From: Rhodoferax sp.
Lineage (GTDB): Bacteria > Pseudomonadota > Gammaproteobacteria > Burkholderiales > Burkholderiaceae_C
Direction: 5' to 3'
Length of the DNA: 40,280 bases
Assembly: GCA_025351745.1 (NCBI GenBank)
Contig: JANXVI010000350.1
Span: 1-40,280, forward strand
Below are positions 1 to 40,280 of this stretch, in pieces. The position numbers and the translations under genes were made by a program. Position 1 is the first letter of the stretch; each line of letters starts with the position of its first letter. Below the pieces are notes generated by a model. The model searched no databases and was not told the DNA's origin. It was given only the letters and a program-made list of their open reading frames with translations.

Positions 1-1323
1 TCGTCCATCCGCGTTCGGCTGATGGTGGGCGCTGCTGCGGTGTTGTTGGCCTTCATGGCGGTGGCGGGCGTGGCCTTGCAACGGGCCCATGCTGACGGCG
101 TGCGCGCCGCCCACTACGCCCGCCTGCAAAGCACGGTGTACCTGTTGCTCGCCGGGGCTGAGCTGGACGCTGCGGGCGCGCTGGTCATGCCGACCGAGTT
201 TGCCGAGCCGCGCCTGTCGCTGCCGGGCTCGGGCCTGTACGCCAGCGTCGTCAACGTCGCACGCGGCGAGTCCTGGCATTCAACATCCACCCTGGGGTTG
301 GCCCCGCCGTTCGATGGCAACGTACCAGTGGGCGAATGGCGTTACGACACGGTGCAGTCATCCGCGGGTACCTTTTTGGCAACCGGCTACGGCGTGCTGT
401 GGGCGGGGCAGGGCAAGGCCGGGGTGCGGTTGGTGCTTTCGGTCGTGGAGAGCAGCGCTGCGTTTGATCGCGAAACCAGGGCCTTTCAGCGCACGTTATG
501 GGCCTGGCTGGGCGGGTCGGGCCTTTTGTTGTTGCTGTCGCAAACCCTGTTGTTGCGCTGGGGCTTGGCGCCGCTGCAGCGTGTGACGCAAGAAATTGCC
601 CGCATTGAAAGCGGTGAACAGGCCGAAGTGCAAGGCCACTACCCTGCCGAGATTGCGGCCCTGACCAGCAACCTCAACACCCTGATTAAACAAGAGCGGG
701 TGCGCCAGACGCGCTACAAAGAGGCGCTTAGCTATCTGGCCCATAGTCTGAAAACACCGCTGGCCGTGCTGCGCTCCGCGCTGGGTCAGCCCGACCAACT
801 GGCCGATGCGGTTACGCAGCAGGTTAGCCGCATGGACCACATCGTGCAGCACCAGCTGGGCCGCGCCGGCGCAAGCGGTGCCACGCGCTTTGCACCCTGG
901 CTGGCGCTGGCGCCCGTGGTGGGGCGCATTCGCGACTCGCTGGTCAAGGTGTATGTCGACAAGCACTTGGCCTTCACCGTGGAGTGCCCGGTGGACCTTG
1001 CTTGGCGCATGGACGAAGGCGACGCCTTCGAGATGCTGGGTAATCTGCTCGACAACGCTGCCAAGTGGGCGGTAAAGCGTGTCAGCGTGCGACTGTGGCG
1101 CGAGGCGGGTGCCCTGCACATCAGCGTGCAAGATGACGGCCCCGGCTTTACCGACACAGAGGCCATACTGCAATTGCATGTGCGCATGGATGAAAAGGTG
1201 CCCGGGCATGGTGTTGGCCTGGCTGTGGTGAACGACCTGGTAGCCAGTCACGAAGGCACGTTGGCTCTGGGGCTGTCCGTGTGGGGTGGGGCGCAGGTGG
1301 ACATTTCGCTGCCCGCAGCCTGA
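1..1323 (+). CDS. PhoQ-like sensor histidine kinase (5' end outside window)
   Basis: Inner-membrane sensor kinase of a two-component system; the partner regulator probably lies upstream, outside the window. The frame is open from base 1, and the first Met at 22 sits inside the first membrane helix, so the true start is missing. Counting from that Met: membrane helix 1-20, periplasmic sensor about 22-158, second helix about 159-178, HAMP-like linker to about 230, then the phospho-acceptor box AHSLKTPLAVL with His at residue 241. The ATPase domain follows with N-box LGNLLDNAAKWA, G1 box DDGPGF and G2 box GHGVGLAVV. The truncated HxxxTP box and gene size match PhoQ-type kinases of beta/gammaproteobacteria; the ligand (cations, peptides, acid) cannot be told. 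The family call is secure, the PhoQ subtype less so. Confidence 0.9.
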   Translation, partial: SSIRVRLMVGAAAVLLAFMAVAGVALQRAHADGVRAAHYARLQSTVYLLLAGAELDAAGALVMPTEFAEPRLSLPGSGLYASVVNVARGESWHSTSTLGLAPPFDGNVPVGEWRYDTVQSSAGTFLATGYGVLWAGQGKAGVRLVLSVVESSAAFDRETRAFQRTLWAWLGGSGLLLLLSQTLLLRWGLAPLQRVTQEIARIESGEQAEVQGHYPAEIAALTSNLNTLIKQERVRQTRYKEALSYLAHSLKTPLAVLRSALGQPDQLADAVTQQVSRMDHIVQHQLGRAGASGATRFAPWLALAPVVGRIRDSLVKVYVDKHLAFTVECPVDLAWRMDEGDAFEMLGNLLDNAAKWAVKRVSVRLWREAGALHISVQDDGPGFTDTEAILQLHVRMDEKVPGHGVGLAVVNDLVASHEGTLALGLSVWGGAQVDISLPAA

Positions 1324-1398
1324 GTTTATGGCTTTGGTTCAGTTTGCGTTCATGCGGGAGAGCGCACCATCGAATCCTGTCAACCCAAGGAGCAATCC

Positions 1399-1809
1399 AT
1401 GAACCGCTTCGTTTCTTCCAAATTCCTTCTTGCTGCGGCGGCTTTGTTGCTGGGTACGTTGGCCGCCACCACCTCAGCCCAAGCACAAAGTGACGTGCAG
1501 TTCTCTATCACGCTGGGTAGCCCGGGCGTCTATGCTCAGCCCACACCGGTTTACGCATACCCCCGGCCTGTTTACGAGCAGCCTGCCCCGGTGTATGTGT
1601 ACCCACGACCCGTTTATGAACGGCCCGCAACCGTCTATGTATATCCCCAGCAGGTATACGAGCAGCCTGTTCCCGCATACGGTTGGGGTCACCAACGCCG
1701 CTTTCACCATGGCCGTCACGAGTACGCGCAACGGCCTTGGGGCGACTATGATCGCGACGGTACTCCCAACCGGTATGACCGCTATCCAGAGAATCCATAT
1801 CGGCGGTAA
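1399..1809 (+). CDS. Secreted Tyr/Pro/Val-repeat protein, unknown function
   Basis: Unrecognised 136-residue exported protein. An AAGGAG ribosome site lies 7 bases before the ATG. Residues 1-29 form a clear signal peptide ending in the cleavage-type motif SAQAQ. The mature part carries imperfect repeats of the type PVYxYPRPVYExP between about residues 48 and 92, a basic His/Arg segment (GHQRRFHHGRHEY), and a tail with DYDRDGTPNRYD that resembles the Asp-rich calcium-binding-like DRDGxPNRYD tails seen in small secreted proteobacterial proteins. It lies 75 bp after the sensor kinase on the same strand and may be co-transcribed. Extended PVY repeats suggest a cell-envelope or surface structural role, but that is only inference. 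The coding frame was chosen over an overlapping frame because of the ribosome site and signal peptide. Confidence 0.75.
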   Translation: MNRFVSSKFLLAAAALLLGTLAATTSAQAQSDVQFSITLGSPGVYAQPTPVYAYPRPVYEQPAPVYVYPRPVYERPATVYVYPQQVYEQPVPAYGWGHQRRFHHGRHEYAQRPWGDYDRDGTPNRYDRYPENPYRR

Positions 1810-2073
1810 TGGGAGTGGGCAGGGTTGACGCAATGTATTGAGCACTGCCAACGTGCAAGGCCAGCGGTCGGACGCCGTCTTACCCCACCCTTACGTCATA
1901 CGGCCGCGGTCATGAACAGGCGCTCTGCGCGCAAGACGTACGCAATTTCCCGACGGCTTCAGAGCAACGCAGTGTCAGAACGACCGCCTCTATCGTCTAC
2001 GGTTGCGTTGCGTGGGTCCCTCGGTACTTCTATTGGATGAAACTGTGCCTTCGCAATGCTCTCTGGACGCGCG
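1810..2073. other. Intergenic region without recognised gene
   Basis: Convergent spacer between the Tyr/Pro-repeat gene and the minus-strand PAS kinase. A perfect palindrome CGCGCTAGCGCG lies at its right edge and overlaps the end of the kinase gene; it has no U-tract and is not a convincing terminator. A 71-codon open frame on the plus strand has no ribosome site and no recognisable protein character. Confidence 0.5.
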
Positions 2074-4365
2074 CTAGCGCGAATCCAAGCATGACGAAAG
2101 CGTCACGGTAAAGACTGTGCCCTGTCCCGGCTGGCTCTGCACGGTGATGTCACCACCGTGCAAGTCGACCGCCTCCTTGATGATCGCCAACCCAAGTCCG
2201 GTACCAGCGATCGATCCTACGTTACTGGCCCGGTGAAACGATCCAAAGAGATGCGTCAATTCGCCAGTTGGTATGCCGATGCCTTGGTCTGCCACGGTGA
2301 AAACGGTCGTCGGCCCGGCGCGCGCCACGTCGAAGCGCACCGTTCCGCCGGCTGGTGAATACTTGATCGCATTGGACAACAGGTTGCCCACGATGTGGGT
2401 TAGCAACTTGGGATCGTATGATCCGCCGTCCATATTCGGGGCGATCGTCAGGTTCAGTTGGCAGGTCGAAGCGGGGTACCGGGCAAAAACTTCATCAACC
2501 AAGCTTTTGCACAACGACGTAAGGTCAATGGGCAGCGGGTGAAACTCCAACATGCGGGCCTGTGCCTTGCTTAACAAAAGTACCCGATCGAGCATGTGCG
2601 TCATGCGATGGACGCCTGTTTCGATACTTTGAATGACCTCGGCCTTCTCGTACGCGGGCAAACGATCACCGTAATCCTTGATCAATTCCGTCGATGACAA
2701 GATGGTCGCCAAGGGCGTACGAAACTCGTGGCTGGTCATTGCAACGAAGCGGTTTCGTACGTCGTTGAGTTCCTGCTGTGTCTCCAATGCCCGGCGTGTG
2801 TCATCTTCTGCCTGCTTGCGCTCGGCGATGTCCGACATAAACGAAAGCGTGGCTGGTAATCCACTCCAATCAACCATCGTTGTGGAGATTTGTACCCATA
2901 TTGGCTTGCCAGATTTTTGCAGCACGCGAAAATCGGTCTTGGACGGAACCGGTTCACCGTGCAGGCGACGTGTGTAGTTACTCGCTATCAGATCCCGGTC
3001 TTCCTCGTAAACGAGTGGAAGGAAATCACGTCCGAGCAATTCCTCCTCACTGTAGCCAAGTAGTTTGAGCAGCGCGGGGTTGGCAAAGGTGAACTTGCCA
3101 TCCTGGATGACGATCATGCCCTCACCAACATTGTTCACGACCTGCCGGTAGTGCTCTTCCGAAGCCCGTAATGCCTCTTCCGCTGCAATGCGCTGACTGA
3201 TATCGGTAATGGAGGCGATGAAGCGAACGGCATAGCCCCGTTTGTCTCGTATCGACGACCCGAAGGCTTCGATCCAGACAAAACTGCCGTCCGCACGACG
3301 CAGTCGATATTCGATCAATTCGTGTACGTCGAGTGCGCCCGGGCGTGGCTTAGATCCAAACACATGTTCTCGGAATCGGTCCTGCACGCGCCCTTTGTCC
3401 TCTGGGTGCACGAGTTCGAAATAGTCGGGCCAGTCCGTGGTATCCGTGTCTGCCGCGTATTGCAAGATCTCTTTGAAACGCGGCGAGTAATAGACGGTGC
3501 GCGTGACGCCGGCCCAGTCTAGTATGCCGGCCTTGCTGGCCCGTACCAGCAGTTCAAACCGGATTTGCTCGTTGTCCAGGGCCTGCTCTAGTGTCGTGCG
3601 CTCAGTCGTGTCTGTGCTTGCAATCAATACACCCAGAAGCTTGCCCCGCGAATCGGCCATGGGCGTTCGCGTCTGCATGTAATTTCGGCCCTGGAGTTGG
3701 AAGTCGGTGGGCACCATTGTGACCCCCGGATCCAACTCCATGGCCGCACGGTCCATCGCGAGCAAGTTGTCGGCAACCTCACGTGTCGCACGGTCGCGCG
3801 GGCTGGTGCCAATGACTCCGTCGCGTCGGACTCCGAAATACTTCTCCCAAGTCTTGTTGGCGTACTGGTAGCGCCCAGCCGGATCCCGCATGGACAGAGC
3901 AACTGGCGCTAAATCAAGCATGTCTGCCGTGAATTTGGCCTGGTCCTGCGCATCTCTTGCTGCGGTATCAAGGGCAAAAGTTGCGCGCCCTCGGAGAATC
4001 AGGCCTGGCGCCAGCACAAAAGCGATCAAGCCGGTGGCCACGAGCCCGGTTGCCCCGAAAAAATCCAGCAGCAGAGCGGCGTAGGCTAGCCCCATGATCC
4101 CGCTGACCCATGGCCACACGGTATTGCGCTCGTGCACCATCAATGCCGCAACAAAGCAGGCGAGCCAAGGCATGGCGAGGAAAGTACTCCACTGTCCCGC
4201 AGCGCTCGCGCGTCCCAATAGCAGGCTCGCTGAAAGGCAGACAAGAAACAGCGAAAGCCACAGAGCAACAAGGTCTCGCCGGCGGGCGGTCAACATCAGC
4301 AGGGAAGTCAATGCCATGGCGCCGATTGCGCCGCCGAGCACGAGCTCTTGTGGTACTGACGTCAT
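2074..4365 (-). CDS. Membrane-anchored multi-PAS hybrid-less sensor histidine kinase
   Basis: Sensor kinase of 763 residues. The N-terminal 125 residues hold four or five hydrophobic helices with little periplasmic loop, so the stimulus is probably sensed in the membrane or by the cytoplasmic PAS domains. Three PAS/PAC units follow at about 143-262, 268-395 and 400-518 (visible cores: DPAGRYQYANKTWEKYFG, RADGSFVWIEAFGSSIRDK, DGKFTFANPALLKLLGYSEE). The HisKA box is MTSHEFRTPL with His546; the ATPase domain has N-box GNLLSNAIKYSP (about 665), DQGIGIP (693) and GTGLGLAI (721). There is no receiver or DNA-binding domain, and no response regulator gene is adjacent, so it is an orphan kinase. It is divergent from the caspase-like gene across a 304-bp spacer, which could mean shared control; that link is unproven. 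Confidence 0.9.
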   Translation of the reverse strand: MTSVPQELVLGGAIGAMALTSLLMLTARRRDLVALWLSLFLVCLSASLLLGRASAAGQWSTFLAMPWLACFVAALMVHERNTVWPWVSGIMGLAYAALLLDFFGATGLVATGLIAFVLAPGLILRGRATFALDTAARDAQDQAKFTADMLDLAPVALSMRDPAGRYQYANKTWEKYFGVRRDGVIGTSPRDRATREVADNLLAMDRAAMELDPGVTMVPTDFQLQGRNYMQTRTPMADSRGKLLGVLIASTDTTERTTLEQALDNEQIRFELLVRASKAGILDWAGVTRTVYYSPRFKEILQYAADTDTTDWPDYFELVHPEDKGRVQDRFREHVFGSKPRPGALDVHELIEYRLRRADGSFVWIEAFGSSIRDKRGYAVRFIASITDISQRIAAEEALRASEEHYRQVVNNVGEGMIVIQDGKFTFANPALLKLLGYSEEELLGRDFLPLVYEEDRDLIASNYTRRLHGEPVPSKTDFRVLQKSGKPIWVQISTTMVDWSGLPATLSFMSDIAERKQAEDDTRRALETQQELNDVRNRFVAMTSHEFRTPLATILSSTELIKDYGDRLPAYEKAEVIQSIETGVHRMTHMLDRVLLLSKAQARMLEFHPLPIDLTSLCKSLVDEVFARYPASTCQLNLTIAPNMDGGSYDPKLLTHIVGNLLSNAIKYSPAGGTVRFDVARAGPTTVFTVADQGIGIPTGELTHLFGSFHRASNVGSIAGTGLGLAIIKEAVDLHGGDITVQSQPGQGTVFTVTLSSCLDSR

Positions 4366-4669
4366 GGTGACTTAGGAGATGGCGACGTAGCGCACCTTGG
4401 CTGCAATCTGTGAGAGTAGGAATATGAGCCACATACGACCCAGTATGCCACCCAAGATAGGCGCGATAAGAAAAGGCGCGTGCCGACAAACCTTGCCCCA
4501 ATTTTGCAATCCGCGCACTGCGCATCCCCTGTTGTGGTCCCCGCCATGCGGGACCGCTACAGTGGCTTCTTCGCGCTTGCGGCAGTGACAAAATCTCCCA
4601 TTTCCGATATGCTTTGTTGGATAACTGCTAGCGCGCCTCTGGGCGAGCCAGACCGAGGAGAATTGGCAT
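4366..4669. other. Divergent promoter region, PAS kinase / caspase-like gene
   Basis: Spacer of 304 bp between two outward-facing genes; no gene of its own is supported, although several short frames are open. A plausible sigma-70 promoter for the plus-strand gene lies at 4585-4613. The right end grades into a copy of the dispersed repeat that starts near 4661. No strong ribosome site precedes the kinase ATG at 4365. Confidence 0.5.
4585..4613 (+). promoter_or_regulatory. Candidate sigma-70 promoter of the caspase-like gene
   Basis: A -35-like GTGACA (4585-4590) and a -10-like TATGCT (4608-4613) are separated by exactly 17 bases. This predicts a transcript starting near 4620 with a leader of about 50 nt before the ATG at 4670. 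Matches are 5/6 and 4/6 to consensus; the call rests on sequence only. Confidence 0.4.
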
Positions 4670-4714
4670 ATGGCCCTCGTAGATACAGGATCTATAGCTA
4701 TTAATTTTATAGCA
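4661..4714 (+). repeat. Dispersed repeat, copy A (contains a start codon)
   Basis: Copy of a 54-57 bp family found six times in the window. It shares the left part AATTGGC, the central GCCCTCGTAGATA block and the AT-rich right end with self-complementary character (GCTATTAATTTTATAGC). It aligns best with the copy at 28961-29017 read on the other strand. The ATG at 4670 used by the caspase-like gene falls inside it, so the first 15 codons of that gene are repeat-derived. Confidence 0.6.
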
Positions 4715-6256
4715 ATTTCGATCTGCATGTGCTTGCGTAAGTTCTTGCAGACATTGGCCTGCCTGATTTTCCTTTGGATATTCCCGGCCATTGCGCAGGC
4801 CCCTGTGGATGTGCGGGTTGCGTTGGTGATCGGCAATTCCGCCTATGGCGGTGAAGCCGCTCTTGTCAATCCCGCAAACGATGCCCGCGCCATGGCTAGC
4901 ACGCTCAAGTCTCTGGGCTTCACCGTGGTGGAGTTGCGTGATGGCCGTAAGAGTGAGATTACCGCTGCGTTAGCGCGCGCCCACGAAGCCTTGAGCGGAA
5001 AGCAAGGTGTGGGCTTGCTCTACTACGCGGGACATGGCTTGCAGCTGGATTGGCGCAACTACATGGTGCCCATAGACGCAAGGATGTCGAGTGCGGCTGA
5101 TGTTCCGCTGCAGTCCGTCGACGTGAATCTGGTGTTGGACGCCTTCAAGATGGCCGGAAACCGCATGAACATTCTGGTGCTCGATGCATGCCGCGACAAC
5201 CCGTTTGCGTCTACTGCTACCGGAAAAGGACTGGCGCAGGTGGACGCACCGCCGGGTACTTTTTTGGCCTACGCGACTGCCCCGGGCAACGTGGCAGCCG
5301 ATGGCGACCCGAAGTCAGGCAACGGGCTTTACACGCAGTTCTTGCTGGAGGAGTTGAAAAACCCCACGGCCCGGATAGAAGATGTTTTCAAGCGTGTGCG
5401 CCTGAATGTGCGCCAGCAAAGCCAGGGCCGTCAGATCCCATGGGAGTCCACCAGCCTCGAGGGCGACTTCTACTTCAACCCACAGTCCATGCGCAAAACT
5501 GCAGATTCGACTGCCAAGTCAGTCGAAGAGGAGTTCCTGGCTGAAAAGCAGGACTGGGAAGCCATCAAAGACAGTAGAAAGGTCGATGACGTATACCAGT
5601 ATCTGCGCAAGTACCCGAACGGCTTTATCAGTGAGCAAGCACAGTTCAAACTCGCGCAACTGCAGCAGGCACGCACCGTCGCCGTACCCAACCAGGATGG
5701 CATCATTCCCCTGGCACCTGACACGAAGCGGTTTTTTCTGGGGGATGAAACTGTCATGGACCACGTCAATCTCCTGACCGGAAAGCGTTCGCGGTTCAAG
5801 TCAACAGTCACGTATGCCGACGACCAGCGCGCCGAATTCAGCAATGGAAATTTCATCACTGTCTGGACGCAAGCGGGCTTTCTGGTGAAGGACCAATACG
5901 GCACGCGCTCACCACCCACGTTGCGCACGCCAGCAGACATGGCTGTTGGCAAACGCTGGCGCACCGCTTACCAGAACACGCGACCGGATGCCGGCATCGA
6001 AAACAGCTTCTACGAATGCCGGGTCGCGGGCTATGACACGGTAACGGTACCCGAGGGAACTTTCAAGGCGTTCCAGGTGCTGTGCAGTGGAGAGGCGCGT
6101 GGCAAGAACTATCGATCTGTCAATGCATTGCGCACATGGTTTGAGCCGGCCTCGTTGCGGGTGCTCAGTAGCGAGTGGGAATTTGCGACCCAGGGCAAGG
6201 TCAACACACATGCCCGCATAGAGTCCGTGTCATTCAAGCGTGTGGTGCAGAAATAG
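4670..6256 (+). CDS. Secreted caspase-like (peptidase C14) protein
   Basis: Member of the metacaspase/caspase-fold cysteine peptidases. The C14 domain covers about residues 48-275 and shows the catalytic dyad: His122 in LLYYAGHGLQ and Cys174 in LVLDACRDNPF. A hydrophobic segment at 22-39 ending PAIAQA looks like a signal peptide, so the enzyme is probably periplasmic or exported. The C-terminal 180 residues form an unrecognised beta-rich region including the phrase YDTVTVPEGTFKAF, similar in style to DUF3108-like lipoprotein domains. The ATG at 4670 has an excellent AGGAG 9 bases upstream but lies within a dispersed repeat; Met20 (ATG at 4727) would give a more normal signal peptide yet has no ribosome site. 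Substrate is unknown; bacterial relatives cleave after Arg/Lys. No obvious target or inhibitor gene is adjacent. Confidence 0.85.
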   Translation: MALVDTGSIAINFIAISICMCLRKFLQTLACLIFLWIFPAIAQAPVDVRVALVIGNSAYGGEAALVNPANDARAMASTLKSLGFTVVELRDGRKSEITAALARAHEALSGKQGVGLLYYAGHGLQLDWRNYMVPIDARMSSAADVPLQSVDVNLVLDAFKMAGNRMNILVLDACRDNPFASTATGKGLAQVDAPPGTFLAYATAPGNVAADGDPKSGNGLYTQFLLEELKNPTARIEDVFKRVRLNVRQQSQGRQIPWESTSLEGDFYFNPQSMRKTADSTAKSVEEEFLAEKQDWEAIKDSRKVDDVYQYLRKYPNGFISEQAQFKLAQLQQARTVAVPNQDGIIPLAPDTKRFFLGDETVMDHVNLLTGKRSRFKSTVTYADDQRAEFSNGNFITVWTQAGFLVKDQYGTRSPPTLRTPADMAVGKRWRTAYQNTRPDAGIENSFYECRVAGYDTVTVPEGTFKAFQVLCSGEARGKNYRSVNALRTWFEPASLRVLSSEWEFATQGKVNTHARIESVSFKRVVQK

Positions 6257-6717
6257 CCTTCTTGTCAGCAAACCAAGGCGTCTGAAGCCAAATGAGCAAT
6301 GCATCGGCCACTACGCGAAGGCTGACGATCATCCGAACAGGTACTGCGGCCAGCATTGAGCCTCAGAACAGGCGTAGTCGCTCATCTTCAACGGATTAAC
6401 GTTGGGTGCCATTCGGAGCACCTTGTCTACATTGACCTACAACGCCACGCCTGAGCCAATGTTTCTGAAGTGCTGCCGTGGTTAACCTGGTGATCGAGGC
6501 GGTAGACGACTACTTTTTTTGGGACTTCAATAGTCAGATGAGTCGACGCTATTTGGGGTAGGTTGCCGGTTGGAAGGTTGGGCCTCGCTAGAATACCTAC
6601 AACTTATTCTGAACCCTGCCGAAAATGTTTTCATTTCTGCGGTCGCAATGGTCAGCCCAGCCAAACGTGTTGACCTAGTGCGTCAGTTCGGTGTCAACCA
6701 ATCAACCAGATCAAATA
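6257..6717. other. Long intergenic region upstream of the ACP cassette
   Basis: About 460 bp without a supported gene; reading frames are short and interrupted, and the base composition looks more AT-rich than the flanks (not computed). A small palindromic arrangement GAAAATGTTTTC occurs at about 6622-6633 and may be a regulatory site of the following cassette. No clear -35/-10 pair and no repeat copy were found. Confidence 0.4.
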
Positions 6718-6957
6718 ATGAGTAACGTTCGTAGCCGCATCATCAAGCTGATCCACGATATTCGCCCGCTTGGAACCCCCGATCTTTCAAAGCCTGGCGC
6801 TCCGCTGGTGGACGGAGATTTTGACAGTCTCGATTTTGCAAGTCTGTTGATGGCGGTTGAAGACGAATTCGGCATCACGATTGATGAGGAAAGCGTACAC
6901 AAAGTGGGCACTCTCGATGGTTTGACCGAATTTACCGAAGGCCAGATTCAGACGTAA
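6718..6957 (+). CDS. Acyl carrier protein
   Basis: Small carrier protein of 79 residues from the ATG at 6718; a GTG at 6691 would add nine residues but has no ribosome site. The 4'-phosphopantetheine attachment site is the Ser of DFDSLDFASLLMAVEDEFGITI, at about residue 38, in the usual helix II context. Prosthetic-group attachment by a phosphopantetheinyl transferase encoded elsewhere would be needed. It is the first gene of a tight cassette: the MaoC-like gene starts three bases after its stop. Sequence style is that of dedicated carriers in small biosynthetic or glycan-modification clusters rather than the housekeeping AcpP (no DSLDTVELVMALE). It probably holds the acyl group on which the three downstream enzymes act. 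Confidence 0.85.
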   Translation: MSNVRSRIIKLIHDIRPLGTPDLSKPGAPLVDGDFDSLDFASLLMAVEDEFGITIDEESVHKVGTLDGLTEFTEGQIQT

Positions 6958-6960
6958 CGC

Positions 6961-7419
6961 ATGGATGCGCTTCAGCCTTGCCATATGGTCGTGGACGAAT
7001 CGACCCCTAGTCGGTTATTGGCTATCAGCGACCTCACGGTGGGCGACAGTGTTTCACAGTCGGTCACGTTCACGTTGGAAATGCGCGAAGCCTTCAACGC
7101 CCTGTCAAACGACAGTGCGCCGTTGCATGGCAATGCTGAATTCGCGCGCGCTCGGGGTTACAAAGACCCCATTCTTCAGGGCTTGTGCGTGACTTCTCGG
7201 TTCTCTCGGCTGATCGGAATGTATCTCCCTGGCGAAGGCGCAGTCATCGAGTCGCTGGCGTTCAAGTTTCGCAAACCCATTTACGCAGGGCGTCTGGTCG
7301 AATATCGGGTGGAAGTCGTCCGTATGATGCAGGCGTTGCGGGTAACCCGTCTCAAATTGACTGTTGAATGTGATGACCAGTTGTGTATCTCAGGAGAAGC
7401 CCAATGCTTGCTGCTGTAG
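6961..7419 (+). CDS. MaoC-like hotdog-fold (acyl dehydratase family) protein
   Basis: Protein of 152 residues with the single-hotdog signature of (R)-specific enoyl hydratases/dehydratases: SNDSAPLHGNAEFARARGYKDPILQG at about 50-75, where Asp52 and His56 sit in the positions of the usual Asp/His pair. The normal IxHG at the end of this motif is ILQG here, a His-to-Gln change. The N-terminal 20 residues are not part of the fold. It starts 3 bp after the ACP stop and its end overlaps the next gene by 16 bp, so translation is coupled. Likely role: reversible hydration of a 2-enoyl group on the ACP or on CoA, or a binding or thioesterase-like variant. Family is secure, activity is not. Confidence 0.8.
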   Translation: MDALQPCHMVVDESTPSRLLAISDLTVGDSVSQSVTFTLEMREAFNALSNDSAPLHGNAEFARARGYKDPILQGLCVTSRFSRLIGMYLPGEGAVIESLAFKFRKPIYAGRLVEYRVEVVRMMQALRVTRLKLTVECDDQLCISGEAQCLLL

Positions 7420-8771
7420 AGGTGGGAAGCGGGGGAGCCCTGCAGGTTATTTTCGAGAGACTGCGATCCCGCGCTGAAGAACCCGTCTTGTGGGAGCAGG
7501 GGAGGGAAGTCAGTGCGGAGAGTCTGCTGGCGCATACTGCCGCGATGGTGGTGCACCTGAAGAAATCGGGTATCCACTCGGGCTGCATTGTCGGGTTCTG
7601 CGGCGATTATGGTCTGGCCACGGTCAGCATTTTTTTGGCCTTGTTCGAATTGAAGGCGATTGCTGTGCCGTTTTCAGTCGGCGCGCAGGCCGAGTTGACT
7701 CTTTTGGCGGGCGAGGCCCAACTGGAGTTTTGGCTCGATGTGCCGACGCTTGAGGTCAAGCGCATGCGTGAGCGCCCTGCTGACCATCCCCTGGTGATGC
7801 GTTTACGCGAGAGCGGCAACCCGGGCCTGATTGTCTTCACGTCGGGTTCCTCCGGAAAACCCAAGGCCATACTGCACGACGTGCAGAGGGTCGCTTCGAA
7901 ATTCGTAACCCCTCGCCGGGGTTGGCGAATGGTGTTGTTCTTGTTGATCGATCACTTTGGCGGCTTTAATACGCTGCTTGCCTGTTTGGCCTACGGAGGC
8001 ACTGGTGTCTGCGTGGGCAGTCGAACCCCGATGGATGTCTGTGCCGCCATCGAGCGTGCGCGCGCCGACCTGCTCCCTGCCACCCCGACATTCCTGTCGG
8101 TCCTTATTGCATCAGGAGCTTGGCGCAACCACAACCTGTCCTCCATAACGCTCGTCACCTACGGTGCCGAGCCCATGCCAGAAGTGACACTGCGGCGGCT
8201 TCCAGATTTGTTCCCCACCGCTGACTTCAAACAAACCTATGGCCTGTCCGAACTCGGTGTATTGCGATCTGCATCGCCCAAAAATGACTCCCTTTGGTTG
8301 CGCGTCGGCGGCCAGGATTTCGAAACACGCGTCATCGCCGGTATCCTTCACATCAAGTCGAAGTCCAGCATGCTGGGTTATTTGAACGCACCGAGCACGA
8401 TCGATTCGGAGGGGTGGATGAATACCGGCGACATGGTCGAAGAGGATGGTGACCTCATCAAGGTGATTGGCCGCCAAAGCGACGTGATCAATGTCGGCGG
8501 ACAAAAGGTGTTCCCGCTCGAAGTTGAAGCCGTGCTGTTGGCGAATCCCGAAGTTGTCGAGGCAACCGTCTTCGCTATCCCCCATCCCGTGTTAGGGCAG
8601 GTTGTTGGCGCCAGGCTTTCGCTGCAAGCTGAGGTAGATGAAAGGGCCGTGCTGGAGAAGATCAAGGTGCATTGCAAGGCACAACTCCAAAAATACAAAA
8701 TACCTATGCGTTTCGAGTTGGTAGGTGTCGACACCCACGGTAGCGACCGCGGCAAAAAGATTCGGCGTTAA
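7404..8771 (+). CDS. AMP-forming acyl-CoA/acyl-ACP ligase (ANL superfamily)
   Basis: Adenylating ligase of 455 residues. The ATG at 7404 has AGGAGA eight bases upstream and is preferred over an in-frame GTG at 7383. Core motifs are in order: phosphate loop FTSGSSGKPKAILHD (about 145-160), QTYGLSELG (about 280), GWMNTGDMVEEDG (about 337), IGRQSDVINVGGQKVFPLEVE (about 358-378), and a C-terminal GKKIRR with the catalytic-type Lys. It activates a carboxylic acid with ATP and passes it to CoA or to the adjacent ACP. At about 455 residues it is shorter than typical acyl-CoA synthetases (500-560), mainly in the N-terminal part. The substrate is unknown; the context of ACP, hydratase-like and ketoreductase enzymes suggests a short 3-hydroxy or enoyl acid. 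Confidence 0.88.
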   Translation: MLAAVEVGSGGALQVIFERLRSRAEEPVLWEQGREVSAESLLAHTAAMVVHLKKSGIHSGCIVGFCGDYGLATVSIFLALFELKAIAVPFSVGAQAELTLLAGEAQLEFWLDVPTLEVKRMRERPADHPLVMRLRESGNPGLIVFTSGSSGKPKAILHDVQRVASKFVTPRRGWRMVLFLLIDHFGGFNTLLACLAYGGTGVCVGSRTPMDVCAAIERARADLLPATPTFLSVLIASGAWRNHNLSSITLVTYGAEPMPEVTLRRLPDLFPTADFKQTYGLSELGVLRSASPKNDSLWLRVGGQDFETRVIAGILHIKSKSSMLGYLNAPSTIDSEGWMNTGDMVEEDGDLIKVIGRQSDVINVGGQKVFPLEVEAVLLANPEVVEATVFAIPHPVLGQVVGARLSLQAEVDERAVLEKIKVHCKAQLQKYKIPMRFELVGVDTHGSDRGKKIRR

Positions 8772-8789
8772 TTATTGAAAGTGCATCAG

Positions 8790-9518
8790 ATGAACAAGGA
8801 AATCGCTCTCGTTTCGGGTGGGAGCAAAGGATTGGGTTTGGCCATCGTGCGCTCCTTGTTGGCCCGTGGTGACTCGGTTGCCACATTCGCCAGAAAGTCC
8901 AGCCCCGAAATGGAAGAACTCCAGGCGGCGCATCCAAGCCGGTTCAGTTTTGTTGAGGCCGACATAACCGAGACCCAGCGTTTTCGCAATCTGGTCAGCG
9001 CGTTTGAGGAGCAACTCGGGGGGTTTACCGGTCTCGTCAACAATGCCGGGACCGTCGCAGAGGCTTTGCTGGCGCGCCAGAATCCGGAGGACATCCTGCG
9101 GTTGTTGAGTACCAATCTTGCGGGTCCGCTTTTGTTGACGCGCGAAGTCGCGCGCGGCATGATGATCAGGCAGCGTGGTCGGATCATCAATATCAGTTCC
9201 ATCGTCAGTGTCTCAGGCTACAAGGGAACGGCCGCTTATTCGGCGACCAAGGGCGGACTGAATGCGATGACCAGGGCTCTGGCCCGGGAACTCGGGGGCC
9301 GCGGCATCACCGTAAACGCAGTCGCGCCAGGTTATATGGAAACTGACCTCGTCAAGGGGATGAGCCCCAAGCATCTGGCGCAAATTGTCCGCAGAACGCC
9401 GCTAGGGCGCCCCGGCACTGTGGAAGACGTAGCCAACGTCGTTGCGTTCTTGCTGAGCGACGCAGCGAGTTTTATTTCCGGGCAAACCATCGTCGTTGAC
9501 GGTGGATTGAATGCATGA
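8790..9518 (+). CDS. FabG-like short-chain dehydrogenase/reductase
   Basis: NAD(P)H-dependent reductase of 242 residues. The ATG at 8790 is chosen; in-frame TTG (8775) and GTG (8781) add up to five residues. Visible SDR motifs: nucleotide-binding VSGGSKGLGLAIV at the N-terminus, VNNAGT (about 87), catalytic Ser in INISSIVS, the YSATKGG Tyr-Lys pair (about 150), PGYMETDLV, and the C-terminal FISGQTIVVDGG typical of 3-oxoacyl-ACP reductases. It is 18 bp downstream of the ligase and closes the cassette. Likely reduces a 3-oxoacyl group carried by the cassette ACP, or the reverse. Confidence 0.88.
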   Translation: MNKEIALVSGGSKGLGLAIVRSLLARGDSVATFARKSSPEMEELQAAHPSRFSFVEADITETQRFRNLVSAFEEQLGGFTGLVNNAGTVAEALLARQNPEDILRLLSTNLAGPLLLTREVARGMMIRQRGRIINISSIVSVSGYKGTAAYSATKGGLNAMTRALARELGGRGITVNAVAPGYMETDLVKGMSPKHLAQIVRRTPLGRPGTVEDVANVVAFLLSDAASFISGQTIVVDGGLNA

Positions 9519-9631
9519 ATGCCGAGTTTTTGGCGGGGTTCAACCTCTGGCGGCATGTGTGCTGACGACTCACAAACCGCCAGCCGCAAACCGCCATTGG
9601 TGTCTAGCGGTTCGCGATCAGGCACAAGTTC
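9519..9631. other. Convergent spacer with a possible weak hairpin
   Basis: Between the SDR gene and the minus-strand cyanophycinase. The arms CTGGCGG (9547-9553) and CCGCCAG (9577-9583) are complementary but enclose 23 bases and lack a U-tract, so a terminator role is uncertain. Confidence 0.3.
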
Positions 9632-11401
9632 TCAGTTCACATCCACCAAAGCCTTGACAATGGTGTAAGGCCCTGAGTAACTGCCAGTTGCATTTTTGTA
9701 GCCCCTCGTCACGGCATCGCGTCGAAAGTTCAGCACAAAGCTAGAAGGATTATTCCGGTCCGACGGCGCAGTGCCGGTGCTCGATATGGGCGTCTGGTCA
9801 ATCATATGTTTGAACGTGGCGCTGCTGCTGCCAATGCCACTGGCATCGACTGCGAAAATATCGCTCGAGTTCAAGGCACTGCTGTATTGGTAGGCGCCGG
9901 TGCTGGACCCAATCAGTTGGGTCTTGCTGGTAGTGATGGTGCGGTCGCTGAACTTGAAACTGTCGCCTGCGGTCAGGTATGACAGGCGCACGCTGTCGGC
10001 GCTAAAGCGTGAGCCACTCCCGAAGTTTGTGGCAGTTGCCTCGGCGACAAAAACTCCGCCAGTTCCGTAAACCGTGGCGACGTCGCCATTCAAGTAGAGC
10101 GCTGTGTCTTGGTCGACACCATAGGCTACATTGGGCCCAATATTTTTCAGTGCCGCCAGCAGGCGACCGAGTCGGCCTGAGCGACTGGCACGATTGTCAA
10201 AATGGGTGTCTACATTGGCATTGGGTACAAACCCAAAACCTTTGATCTTGGTGCCATAGTCAGCGTTGTTGCTATTGGTCAGGCAACTGGGTGCAGGGGT
10301 GCCGTCAGATGCTGGCGCTACATAGGGGCAATTGGCCGGGGTGATGGCACGCAGGGTATTCTGGTTCAGATAACCAATGCTGATGCCTTCGCCATACGAG
10401 GTGCTGGGCGCATACGCGGTACCGGCGGAATCCCCTGCGTAGATGAAGTTGCCAGCGGCGTAGCGCGCACGGATGGTGGCCATCAGGGGGCTGTCAGAGC
10501 CATCGTCGGTGAGGAAAGTGCGCGCCAGTCGTGATTGGTCACCGCCGATCACATAGACCAGATCGGCCTGGTTGATGATGCCGATGTTGGCTTGACCTGT
10601 GGTGCTGGTACTGCCTGAGTTGCTGGCGTACGTGTCGTGATGGCTCAGGATGTGCTTGGGGGCAAAGCCGTGGCGTTGGAACAGGTTGTAGTAAGACCAT
10701 GCGCCGGTCGCTGTATCGTTGGTGAACTTGTCCACCCCATCAGCCTGGTTGACTGCAGCCGCCGTGATGATGGCTACACGCGGGCATTGCGTGGTGCTCC
10801 AGTTGGTATCGCAATTGGTCACGCTGTTGATGTTGGGTGTGTTGGTGTTCTTGCCAGTGGCTTGGCGCAGGCCACCCACAAAAATGCTCGCGTTCTCTTG
10901 CAGGATCTTGCCGCCGTTGAGCCAAACTTTGCCGGTCACCACGCTGGTGGGGGGCGGGTCTACCGGTGGGGTTGTAGAGCCTGGCAATTTGACGTTCAAG
11001 GTGTAGTTGCCGCTACCCTGGTAGCTTTTTACACGAATGAAATAGGTGCCGGCTGTAGTCACCTTGTATGAGCCGGTTTCCGGGTTGTTGACGGTCGACT
11101 TGTAGATCAGCGGCGCACCGGTCAGACCGTAGAAGTACCAATCAAAGTCCACGCCGTTGCCGTGCGACAGGCTGATGTCAATAGTGCCAGGTGTTGTAAC
11201 CACCACCTTGTACCAGTCCAGGTCTGAGGTGCTTGATAGTGAGCCGCTGACTTGGGTCCCGCTGCACAGCCCTGCATTCGCCGTCGCATCGGTATTGTTG
11301 GGCTCTACTTCGGCTGTGAGGCAGGTTGCCGCCATGACACCACTGCCCCAAAGGCAACTGGCCAGGGACGCCGCGAGCATGCTTTTCCAAACTATTTTCA
11401 T
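9632..11401 (-). CDS. Secreted cyanophycinase (peptidase S51) with N-terminal PPC domain
   Basis: Predicted extracellular cyanophycinase of 589 residues; this family cleaves cyanophycin to beta-Asp-Arg dipeptides. A signal peptide ends at about 24 (VMA-ATC). Residues 28-138 form a bacterial pre-peptidase C-terminal (PPC) beta domain (EVEPNNT...SGSLSSTSDLDWYKV...GTYFIRVKSYQGSGNYTL), followed by a Pro-rich linker and the S51 domain from about 155. Family landmarks are IGGDQSRL (about 285), the nucleophile Ser325 in YAGDSAGT, VDTHFDNRASRSGRLGRL, and GVDQDTAL. The nucleophile motif has Asp where CphB/CphE usually have Thr (GTSAG). PPC domains often aid secretion or substrate attachment. It has its own promoter region with an operator at 11528-11554 matching that of the divergent uptake operon. 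Cyanophycinase is the most specific assignment of S51; another S51 peptidase specificity cannot be excluded by eye. Confidence 0.85.
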   Translation of the reverse strand: MKIVWKSMLAASLASCLWGSGVMAATCLTAEVEPNNTDATANAGLCSGTQVSGSLSSTSDLDWYKVVVTTPGTIDISLSHGNGVDFDWYFYGLTGAPLIYKSTVNNPETGSYKVTTAGTYFIRVKSYQGSGNYTLNVKLPGSTTPPVDPPPTSVVTGKVWLNGGKILQENASIFVGGLRQATGKNTNTPNINSVTNCDTNWSTTQCPRVAIITAAAVNQADGVDKFTNDTATGAWSYYNLFQRHGFAPKHILSHHDTYASNSGSTSTTGQANIGIINQADLVYVIGGDQSRLARTFLTDDGSDSPLMATIRARYAAGNFIYAGDSAGTAYAPSTSYGEGISIGYLNQNTLRAITPANCPYVAPASDGTPAPSCLTNSNNADYGTKIKGFGFVPNANVDTHFDNRASRSGRLGRLLAALKNIGPNVAYGVDQDTALYLNGDVATVYGTGGVFVAEATATNFGSGSRFSADSVRLSYLTAGDSFKFSDRTITTSKTQLIGSSTGAYQYSSALNSSDIFAVDASGIGSSSATFKHMIDQTPISSTGTAPSDRNNPSSFVLNFRRDAVTRGYKNATGSYSGPYTIVKALVDVN

Positions 11402-11657
11402 TGTTTATCCTTCAACTGACGTTGCTGAACCTGGGTGAAGTCACCCGGTGGAAACCCCCTGGCACTGCCGCCGCACGTCAAGTGAAGCGAACGGTGCTAG
11501 CGATCTGCACTCCAGCAATGTATTGTTATTTTCATAATTAGTACATATGAAAATATAAGGACAAACCCTTTGCGGGATTCACACTAGGCGGTCAGGCTGA
11601 GCCTGGTCGCAATGACCACAGTTATGCAGCGAACGCCTAACGTTCGCGGTGGCACGT
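11402..11657. promoter_or_regulatory. Promoter region of the PPC-cyanophycinase gene
   Basis: This 256-bp spacer separates the end of the RpiR-type regulator gene from the start of the PPC-cyanophycinase gene, both on the minus strand. It is strikingly AT-rich around 11520-11560. On the minus strand a block of about 50 bases matches the region upstream of the binding-protein gene at 14806-14858. No gene is supported in it. Confidence 0.6.
11528..11554 (-). promoter_or_regulatory. Operator, site 1 of the proposed cyanophycin regulon
   Basis: Perfect inverted repeat ATTTTCAT-N11-ATGAAAAT. The same half-sites with the same 11-bp spacing occur at 14822-14848. Read on the minus strand, conservation extends outward: GGGTTTGTMCTTAT before the left half (one mismatch between the two sites) and AACRRTACATT after the right half. 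It lies about 125-150 bp before the cyanophycinase ATG. The likely binder is the adjacent RpiR-family regulator; this is inference from location and shared occurrence. Confidence 0.75.
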
Positions 11658-12653
11658 TCAGCCGCGGACGCTGCGTCTGGGTGGCCGATCTGCGCTGCCT
11701 TCGTTGCCCGGTTTATCGGTGTAGAGGTAGGCCGAAATCGCGTCCGTCAGCTTTTCCGCTTGCGTCACCTGGTTGTCTCCGCTGACCATCAAGCTGGTGA
11801 CCATGGCCTCGATGACCAGCAACGCCGCCGTGTAGCTGCTTGACAGCACGGGGTGGGTGGCCGGGGCCAGTAGAACGTCGTGAGACCAATGGGCCAGCGG
11901 GGAGGCCATGGAGTCGGTCAGTGCGATTACATGGGCACACCGGTCGCGCGCATAACGTGTCAGCAGCACCGCATCGCTCGCGTAGCGGGGGAACGAGATG
12001 GAGATCAGTAGATCTTTGGGGCCGATGTTCATCAGCCTTCCTGCCGCAACCTCCGTTCCGCCAAACTCCACCACGTTGATGGCCTGGCGGCAAAACGGTT
12101 GAAGGTCCAACGCCAACATCGCTGACAAGTGGGCACTGATGCCGAAGCCCAGCGTGTAAACAGTCTCTGCCGCCAAAATCTTGTGGGCCGTGGCTACCAG
12201 CATCGATGGGTTGAGGCCGGACGCTGCCGATTGAAAGTTGCTGACGCTGGCCTCAAGGCTTTCGGCAATGATGGGGTTGTGGTTGCTGCCGGATTGGTCC
12301 TTGCGCTGCAAAGCATTTCTCAGCTTGTCCACCGGTTGAAACACCGGTTGTAGCGCGTGTTGCAACGCGTCAGCCATACCGTTGCGCAGCGCCGCATACC
12401 CGTCGAACCCCAAAGTGCGCGCGAAGCGGCTGAGCGTGGCCGTTGACGTCTGGGTATTCTGCGCAAGTTCTTCAATACCCCACGCGGTGGCCCGTACCGG
12501 ATTGCGCAACAGAAAGTCGGCAATGGCTACGTTGGAGCCACGCCCGTCGGTCAGGATCTGTCGCAGTTGGAAACCCAGTGGTGATTGGGCAAATGCGGCA
12601 TCCACCGATGCGCTGGCAAATGTCTTTGGGCTTGCGTCTTCAGTTTTTTTCAT
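11658..12653 (-). CDS. MurR/RpiR-family transcriptional regulator (HTH + SIS)
   Basis: Regulator of 331 residues. The N-terminal HTH_6 domain spans about 25-100 (IADFLLRNPVRATAWGIEELAQ, then TSTATLSRFARTLGFDGYAALRNGM). The SIS ligand domain spans about 140-275 (VYTLGFGISAHLSAMLALDL; SISFPRYASDAVLLTRYA; VIALTDSMASPLA). SIS domains of this family classically bind sugar phosphates, but the gene sits between two cyanophycinase genes and overlaps the upstream one by 14 bp, so the effector here is more likely a product of cyanophycin breakdown. It presumably binds the ATTTTCAT-N11-ATGAAAAT sites at 11528 and 14822; RpiR proteins are known to bind palindromes with TTTC/GAAA half-sites. Whether it acts as repressor or activator cannot be read from the sequence. 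Confidence 0.88.
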   Translation of the reverse strand: MKKTEDASPKTFASASVDAAFAQSPLGFQLRQILTDGRGSNVAIADFLLRNPVRATAWGIEELAQNTQTSTATLSRFARTLGFDGYAALRNGMADALQHALQPVFQPVDKLRNALQRKDQSGSNHNPIIAESLEASVSNFQSAASGLNPSMLVATAHKILAAETVYTLGFGISAHLSAMLALDLQPFCRQAINVVEFGGTEVAAGRLMNIGPKDLLISISFPRYASDAVLLTRYARDRCAHVIALTDSMASPLAHWSHDVLLAPATHPVLSSSYTAALLVIEAMVTSLMVSGDNQVTQAEKLTDAISAYLYTDKPGNEGSADRPPRRSVRG

Positions 12654-14664
12654 GGAGCGGCTGTCTATCAGGGATCGCGGGTTTCATTGGTGCTGAGCCA
12701 GCGCCGGACAAGGGTTCACGATCTTGGCATGCGTCAGCGCAGGGGCCCATTGCAAGAATAAGCCCCGTGTAGGATACCCGGTCCAGCCCGCCCGGCTTGC
12801 TCGCTGCCCTGCCACGAAAGAACGTGAGGTTGTCGCGCTCGAGGGTCGCGCTGTACAACGGTGCATTTTGTACGCTGCGTGCATCTTCGCTGTTCCGGGT
12901 AGTACCGAACCCTCGTTGCGCACCCTTCAATCCCATCGCGTTGGCCAGGTGGAGAAAGTGGTACGAGCCGTAGTCCAGTAGCTGGTCCTGGGTGACGTGC
13001 GTGGCGCTGGGCGACACCGGCAACACCGGCGACGCGCTATCCAATTCGACGTTCAAGTCGCCCTGCAGGGTGATGGATGCGCGGTCGCCCGGCAACAAAT
13101 AGTGTGCCCGGGCTCCATGGATAAAGAAATGCCTGTTTGCGTCGGCAGGCGCCTTGGCACTGCGAACGTCCACGATGAAAACGCCACCCGCGCCAACCAC
13201 TGAAAAGTGTGTGGTATCAGTGGCATCCGCTTGGCTCACCAGTAGCGCTGTGTTCTCGTCCACGCCAAAACCATAGTCCATGCCGCTGTCATGCACTGCA
13301 CGCACCAATCGCGCCTCGCGGGTGCGCTTGGAGAAGTGTGAGTCCAGCACGCCGAAACGAAACACACCCAGTCCGCCACGCGGGTACAAGACCGGCGCAT
13401 AGGCAATGCTGTCGCCCGGTTTGCCAAGCTCTGGGGCTGCTGCAGCCGGGCCGTTGCCAACGATGAAGCCCGCTTTCAGCACCTCATAGGAGTCGCCTCC
13501 TCCAACCATCGGCACCGGCTTGCCCCGCCATAGGCCCCCGCCTTGGAAATGGTTGCCCGCACTGGTTCCAGCCACCACCAGTTGGCCTTGTGCATGGCGG
13601 CTTTGAATGATGGTGAGTTGCGCGCTAGGTACCGTGTATTGGCCGTTGCTGTCTTTTCCGACCAGGCTTTCCAGATGCCGTGCTTGGTCGCCCCCTGAAA
13701 AGTAGATGCCATTCAAACGCTCCAAGGTCTCATTCAGCAACTTAGCATGGTTCAAGCATAGGCCTTGTTGCTGCTCGGACAGGTCGGGGAACAGCACGTC
13801 TGCGTGGTAAACAGGCTGCGACGGATTGGTGTTGGCGTAGCTGTCGTAGTAGTAGCGCACATTGCCACAATCCTGCGCATCCAGGGCCTGCCGATACCCA
13901 CCGTCCAAGGGCAGGTAGACCACGTCGGCACCGGCAGATGCCATCGTGAACACATTGATGTCGCGGTCTGCAAAGGGGTGGGAGTCCGCTGAGGCTGTTA
14001 CCACCCCAATCAAGGGCTTCTTGCCAGCATTGGCGGCGCGGGCCGCCGCCACAAAGCTGTGTGTAATCGCCACACTGTCGACATTGGACGAAAACAGGGT
14101 AGAGCGGGCCTGCAGTTTGCGAGCGATGGGCGCGCCCCGGTCCAGTAAGGCGGACCGCAAAACTGCGCCTTGTGCGAGCGACAGCCTGCCATTGCCCCGC
14201 AACAACGTGTCGGGCAAAAATTGCTCCAATGCTTGCCAAGACAGCCCGGTGAGGAATCCCGATTCTTTGATACGTTGCGCCAGGTGCGCGATCACCACCT
14301 GTTTTTTGAGCGGGTCGAATAGGGGTGCCGGAATATTGCGGATGGCCTCGATGCCCAGCGCGGTTACGCTGTAGCGGAAAACGGGCGCGCCAACCTCCGC
14401 GTCGAAGCTGATGTTGTCTCGGCGCAAGCCCGCAAACGCCGGGTCCTGCGCCAGGATCGTGTTCCAGTCGGCCAAACAGTCGCGGCCCTGCGTGCTGGCA
14501 CTAAAACTCGAACAGCGCCGCTCAGCACCACCGATGACAACGTTGGCAATGGGTGGCGCCGTGTCGGCCGCAACGGGCCCGGCCATGCAAAAAAGCAGCG
14601 CAATGGGCAGTGTGCGTAGCCCATCTAAAACGGCACGGGCGTTCAGGGAAAAGCGGTGTGGCAT
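12640..14664 (-). CDS. Second secreted cyanophycinase-family protein (peptidase S51), extended
   Basis: Predicted secreted S51 serine peptidase of 674 residues with a signal-peptide-like start (hydrophobic 17-33, PVAADTA). The S51 core begins near residue 200: GKKPLIGVVTASADS, then FSGGDQARHLESL (about 332-345), nucleophile Ser368 in VVAGTSAGNHFQGGGL, LDSHFSKRTREARLVRAVHDSGMDYGFGVDENTALLV, matching cyanophycinase landmarks including the canonical GTSAG. Compared with intracellular CphB (about 270 residues) and CphE-type exoenzymes (about 400), it carries some 160 unrecognised N-terminal residues and a long C-terminal tail. Its gene is divergent from the uptake operon and runs into the RpiR regulator gene (14-bp overlap), indicating an operon. 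Two non-identical secreted cyanophycinases in one locus suggest division of labour, for example surface-bound versus released, or endo- versus exo-like action. Confidence 0.85.
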   Translation of the reverse strand: MPHRFSLNARAVLDGLRTLPIALLFCMAGPVAADTAPPIANVVIGGAERRCSSFSASTQGRDCLADWNTILAQDPAFAGLRRDNISFDAEVGAPVFRYSVTALGIEAIRNIPAPLFDPLKKQVVIAHLAQRIKESGFLTGLSWQALEQFLPDTLLRGNGRLSLAQGAVLRSALLDRGAPIARKLQARSTLFSSNVDSVAITHSFVAAARAANAGKKPLIGVVTASADSHPFADRDINVFTMASAGADVVYLPLDGGYRQALDAQDCGNVRYYYDSYANTNPSQPVYHADVLFPDLSEQQQGLCLNHAKLLNETLERLNGIYFSGGDQARHLESLVGKDSNGQYTVPSAQLTIIQSRHAQGQLVVAGTSAGNHFQGGGLWRGKPVPMVGGGDSYEVLKAGFIVGNGPAAAAPELGKPGDSIAYAPVLYPRGGLGVFRFGVLDSHFSKRTREARLVRAVHDSGMDYGFGVDENTALLVSQADATDTTHFSVVGAGGVFIVDVRSAKAPADANRHFFIHGARAHYLLPGDRASITLQGDLNVELDSASPVLPVSPSATHVTQDQLLDYGSYHFLHLANAMGLKGAQRGFGTTRNSEDARSVQNAPLYSATLERDNLTFFRGRAASKPGGLDRVSYTGLILAMGPCADACQDREPLSGAGSAPMKPAIPDRQPLHEKN

Positions 14665-14919
14665 GACAAAGAGACTCCACTGGCAATGGAACAGACTCCG
14701 TCGCTGAATTTATCAACGAAATGAGCGATGAAAGCAGGGCCGTCGACAAAACCGAAAGCCGCGCGCGCAGTGAGGGATTTTGGCCGAGACCGTGCGGAAG
14801 AGCGCAAGGGTTTGTACTTATATTTTCATGCAAACACTTTATGAAAATAACGGTACATTATGGATTCCGTGTCCGGAACCGTTTCTCTCTTCAACCCATT
14901 TCGCCTTTCAGGAGTGTCC
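14665..14919. promoter_or_regulatory. Divergent control region of the cyanophycin locus
   Basis: Spacer between the second cyanophycinase (minus) and the binding-protein operon (plus). It contains the operator at 14822-14848 embedded in a conserved AT-rich block from about 14806 to 14858, placed so as to control both directions. No separate gene is supported. An in-frame ATG at 14860 lies just after the block, but the binding-protein start at 14920 has the ribosome site. Confidence 0.65.
14822..14848 (+). promoter_or_regulatory. Operator, site 2 of the proposed cyanophycin regulon
   Basis: Perfect inverted repeat ATTTTCAT-N11-ATGAAAAT, identical in half-sites and spacing to site 1 at 11528-11554; the 11-base spacers differ. 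Outer flanks carry a further GTAC...GTAC symmetry. Located about 70 bp before the binding-protein ATG and about 160 bp before the divergent cyanophycinase ATG, so a single bound dimer or tetramer could control both transcripts. Confidence 0.75.
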
Positions 14920-15705
14920 ATGTCCCGCAAATTGCCGCTCGTTCTCGCAGCTGTCGTCCTCTTGGGCATGGCTGTGGGGGCGCATGCCCAGGCCCCTGGT
15001 TGGGCCAAAATTCGCATCGGCGTAGAAGCCAACTACCCGCCGTTTTCCCAGATGGGGACTGACGGCAAGTTCTCCGGCTTTGACATTGATATCGCCAACG
15101 CGATCTGCGCCCAGATGAAAGCCGAATGCACTCTGGTGTCGCAAGAGTGGGACGGCATGATGCCGGCACTGAACGCCCGCAAGTTCGACATGATCGTCGC
15201 GTCGATGACGATTTCTGAGGAGCGCCTCAAGGTGGCCGACTTCAGCGATTCGTACTACGACATTCCATCCACCTTCATTGCCAAGACGGGCGTGTTCAAG
15301 GACATCACCCCGGCCAGCCTTAAAGGCAAGACCATCATCGTGACACGCAACACACCGCGTGCCAAGTACATCGCGGAGCAATACAAAGACAGCCAGGTCC
15401 TGCAGGTGGCCAAAGAAGCCGACGTGACCATGGAGTTGTCGGCAGGCCGCGGCGACGTCGGCTTTGGCTCTTCATTGGCGGCCACCACTGCATTCTTAAA
15501 GTCACCTGAGGGCAAAAGCTTCAGCAAAGTAGGCCCGCCCATCAACCCCAGTGGCAACAAGGGCGGAGGCACCGGTATCGCCATGCGCAAAGGCGAAGAG
15601 TCGCTGCGCAGCAAGGTCAACCTGGCTCTCAAAGCGATCACGGCTAATGGTGTCTACAAGACTCTCAACGACAAGTATTTCGACGTCAATATTCGCGGCG
15701 AATAA
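14920..15705 (+). CDS. ABC transporter periplasmic binding protein (amino-acid family 3)
   Basis: Solute-binding protein of 261 residues. The ATG at 14920 has AGGAG six bases upstream and gives a clean signal peptide (LPLVLAAVVLLGMAVGAHAQA), so it is preferred to the ATG at 14860. The mature part shows the family-3 layout: IRIGVEANYPPFSQM, FSGFDIDIANAICAQM, WDGMMPALNARKFDMIVASMTISEERLKVADFS, and a second lobe with GKTIIVTRNTPRAKYI. It belongs to the Lys/Arg/Orn/His-type (ArgT/HisJ) group of periplasmic proteins. As first gene of an operon with a TonB receptor, two permeases, an ATPase and arginine-catabolic genes, its likely ligand is beta-Asp-Arg dipeptide or arginine. The binding pocket cannot be assigned by eye. 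Confidence 0.9.
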   Translation: MSRKLPLVLAAVVLLGMAVGAHAQAPGWAKIRIGVEANYPPFSQMGTDGKFSGFDIDIANAICAQMKAECTLVSQEWDGMMPALNARKFDMIVASMTISEERLKVADFSDSYYDIPSTFIAKTGVFKDITPASLKGKTIIVTRNTPRAKYIAEQYKDSQVLQVAKEADVTMELSAGRGDVGFGSSLAATTAFLKSPEGKSFSKVGPPINPSGNKGGGTGIAMRKGEESLRSKVNLALKAITANGVYKTLNDKYFDVNIRGE

Positions 15706-15751
15706 AGCGCGGCTGTAACTACCCCCCCTCCCTAAAACCCCCAAGGCCCCC

Positions 15752-18529
15752 ATGAACCAAACTTCTATCTCCGGTCGTGCCCGCAGCCCCTTTGCACTGC
15801 GCCCTTGCGCCCACGCCACCGCTATCCTGTTGGCCATGTGCGCCAACCAGGCGGCATTCGCCCAAACCGAGTCCCCGTCGAAACTGGACCGCGTAGAGAT
15901 CACCGGAAGCTCCATCAAGCGCTTGGAGTCCGAGACTGCCTTGCCGGTGCAGGTGATCAAGCGAGAAGACATCGACAAGAGCGGCGCGTCCACCGCTGCA
16001 GAAATCCTGAAGGGCATCAGCGCCAACACCGCACCTTTGACTGACGGCGCCAGTATCACCGACGGTACCTCGGGACAGCGGGGCTTCAACGGCGCCAATC
16101 TACGCGGCCTGGGCGTGTCGTCCACGCTGGTGCTGCTCAATGGCCGACGCCTGGCCAACTTCGCGACGCCCGGTGACAACGCTGGCGTGGACCTGAACAA
16201 CATCCCGGCGGGTGCCATTCAGCGCGTGGAAGTGCTCAAAGACGGTGCATCCGCCATTTACGGCACCGACGCCATTGGCGGCGTCATCAACTTCATCACG
16301 CGCAAAGACTACCAAGGCTTTGATGTCAGCGCATCCGCGGCCAACACCCAAGAAGGCGGCGCGGGTAAAAAGACACTCAGCGTCAGCGGTGGCTATGGCG
16401 ACCTCAGCTCCGATGGCTTCAACCTGATGGGCGTGCTGGACCTGCAAAAGCTCGAAGCCCTGCGCTCCAGCCAACGCCAGTTCATCCAGGACCGTCCATT
16501 GGCCACGCTGTTGCCAGCGCTGATGTCCAGCAAGCCCTATCCCGCCAACATGCGCATCCGCTCTGAAGCGCAGTGGAAGGCCATGCAGCAAGCCGGTTTG
16601 CTGCCCGCCGACGCACCTTATGTGCGCAGCACCTTGGTCAACCCCGCAGCGCCCAACTGCAACCCACCGGCCAGTGTTTACGCGATCAATAGCCCCGGTG
16701 GCAAATACGGTTGTAGCTACGACTACATGCGCGATACCGAAATCTACCCAGAGTCCACCAAAAACAGCTTCCTGGGTCGTGCGACCGTCCAGATCAACCC
16801 GGACAACCAGATGTTTGCCGAGTTGATGCAAAGCAAGGCCAACAGCACTTACCGGCTGAGCCCCAATCCACAAAACATCAGCAGCTTTCCGGTTGCCTAT
16901 TTGCCCACAGCGTATCGCACGGCTTTGACGGGCCCAGGTCTGCCCAGCTCCGTCAACCGCATCCAGTTGCGCATGACGGAAGCCGGCAACCGCACCAACG
17001 AAGTCACCAGTACCGGTCAGCGTATGGTCGTGGGTGCAAATGGGCTGGTGGGCGGCTGGGACTATGACGTAGCCGTCTCGCGTGCCGAGAACCGTGCGAT
17101 CGACAAATATGTCGACGGTTATGTGTTGTACGACCAATACGCTGCGGGTGTACTCAACGGCAGCATCAACGCTTTTGGTGCATCCGGCCCGGCCGGTCAA
17201 GATCTGCTGCGCAACATCAAGGTCAACGACGAAGCCCGCAGTTCCAAAGGTGTGACCACCAGTTTGGATGGCAAGGTTTCCAAGGCCTTGATGGCGTTGG
17301 GTGGTGGTGACCTGGCGCTGGCCCTGGGTGGTGAACTGCGCAACGAGAATGCCACGTTTACACCGTCCGCCTTGCTGCTGTCCAACAACATTGGCGGCGA
17401 CCGTGACACTGGCGCGTTGGCCGGCTCCAGCACCGCTCTAAAAGCCACCGACGACAACCGCCAGGTCAGTTCGGTATTTGCCGAAGTCAGTGCGCCCATC
17501 AGCAAGCAGGTAGAACTGCAAATGGCATTGCGTTACGACAACTACAGCGACGCCGGTAGCAGCACCAACCCCAAGTTCGGCGTGCGCTGGCAGCCGCAGC
17601 AGAACCTGTTGGTCCGCGCATCGGCGGGAACCGGGTTCCGCGCGCCATCTTTGAATGACCTCAAAGGCCCAACGACCTATGGTTCGGCGTCCAGTTTCTT
17701 GACCGACCCCGATTGCGTCAAAAGCGGTGGCAGCATCGACGGTTGTACCGACCAATGGCCGGTGGAGCGTCGCTCCAACCCCAACCTGAAGCCTGAGAAG
17801 TCGCGCCAGTTCTCGTTGGGGTTCGTGCTGGAGCCCAGCAAGAGCTTCAACTTCAGCGTGGACTACTGGAACATCCGCAAGACCGACGTCATCAGCACAC
17901 TGGGTGAGCAAGTCATCATTAGTAACACGGCAGCTTACAACGGCAACATCATCCAGCGCGACGCCGATGGCAACATCACCAATATCATCTTAAAGAAGGA
18001 AAACCAGGGTGCCTTGGACACTGCTGGTCTGGATTTTGGCGCCGACTACCGCGGTCCTGCCACCGACATGGGTCGCTTCAGCGTGGGAATGAACGGCACA
18101 CTGGTCTTGACATATGACCGCCAATTCGGAGCGCTCGAGCCTACCCGCAGCAACCTCGGCCAGTTTCTGAACGACCAGGTGATCCAAAAATGGCGCCACC
18201 GCCTGAGCTTTGGTTGGGACATGGGGCCGTTCAGCCTGACGCTGGCCAACCAGTATTCGTCTGGCTATACCGACCAGAACACCACCTACGACCCCACGAC
18301 CAACAAGTTGTTGACGGCGCGCGATGTTGAGGCCTATTCGTTGTGGGATTTGACCGGCAGCTACGCGATCACCAAGGCGCTCAAGGTCCGCGCAGGTGTA
18401 TTGAACCTGATGAACACCGCACCACCGTTCTCCAACCAAGCCTACTACTTCCTGGCGGGCTACGACCCCACCTACACCGACCCACGGGGCCGCAGTGCAT
18501 TCGTCAGTGTGAACTATTCGTTCAAATAA
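15752..18529 (+). CDS. TonB-dependent outer-membrane receptor, candidate for cyanophycin fragments
   Basis: Outer-membrane active transporter of 925 residues. A signal peptide ends QAAFA at about 38; a TonB-box-like stretch (LDRVEITGSSIKR) directly follows. The plug domain is clear: LPVQVIKREDIDKSGASTAAEILK, RGFNGANLRGLGVSSTLVLLNGRRLAN, IPAGAIQRVEVLKDGASAIYGTDAIGGVINFIT. The remainder is a beta-barrel with FRAPSLNDLK and NPNLKPEKSRQFSLGF, ending FVSVNYSFK (a terminal Lys after the usual Phe). It belongs to the large RagA/OMR-type receptors used for peptides, glycans and other bulky substrates rather than an evident siderophore subgroup. It is 46 bp downstream of the binding protein, and amino-acid ABC systems seldom come with such a receptor. 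The simplest reading is import of cyanophycin-derived peptides released by the two secreted cyanophycinases. Confidence 0.88.
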   Translation: MNQTSISGRARSPFALRPCAHATAILLAMCANQAAFAQTESPSKLDRVEITGSSIKRLESETALPVQVIKREDIDKSGASTAAEILKGISANTAPLTDGASITDGTSGQRGFNGANLRGLGVSSTLVLLNGRRLANFATPGDNAGVDLNNIPAGAIQRVEVLKDGASAIYGTDAIGGVINFITRKDYQGFDVSASAANTQEGGAGKKTLSVSGGYGDLSSDGFNLMGVLDLQKLEALRSSQRQFIQDRPLATLLPALMSSKPYPANMRIRSEAQWKAMQQAGLLPADAPYVRSTLVNPAAPNCNPPASVYAINSPGGKYGCSYDYMRDTEIYPESTKNSFLGRATVQINPDNQMFAELMQSKANSTYRLSPNPQNISSFPVAYLPTAYRTALTGPGLPSSVNRIQLRMTEAGNRTNEVTSTGQRMVVGANGLVGGWDYDVAVSRAENRAIDKYVDGYVLYDQYAAGVLNGSINAFGASGPAGQDLLRNIKVNDEARSSKGVTTSLDGKVSKALMALGGGDLALALGGELRNENATFTPSALLLSNNIGGDRDTGALAGSSTALKATDDNRQVSSVFAEVSAPISKQVELQMALRYDNYSDAGSSTNPKFGVRWQPQQNLLVRASAGTGFRAPSLNDLKGPTTYGSASSFLTDPDCVKSGGSIDGCTDQWPVERRSNPNLKPEKSRQFSLGFVLEPSKSFNFSVDYWNIRKTDVISTLGEQVIISNTAAYNGNIIQRDADGNITNIILKKENQGALDTAGLDFGADYRGPATDMGRFSVGMNGTLVLTYDRQFGALEPTRSNLGQFLNDQVIQKWRHRLSFGWDMGPFSLTLANQYSSGYTDQNTTYDPTTNKLLTARDVEAYSLWDLTGSYAITKALKVRAGVLNLMNTAPPFSNQAYYFLAGYDPTYTDPRGRSAFVSVNYSFK

Positions 18530-18564
18530 GCCCAAATTGGGTTTTTAGCCAAGCTCTCATTGGC

Positions 18565-18619
18565 AAATCGGCTGGTAGCCCTCGTGGGACGTGCGCTACC
18601 AGCTCCTAATTCAATAGCA
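18565..18619 (+). repeat. Dispersed repeat, copy B
   Basis: About 55 bp lying between the TonB receptor and the first permease gene, inside the operon. It has the family centre TAGCCCTCGTGGGA and the right end AATTCAATAGC. The arms GCTGGTAG and CTACCAGC form a perfect 8-bp inverted repeat, so the transcript can fold here; it might set relative expression of the distal genes. A short CCCAAATTGGGTTTTT tract precedes it at about 18537 and resembles a weak terminator. Confidence 0.6.
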
Positions 18620-18632
18620 ACCGGATCTCACT

Positions 18633-19319
18633 GTGCTCTACGGTTACCTTCCAGCCATTCTTGAGGGGCTGGGCCTGACGCTGCGCGTCTCGGCCCTGTC
18701 GCTTGCCATTGCCTGCGTCTTCGGGCTGGTTGGCGCTGCCGCCAAGTTGTCGGACTCGCGCGTTGCGCGCTGGAGCGCCGAGGTCTACACCACGCTGATC
18801 CGCGGCATGCCCGAGCTGGTGCTGATGCTGCTGATCTTCTACGGCGGCCAGATTGGCATCAACCGGCTTGCCGAGTCGCAGGGCTGGGACTACATCGACG
18901 TGCCACCGTTTTTGGCCGGTGTGCTGACCATTGGCTTCATCTTTGGTGCCTACCTGACCGAGACCTTTCGCGGCGCCATTTTGGCCGTTCCCAAAGGCCA
19001 AGCCGAGGCGGGTCATGCCTTTGCGCTGTCTCGCACCATGGTCTGGTGGCGCATCGTGTTGCCACAGATGGTGCGCCATGCCATCCCCGGCTTTGCCAAC
19101 AACTGGCTGATCATGATCAAGGCTTCGGCCCTGGTGTCCATCATTGGGTTGGACGACATGGTGCACCGCGCCGGTCTGGCAGCGGCATCCACCCGTGCCC
19201 CGTTTACGTTTTACGTGGCGGTGGCGCTCATTTACCTGACGCTGACCAGCGTCTCCATCTTTGCCCTGTCGCGTCTTGAAGCGCGCTTCAGCCTGGGCGT
19301 CAAGAAAGTGCAGTTCTAA
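18633..19319 (+). CDS. ABC transporter permease, HisQ/ArtQ type
   Basis: Inner-membrane permease of 228 residues, GTG start at 18633. It has about five membrane helices and the cytoplasmic EAA-like loop GQAEAGHAFALSRTMVWWRIVLPQMVRHAIPGF that contacts the ATPase. The segment VYTTLIRGMPELVLMLLIFYGG is typical of polar-amino-acid permeases of the His/Arg/Lys/opine family. The next permease starts one base after its stop, so the pair is translated together and presumably forms the heterodimeric channel. Substrate follows from context: arginine-containing dipeptide or arginine. Confidence 0.9.
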   Translation: MLYGYLPAILEGLGLTLRVSALSLAIACVFGLVGAAAKLSDSRVARWSAEVYTTLIRGMPELVLMLLIFYGGQIGINRLAESQGWDYIDVPPFLAGVLTIGFIFGAYLTETFRGAILAVPKGQAEAGHAFALSRTMVWWRIVLPQMVRHAIPGFANNWLIMIKASALVSIIGLDDMVHRAGLAAASTRAPFTFYVAVALIYLTLTSVSIFALSRLEARFSLGVKKVQF

Positions 19320-19320
19320 C

Positions 19321-20061
19321 GTGCAGTGGCAAACCATACTCGACAGCCTGCCGCTCTATGTGGAGGGAATCCGCACCACCCTCGTGTTGCTGGTCATCAG
19401 CCTGCTCAGTTCTTTCGCGCTGGCCGTGCCGCTGGCTGTCGCGCGGGTCTCGTCCAATCGCTGGTTGTCCCGGTCCGTCTGGTTCTACACCTATGTGTTG
19501 CGCGGCACACCGTTGCTGGTGCAGTTGTTTATCCTGTACCACGGCTTGGCGCAGTTCGAGGTGGTGCGTGAGAGTGCCGCCTGGGTGTTGCTACGCAACG
19601 CCTGGTTTTGCGCCTGGCTGGCCTTTACGCTGAACTCCACCGCCTACAGCACCGAGATCTTTGCCGGTGCCCTCAAGGCCACGAATAACGGCGAGATTGA
19701 GGCCGCGCGCAGCTACGGGCTCAGCGGCTTTACGCTGTACCGGCGCATCCTGCTGCCCAGCGCATTACGCCGTGCGCTGCCGCAGTACAGCAACGAGGTG
19801 GTCGGTTTGATGCATGCCACCGCTATCGCCAGCACGGTCACGCTCGTGGACATCACACGAGTAGCCCGTGATGTGTATGCCAATACGCTGCTGGTCAGCG
19901 AATCGTTTGGTGTCGCTGCGTTCATCTACTTTGTACTGACTTTTACCCTGGTCGGCATCTTCAAGCTGCTGGAGCGGCGCTTTATGCGCCATCTGCGGCC
20001 GCAGCAGACCCATCAGCCCGCAATCTTTGAACCCCAAACCCTATGCATACCCAAACCCTAG
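19321..20061 (+). CDS. ABC transporter permease, HisM type
   Basis: Second channel subunit, 246 residues from a GTG at 19321 one base after the preceding stop; the frame is open further upstream but that part overlaps the first permease. Features: IRTTLVLLVISLLSSFALAVPLAVAR, YTYVLRGTPLLVQLFILYHGL, and the EAA loop EIEAARSYGLSGFTLYRRILLPSALRRALPQYSNEV. Both subunits are related but clearly not duplicates, as in HisQM. The C-terminal 19 bases overlap the start of the zinc hydrolase gene, showing coupling of transport and intracellular cleavage. Confidence 0.9.
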   Translation: MQWQTILDSLPLYVEGIRTTLVLLVISLLSSFALAVPLAVARVSSNRWLSRSVWFYTYVLRGTPLLVQLFILYHGLAQFEVVRESAAWVLLRNAWFCAWLAFTLNSTAYSTEIFAGALKATNNGEIEAARSYGLSGFTLYRRILLPSALRRALPQYSNEVVGLMHATAIASTVTLVDITRVARDVYANTLLVSESFGVAAFIYFVLTFTLVGIFKLLERRFMRHLRPQQTHQPAIFEPQTLCIPKP

Positions 20062-21158
20062 AACTTTTGAGTGGCTCGCCCGGCATTCGCCAAACCCTGC
20101 AAGTGCTGCGCTTTGGTGCGCCCGGCGCAGGGCCAAAGGTCTACATCCAAAGCGCGTTGCACGCCGACGAAGTGCCCGCGATTTTGGTGGCCCAGCATCT
20201 GGCCCAATTACTGGCGCAGGCTGAAGCCGATGGCCGTGTCCTTGGCGAAATTGTGCTGGTGCCTTTTGCCAACCCGATCGGTCTGGGGCAATATTTGTTT
20301 GGCCAGCACCATGGCCGCTTTGATGTGCGCGATGGCGGCAATTTCAACCGCGGCTATGCTGAGCTGGCAACCCAATTGGCGGCCAGCGTGCGCCCACTGT
20401 TGACGAACGTTGTGGCGCATAACACCCAAGTCATTCGCAGCGCAATGGCGCAGGCCGTTGAAGCATTGACGGCGACCACTCCGACACAAGATTTGAAGAA
20501 CAAACTGTTGGCGCTGGCCATCGATGCCGATGTGGTGCTGGATCTGCACTGCGATACCGATGCCGTCATGCACCTGTACGCACTGACACCGCAGGCTGCC
20601 ATTGCCGAGCAACTGGGTGCTGCGTTGGGCGCCCGCGCGGTGCTGTTGGCTACCGAGTCGGGCGATTCTCCCTTTGACGAAGCCTGCACCCGCCCCTGGT
20701 TTGATTTGCAAAGGCTGTTGCCCGAGTTTCCGATTGACCTTGCATGCTTTGGCGCGACCGTAGAGCTGCGCGGCGAAACCGATACCAGCCACATCCTGGC
20801 CGAGCAGGACGCACAGGGGTTGTGCACCTTTCTGGCCCAGCGCGGAGTGCTGAGCGGTGTCGCCGATGCTGTGCGTGGCCCCCAGTGTGCGCCGACCCCG
20901 TTGTCGGGGTCAGAGCCCATCACCGCCCCGCATGCCGGTGTGGTCGTGTTCCACCGCAATCCCGGCGAGCGGGTGGTGGCAGGCGATGTGATAGCCGATG
21001 TGGTCGATGCCCTGACCGGCACCGTGACCCCGCTGCGTTGCAAATCCGACGGTCTGCTCTACGCCCGCTGCGGCTCGCGCTGGGCGGTGCCTGGCAAGCG
21101 CCTGGCCAAGATCGCCGGCACGTCGCTGGCCCGAACCGGCAAGCTGCTCAGCCCCTGA
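20043..21158 (+). CDS. M14-type zinc hydrolase (AstE/aspartoacylase-like), candidate beta-Asp-Arg dipeptidase
   Basis: Cytoplasmic metallo-hydrolase of 371 residues of the succinylglutamate desuccinylase/aspartoacylase branch of the M14 carboxypeptidases. Zinc ligands are visible as His40 and Glu43 (ALHADE) and His169 (LDLHCDTD); GGNFNRGY (98-105) carries the substrate-binding Asn-Arg pair, and TVELRGETD near residue 240 holds the catalytic Glu. The C-terminal 90 residues look like the biotinyl/lipoyl-like beta domain common in this branch ([26 protein letters not shown]). The gene overlaps the permease by 19 bp within the uptake operon. I recall that a zinc-dependent cyanophycin dipeptide hydrolase (CadA), distinct from IadA and IaaA, has been described from such clusters; this gene is the obvious candidate here. 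Family assignment is firm; dipeptidase specificity is inferred from context. Confidence 0.82.
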
Positions 21159-21189
21159 GCGCATGCAAACCATTTTGAGAGATTCTTCC

Positions 21190-21963
21190 ATGGCCGACCA
21201 CACCATCCTGCAAGGACTGGACATCTGCAAACGCTTTGGCACCAACGAAGTGCTAAGGGGGGTCAGCATTACCGCCAACAAGGGCGATGTGATCTCGATG
21301 ATCGGCTCCAGCGGTTCAGGCAAGAGCACATTTTTGCGCTGCCTCAATCTGTTGGAGCAACCCAACGCGGGACGCATCGTGCTGGATGGAGAAGAGCTGC
21401 GACTGGTGCCGGACAAACAGGGCACGCTCAAGGTCAGCAGCCAAGCCCAGTTGCAACAGTTGCGGGCGCAAGTATCCATGGTGTTCCAGCACTTCAATTT
21501 GTGGGCGCACATGACGGCAGTTGAAAACGTCATTGAGGCACCGATCCACGCCTTGGGCCTGAGCAAGGCAGAGGCGCTGGAGCGTGCCCATGCCTACCTG
21601 CAGCGCGTGGGGGTGTACCACCGCAAGGATGCGTTTCCGGCGCATCTGTCCGGCGGTGAACAGCAACGGGTGGCCATCGCCCGCGCTTTGGCGATGGAGC
21701 CCAAGGTCATGCTGTTTGACGAGCCGACATCGGCACTGGACCCTGAGCTGGTCAGCGAGGTTTTGCGCGTGATGCGCTCGGTTGCGGAGGAGGGCCGCAC
21801 CATGGTCGTGGTGACGCATGAGATGGGCTTTGCGCGCGAGGTCAGCAACCAACTGGTGTTCTTGCACAAGGGCCAGATTGAGGAACAGGGCGAGCCATCT
21901 GAAGTGTTGTCGCGCCCCCGCAGCGAGCGCCTGCAAGCATTTCTATCCAACAGTCTGAAATGA
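21190..21963 (+). CDS. ABC transporter ATPase, polar amino-acid (HisP) type
   Basis: Nucleotide-binding subunit of 257 residues. ATG at 21190 follows a GAGAG ribosome site; an in-frame ATG at 21163 lacks one. Motifs: Walker [10 protein letters not shown] (about 36-44), Q-loop [12 protein letters not shown], signature [15 protein letters not shown], Walker [15 protein letters not shown], and switch His in VVVTHEMGF. HisP/GlnQ-type. It completes the importer with the binding protein and two permeases of the same operon; the placement after the hydrolase gene rather than next to the permeases is somewhat unusual. Confidence 0.93.
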
Positions 21964-21976
21964 AGCGGATGCGCCC

Positions 21977-22921
21977 ATGACCCGCTATATCGACGTGACC
22001 GCCATGCAGCAACTGGTGTTGCAGCATGGTGTTGCAGCGCTGATGGCCGAAATGGCCGATTGCATACGCGAAGGCTTCTTGCGCTGGGATGAATTCGACC
22101 AGTCGCACCGCATCAACATGGCCGTCGGCGTCGGCGTGTTGGCGGACGCCGCCACCGGCTACCCCATGCTGTTGAGCGAAATCACCATCCTCACCGCGTT
22201 GCGCACGGCTGCCACCTCGGCCCTGGCAGCCAAGGTGTTGGCGCGCCCTAATAGTCGCAGCATGGCCTTGATTGGCAATGGTTCGCAGAGCGAGTTTCAG
22301 GCGATTGCCTTCATGACCCAGTTGGGCATAACCGAGCTGCGGGTGTTTGATGTGGACCGGCAGGCTACCGACAAGCTGGTGGCGAATCTGTCGCCCTACG
22401 TCACCAACGGCACCTTGCGCATCGTGCGCGCGTCGTCCATTCGCGAAGCCGTGCGGGGAGCTGACATTGTGACCACGGTCACCGCGGACAAGACAAACGC
22501 CACTATTTTGACCGACGACTTAGTCAAGCCGGGCATGCACCTGAACGCGGTCGGTGGCGATTGTGCTGGCAAGACCGAGTTGCAGCCCAGCATCTTGTTG
22601 CGCTCCAAAGTATTTGTGGAGTATGAGCCGCAGACCCGTGTGAGGGGTGAGTTGCAGCAGATGCAGCAAGACTTCAAAACGTATGCGCTGTGGCAGGTTT
22701 TGGCGGGCCGTCAGCCGGGGCGCGACACCGCCGAGCAAGTCACGCTGTTCGATTCGGTGGGCTTCGCACTGGAAGACCTTTCGGCCCTGCGTTACATCCA
22801 CGCGCTGTCCCAGAAGCTCGGCGTGGGCAGCACGGTGGACCTGATACCGGCGTTGCGCAATCCCAAGGATCTGTTTGCGTGCGCCGCTGCAGCACGCGCC
22901 ACACTGCGCCAAGCCGCATGA
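21977..22921 (+). CDS. Ornithine cyclodeaminase family protein
   Basis: NAD-dependent enzyme of 314 residues of the ornithine cyclodeaminase/mu-crystallin family; the reference reaction is L-ornithine to L-proline plus ammonia. Visible motifs: ILTALRTAATSALAAKVLARP, the Rossmann start SMALIGNGSQSEFQAIAF, VTTVTADKT, and the hallmark GMHLNAVGGDCAGKTEL followed by VFVEYEPQTRVRGE. The GGDC...KTEL version is the one found in true ornithine cyclodeaminases rather than in alanine dehydrogenase or ketimine reductase relatives. It starts 13 bp after the ATPase gene and overlaps the arginase start by 4 bp (ATGA). In the pathway it takes the ornithine made by arginase. Confidence 0.88.
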   Translation: MTRYIDVTAMQQLVLQHGVAALMAEMADCIREGFLRWDEFDQSHRINMAVGVGVLADAATGYPMLLSEITILTALRTAATSALAAKVLARPNSRSMALIGNGSQSEFQAIAFMTQLGITELRVFDVDRQATDKLVANLSPYVTNGTLRIVRASSIREAVRGADIVTTVTADKTNATILTDDLVKPGMHLNAVGGDCAGKTELQPSILLRSKVFVEYEPQTRVRGELQQMQQDFKTYALWQVLAGRQPGRDTAEQVTLFDSVGFALEDLSALRYIHALSQKLGVGSTVDLIPALRNPKDLFACAAAARATLRQAA

Positions 22922-23826
22922 GTTCGCGCGGATTGCAACTGATAGGCGCCCAGGTTGGCGAAGGCGCCAGCGACGGCGGCTGTAAGTGGGGCGCGCCTGC
23001 ATTGCGTGAGCATGGCATTGCGCAAGCCCTGACAGCCACCGGCCGTGCTGTTACTTGGGGTGACACCATCACCGCACAGCCCTTGCAGGCCAGCAGCCGG
23101 TTGGATGCGATCGAAGTCTTTTCTGCGCAACTCGCCGCCTCGGTTGAAAAGTCGCTGCTCGGGGGCCTGCAGCCTTTGGTGATTGGTGGTGACCACTCCA
23201 GCGCCGCAGGAACGTGGAGCGGTGTTGCGCAGTTCTTGCGCCCGTCCGGCCGAATGGGACTGATCTGGATCGACGCCCATATGGACGCCCATACGCCCCA
23301 GACATCCGACAGCCAGGCGCCACACGGCATGCCGTTGGCTGCATTGCTGGGCCGTGGATCCGATGGAATGGCTGGTCTGTACGGCTGGCGTGGCAAGGTG
23401 TTGCCGCAGTGCGTGGTGGTCATAGGCGCACGCAGCTATGAGCCCGCGGAGGCCCAATTGCTGACTGAACTCTAGGTGCGTGTGATGACCATGGATGAGG
23501 TGCTGGATCGCGGTTTTGCCGCCTGCTTTGACGAGGCTCGCGCCGTTGTTAAGCAAGGTACCGCAGGGTGGGGATTGACGCTAGACCTGGATGGTCTCGA
23601 TCCGCTGGATGCACCGGGCACAGGGACACCCGTTGAGACTGGCATCCGCCTGGCCGATGCGTTGCCGGTCTTGGCAGGTTGCAGCCACGACCCGAGCTTT
23701 GTGGCTATGGAACTGGCAGAGTACAACCCCTTGCGAGACTTCGGGGGCCATACCGCACAGGCCGCCATCCAGCTGGTGTGTGCCGCGCTCGCTCCCGATC
23801 GACGGCGCAAGGCGTTGGCTGCATAA
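22918..23826 (+). pseudogene. Arginase interrupted by an in-frame TAG
   Basis: Arginase/ureohydrolase that would be 302 residues long if read through. The TAG at 23473-23475 is codon 186; the second half continues in the same frame to 23826. The first half holds the Mn ligands His93 (GGDHS), Asp119, His121 and Asp123 (IDAHMDAH). The second half, from VRVMTMDEV, holds Asp223 and Asp225 (LDLDGLDP). Neither half alone has a complete Mn site. The protein phrase around the stop (TELxVRVMTMDEV) fits the conserved LGVRVxTMDE of arginases, so the stop probably replaces Gly, which would need at least two base changes from a Gly codon. A GTG at 23476 directly after the stop could restart translation. 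Options: recent nonsense mutation, sequencing error, amber readthrough, or two-chain assembly. The role would be arginine to ornithine plus urea; no urease is in the window. Confidence 0.85.
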
Positions 23827-24035
23827 GGTTCTATCGATCCATCCGGAACTGATGCGAGTTCGACCACGAACGAGATAACAGCCTGAGATGTTTCGCGGTA
23901 GTCGCCTATGAGGTCATCGGTTAGCGGGATCTGGATGGCACCCCAGGGCGAGCCAGTGGGCCGGCTTTGGGCATCTGCTTTCGCCGGAAACCAGATTACA
24001 GTAGCACCTCCATTCAAAATAGGGAGTTTCTATCC
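23827..24035. other. Intergenic spacer after the cyanophycin operon
   Basis: About 210 bp with no supported gene and no clear terminator hairpin. An AGGGAG ribosome site for the following gene lies at its right end. Confidence 0.4.
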
Positions 24036-24536
24036 ATGAAAAAAGTCTTCGCTGCTGCTTGTATTTTTCTGTGCGCCTCGGCGCCGGGCCTTGCTGCTAC
24101 GCCTTCCATAGAATCTTTGGACACCTTGTTCGAAGTGACCCGTGCACCCGCGCTGGTGAGCTCCATGTCTGCGAACGTGGAGCTCACCATGCGCCAGACC
24201 GCAGAACGGGCCCTCGAAGGCAAGACGCCGAACGACGCGCAGCGACGCGCCATGGAGAACATGGTTAAAAAGGCGTCGGAGATTGTGCTCCAAGAACTAA
24301 CCTGGGACAAACTCCGACCCATCTACATCAACATCTACCAGGAGAGCCTCACGCAGGAAGACATCGATGGGCTGGTCGCCTTTTACCGCAGTCCCGCGGG
24401 CGATGCCATGGTCAAGAAAATGCCTTTGGTAGGCCAAAAGACCATGAGCGCCGTGCAAACCATGATTGTCCCCATGATGAAAAAACTCCAAAGTGTCCAG
24501 ACAGAGTCCATGGCAGAGTTCAAGGGCGCGCAGTAG
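24036..24536 (+). CDS. Secreted DUF2059-family protein
   Basis: Protein of 166 residues with a signal peptide (MKKVFAAACIFLCASAPGLAA). The ATG at 24036 follows GGGAG nine bases upstream; the frame is open further 5' but without a ribosome site. The C-terminal half shows the DUF2059 signature: YQESLTQEDIDGLVAFYRSPAGDAMVKKMPLVGQKTM. The family is common in proteobacterial periplasms and its function is unknown. It stands alone and is convergent with the cyclic-nucleotide-domain gene, 5 bp apart. Confidence 0.8.
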   Translation: MKKVFAAACIFLCASAPGLAATPSIESLDTLFEVTRAPALVSSMSANVELTMRQTAERALEGKTPNDAQRRAMENMVKKASEIVLQELTWDKLRPIYINIYQESLTQEDIDGLVAFYRSPAGDAMVKKMPLVGQKTMSAVQTMIVPMMKKLQSVQTESMAEFKGAQ

Positions 24537-24541
24537 GCGCG

Positions 24542-25051
24542 TTATGCAGCATCTTTGCTCAGGAAGTCCACCAGCGCGCCATTGACAAGGCGCAGGCGCT
24601 CGCTCAACAGGCGCGTGAGCCGCAGTAACAGTTTGATGCCCATGGCTTCGTTGACGACCAGGATGCGTTCAAACTGGGTCTTGGGTAACAGCGCAAGCAC
24701 ACACGGTTCGGTTGCGACGCAGGTGGCGGATCGCTTTTCGCCGTCGATAGCTGCCATCTCACCGAATGTGCGACCCGCGACGATGTGGGTCACAAACTGC
24801 GCGACGTGCGCTGCATCGGTTTTGCGCACTTCGATCTGGCCCGACAGCAGCAGCCCCATCGCATCGCCCGCCTCGCCTTCTTCAAACAGCAAGGTTCCCG
24901 CGCTGGCGCGGTAGCCCGCCATGTACGAACTCAGGGCGTCGAGTTCGTCCCAGGACCAGTCTTTGAACAGGGGTGACCGCGACAAAGATTCACAGACCTC
25001 AATACGAAACGCGCGGGACTTGGGGATGGCTTGGAACGAATGGGTATGCAT
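24542..25051 (-). CDS. Stand-alone cyclic nucleotide-binding domain protein
   Basis: Protein of 169 residues with one Crp-type cNMP-binding domain (about 25-145) and no HTH. The phosphate-binding cassette is FGEMAAIDGEKRSATCVA, with the Glu and Arg needed for cyclic nucleotide binding in place. The C-terminal 35 residues (LLLRLTRLLSERLRLVNGALVDFL) form a helix but no DNA-binding motif. It may act as a cAMP or c-di-GMP responsive protein-interaction module; the partner is unknown. Confidence 0.82.
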   Translation of the reverse strand: MHTHSFQAIPKSRAFRIEVCESLSRSPLFKDWSWDELDALSSYMAGYRASAGTLLFEEGEAGDAMGLLLSGQIEVRKTDAAHVAQFVTHIVAGRTFGEMAAIDGEKRSATCVATEPCVLALLPKTQFERILVVNEAMGIKLLLRLTRLLSERLRLVNGALVDFLSKDAA

Positions 25052-25150
25052 GGTGGGGCAGTCTACCGTGTCTGCCTTTCCATGGACGCAAAAGTGGCGT
25101 GTGCGGTTCGCTGCGCAAACCCGCAGAACGGCTCAATGGTCTCAACGTAT

Positions 25151-25206
25151 GCTACAAAATTGATAGCTGCATAGGCTTTGCGCGCCAGGGCAGAGCCGTA
25201 TTTTCC
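25151..25206 (-). repeat. Dispersed repeat, copy C
   Basis: About 56 bp in the spacer between the cyclic-nucleotide-domain gene and the TonB receptor. On the minus strand it runs from GGAAAATACGGCTCTGCCCT to the AT-rich end GCTATCAATTTTGTAGC. It is the most diverged copy in the centre, but both ends and the length agree with the family. Confidence 0.5.
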
Positions 25207-25227
25207 TTGAACTTTCCGCCCCGCGAC

Positions 25228-27423
25228 TCAAAAATGTGCAGTCAACGTCAACCGCACACTGCGTGGCTCTACCGGATGAAAGTGGCGGTCGGCCACCCCC
25301 TCAGACGGTTCACCCGGCAGGCGTGAGGTGTAGTAGTAATCAATGTCACTGGCCTTGCTGTCAAAGAGGTTGAATACGTCCAGCGCCAGCTTGGTTTTGC
25401 GGCTGATCTGGTAGCCCACACGCAGATAGGCCAGCGTAGTGGCGTCTGAGCGTTGGCTGTTGTCTTCGATCAGCGGGCGTGGGCCAAAGTAACGCAACTG
25501 GAACTGGCCCGACCAGGGGCCCCGGTCGCTGATGGTCGCGCCGAGCGAGACCACAGTTTCAACCGAACCGGGAACATACCGCCCGGCGTTGGGCGCATCG
25601 CCCTGCGCCGTGGTGAACTCGGCGCGCGAGAGGGCAAGGTCAGCATCCAGCAGCAACCACGGTGTGGCACGGTAGTGGTTGTTGAACTCGACGCCCCACC
25701 GTCGGCTGGCGCCACTGGCACCGGTGTCGCCCGCATCGCCCGCGAACACCAGCTCGGAGCCAATGTCGAGTTGCCACAGGGCCAGGGAGCTTTGTAGGCC
25801 GGCAATGGCTTCGGTGCGCAGACCGAGCTCGCTGCCCGTGGTGCGTACCAAGGCGGGCGATGGGTCTATCGGCGTGCCTTCTTTGGGTGACAGGCGCGCG
25901 GTCACGCCGCGGGCGTCGTTGCTGTGAAAGCCGCTGCCGATGTTTACAAAATACTCGGTCTTGTTCCACGGCCCCAGGATGACGGACAGCTTGGGACTGG
26001 CTAGGTCGGCCGATTGCTGGCCGGAGTTCTCGGCAATGGAGCTGCGCACATCCACCTCCATGCGGTCGTAGCGCGCGCCCAGCAAGGTGCGAAGCGTCGG
26101 CGTCCAGGCGGTGGCGTTCTCCGCATACAGGCCGAACAGGTTTTGGCCTACCTGGCTCTCTTGCACCGTGTCAGTGCGCTGCCCGCCCAGGCCCTTGTAC
26201 AGGCCCACTGGGGCTAGGCTGTCCATGCGCAGGCTGGTGCCCACGGTCGTGGTGCTGTCCAGGCCGCCAAAGGGTGTTGCAAAGGATTGACTGACACCGC
26301 CACCGAGCACCCGGCGACTCTCGGCCTGTACAAACTGGTCGGCGTTGCGGGGTGGTGCGGGTTGGTCCAAATTCGCAGCCGAGCCGCCCCAAGGCGGATT
26401 ACACCCCGCCGGGGGGCAGCCCAGTCCGCGAAACGACAAGCGCGGGGGCTCAAGATCGTAGGTGAAGTTGGACACCAGGTTAAGCTTAGATGCAATGGCA
26501 TACGCGTTGGCTTTGAAGGTGCCGGCGTCCGACTTTCGCTCGGTCTGGAACGACAGGCTGGTGCGCTCCGTGTTGCCGCCATCCGTAGGGTCGATCGCAC
26601 CAAAACGGCCCACCAGGCCCTGGTCCACGGCGCGCTGCGGAATCTGGTCTGTGGAATGCCAAGCCGCGCTGTAGGCCATGGCGGTGAAGCTGGTGCGGGC
26701 GTTGTCGCTGGCGGCGCTGTAGCGCAACACGCCGTTGGCACGGTGAAAGCCTTCAGGCTGCTCCCATGGGCCATTGTTGTGGGCAGTCTCCAGCGCATAC
26801 AACACATTGCCGCCCAGCCATTGCACGGACTGGGTGATCAGTGCGCGGGCATAACGTTCTTCACCCACAGTGAGGGACGCAATGCCGCTGGGCAAGGTGT
26901 CAAACAGGCCCAAGCGCGCCACGCCGGCCGAACTGAAGTCGCCCTCATCGGCGAAGTAGGGACCCTTCTTGTAGCTGATGCGGTTGACCAGTTCAGGGAT
27001 GAGCCAGTTTAGGTCGCTATAGCCATGGCCATGGGCATGCGTCGGCATGTTGACCGGCATGCCGTCCACAAACGTGGCGAAGTCGGTGCCATGGTCGAGG
27101 TTGAAGCCGCGCAGAAAGTACTGGTTGGCTTTGCCATCACCACTGTGTTGGGTGACGATGACGCCCGGCACAAACTCCAGCACCTCGGCCGGGCGCAGCG
27201 TGGGGCGGTTTTCAATCAGCTTGGCAGTGACCACGCCCTGGCTGGCGGCGTTGGAGGTTCCGACTGCGTTGTCATAGGTGCCTTTGATCTCTACTGGCGC
27301 AAGCTGGTCAGTCGGTGTTGCAGCCGCGTTGGCGGATGTTTGCGCGATGGCAGGGGCCATGGCTGAGGCCATGCACAGAAGACAGGCCCTGGAGACAAGG
27401 TTGAGATGGAGGCGAGTGTTCAC
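25228..27423 (-). CDS. TonB-dependent receptor, possible metal transporter
   Basis: Outer-membrane receptor of 731 residues. Signal peptide ends at about 27 (APAIAQ); TonB-box-like LAPVEIKGTYD follows. The plug is seen in RPAEVLEFVPGVIVTQHSGDG, QYFLRGFNLDHGTDFATFVDGMPVN and the His-rich MPTHAHGHGYSDLNWLIPELV. The barrel ends DYYYTSRLPGEPSEG...RHFHPVEPRSVRLTLTAHF, with the classical terminal Phe. This receptor type (HAHGHGYSD in the plug, HFHPVEPR near the end) is widespread in proteobacteria with no firmly known substrate. The upstream gene on the same strand encodes a His-rich exported or anchored protein, which suggests a transition metal such as zinc, copper or nickel. This is inference. 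Confidence 0.85.
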   Translation of the reverse strand: MNTRLHLNLVSRACLLCMASAMAPAIAQTSANAAATPTDQLAPVEIKGTYDNAVGTSNAASQGVVTAKLIENRPTLRPAEVLEFVPGVIVTQHSGDGKANQYFLRGFNLDHGTDFATFVDGMPVNMPTHAHGHGYSDLNWLIPELVNRISYKKGPYFADEGDFSSAGVARLGLFDTLPSGIASLTVGEERYARALITQSVQWLGGNVLYALETAHNNGPWEQPEGFHRANGVLRYSAASDNARTSFTAMAYSAAWHSTDQIPQRAVDQGLVGRFGAIDPTDGGNTERTSLSFQTERKSDAGTFKANAYAIASKLNLVSNFTYDLEPPRLSFRGLGCPPAGCNPPWGGSAANLDQPAPPRNADQFVQAESRRVLGGGVSQSFATPFGGLDSTTTVGTSLRMDSLAPVGLYKGLGGQRTDTVQESQVGQNLFGLYAENATAWTPTLRTLLGARYDRMEVDVRSSIAENSGQQSADLASPKLSVILGPWNKTEYFVNIGSGFHSNDARGVTARLSPKEGTPIDPSPALVRTTGSELGLRTEAIAGLQSSLALWQLDIGSELVFAGDAGDTGASGASRRWGVEFNNHYRATPWLLLDADLALSRAEFTTAQGDAPNAGRYVPGSVETVVSLGATISDRGPWSGQFQLRYFGPRPLIEDNSQRSDATTLAYLRVGYQISRKTKLALDVFNLFDSKASDIDYYYTSRLPGEPSEGVADRHFHPVEPRSVRLTLTAHF

Positions 27424-27567
27424 AGACTAATCCTGAGAAATGATGTAAATAGGGGTTGTCACGGCTGGCGCCGTGTGCAGCGTGGGAACGTGTTCGCATC
27501 AACATGCGGGCACGCTACCGATGTGCCGTAGCAGAACGCTTTGTGCGCCGCCCGGCGGGTGCTGGCC

Positions 27568-28161
27568 CTAGACGGTAGGCGGACGCAGAAGCGGCGGGAC
27601 GCTGCGCGAAGCAAAGGCGACGAAGCGCCCGACCGGCCATGGGCCGTTGTGCTCAGCCACCATCGGCACGTTAAGCCCAACGGCAAGAACCCCTGCGCCC
27701 GTCAGCAACACAGAGGGCCCGTTGGCTGAACTGTCGGCTGCGTCCGCCAACTGTGCGCCGCCGTCCACAGCTACAACGCTCGCATCGTGCGCAGCATGGT
27801 GGTGGCGCTCAAGAGAGTCATGGTCATGTGCATGCGAATCGTGCACATCGTGCAATCGGCTGGCGTCTGCAACCGCGGCGCGGGCTGCGGGCCAGAGTGG
27901 TACAGCCGATGCGGAGCCCAATATCAATTGCCCGTGCCCAAACACCTGTTGCTGCTGCCAGCGGCTGATCCAGTCATGGGCCAGGTTGGATACGGCGGTG
28001 CTCAGCACCGATGGCGTGTGCAGCGCATTGCCCGTGTGGCTGTGCAAGGAACCCAGAACCTGCTGCCGCGTAATGGTCAGACCCAAGAGACCTATCGCCA
28101 ACACCAATAGCCAAGCCAGGCCTTTTTGGCCGGCCGAGTGGGCTACGCGTTGTTGGGTCAT
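27568..28161 (-). CDS. His-rich membrane-anchored or exported protein
   Basis: Unrecognised protein of 197 residues. One hydrophobic helix (GLAWLLVLAIGLLGLTI, 14-30) acts as signal anchor or signal peptide. Residues about 100-120 are His/Asp-rich (HDVHDSHAHDHDSLERHHH), a likely metal-binding stretch. A second hydrophobic stretch (SVLLTGAGVLAVGLNVPMVAE, about 150-170) may be another helix. It sits upstream of the TonB receptor on the same strand with a 144-bp gap. A role as metal-sequestering partner of that receptor is plausible but unproven. No heme, Cys or known chaperone motif is visible. Confidence 0.6.
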   Translation of the reverse strand: MTQQRVAHSAGQKGLAWLLVLAIGLLGLTITRQQVLGSLHSHTGNALHTPSVLSTAVSNLAHDWISRWQQQQVFGHGQLILGSASAVPLWPAARAAVADASRLHDVHDSHAHDHDSLERHHHAAHDASVVAVDGGAQLADAADSSANGPSVLLTGAGVLAVGLNVPMVAEHNGPWPVGRFVAFASRSVPPLLRPPTV

Positions 28162-28247
28162 TTTTTATGGTTCCAGGTCAGACAGTAGACCTCACTTTGG
28201 AGTACGGATCAAAAGATGTTTTGGATTCAATCGGGCGGCACCGCTAC

Positions 28248-28583
28248 CTAGCCCACTCCCTCGTTAAGGACCACCCCCAGCGCTTTCAGCTTTTTTGCAA
28301 ACGAATCCCGTCGCTTTGCAGCCTTTGCGGCTGTCTCGACGGCCACCTGGATGGCCTTTGGCCCCTTGTTGGCGACGACTTTGATCAATGCGAGCTTGTG
28401 CGCAGCATCAGCCTGCGCCCGCGTGAAAGCGGCGATCATTTCTGCATGGGGAGCGGATGGATTCACAAGAACCTCATTGGTTAAAGCGCCATTTTCTGCG
28501 AAGAAAATGCGGCTGTGGAATAACCGCTGTGCGCGGGAGACGGGATCTGCAACACCGGCCCGGCATACTGCTGATTTTGACAA
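28248..28583 (-). CDS. Hypothetical protein, Ala/Lys-rich helical
   Basis: Open frame of 111 codons whose second half has natural-looking codon use and amphipathic helical character (MIAAFTRAQADAAHKLALIK, then AAKAAKRRDSFAKKLKALG). The first 45 residues are less convincing; translation could begin at an internal Met near residue 49 of the frame. No family recognised. It is isolated between the His-rich protein gene and a region of remnants, and no ribosome site is evident. Confidence 0.35.
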   Translation of the reverse strand: MSKSAVCRAGVADPVSRAQRLFHSRIFFAENGALTNEVLVNPSAPHAEMIAAFTRAQADAAHKLALIKVVANKGPKAIQVAVETAAKAAKRRDSFAKKLKALGVVLNEGVG

Positions 28584-28635
28584 CCAAGCGGGAGATGGGG
28601 CATGCGGATAGCCATCATGGGTACTAGTGGGGGTG

Positions 28636-28687
28636 GTGGGGTATATGCAAAGGGTCTGGGCTGTCAGACCCTATTGACCTACCCCAC
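28636..28687. repeat. Nested inverted repeat (two-stem hairpin)
   Basis: Outer arms GTGGGGTA (28636-28643) and TACCCCAC (28680-28687) enclose inner arms AGGGTCTG (28651-28658) and CAGACCCT (28665-28672) around a 6-base loop. Both 8-bp stems are perfect and separated by 7-base internal loops on each side. No U-tract follows, so it is not an ordinary intrinsic terminator. It could be a REP-like element, a structured transcript end or a protein-binding site. Confidence 0.6.
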
Positions 28688-28960
28688 TCGTTTAAGGCGG
28701 CTGACCTATCGCCTGTTTGTGCTGTCTGCGCTAGTCATGTTTGTCACGGCGGAGAGAAGTGAAGGCAATCCATTGGCCTGCTCGCCAGCATCACCGGGCA
28801 TGTCATGAACAACTCGCTCAACGTCGCCTTTGTTTTCATGGCCGGCATGGCGTGAGTCCATCAATTGCGATATCGCTTCTACGGCGACTGCGATCGCTTT
28901 AAAAGGGAAATTGCGTTTGAGTGGATCGTATCAATTCCATCAGCTTCTTGGTCGGCGGGA

Positions 28961-29017
28961 GCTATCAAATATATAGCAATAAAGCTAATATCTACGAGGG
29001 CTACTGCCAATTTTTAC
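28961..29017 (-). repeat. Dispersed repeat, copy D
   Basis: This 57-bp copy directly abuts the kynA stop codon. On the minus strand it runs GTAAAAATTGGCAGTAGCCC, then TCGTAGATATTAGC, ending in GCTATATATTTGATAGC. It is the clearest full-length copy and aligns closely with copy A at the start of the caspase-like gene. It may act as the 3' end of the kyn transcript. Confidence 0.65.
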
Positions 29018-29893
29018 TTAAAGCTCTGTCCGCAGCGACCATATCTCGGGGAACAGCACCACATCCAGCATCTTGCGCAGGTAGCTCACACCCCCCGTGC
29101 CACCCGTTCCGCGTTTGAAGCCGATGATGCGTTCCACCGTGGTCACATGGCGGAAGCGCCACAGGCGGAAGGCGTCTTCCAGATCGGTTAGTTCTTCACC
29201 CAGTTGGTACAGATCCCAGTTGCTTTCGGGTTTGCGGTAGACCTGCAGCCAGGCTTGCTCCACCTCTTTACTGGCAGCATAGGGTTGCGACCAATCGCGC
29301 TGCGTGTGCGATACGGGCACGGGCAAACCACGGCGCGACATCAGGCGCAGCGCTTCGTCATACAGCGATGGTGCCTCATAGGCGGCTTGCACCAGCGCCA
29401 GGCGGTCGGGCGCATGGGCGTGGGGCTTGAGCATGGCGGCGTTTTTGTTGCCCATTGCAAATTCGATGCAGCGGTACTGAAAACTTTGAAAGCCGCTGCT
29501 CTGGCCCAGGAAAGGGCGCATGGCGCTGTACTCGGGTGGCGTCATGGTGGCCAGTACGTCCCACGCATGCACCAGTTGCTCCATGATCTTGCTGACGCGC
29601 GCCAGCATCTTGAAGGCGGGTGGCAAATCGTCTTGTGCGATGTGGCGTATTGCGGCATTCAGTTCGTGCAGCATCAGTTTCATCCACAGCTCGCTGGTTT
29701 GGTGCTGGACGATAAACAGCATCTCGTCATGCGCCGGCGACAGCGGCTTTTGCGCCGACAAAATCGTGTCGATGTGCAGGTAGTCGCCGTAGCTCATGCT
29801 GTTACTAAAGTCGAGCTGGGCTTTTTCTTCGGCGACGATGGCTTCGCCTGCGGGCTTGGCGCCCATGGGGCAGCCGGAGTTGGGTTGGTTCAT
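29018..29893 (-). CDS. kynA: Tryptophan 2,3-dioxygenase
   Basis: Heme enzyme opening the indole ring of L-tryptophan to N-formylkynurenine, the first step of the kynurenine pathway. Length 291 residues from the ATG at 29893, which follows GGAAA; the frame is open 31 codons further upstream without good support. Hallmarks: [39 protein letters not shown] (distal His region), [12 protein letters not shown], and [20 protein letters not shown] with the proximal heme His. It follows kynU in the same direction after 123 bp, a usual bacterial arrangement. kynB (kynurenine formamidase) is not in the window. Confidence 0.96.
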
Positions 29894-30016
29894 AAAGTTG
29901 TTTCCATATCTGAGTTGTCCGGCGGTGTGTGCGGGCGGACGCAGAGGGTGCAGCGGCGGCGTCCTCATGGTGCCAAACGCGCACAAATCGGCCGCCCCCT
30001 CCGCCCCCTCTGCGTC

Positions 30017-31315
30017 TTACGTGACTGCCTGCGTCCGGTTGAATTCAGGTTTCTTCCATTCCTCGGTTTCCAGCACCTGGCGCAGATGCTCCACCGCGTG
30101 CCACACGTCTTCAAAGCCGATGTACAGCGGCGTAAAACCAAAGCGCAAGATGTCTTTATGGATGCCGCCGTCACCTGCGCGAAAGTCGCCAATCACGCCG
30201 CGCGCGATCAACGCCTGCACGATGGCAAATGCGCCGGAGCCCAAAGCGCCGCCCGCAGCGTGTTCGCGCGTCAGGCAAACCTGCGAGCCGCGCTTTGCGT
30301 GCTCCAGTGGGGTTGCCAGGCCCAAGCCGAAACCTTGGCAGCGCCCTTCTACTAGTCGGATGTACAAGTCCGTCAAGGCCAGCGACTTGCTGCGCAGCGC
30401 TAACATGCCACCCAGGCCTTCAGCAGCCTTGAAGCCGTCCAATCCGCACTCCAACAGCGACATGCTGACGATGGGTTGTGTGCCGCACAGGTAGCGGGTG
30501 ATGCCGGCGGCGGGTTTGTAATCAGCGGTAAATGCAAACGGTTTGGCATGGCCCCACCAGCCCGACAGCGGTTGCCAGAAGCGGTCTGCATGTTTGGGGT
30601 TGACCCACACGAAAGCCGGTGCACCGGGGCCGCCATTCAAATATTTGTAGCCGCAGCCTATCGCGAAGTCGGCCTTGGCACCCGCCAGGTCCACCGGCAC
30701 CGCGCCTGCGCTGTGCGCCAGGTCCCACACCACCAGCGCACCGGCCGCGTGTGCAGCTGCGGTGACGGTGGCCATGTCGTGCATGGCGCCGGTGCGGTAG
30801 TTCACATGGGTGAGCATCAGGATGGCGACGTCTGCAGTGAGCGCAGCGGCAATTGCTTCGGGCTCCACCAACCGCAGCGTGTAGTCGCGTTCTTTGCACA
30901 AGCCTTCGGCGATGTAGAGGTCGGTCGGGAAGTTGCTGCGCTCACTGACCAGCACGCGGCGTTGTGGTGCGTCTGCTGCGGTGATGGACAGCGCGGCGGC
31001 CAGCACCTTGTACAGGTTGATAGAGGTGGTGTCGGTGGCGACCACTTCGTCTGGCCCCGCGCCAATCAGCGGGGCGATCATGTTGCCCAGGCGCTGTGGC
31101 AGATCGAACCAACCCGCGGTATTCCACGAGCGAATCAGGCCGGTGCCCCACTCCTGTGTGATCACCTGCGCAGCGCGAGCGGCGGCGGCCATGGGCATCA
31201 CGCCTAGAGAATTGCCATCAAGATAAATGACGCCCGGTGGAATGGTGAACAGATCGCGCAGTGCGCGCAGCGGGTCCGCGCTATCGCGTTGCTGGCAGTC
31301 TTTCAAAGTGGTCAT
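30017..31315 (-). CDS. kynU: Kynureninase
   Basis: PLP enzyme converting kynurenine to anthranilate plus alanine. Length 432 residues, full-size for the family. The PLP Lys lies in [19 protein letters not shown]; other landmarks are [12 protein letters not shown] at the N-terminus, [14 protein letters not shown], and [28 protein letters not shown]. It is upstream of kynA, giving a kynUA unit for tryptophan breakdown to anthranilate. A 12-bp palindrome upstream of the start is a candidate operator. Confidence 0.96.
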
Positions 31316-31406
31316 GGTGTCTTGCGCATCGGATTGTCAGAGACGCCAAAGTTAACACCGTGGAAAAAGCTGTGGTGTCGGTTATTTCCAACACCGCCTC
31401 AAATAC

Positions 31407-31418
31407 TTTAGGCCTAAA
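31407..31418. promoter_or_regulatory. Palindrome upstream of kynU, candidate operator
   Basis: Perfect 12-bp palindrome TTTAGGCCTAAA about 90 bp before the kynU ATG, followed by a second half-like ATTAGGCCC at 31421-31429. Kyn operons of betaproteobacteria are often controlled by an Lrp/AsnC-type regulator (KynR), but no regulator gene is present here and its motif cannot be confirmed. Confidence 0.3.
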
Positions 31419-31468
31419 TCATTAGGCCCAGTCAAACCTGTCGCGGCCATGGTGCGACGGGTCAGCCA

Positions 31469-32083
31469 TCACACTATTCCCATCGCATCTTTGATGCTGG
31501 CCATTACGCCTGTGCGATGCGCCTGCGCGGTTTTCAGAGGTCTCAACTCTTCTTTGCGGACCAGCATGCGTGCGCCAAGTTCTTTCATATCCAGGTTGGT
31601 TTTGCGCGCCTTGGGGAACATTTCGGTTTGTTCTTCCTTGACGTGGTGTTTTACATACTCCGACATGACCTTGATCTTTGCGTCGTACATCTCGCCGTCT
31701 GGCTCTTTCCCCTCAACCTGGGCCATCAGGTCTTTTAAGGTGGCGTGTTCCACGGTGGCTTCTGGTACCAGTTCTTTGTCACGCAGCGCCGCCTTGATTG
31801 CTGGGTAGAAAATCTCTTCCTCAACCTGGGCATGAATGCTCAGTTCCGTGCAGATTTGCGCGACCAGCGACTTCTTCCTCGAACCCGATCGGGTTTTGGC
31901 AAACTCGGCAAAAAGGCCGCTCACGAGGCTGTGATCTGCGCGCAGGATGGCGATTGCGTCTTGCGATTGGGGTGGGGTTTTTGCAGCCGGACTCTTCTTC
32001 GCCGACGCAACTGATTTGGAAGATGCAGTCTTCTTGACGGCGGGGTTGGTCTTAGCGACGGATGCACGTTTTGCAGTGGCCAT
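31469..32083 (-). CDS. Hemerythrin HHE-domain protein with Lys/Ala-rich N-terminus
   Basis: Protein of 204 residues; ATG at 32083 with AAGGA six bases before it is preferred over TTG at 32089. Residues 1-40 are Lys/Ala/Ser-rich and low in complexity, histone H1-like in style. Residues 43-160 form an HHE cation-binding four-helix domain: ILRADHSLVSGLFAEF, ELSIHAQVEEEIFYPAI, EHATLKDLMAQV, YVKHHVKEEQTEMFPKA, supplying His/Glu ligands for a di-iron centre. Such proteins bind oxygen, NO or iron and are often stress-induced. The basic tail might bind DNA. It is followed upstream on the same strand by a Ser/His-rich small protein gene. Confidence 0.88.
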   Translation of the reverse strand: MATAKRASVAKTNPAVKKTASSKSVASAKKSPAAKTPPQSQDAIAILRADHSLVSGLFAEFAKTRSGSRKKSLVAQICTELSIHAQVEEEIFYPAIKAALRDKELVPEATVEHATLKDLMAQVEGKEPDGEMYDAKIKVMSEYVKHHVKEEQTEMFPKARKTNLDMKELGARMLVRKEELRPLKTAQAHRTGVMASIKDAMGIV

Positions 32084-32199
32084 GTTCAATCCTTGAGTGA
32101 GTAAAAAGTGTCGGTGAGGTTAAACCGGTCTGGCAGTCGCCTCTGTATGGAGGCGCACATAGCGCCGAGAAAATGGCGACTGCCGATTCCGTTGCGTGT

Positions 32200-32228
32200 A
32201 AAAAAGGGCTCCGCCGTAGCGAAGCCCT
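32200..32228 (-). terminator. Intrinsic terminator of the Ser/His-rich small gene
   Basis: On the minus strand AGGGCTTCGC and GCGGAGCCCT pair over 10 bp with one mismatch around a 4-base loop (TACG), followed by TTTTTT. It lies 25 bp after the stop of the small gene, and therefore separates it from the hemerythrin-like gene. Confidence 0.85.
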
Positions 32229-32253
32229 GAGTTGCGTAAATCAGCGAACTGAT

Positions 32254-32514
32254 TTAGCCGTTTTTGTGACCCTGGTGACGCGATTTTCCAGAGGGTTCAT
32301 GCGTGTCGCCCTTGCTACTGCCTGGAGATTTTTGCTTGGGAGCGCTTTGGTCTTGTTGTTTTTCCGAAGTGTGGTCGGTCTTGTGGCTGTCGTGGCTGTT
32401 GCTGTCGTGGCTGTTGCTGGCACTGCCAGATCCGCTGTGTGAGCCTTGTTGACCGCCGGACTTCGAATCCGACGAACCGCGACCTGTATTGCTACCCGAA
32501 TTGCTGTTGGACAT
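32254..32514 (-). CDS. Small Ser/Gly/His/Gln-rich hydrophilic protein
   Basis: This 86-residue gene has a strong AGGAG ribosome site seven bases before the ATG and a good intrinsic terminator, so it is real despite low complexity. The product is almost wholly Ser, Gly, His, Asp, Lys and Gln (MSNSNSGSNTGRGSSDSKSG; SHDSNSHDSHKTDHTSEK), with no hydrophobic core and no signal peptide. It is predicted to be disordered, like bacterial hydrophilins or KGG-type stress proteins. Its neighbour encodes a hemerythrin-like stress-type protein. Function unknown. Confidence 0.7.
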   Translation of the reverse strand: MSNSNSGSNTGRGSSDSKSGGQQGSHSGSGSASNSHDSNSHDSHKTDHTSEKQQDQSAPKQKSPGSSKGDTHEPSGKSRHQGHKNG

Positions 32515-32996
32515 GTATTACTCCTTGAGTTAAGAAAGCCGCCCGGTGTCGGACGACAGGTTCACGGCCTCGCAGAGGTGGGACCGCGATGATGAGAAGA
32601 AAGCACTGCCGCTTACGGAAGCGCTACCTTGAACCATCGAGGTTGACTCTACGCATCACCTTTGGCTCGTACTGTGCGGCTAGACACAATAGGCCCCACG
32701 AGATGTGTATCTGGATGTAGTCGAATCCGCCCGCTTGGACGGGGGCAGTTGGAAAGCCCCAGCCCCCAAATTTCGCAAACAGGTAGCAGTCGAAAATGCT
32801 ACCCATCAAGGGACGCACTCCCTATCCTGTAACGCTCCTGTGTAAGGCCTGATGGGGGCACACAGACGGAGTGGTGTCGCCAAAGGGGCAATCCCAGCAC
32901 ATCCAGTCATAGCGATGCCGCGACTCGGTGCGATACTGGCAGTCAGATCGTTGACAAGTCGTCGCAACCGCCACGCAAAACATTGGAGAACGCGCA
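32515..32996. other. Intergenic region, 480 bp
   Basis: No gene is supported: the short frames on both strands lack ribosome sites. A hairpin GGTAGCA/TGCTACC with an 8-base loop lies at about 32781-32802 without a U-tract. The right end carries GGAGA eight bases before the DUF1499 ATG. A promoter-like TTGACA-like TTGACAAG at about 32951 precedes that gene. Confidence 0.4.
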
Positions 32997-33488
32997 ATGT
33001 TGGTTATCAAATGGATAGTTATCGTGGTTTTGGTGCTTGTCGTGAGCGCCATTGTTGCGGGGCAGTTGGGTATGTTGCAAGGTAGCGCCCCTACAGACTT
33101 AGGGGTACGGCAAGGCAAGCTCAAAGGTCTGTCCTCCACGGACAATAGTGTCAGCAGCCAGGCTGACCTCTATCCCGACCATCCTCAGCGCAAGTATTCC
33201 AGCATTGCCCCATTGGCATTGCGCACGGACGGCCCCGCCACCATTGCCAAACTCAAAGGCATTGTGGAAGGCATGGATGGTGCCAAGCTCATATCCCATG
33301 CGCCCGACTACCTGTATGCCCAGTACACCACCCCGCTGATGAAATATGTTGACGATGTGGAGTTCTGGTTTGACCCGACTGCAAACGCCATTCAAGTGCG
33401 CTCATCTTCACGTTTGGGTAAAAGTGACCTTGGGTTGAATCGCAAACGCATTGAAGCAGTGCGCGGGGTCCTGGCAGCGGCGCCCTGA
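32997..33488 (+). CDS. DUF1499-family membrane-anchored protein
   Basis: Protein of 163 residues with an N-terminal hydrophobic anchor (IKWIVIVVLVLVVSAIVAGQL, 4-24). The rest matches DUF1499: NSVSSQADLYPDHPQRKYSSIAPL near 50-72, and DDVEFWFDPTANAIQVRSSSRLGKSDLGLNRKRIEAVR at the end, the most conserved part of the family. Function unknown; probably facing the periplasm. Its last 97 bp overlap a minus-strand frame that extends a damaged PNPOx-family gene. Confidence 0.85.
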   Translation: MLVIKWIVIVVLVLVVSAIVAGQLGMLQGSAPTDLGVRQGKLKGLSSTDNSVSSQADLYPDHPQRKYSSIAPLALRTDGPATIAKLKGIVEGMDGAKLISHAPDYLYAQYTTPLMKYVDDVEFWFDPTANAIQVRSSSRLGKSDLGLNRKRIEAVRGVLAAAP

Positions 33489-33769
33489 GCTAGGGTTTCG
33501 TCGTCACGTTCAACGTCCGTCGCAGGCTTGCTCCGCAGCCGTGCAACCTCTGCTTCCAAAGCCTCGATGCGTGCAGTGCGCGCATCCATGAACGCGGTCA
33601 GATCCGGCGTGATGTCAGTTTGTTGACCGCGGCCTTGCGCCATGCGCGCATAGGCATGGCGCGAACCCTGGCGGGATTGGATGGCCTTGAGCGTCGCCGT
33701 GATAGCAATGTCGCTGCTGTGGCCGCCGTGGTGGGGGGCTATGGCATCATACGGCTCGTGACTGAGCAT
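33392..33769 (-). pseudogene. PNPOx-family (pyridoxamine oxidase-like) gene with apparent internal deletion
   Basis: The first 64 residues (YDAIAPHHGGHSSDIAI, AIQSRQGSRHAYARMAQ, ITPDLTAFMDART) resemble the N-terminus of flavin-binding pyridoxamine 5'-phosphate oxidase-like proteins of about 200 residues, just where these continue with the conserved FMN-binding core (GxPYVQHRGG). Here that core is absent and the frame jumps to a coiled-coil tail (ARIEALEAEVARLRSK) like the normal C-terminus of such proteins. It then runs on antisense to the DUF1499 gene. The simplest reading is an in-frame internal deletion that left a non-functional relic. No ribosome site is seen. The homology is recalled by eye and should be checked. 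Confidence 0.5.
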
Positions 33770-33827
33770 CAGCGCGCGCTACAGTTAGGTTGGCCCGTCA
33801 TCGTCGGAGCTTGAGGGGACCATGAAT

Positions 33828-33884
33828 ACTATGGTTTTGATAGCTGCTAACCCAGATTCCGCGAGGGCTACAGACTATTTTTAC
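33828..33884 (-). repeat. Dispersed repeat, copy E
   Basis: This 57-bp copy between the PNPOx relic and the GT39 gene reads on the minus strand GTAAAAATAGTCTGTAGCCC, with the centre TCGCGGAATCTGGGTTAGC and the end AGCTATCAAAACCATAGT. It is full length by comparison with copy D. Confidence 0.6.
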
Positions 33885-33993
33885 GGAGTGACTTGAGCCC
33901 AAACAGCGGCCGAAACTCCGTACATCCGCACAACCAGACACGAGGTCTGTATCGCGATCAGGCTTTGGTCCAGCCCGTCCTGACGCCCACCTA

Positions 33994-35826
33994 TCACGGC
34001 GTCTTTGCCACCAGCCACTCGCGGCGGAACAGCCACTGTTGGGGGTACCACAGGTTGTCCAGCGTCACCTCGCCATCCTTGTGTCGGCTCTTTACATGCC
34101 AGCGCGAGCCCAGCAGGGTGCAGCCGGGCAGGCAGCTCGGTTGGGCTTGGTCCAGGCTGTCCTGCAACCAAACGACGGCGTCGAATTGTTCCAATAGAAA
34201 CATGAGTCGCTCGGCGGGCGGGAGTTCGGGCTGGAAGGCGCCGGTGTTGCGGCCCTCGGCGTCATAGGGCGTGATACTCACACCGGGCAGTACGAAGCGA
34301 AAGCGCTCGAACTGGCCGGTAAAGCCGTTGGGCACGGCCACGCGCTGGGCCCGCATTTGCGCCAACACGGCGGGGCTGTAACCCGCGTCTGCAGTGCTGA
34401 GCGGTTGCACCATCAAGCTGAAGGTGGCGTAAATGGCCAGCACTGTCGCCAAAGTTGCCGGCTTGGCCCAGCGGCTTATGAAAAAACCGGCGCTAGCCAC
34501 CGCCAAACCTGCGCATGCCACTATCAAAGTTATAGCAATTTGTGGTCTGCTGGAGATGTGCAAGTCCCCCATGACCCAGGCGACACGTGCCAGCATGACC
34601 AGCGCGGGCACGCCGATGGCCAGCGTGATCCAGAACCAGGCTTTGGCAATCTTGTCCCAGGCCAAAGCCATGGCGATGGCGATGGCGGGCATGGCCGGGA
34701 TCAGGTAACGCTCGGAGCGTTGGCTGGGCACCGTGAACACGACCAGCCATACGACAACCCAGACCAACAGCACACGCAGCGCGGGCGTCAGTTGCAGATA
34801 CGTCTGGCGCTTGAACGCGACCTTGAGTGCCACCCAGCCCAGGCCCAGCACGGTGAAGACGAGCAAGCCCGCGTTGACAGGGTAGGCCAGCAACTGCGTC
34901 CACATGGGGTAAGCCCCAAACAACGCGGCGTGCCAGTAGCCCCGGGTGTTGGACATCTTGCCGGCGTTCTCGGCCAGCACAAATTCCTGCCACACCGAGG
35001 CCGGGTCCGGGTCCAGTACAAACCACAGCGCGAAAATGCCCAGGGCCAGCGCCGTGCTCCAGGCCAGGCCTACCGTGGCGCGGATGATCGTCTGCCGATC
35101 CAGGCGCGGCGCGCTGAGCAGCCATGCACACCAGATGGCAGCCGCGGCGGGTGCCACCAGAGCGAAGGACTTGTAGGCCGAGCCCAGGCCCATGGCGATG
35201 CCCATCAACGTGAACACGCGCCAGTCCATGCCGAGGAATGGGCCTGCTGGAGCGGTTGCGCCCGGCTGTGGTGCCTCAGCGACTGGGCCGCGCACGCGCA
35301 ACCACAGCACCCACCACATCGGCAAGGCCAGCCAGAAGGTCTCGGGCGCCGACGTCAGATAGGCGCGCCCGTAGCGAAAGGTCGAGAAGAACAGCAGGTA
35401 CAGCGCTGCGGCGATGCATGCCGTTCGCACATGGCCGCTGATGCGGTGGGCAAAGAAGGCCAGCAGCGCAGTCGTGGCAAAGGTGTAGAGGACGCTGGGC
35501 AGGCGCAGCCCATACAGGTTCCAGTTCCGTCCCCAATCGCCGGCCGCTATGGCCTGCCAGAACAGCAGCGGTGGTTTGGTGTTGCGCGTGGCTATTATCT
35601 CCGATTGCAGCGGCAGCCAGTGGCCGCTTTCGGCCGTCATGCGGGCGATATGGATGTACACCATCTCGTCACCGTTGGTCGGGGCATAGGGGCTGTTCAG
35701 GCCGTAGAAGTACAGCAGTGCGGCCACTGCCACCAGCGCCAGCCAGAGCCAGGGGAGGGGCTCGCGTGGGTACATGTTTTTGCGCCGGGCCGCGACCCGC
35801 GCAGCGGCGGAACGTGGGGGCAACAT
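33994..35826 (-). CDS. Glycosyltransferase family 39 (ArnT/PMT-like) membrane protein
   Basis: Polyprenyl-phosphate-sugar-dependent glycosyltransferase of 610 residues with about 11-12 membrane helices and a soluble C-terminal part (from about 470). The first periplasmic loop has the catalytic-type acidic pair in TNGDEMVYIHIARMTAESG, followed by TRNTKPPLLFWQ, both typical of the ArnT/PMT_2 group. AAGAG lies seven bases before the ATG at 35826. It starts 3 bp after the GtrA gene in a three-gene operon with a GT9 transferase. The usual role of GtrA plus GT39 pairs is transfer of a flipped lipid-linked sugar to lipid A, LPS or protein. A dispersed repeat copy lies within the coding region at 34481-34537, encoding part of a late hydrophobic helix. 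Confidence 0.88.
   Translation of the reverse strand: MLPPRSAAARVAARRKNMYPREPLPWLWLALVAVAALLYFYGLNSPYAPTNGDEMVYIHIARMTAESGHWLPLQSEIIATRNTKPPLLFWQAIAAGDWGRNWNLYGLRLPSVLYTFATTALLAFFAHRISGHVRTACIAAALYLLFFSTFRYGRAYLTSAPETFWLALPMWWVLWLRVRGPVAEAPQPGATAPAGPFLGMDWRVFTLMGIAMGLGSAYKSFALVAPAAAAIWCAWLLSAPRLDRQTIIRATVGLAWSTALALGIFALWFVLDPDPASVWQEFVLAENAGKMSNTRGYWHAALFGAYPMWTQLLAYPVNAGLLVFTVLGLGWVALKVAFKRQTYLQLTPALRVLLVWVVVWLVVFTVPSQRSERYLIPAMPAIAIAMALAWDKIAKAWFWITLAIGVPALVMLARVAWVMGDLHISSRPQIAITLIVACAGLAVASAGFFISRWAKPATLATVLAIYATFSLMVQPLSTADAGYSPAVLAQMRAQRVAVPNGFTGQFERFRFVLPGVSITPYDAEGRNTGAFQPELPPAERLMFLLEQFDAVVWLQDSLDQAQPSCLPGCTLLGSRWHVKSRHKDGEVTLDNLWYPQQWLFRREWLVAKTP
34481..34537 (+). repeat. Dispersed repeat, copy F (inside the GT39 gene)
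   Basis: Reads AAAAAACCGGCGCTAGCCAC at the left and CACTATCAAAGTTATAGCA at the right, the same length (57 bp) and end types as the intergenic copies. It is antisense to the GT39 gene, where its 19 codons encode hydrophobic residues (LIVACAGLAVASAGFF region) without breaking the frame. The centre is diverged, so independent origin is possible. Confidence 0.4.
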
Positions 35827-35829
35827 TCG

Positions 35830-36336
35830 TTACTCTTTGTCGCTTTTGAACGTCCAGCGATCGTTGGCCAGAAAGTTGCTCACACTGGCGGCCAGGATCG
35901 CAATGATGTTGGCTATCCGGTAGTCCATACTGCCCGATAGCAGCAGCGTCAGCACATACTGCAAGCCGCTGCCGAACGCCGAGGCTGTGATGTACTGGCC
36001 AAATTCGGTGGCAAGGAGTTGAGGGCTGACCGGACCGGGGCTTTCACCCTGTTCGAGGGTCTTGACCCGGTCGGACCACGTCCATAGCCGGTTCCACGTG
36101 AAGTTGTTGATCGTCGCCAACGCGATGGCAACGGCCAGTGAGATGTAGGGCTTGTTGTATGAAGCTTCAATGTGGTTGAAGATGTACTCATGACCAAGGT
36201 GCAGCATCGTCAAATTGACGACCGTACCGCTTGCGCCAACGATGCCGAACTTGATGTAGCGGTAGCGCTCCAGCAAGCCCAGCGCCCACAATATCGCGCG
36301 TTGTAGCGCCGTGCCGCCTTTCACGCCACCTGTCAT
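35830..36336 (-). CDS. GtrA-family membrane protein
   Basis: Protein of 168 residues with four membrane helices, the GtrA layout: YIKFGIVGASGTVVNLTMLHL, ISLAVAIALATINNFTWNRLWTW, QYITASAFGSGLQYVLTLLL, NIIAILAASVSNFLANDRWTF. GtrA-like proteins are thought to help flip undecaprenyl- or related lipid-linked sugars. The start overlaps the GT9 stop by 4 bp and the gene ends 3 bp before GT39, so all three are coupled. It probably supplies the lipid-linked donor to the GT39 enzyme. Confidence 0.9.
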   Translation of the reverse strand: MTGGVKGGTALQRAILWALGLLERYRYIKFGIVGASGTVVNLTMLHLGHEYIFNHIEASYNKPYISLAVAIALATINNFTWNRLWTWSDRVKTLEQGESPGPVSPQLLATEFGQYITASAFGSGLQYVLTLLLSGSMDYRIANIIAILAASVSNFLANDRWTFKSDKE

Positions 36337-37595
36337 GACACGTTGGCCTCGGCGGTTTTGCCACTACTGCTGTTGTTGCCGCCTAAAAAAGCCAGCGCAT
36401 CTGCCAGCACTGGGTCGGGTGCAATGCGTTTGAGGCACTGGTTGTCACCATCGCAAAAGGTCAGCCGGTGGTTGTAGGCGGACAGGCAGGGCGAGCAGGC
36501 TATGCCGCTTTCCAGTACGGTGTGGCGCGAGCCCAGCGGGCCATAGAGCTTGCCGGTCTCGGGGCCGAAAAACACCATGGTCTGGATGGGGGTGAGTGTG
36601 GCAAAGTGACCAGGGCCGCCGTCGTTGGTGATCAGCAATTGTGCCGCGTGCATCAGCATGAGCAACTCGCGGATGCTACGGGTGTAGCCGGTGAGATCGA
36701 CACAGGCTTCATGTTTGATTTTTGAGATCAGGTCTGTGGCCAACTGGGCGTCGTCCTTCAGGCCGATCAGGCCGACAGCAAAGCCTGCAGCACACAGACC
36801 TTTGGCCACGCGGGCATAGTGTTCGGCCGGCCATGCTCGCTCGGGCAGGATGCCGCCACCGGCGTACACCAAGACCAATTTGCGGCTTGCGGTCACCGAG
36901 TGGTCGGTCAACAGCTTCGCCCGGTATGCGGCCAATTCGTCTTCAGAAAAAGTGACGGACAGTTCGGTACCCACTGGCATGCTGCGAATCGGCGCGGCCT
37001 TGTTGCGTGGCATGCTGCCAGCAGGCTTCAGCGCATCCACCAGGGACAAAAATTGTTTACTGATGTGCTGGTAGGGGTTGTAGGGGATCGCGTGGTTGAT
37101 AAAACTGCCGCGGTACAAGCCTTCTTGCGTGTGCGGTGTGAACCCGACCCGTACCGGTGCGCCGGTGCTGAACGACAGCAAAGCGCTGACGCGCGAAAAT
37201 AGTTCGCAGTCGATCACCGCGTCCAGCCCGAGGCGGCGCATGGTCGCGCTGACCTTGAGTATGTCGCCCACCAACGAGGCGCCCGAGCGGTCGTCCAGGC
37301 TGTGCATGTACTCAGGTTGCGTGAGTTGCAGCAGCTTGGTGACTTCTTGATTTTTCTTCAACTGCAGGATATGGATGGCTGCACCCGGGTACTGGCGTCG
37401 TAGTTGCGCAAACATCGGGCCTGCCAACACAATGCTGCCCATCTCGGACAACAGGATGACAAGGAAATTTTTTGGCGCCGTGGCCAGTCGCGGTGGCGCG
37501 CTGATTAGCCCGGTAAAGCGCACCCAGGCCGACACCGCGCCGCACAGAAGCTGGCCTGCCCAGCGATCAATGAAGCGTTGTGTTTGAAGTTTCAT
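36333..37595 (-). CDS. Glycosyltransferase family 9 (heptosyltransferase-like)
   Basis: Soluble or peripheral transferase of 420 residues. N-terminal NFLVILLSEMGSIVLAGPMFAQLRRQYPGAAIHIL is the acceptor-side domain; the donor-side motif is LLITNDGGPGHFATLTPIQTMVFFGPETGKLYGPLG. The DGGPGH phrase is the GT9 hallmark (D/S-GxxH) for ADP-heptose-type donors. A Cys-containing tail (ACSPCLSAYNHRLTFCDGDNQC) resembles those of LPS heptosyltransferase relatives. First gene of the operon with GtrA and GT39, so LPS core or other envelope glycan assembly is likely. The exact sugar is unknown. Confidence 0.87.
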   Translation of the reverse strand: MKLQTQRFIDRWAGQLLCGAVSAWVRFTGLISAPPRLATAPKNFLVILLSEMGSIVLAGPMFAQLRRQYPGAAIHILQLKKNQEVTKLLQLTQPEYMHSLDDRSGASLVGDILKVSATMRRLGLDAVIDCELFSRVSALLSFSTGAPVRVGFTPHTQEGLYRGSFINHAIPYNPYQHISKQFLSLVDALKPAGSMPRNKAAPIRSMPVGTELSVTFSEDELAAYRAKLLTDHSVTASRKLVLVYAGGGILPERAWPAEHYARVAKGLCAAGFAVGLIGLKDDAQLATDLISKIKHEACVDLTGYTRSIRELLMLMHAAQLLITNDGGPGHFATLTPIQTMVFFGPETGKLYGPLGSRHTVLESGIACSPCLSAYNHRLTFCDGDNQCLKRIAPDPVLADALAFLGGNNSSSGKTAEANVS

Positions 37596-37614
37596 GGGGT
37601 CTTTTAATCAGTTG

Positions 37615-37654
37615 GGGACAGAGCAAATTTGTTTCACAAATCTTGGTCTGTCCC
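37615..37654. repeat. Nested inverted repeat between metK and the GT9 gene
   Basis: Outer arms GGGACAGA (37615-37622) and TCTGTCCC (37647-37654) enclose inner arms ATTTGT and ACAAAT around a 3-base loop. It lies 9 bp after the metK stop in a 67-bp spacer. There is no U-tract on the metK transcript side. GGGACAG/CTGTCCC hairpins resemble REP-type elements; a combined terminator or mRNA-stabiliser role is possible. Confidence 0.6.
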
Positions 37655-37662
37655 GCAAGGTC

Positions 37663-38844
37663 TCACAATCCCGCTGCCGCCCGCAGAACTTGGGCTTTGT
37701 CGCTGCGCTCCCATGTGAACTCGGGCTCTTCGCGGCCAAAGTGGCCATAGGCCGCGGTCTTCTCGTAGATGGGGCGCAGCAGGTCCAGCATCTGGATGAT
37801 GCCCTTGGGGCGTAGGTCGAAGTGCTCGCCCACCAGCTTGGCGATCGCGTCGTCAGAAATGACGCCGGTGCCCTCGGTGTATACGGTGACGTTCATCGGT
37901 TTGGCCACGCCAATCGCGTAGGCCACCTGGATTTGGCACTGGCGCGCCAGACCAGCTGCCACGATGTTTTTGGCCACATAACGTGCGGCGTAAGCGGCAG
38001 AACGGTCCACCTTGGACGGGTCCTTGCCGGAGAACGCGCCGCCGCCGTGGGGGCAGGCACCGCCGTAGGTGTCCACAATGATCTTGCGCCCAGTCAGGCC
38101 GCAATCGCCCTGTGGGCCACCGATGACAAAACGGCCGGTGGGGTTGATCAGGTACTTGGTGTCCTTGAGCCACTCTTTGGGCAGCACGGGCTTGATGATT
38201 TCTTCGATGATGGCCTCGGTGAACGAAGCTTTCATCTTGTGCATGGTCTCAGACTGGTCCGGACTGTGCTGGGTGGACAGTACCACGGTGTCGATGCTGT
38301 GCGGCTTGCCATCGACATACCGCATCGTGACCTGGCTCTTGGCGTCCGGGCGCAGGAAGGGTAGGCGCCCGTCCTTGCGCAACTGGGCCTGGCGCTCCAT
38401 CAGGCGGTGGGCGTAGTAGATGGGCGCAGGCATCAGCTCGGGTGTCTCATTGCACGCGTAGCCGAACATCAGGCCCTGGTCACCAGCGCCGGTGTTCAGG
38501 TGGTCGTCACTCGCATGGTCCACGCCCTGGGCGATGTCGTTGGATTGCTTGTCATAGGCCACCAGCACAGCGCAGCCTTTGTAGTCAATGCCGTACTCGG
38601 TGTTGTCGTAGCCGATGCGCTTGATGGTGTCGCGCGCCACCTGGATGTAGTCAACGTGCGCGTTGGTGGTGATCTCGCCGGCGAGCACGACCAGACCGGT
38701 GTTGGTCAGCGTTTCGGCGGCTACGCGGCTGCGCGGATCCTGTTTGAAAATCGCATCCAGAATCGCGTCGGAAATCTGGTCAGCCACCTTGTCGGGATGG
38801 CCTTCAGAAACGGATTCGGAAGTAAAGAGAAAATCGTTCGCCAT
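37663..38844 (-). CDS. metK: S-adenosylmethionine synthetase
   Basis: Makes S-adenosylmethionine from methionine and ATP. Length 393 residues from the ATG at 38844, which has GGAG eight bases upstream; a GTG three codons earlier is less likely. Hallmarks: [21 protein letters not shown], the signature [12 protein letters not shown], and the glycine-rich [23 protein letters not shown]. Divergent from lipid A acyltransferase genes. The leader was examined for a SAM- or SAH-type riboswitch and none was recognised. Confidence 0.98.
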
Positions 38845-39006
38845 TGCGTACACTCCATTAAGTTTGTTGGCGCGTTGCCAGCTGGAATGCTTCGGCGAAC
38901 GCTTTAGCAGTTTGGTTTAATGTCGCCCTGCAAGTTGTTCAGTAACTCGGCGACAGGCGTAATTATAGGACGCCGATTTATTAGCCGCATTGTCAAACAC
39001 CTTTCC

Positions 39007-39870
39007 ATGCTCTGGTTATTCCGTTTTTTCTCTCACTGGCCGCTGGCCACATTGCACGCGCTGGGCGGCGCGCTGGGCTGGCTGGTTTGGGCGTTGAGCC
39101 CGGCCTACCGGGCCCAGTTTCGCGCCCATGTGGCACAGGCCGGCCTGTCCTTTGAGGTGGCTCGGCCAGCGATCGCCGAGGCTGGCCGCTTTGTCGCCGA
39201 ATTGCCCAAGCTCTGGCTGCGGCCGCGCTCGCAGTCGTGCCTGGGCAATGTCCAGGTGAGCGGCCAGGGCCATGCCGAGCAGGCTTTTGCGCGCGGCAAG
39301 GGCGTTATTTTTTTCGGCCCCCACTGTGGCAGCTTTGAGTTGGGGCCGCAGGCGCTGGCGGAGCTGTACGGGCCCATCACCGCGATTTACCGGCCTGCCC
39401 GCATGGCCTGGCTGGCCCGGCTGGAAAGCCTGGCGCGTGACCGGCAAAACCTTACAGTGGTGCCGGCCAGCCTGGGCGGCATCCGCCTGATGCACAAGAC
39501 GCTGAAAGCCAACCGGGCGGTCGCCATGCTGACCGACCAGGTGCCGCCGGAGGGGCTGGGCCTCTGGGCGCCGTTTTTTGGCCGGCCCGCCTACACCATG
39601 ACGCTCGCGGCCCGGTTGGCGCTGCAAAGCGGCGCGGTCTTGTTGCCCGTAAGTTGCGAACGCCTGCCGCATGGCCAGGGTTACCTGCTCAAGATCTGGC
39701 CGGCACTGGCGGATAGGGAGGCGCGCGGCAAGTCCGACACGCTGCGCGCTGACATGCTCAAGGTGGTCACCCGCATCAACCAGGCGATTGAAGCCATCGT
39801 GCTGAGCCAGCCAGGCCAGTATTTGTGGGGCTATGCGCGCTACAAGACGCCGCGCAGGGACATCGCTTGA
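39007..39870 (+). CDS. Lipid A biosynthesis acyltransferase (LpxL/HtrB family)
   Basis: Inner-membrane-associated late acyltransferase of 287 residues from ATG 39007; the frame is open to 38920 but the family normally begins at MLWLFRFFSHWPLATLHALGG. The active-site HX4E box is in FFGPHCGSFELGP (about 122-134). Other conserved parts are AIYRPARMAWLARLES, AVAMLTDQVPPEGLGLWAPFFG and LWGYARYKTP. It adds a secondary acyl chain to lipid A. The next gene overlaps its stop, so they form an operon. Which of LpxL, LpxM or LpxP specificities applies is not decidable by eye. Confidence 0.9.
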   Translation: MLWLFRFFSHWPLATLHALGGALGWLVWALSPAYRAQFRAHVAQAGLSFEVARPAIAEAGRFVAELPKLWLRPRSQSCLGNVQVSGQGHAEQAFARGKGVIFFGPHCGSFELGPQALAELYGPITAIYRPARMAWLARLESLARDRQNLTVVPASLGGIRLMHKTLKANRAVAMLTDQVPPEGLGLWAPFFGRPAYTMTLAARLALQSGAVLLPVSCERLPHGQGYLLKIWPALADREARGKSDTLRADMLKVVTRINQAIEAIVLSQPGQYLWGYARYKTPRRDIA

Positions 39871-40280
39871 AAACGCCTGCCCAGGCGATCGGCTTGGCGG
39901 CCAGCCACGCGGGCATTTTTTTCATGAAGGCGCTGGCGTTCTTGCCCCTGTCCTGGGTGCGCGGCCTGGGCGTGGTGCTGGGCTGGGTTCTGTACGCCTT
40001 GATAAGGTCTCGTCGGCATGTGGTGCTGGCTAATTTTGCGCTGTGTTTTCCGGCAATGACCGACGCTGCGCGGCGCCGGCTGGCCAGGCAAACCTTTGTC
40101 TGTTTCTCGCAGGCCTGGCTGGACCGCTCCTGGTTGTGGCATGCGCCCAAGGCGTGGGTGCAGCGGCGCGTGACGCTGACCGGCGCGGTGCATGAATTGG
40201 CCGGCAGCGAACCGACCGTGATTTTTTTGCCGCATTTTGTCGGCCTGGATGCCGCCTGGGCAGCCGTAGCCCTGCAGCAG
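39867..40280 (+). CDS. Second lipid A acyltransferase (3' end outside window)
   Basis: Open frame running off the right edge. A TTG at 39867 overlaps the preceding TGA by 4 bp and gives the N-terminus MKTPAQAIGLAASHAGIFFMKALAFLPLSWVRGLG; the first ATG is at 39924. The homology clearly starts around ALAFLPLSW, so either start is possible. The catalytic box is IFLPHFVGLDAAW (HX4D). Together with the preceding gene it would supply two late acyltransferases for lipid A. Confidence 0.85.
   Translation, partial: MKTPAQAIGLAASHAGIFFMKALAFLPLSWVRGLGVVLGWVLYALIRSRRHVVLANFALCFPAMTDAARRRLARQTFVCFSQAWLDRSWLWHAPKAWVQRRVTLTGAVHELAGSEPTVIFLPHFVGLDAAWAAVALQQ

Follow-up and report, generated by a model that had tools for sequence, protein, structure and literature searches.

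Cyanobacteria and other microbes store nitrogen in the form of cyanophycin. A cyanophycin utilization locus with IadA is known from a Bacteroidetes (Ben Hania et al., 2017, as cited in PMC10206079). CphE has been described as an extracellular cyanophycinase (PMC3235067). For CphZ, a specificity for β-Asp-Arg and β-Asp-Lys is reported (PMC10206079). For the passage of cyanophycin or its dipeptide through the outer membrane of scavengers, the literature examined offers gene-neighbour remarks only, such as the one example of a TonB transporter gene near a cyanophycinase gene in Citromicrobium (PMC3400609). Among titles and abstract openings outside the subscription journals, none was on the locus described here or on an RpiR regulator of cyanophycin use. 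Cyanophycin utilisation loci, an extracellular cyanophycinase and one pairing of TonB transporter and cyanophycinase are thus already published, while the receptor family, the regulator and its operator are new.

The window, i.e., the whole stretch of 40,280 nt that was analysed, comprises positions 1 to 40,280 (forward strand) of contig JANXVI010000350.1 from Rhodoferax sp. GCA_025351745.1. Between 9632 and 23826, the genes for S51a, an RpiR regulator and S51b on the reverse strand stand against a divergent operon on the forward strand. An earlier note on this DNA had read them as a complete locus for scavenging external cyanophycin, and its gene set and shared operator were confirmed, in contrast to an intact arginine tail and a genome free of cyanophycin synthetase. 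In particular, the RpiR regulator and the divergent genes for a binding protein, a TonB receptor, two permeases, an AstE/M14-type hydrolase and an ATPase were all found. S51-family, CphZ-like and ABC transporter genes adjoin, as expected of a cyanophycin utilization locus, with the CphZ type in place of IadA. Like the Bacteroidetes locus, as far as it is described in PMC10206079, the Rhodoferax locus groups genes of the cyanophycinase family, an isoaspartyl dipeptidase and a transporter, which here would likewise serve for polymer from the environment. It differs from it by CphZ instead of IadA, by its aot-type ABC transporter, by the TonB receptor and by the RpiR gene with its operator, while the Rhodoferax genome also has synthetase genes.

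What the analysis establishes is the presence of these genes and their arrangement in relatives, the sequence and sites of the operator, the active-site residues, the predicted folds and an association of the receptor family with genes of the cyanophycinase family. Around them we propose a pathway in which we infer every substrate. Outside the cell, cyanophycin would be cut by both S51 proteins, for which secretion is predicted, and the TonB-dependent receptor would bring the freed β-Asp-Arg (or short oligomers) through the outer membrane. Passage over the inner membrane would fall to an arginine-type ABC transporter, and the CphZ-like enzyme would cleave β-Asp-Arg to Asp and Arg.

Both S51 proteins resemble known cyanophycinases in part. 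S51a (9632-11401, reverse strand, 589 aa) carries an N-terminal PPC domain, and its PPC and Peptidase_S51 domains both score above the Pfam cut-offs, while the longer S51b (12640-14664, reverse strand, 674 aa) reaches 20.3 bits against Pfam S51, just below the cut-off of 23.9. With 82.3 bits (S51a) and 84.6 bits (S51b) both miss the cut-off of 126.6 bits of TIGR02069, the curated cyanophycinase equivalog model. Consequently, we name them cyanophycinase-like and do not file them as members. Thus, of the two secreted cyanophycinase-family genes that had been proposed, the S51 family and the hydrophobic N-termini hold, and both proteins are predicted to be exported, while membership by the curated cut-off does not hold. 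The best structural matches of the AlphaFold models of S51a and S51b, which are predicted models only, are cyanophycinase structures. In S51b, the CphE-type Ser-His-Glu together with the pocket Gln, Asp and three Arg are invariant (121/121 rows). Compared with CphE as described in PMC3235067, S51b is likewise a predicted exported S51 protein with the same listed catalytic and pocket residues, the sole listed difference being Ser442 for Thr223. However, both proteins are longer than CphE, S51a including its PPC domain, and fall below the curated cut-off, and S51a carries Gln431 where the Glu of the triad is expected, so that it departs from the CphE-type residue set; it may be inactive or serve for binding only. 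This Gln occurs in S51a of the window and in 87 other rows. Such divergent, probably exported S51 proteins below the curated cut-off bear on a published figure: among betaproteobacterial genomes that carry cphA1, a cyanophycinase is reported to be recognisable in only 2.8% (PMC10206079).

The divergent operon starts with a family-3 binding protein of the Lys/Arg/Orn type (14860-15705; SBP_bac_3), which scores 214 bits against TIGR01096 (cut-off 256) and probably starts at 14920, behind AGGAG. Downstream of the receptor gene follow, by profile matches, permeases of the HisQ/AotQ type (18633-19319) and of the HisM/AotM type (19261-20061 from its mechanical start, the true start probably lying further downstream), the CphZ-like AstE/M14 hydrolase (20043-21158, 371 aa; AstE_AspA_cat above cut-off) and an ATPase of the HisP/AotP type (21163-21963), all on the forward strand. 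The M14-type hydrolase, as it was previously called, can be named more precisely: its closest PDB matches are 8ein (E 8.9e-78) and 8eip (6e-77), which we take to be CphZ, the β-Asp-Arg dipeptidase, and it keeps the catalytic Glu that is Ala in 8eip. Based on this kinship, the operon is of the aot type with a TonB receptor inserted. The aot operon of Pseudomonas consists of binding protein, Q, M, CphZ (AotO) and P, and takes up and splits the dipeptide. The same gene order is found here, and dipeptide uptake and splitting would be common to both, whereas in the window the receptor gene lies between those of the binding protein and Q, and divergent S51 and RpiR genes are present. The genus also carries a separate, plain aot-type operon.

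The RpiR/MurR-family regulator (11658-12653, reverse strand, 331 aa; HTH_6 and SIS both above the Pfam cut-offs) overlaps the S51b gene by 14 bases. The shared operator proved real: the palindrome ATTTTCAT-N11-ATGAAAAT occurs twice, at 11528-11554 upstream of S51a (reverse strand; extended element 11528-11568) and at 14822-14848 in the divergent promoter region ahead of the transporter operon (forward strand; extended element 14808-14848), against a chance expectation of 0.01. Twelve strict matches were detected in 9 of 11 genomes, at these two promoters, while the reversed control gave 0. If up to 2 mismatches are allowed, the operator is present in 13/19 loci with an rpiR homologue compared to 0/17 without one; at spacing 11 it is absent from the remaining 6/19. 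In two genomes (G009 and G187) it also marks an S51 gene located on another contig, the G187 copy being weaker, while the S51 loci L060 and L008 gave no operator match with 3 mismatches allowed. We infer that RpiR binds this candidate operator, through which it would govern the transporter operon as well as S51a, the second of the S51 genes.

When the same set and order were sought in other genomes, the locus was found to recur within the genus. Among the 11 genomes with this cphZ type, the set lies on one contig in the window genome and in 8 others, and is split across two contigs in a tenth. Relatives with the locus include genomes that consist of a single contig, such as G107 and G072, the latter with the receptor. 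A variant (G185) has an IaaA-type peptidase for CphZ and a dipeptide ABC transporter for the aot-type transporter; its receptor (38% identity) may or may not belong to the same receptor family, as long branches meet in the tree. In Massilia glaciei (L008), S51 adjoins RpiR, followed by a chemotaxis protein, and the examined stretch gave no transporter, receptor or cphZ match.

The TonB-dependent receptor (15752-18529, forward strand, 925 aa; Plug and beta-barrel both above the Pfam cut-offs) belongs to a family that was sampled at 13 loci across the order Burkholderiales, drawn regardless of gene context. It adjoins an S51-family gene in 11 of them, with a chance expectation of about 1%, and 9 of these 11 S51 proteins exceed the curated cyanophycinase cut-off. 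Likewise, cphZ is near in 10/13 of the context-blind loci, while 2/13 have neither S51 nor cphZ. The link spans four other families of the order. As in Citromicrobium (PMC3400609, as far as described there), the gene neighbourhood suggests a TonB transporter that handles cyanophycin; the two are likened by context alone, and here a receptor family, repeated linkage, cphZ, an operon and an operator are added. One might tentatively go further, with a confidence that stays slightly on the doubtful side, and regard this Burkholderiales family as distinct and as a dedicated outer-membrane importer that actively imports β-Asp-Arg or oligomers cut at the surface, under RpiR and its own operator, in hosts that both store and raid the polymer. 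Such a system would be the counterpart of Sus-type polysaccharide loci for a nitrogen polymer.

That all parts act as one system for external cyanophycin, as the earlier note supposed, is partly supported. The set is kept in relatives with an operator common to the transporter and S51a promoters, the receptor family is tied to S51 and cphZ in four other families, and the variant locus employs a different peptidase and transporter as stand-ins; the arginine route and the absence of synthesis were not supported. We consider it likely that this conserved and likely jointly regulated cluster permits a Rhodoferax-like bacterium to import and use extracellular cyanophycin. If true, receptor family, regulator and operator would serve to recognise cyanophycin feeders by their genomes, and the transfer of nitrogen from producers of the polymer to bacteria nearby could be tested gene by gene. 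Where the polymer comes from is a separate matter. The window itself showed no synthetase, but other contigs of the genome carry one match with 994 bits (curated cut-off 850) and a second with 702 bits, which rules out a scavenger without own synthesis. Thus, both other species and lysed kin are possible sources of the polymer, and fresh-water cyanobacteria as its source are a guess that goes beyond what a sequence can show. Since the genome encodes synthesis, the same machinery might recycle cyanophycin from lysed cells of its own kind instead of cyanobacterial polymer. This fits to the synthetase genes in 98/100 genomes of the genus, while only 19/100 have cyanophycinase-model matches. However, with synthesis near universal, the locus-type cphZ in only 11/100 genomes speaks against such recycling, which we regard as possible, yet unlikely.

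Uptake of outside cyanophycin must also be weighed against a broader diet of isoaspartyl or arginine-rich peptides in general, with cyanophycin as one substrate or none. The Lys/Arg/Orn and His type of binding protein and permeases and the scores of S51a and S51b below the cyanophycinase cut-off would agree with it, but CphZ reportedly splits β-Asp-Arg and β-Asp-Lys specifically (PMC10206079), and elsewhere 9/11 S51 proteins beside the receptor family do exceed that cut-off, which makes this diet rather improbable. The receptor itself could import an iron complex, a vitamin or something else, its position in the operon being incidental. β-Asp-Arg is small enough to pass porins, the window receptor weakly matches several models of iron and B12 receptors, each score lying far below its cut-off, and the receptor is absent at the locus in G107 and in G103, the latter also lacking S51 there. 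Nevertheless, the S51 neighbour in 11/13 loci against about 1% by chance and three sub-branches of the family at the same locus position within the genus render an incidental receptor distinctly improbable. Finally, S51 peptidases can confer resistance to microcin C-like compounds (PMC9239234), so that S51a and S51b might protect rather than nourish the cell; since the toxic payload acts intracellularly while these proteins look exported, and their neighbours look catabolic, we give this hardly any credence.

The operon ends with the genes for which a use of arginine had been proposed, and both, on the forward strand, look damaged. The ornithine cyclodeaminase family protein (21977-22921) scores 421.9 bits against PRK07589 (cut-off 350), but lacks about 36 internal residues that three relatives have, leaving the family fold region incomplete. 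Two further genomes (G003 and G072) share this loss, so that an assembly error of the window contig is unlikely. The arginase frame (22918-23826; first part above the Pfam Arginase cut-off) is interrupted by an in-frame TAG at 23473-23475, and a frameshift was ruled out as the cause of the break. Thus, the proposed use of arginine via the locus's own arginase and cyclodeaminase is unsupported. Judged from its sequence, this tail looks degraded in the window genome, and arginine is therefore probably used by other routes.

The locus at 9632..23826 is real and conserved, and its job is likely the use of external cyanophycin. Gene calls and domain searches recovered every gene that the earlier note had named. 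The leftward run opens with S51b (12640-14664), followed by the regulator gene rpiR (11658-12653), which overlaps it by 14 bases, and by S51a (9632-11401), which has a separate promoter region of its own. Rightward lie the genes for a binding protein, a TonB receptor, two permeases, an AstE/M14-type hydrolase, an ATPase and an ornithine cyclodeaminase, and then an arginase frame. For the binding protein, ATG 14920, which stands behind an AGGAG, is the probable start rather than the mechanical 14860. The contig (C229) belongs to a 5.1-Mb assembly of 498 contigs (91.7% complete, 6.85% contaminated), and among named records Rhodoferax sp. and other Burkholderiales MAGs hold the closest loci. Such a locus is of a kind already known through the cyanophycin utilization locus of Ben Hania (as cited in an excerpt of PMC10206079), CphE, CphZ and the TonB-cyanophycinase pair, one such neighbour pair being in print (PMC3400609, in part). 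Two structurally different S51 proteins are likewise described for cyanobacteria feeders (PMC6243061, in part). Within the literature searched, which lay outside subscription journals, we found no description of a receptor family with repeated linkage, of an RpiR regulator with an operator for cyanophycin use, or of an aot-type operon with a receptor inside.

Against the curated cyanophycinase model, S51a and S51b scored 82.3 and 84.6 bits, both below the cut-off of 126.6, and thus are not filed as curated cyanophycinases. AlphaFold models of the two (mean pLDDT 88.5 each) resemble cyanophycinase structures most closely (E values 7e-13 for S51b and 1.3e-13 for S51a), and the modeled N-terminal domain of S51a resembles PPC/collagen-binding domains. 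For CphE of P. alcaligenes, the section consulted of PMC3235067 lists Ser171, His224, Glu251, Gln136, Asp222, Thr223, Arg228, Arg230 and Arg233, which correspond in the same order to Ser368, His443, Glu470, Gln327, Asp441, Ser442, Arg447, Arg449 and Arg452 of S51b. All of these S51b sites but the Thr/Ser one (119 Ser, 2 Thr) are invariant across the 121 rows compared, the query plus its best 120 of 298 matches. In S51a (query and best 120 of 155 matches), Ser325 and His400 are kept in all 121 rows and Gln289 in 120, while the Glu site is Gln431 in the window (Gln 88, Glu 32, His 1). Both proteins are probably exported, as judged from N-terminal hydrophobic stretches: among homologues with a Met start, a hydrophobic 12-mer lies within the first 45 residues in 100/114 for S51b and 99/115 for S51a, and a lipobox-like motif occurs in 12 and 29, respectively. 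S51b-like proteins are scarce (5 of 399 genomes of the family, own included, at E <= 1e-40). An 889-aa S51 protein of another locus (L063:9914-12583) begins with LCAC followed by Gly, which resembles a lipoprotein signal, and so may sit on the cell surface.

The hydrolase found its best structure matches in 8ein (E 8.9e-78) and 8eip (6e-77), which are deposited as succinylglutamate desuccinylase and which we take to be CphZ structures. The score was 265 bits, against 86.8 for the next AstE-like structure. Over the aligned stretch 8ein and 8eip differ only by Glu versus Ala, and the window hydrolase carries Glu. In Pseudomonas, the aot operon runs binding protein, Q, M, CphZ, P; the window operon shares this order, but holds the receptor inside. 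According to the excerpt of PMC10206079, an M14 or AstE-like annotation, when given to enzymes of cyanophycin clusters, stands for isoaspartyl dipeptidases with specificity for β-Asp-Arg and β-Asp-Lys.

The earlier note had proposed to seek the gene set elsewhere, and the core indeed recurs in the genus. The CphZ-like protein has matches in 84 of 100 genus genomes (own included), at 70-100% identity in 11 and at 36-48% in the others; a contig-end fragment at 59% (G025) was left out of the count. The second, 36-48% type lay in a plain aot-type operon in all three cases viewed (own genome, G072, G107). Within the 11, rpiR, an S51b-like gene, the binding protein and cphZ share one contig in the own genome and eight others, and in G003 the locus is divided between two contigs, with the break inside the receptor gene. 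Contigs L002-L007 and L009, which to judge by their length are those of G003, G076, G022, G116, G009, G104 and G012, were counted once. The receptor stands at the locus in 9/11 and is absent in G107 and G103; G103 keeps rpiR, binding protein, Q, M, cphZ, P, cyclodeaminase and arginase and lacks S51 at the locus as well. Cyclodeaminase and arginase follow downstream in seven (G000, G003, G009, G072, G076, G103, G104). Neither gene was seen in the G107 locus, where holA comes next, within 2.7 kb in G022 or over the last 1.7 kb of the G116 contig; the G012 contig stops within the ATPase gene. The M permease of G003 (L056:10616-11413) is spread over three frames and is broken or misassembled.

With the receptor as the sole query, a search of the order (399 genomes, E <= 1e-200) gave 14 matches, own included. 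Among the 13 others, an S51 gene directly adjoins the receptor (gap <1 kb) in 11; ten have cphZ no farther than about 10 kb away, eight of these in an aot-type operon, and rpiR is near in five. With 24 matches to the cyanophycinase model in the ~55 Mb of these 13 genomes, S51 proximity within 10 kb is therefore expected by chance at ~1%. Nine of the 11 adjoining S51 proteins exceed the curated cut-off, the other two reaching 121.4 and 123.1 bits. The catalytic Ser, His and Glu as well as Gln, Asp and three Arg are kept in all of them and in that of L068 (G265), a locus found by another route, where a receptor of 66% identity stands next to an S51 gene (125.7 bits, just below the cut-off) and an aot-cphZ operon. 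In L069 and L080, cphZ precedes a DcuC-family carrier (L069:12895-14283; L080:13292-14704) and the aot-type transporter is absent from the locus; the receptor-S51 pair of L073 has aldehyde dehydrogenase and class-III aminotransferase genes nearby; around the L074 and L075 receptors, neither S51 nor cphZ was found. A tree of 25 receptors places 22 in a cluster apart from two own-genome paralogues (support 93/98, below the usual 95/80). Of the 22, 19 stem from loci that have both S51 and cphZ and one from a locus that has S51 without cphZ; the remaining two are those of L074 and L075. The genus receptors at the locus form three sub-branches, that of G009 grouping firmly with L076/L077 (100/100) and that of G104 more weakly with L080 (89/84). 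It thus appears that receptors at this position have been swapped for others of one family.

A variant locus in G185 (L060) combines a TonB receptor (38% identity to that of the window), which falls outside the cluster in an unsure position, with RpiR, CtlX (415.9 bits, cut-off 334), two S51 proteins below the curated cut-off (93.0 and 69.8 bits), an ABC transporter of dipeptide type and an IaaA-type peptidase (Asparaginase_2 343 bits, above cut-off; PRK10226 431.5 bits, below its cut-off of 567). IaaA degrades β-Asp-Arg, as stated in the excerpt of PMC10206079. A swapped hydrolase and transporter around a common core would be expected if the shared substrate is cyanophycin.

The element AGGGTTTGTnCnnA-ATTTwCAT-N11-ATGwAAATA...TACATT precedes both the binding-protein gene and S51a. 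Its palindrome occurs twice in the window at <=2 mismatches, against 0.01 expected. The strict pattern was found 12 times, in 9 of the 11 genomes that have locus-type cphZ (reversed control 0), always at these two promoters. It had no match in G103 or G107, where copies of the palindrome with 0-2 mismatches precede the operon. In G009 the element is kept before S51a although that gene is on a separate contig. Two other genera (G236, G187) carry the palindrome (0-2 mismatches) before the operon and before an S51 gene, which in G187 is on a different contig. Over 36 stretches (<=2 mismatches, spacing 11), it was present in 13/19 with an rpiR homologue versus 0/17 without, counts that are not independent since many loci are kin; without the pattern-defining genomes the former becomes 7/13. 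Mononucleotide shuffles gave 0.04 palindromes per locus at <=3 mismatches. L062 and L033, with rpiR elsewhere in the genome, were placed in neither group. Under these settings the palindrome was not found in the rpiR-homologue loci L008, L060, L061, L069, L070 and L071; L061 has a perfect one with spacing 12 upstream of rpiR.

The statement that cyanophycin synthetase is lacking did not hold for the genome: C202 carries one above the curated cut-off (994 bits) and C175 a second match (702 bits). Thus the organism probably makes cyanophycin itself, and the probably exported enzymes would act on extracellular polymer. Across the genus, 98/100 genomes match the synthetase at E <= 1e-100 (83 above the curated cut-off), and the cyanophycinase model matches in 19/100, above its cut-off in two. 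As for the proposed use of arginine, the genes are there, with the arginase frame interrupted by an in-frame TAG and the cyclodeaminase incomplete. The TAG may be an assembly error; arginase is uninterrupted in G009, G072, G076, G103 and G104, and that of G003 is also stop-broken, at a different place. The cyclodeaminase (21977-22921) misses ~36 residues including FKYVNGHP, a stretch which holds a substrate-binding lysine. An in-frame loss of 36-38 residues is common to the window, G072 and G003, with the frame open (L050:16724-17659; L056:7795-8697), and is not present in G076, G103 and G104. An enzyme with this loss looks either altered or decaying.

Another S51b-like gene, of 59-60% identity and lacking the operator, lies at G000:C429:13156-15015 (L029) and on G003:C205 (L031:9768-11741), in G003 flanked by methyltransferase-like and holA-like genes downstream of leuS (names by eye). 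The entire G107 locus sits between lptE and holA, and the G236 locus follows leuS and a gene resembling lptE; the leuS/lptE/holA region is perhaps an old site of the locus. Elsewhere in the window we noted by eye a second TonB-dependent receptor (25228-27423, minus) near a cNMP-binding-like frame (24542-25051), a pair of adjacent frames for tryptophan 2,3-dioxygenase and kynureninase (29018-31315, minus), and a caspase-like protein frame (4670-6256) upstream of a MaoC-like/acyl-CoA ligase-like/FabG-like run (6961-9518).
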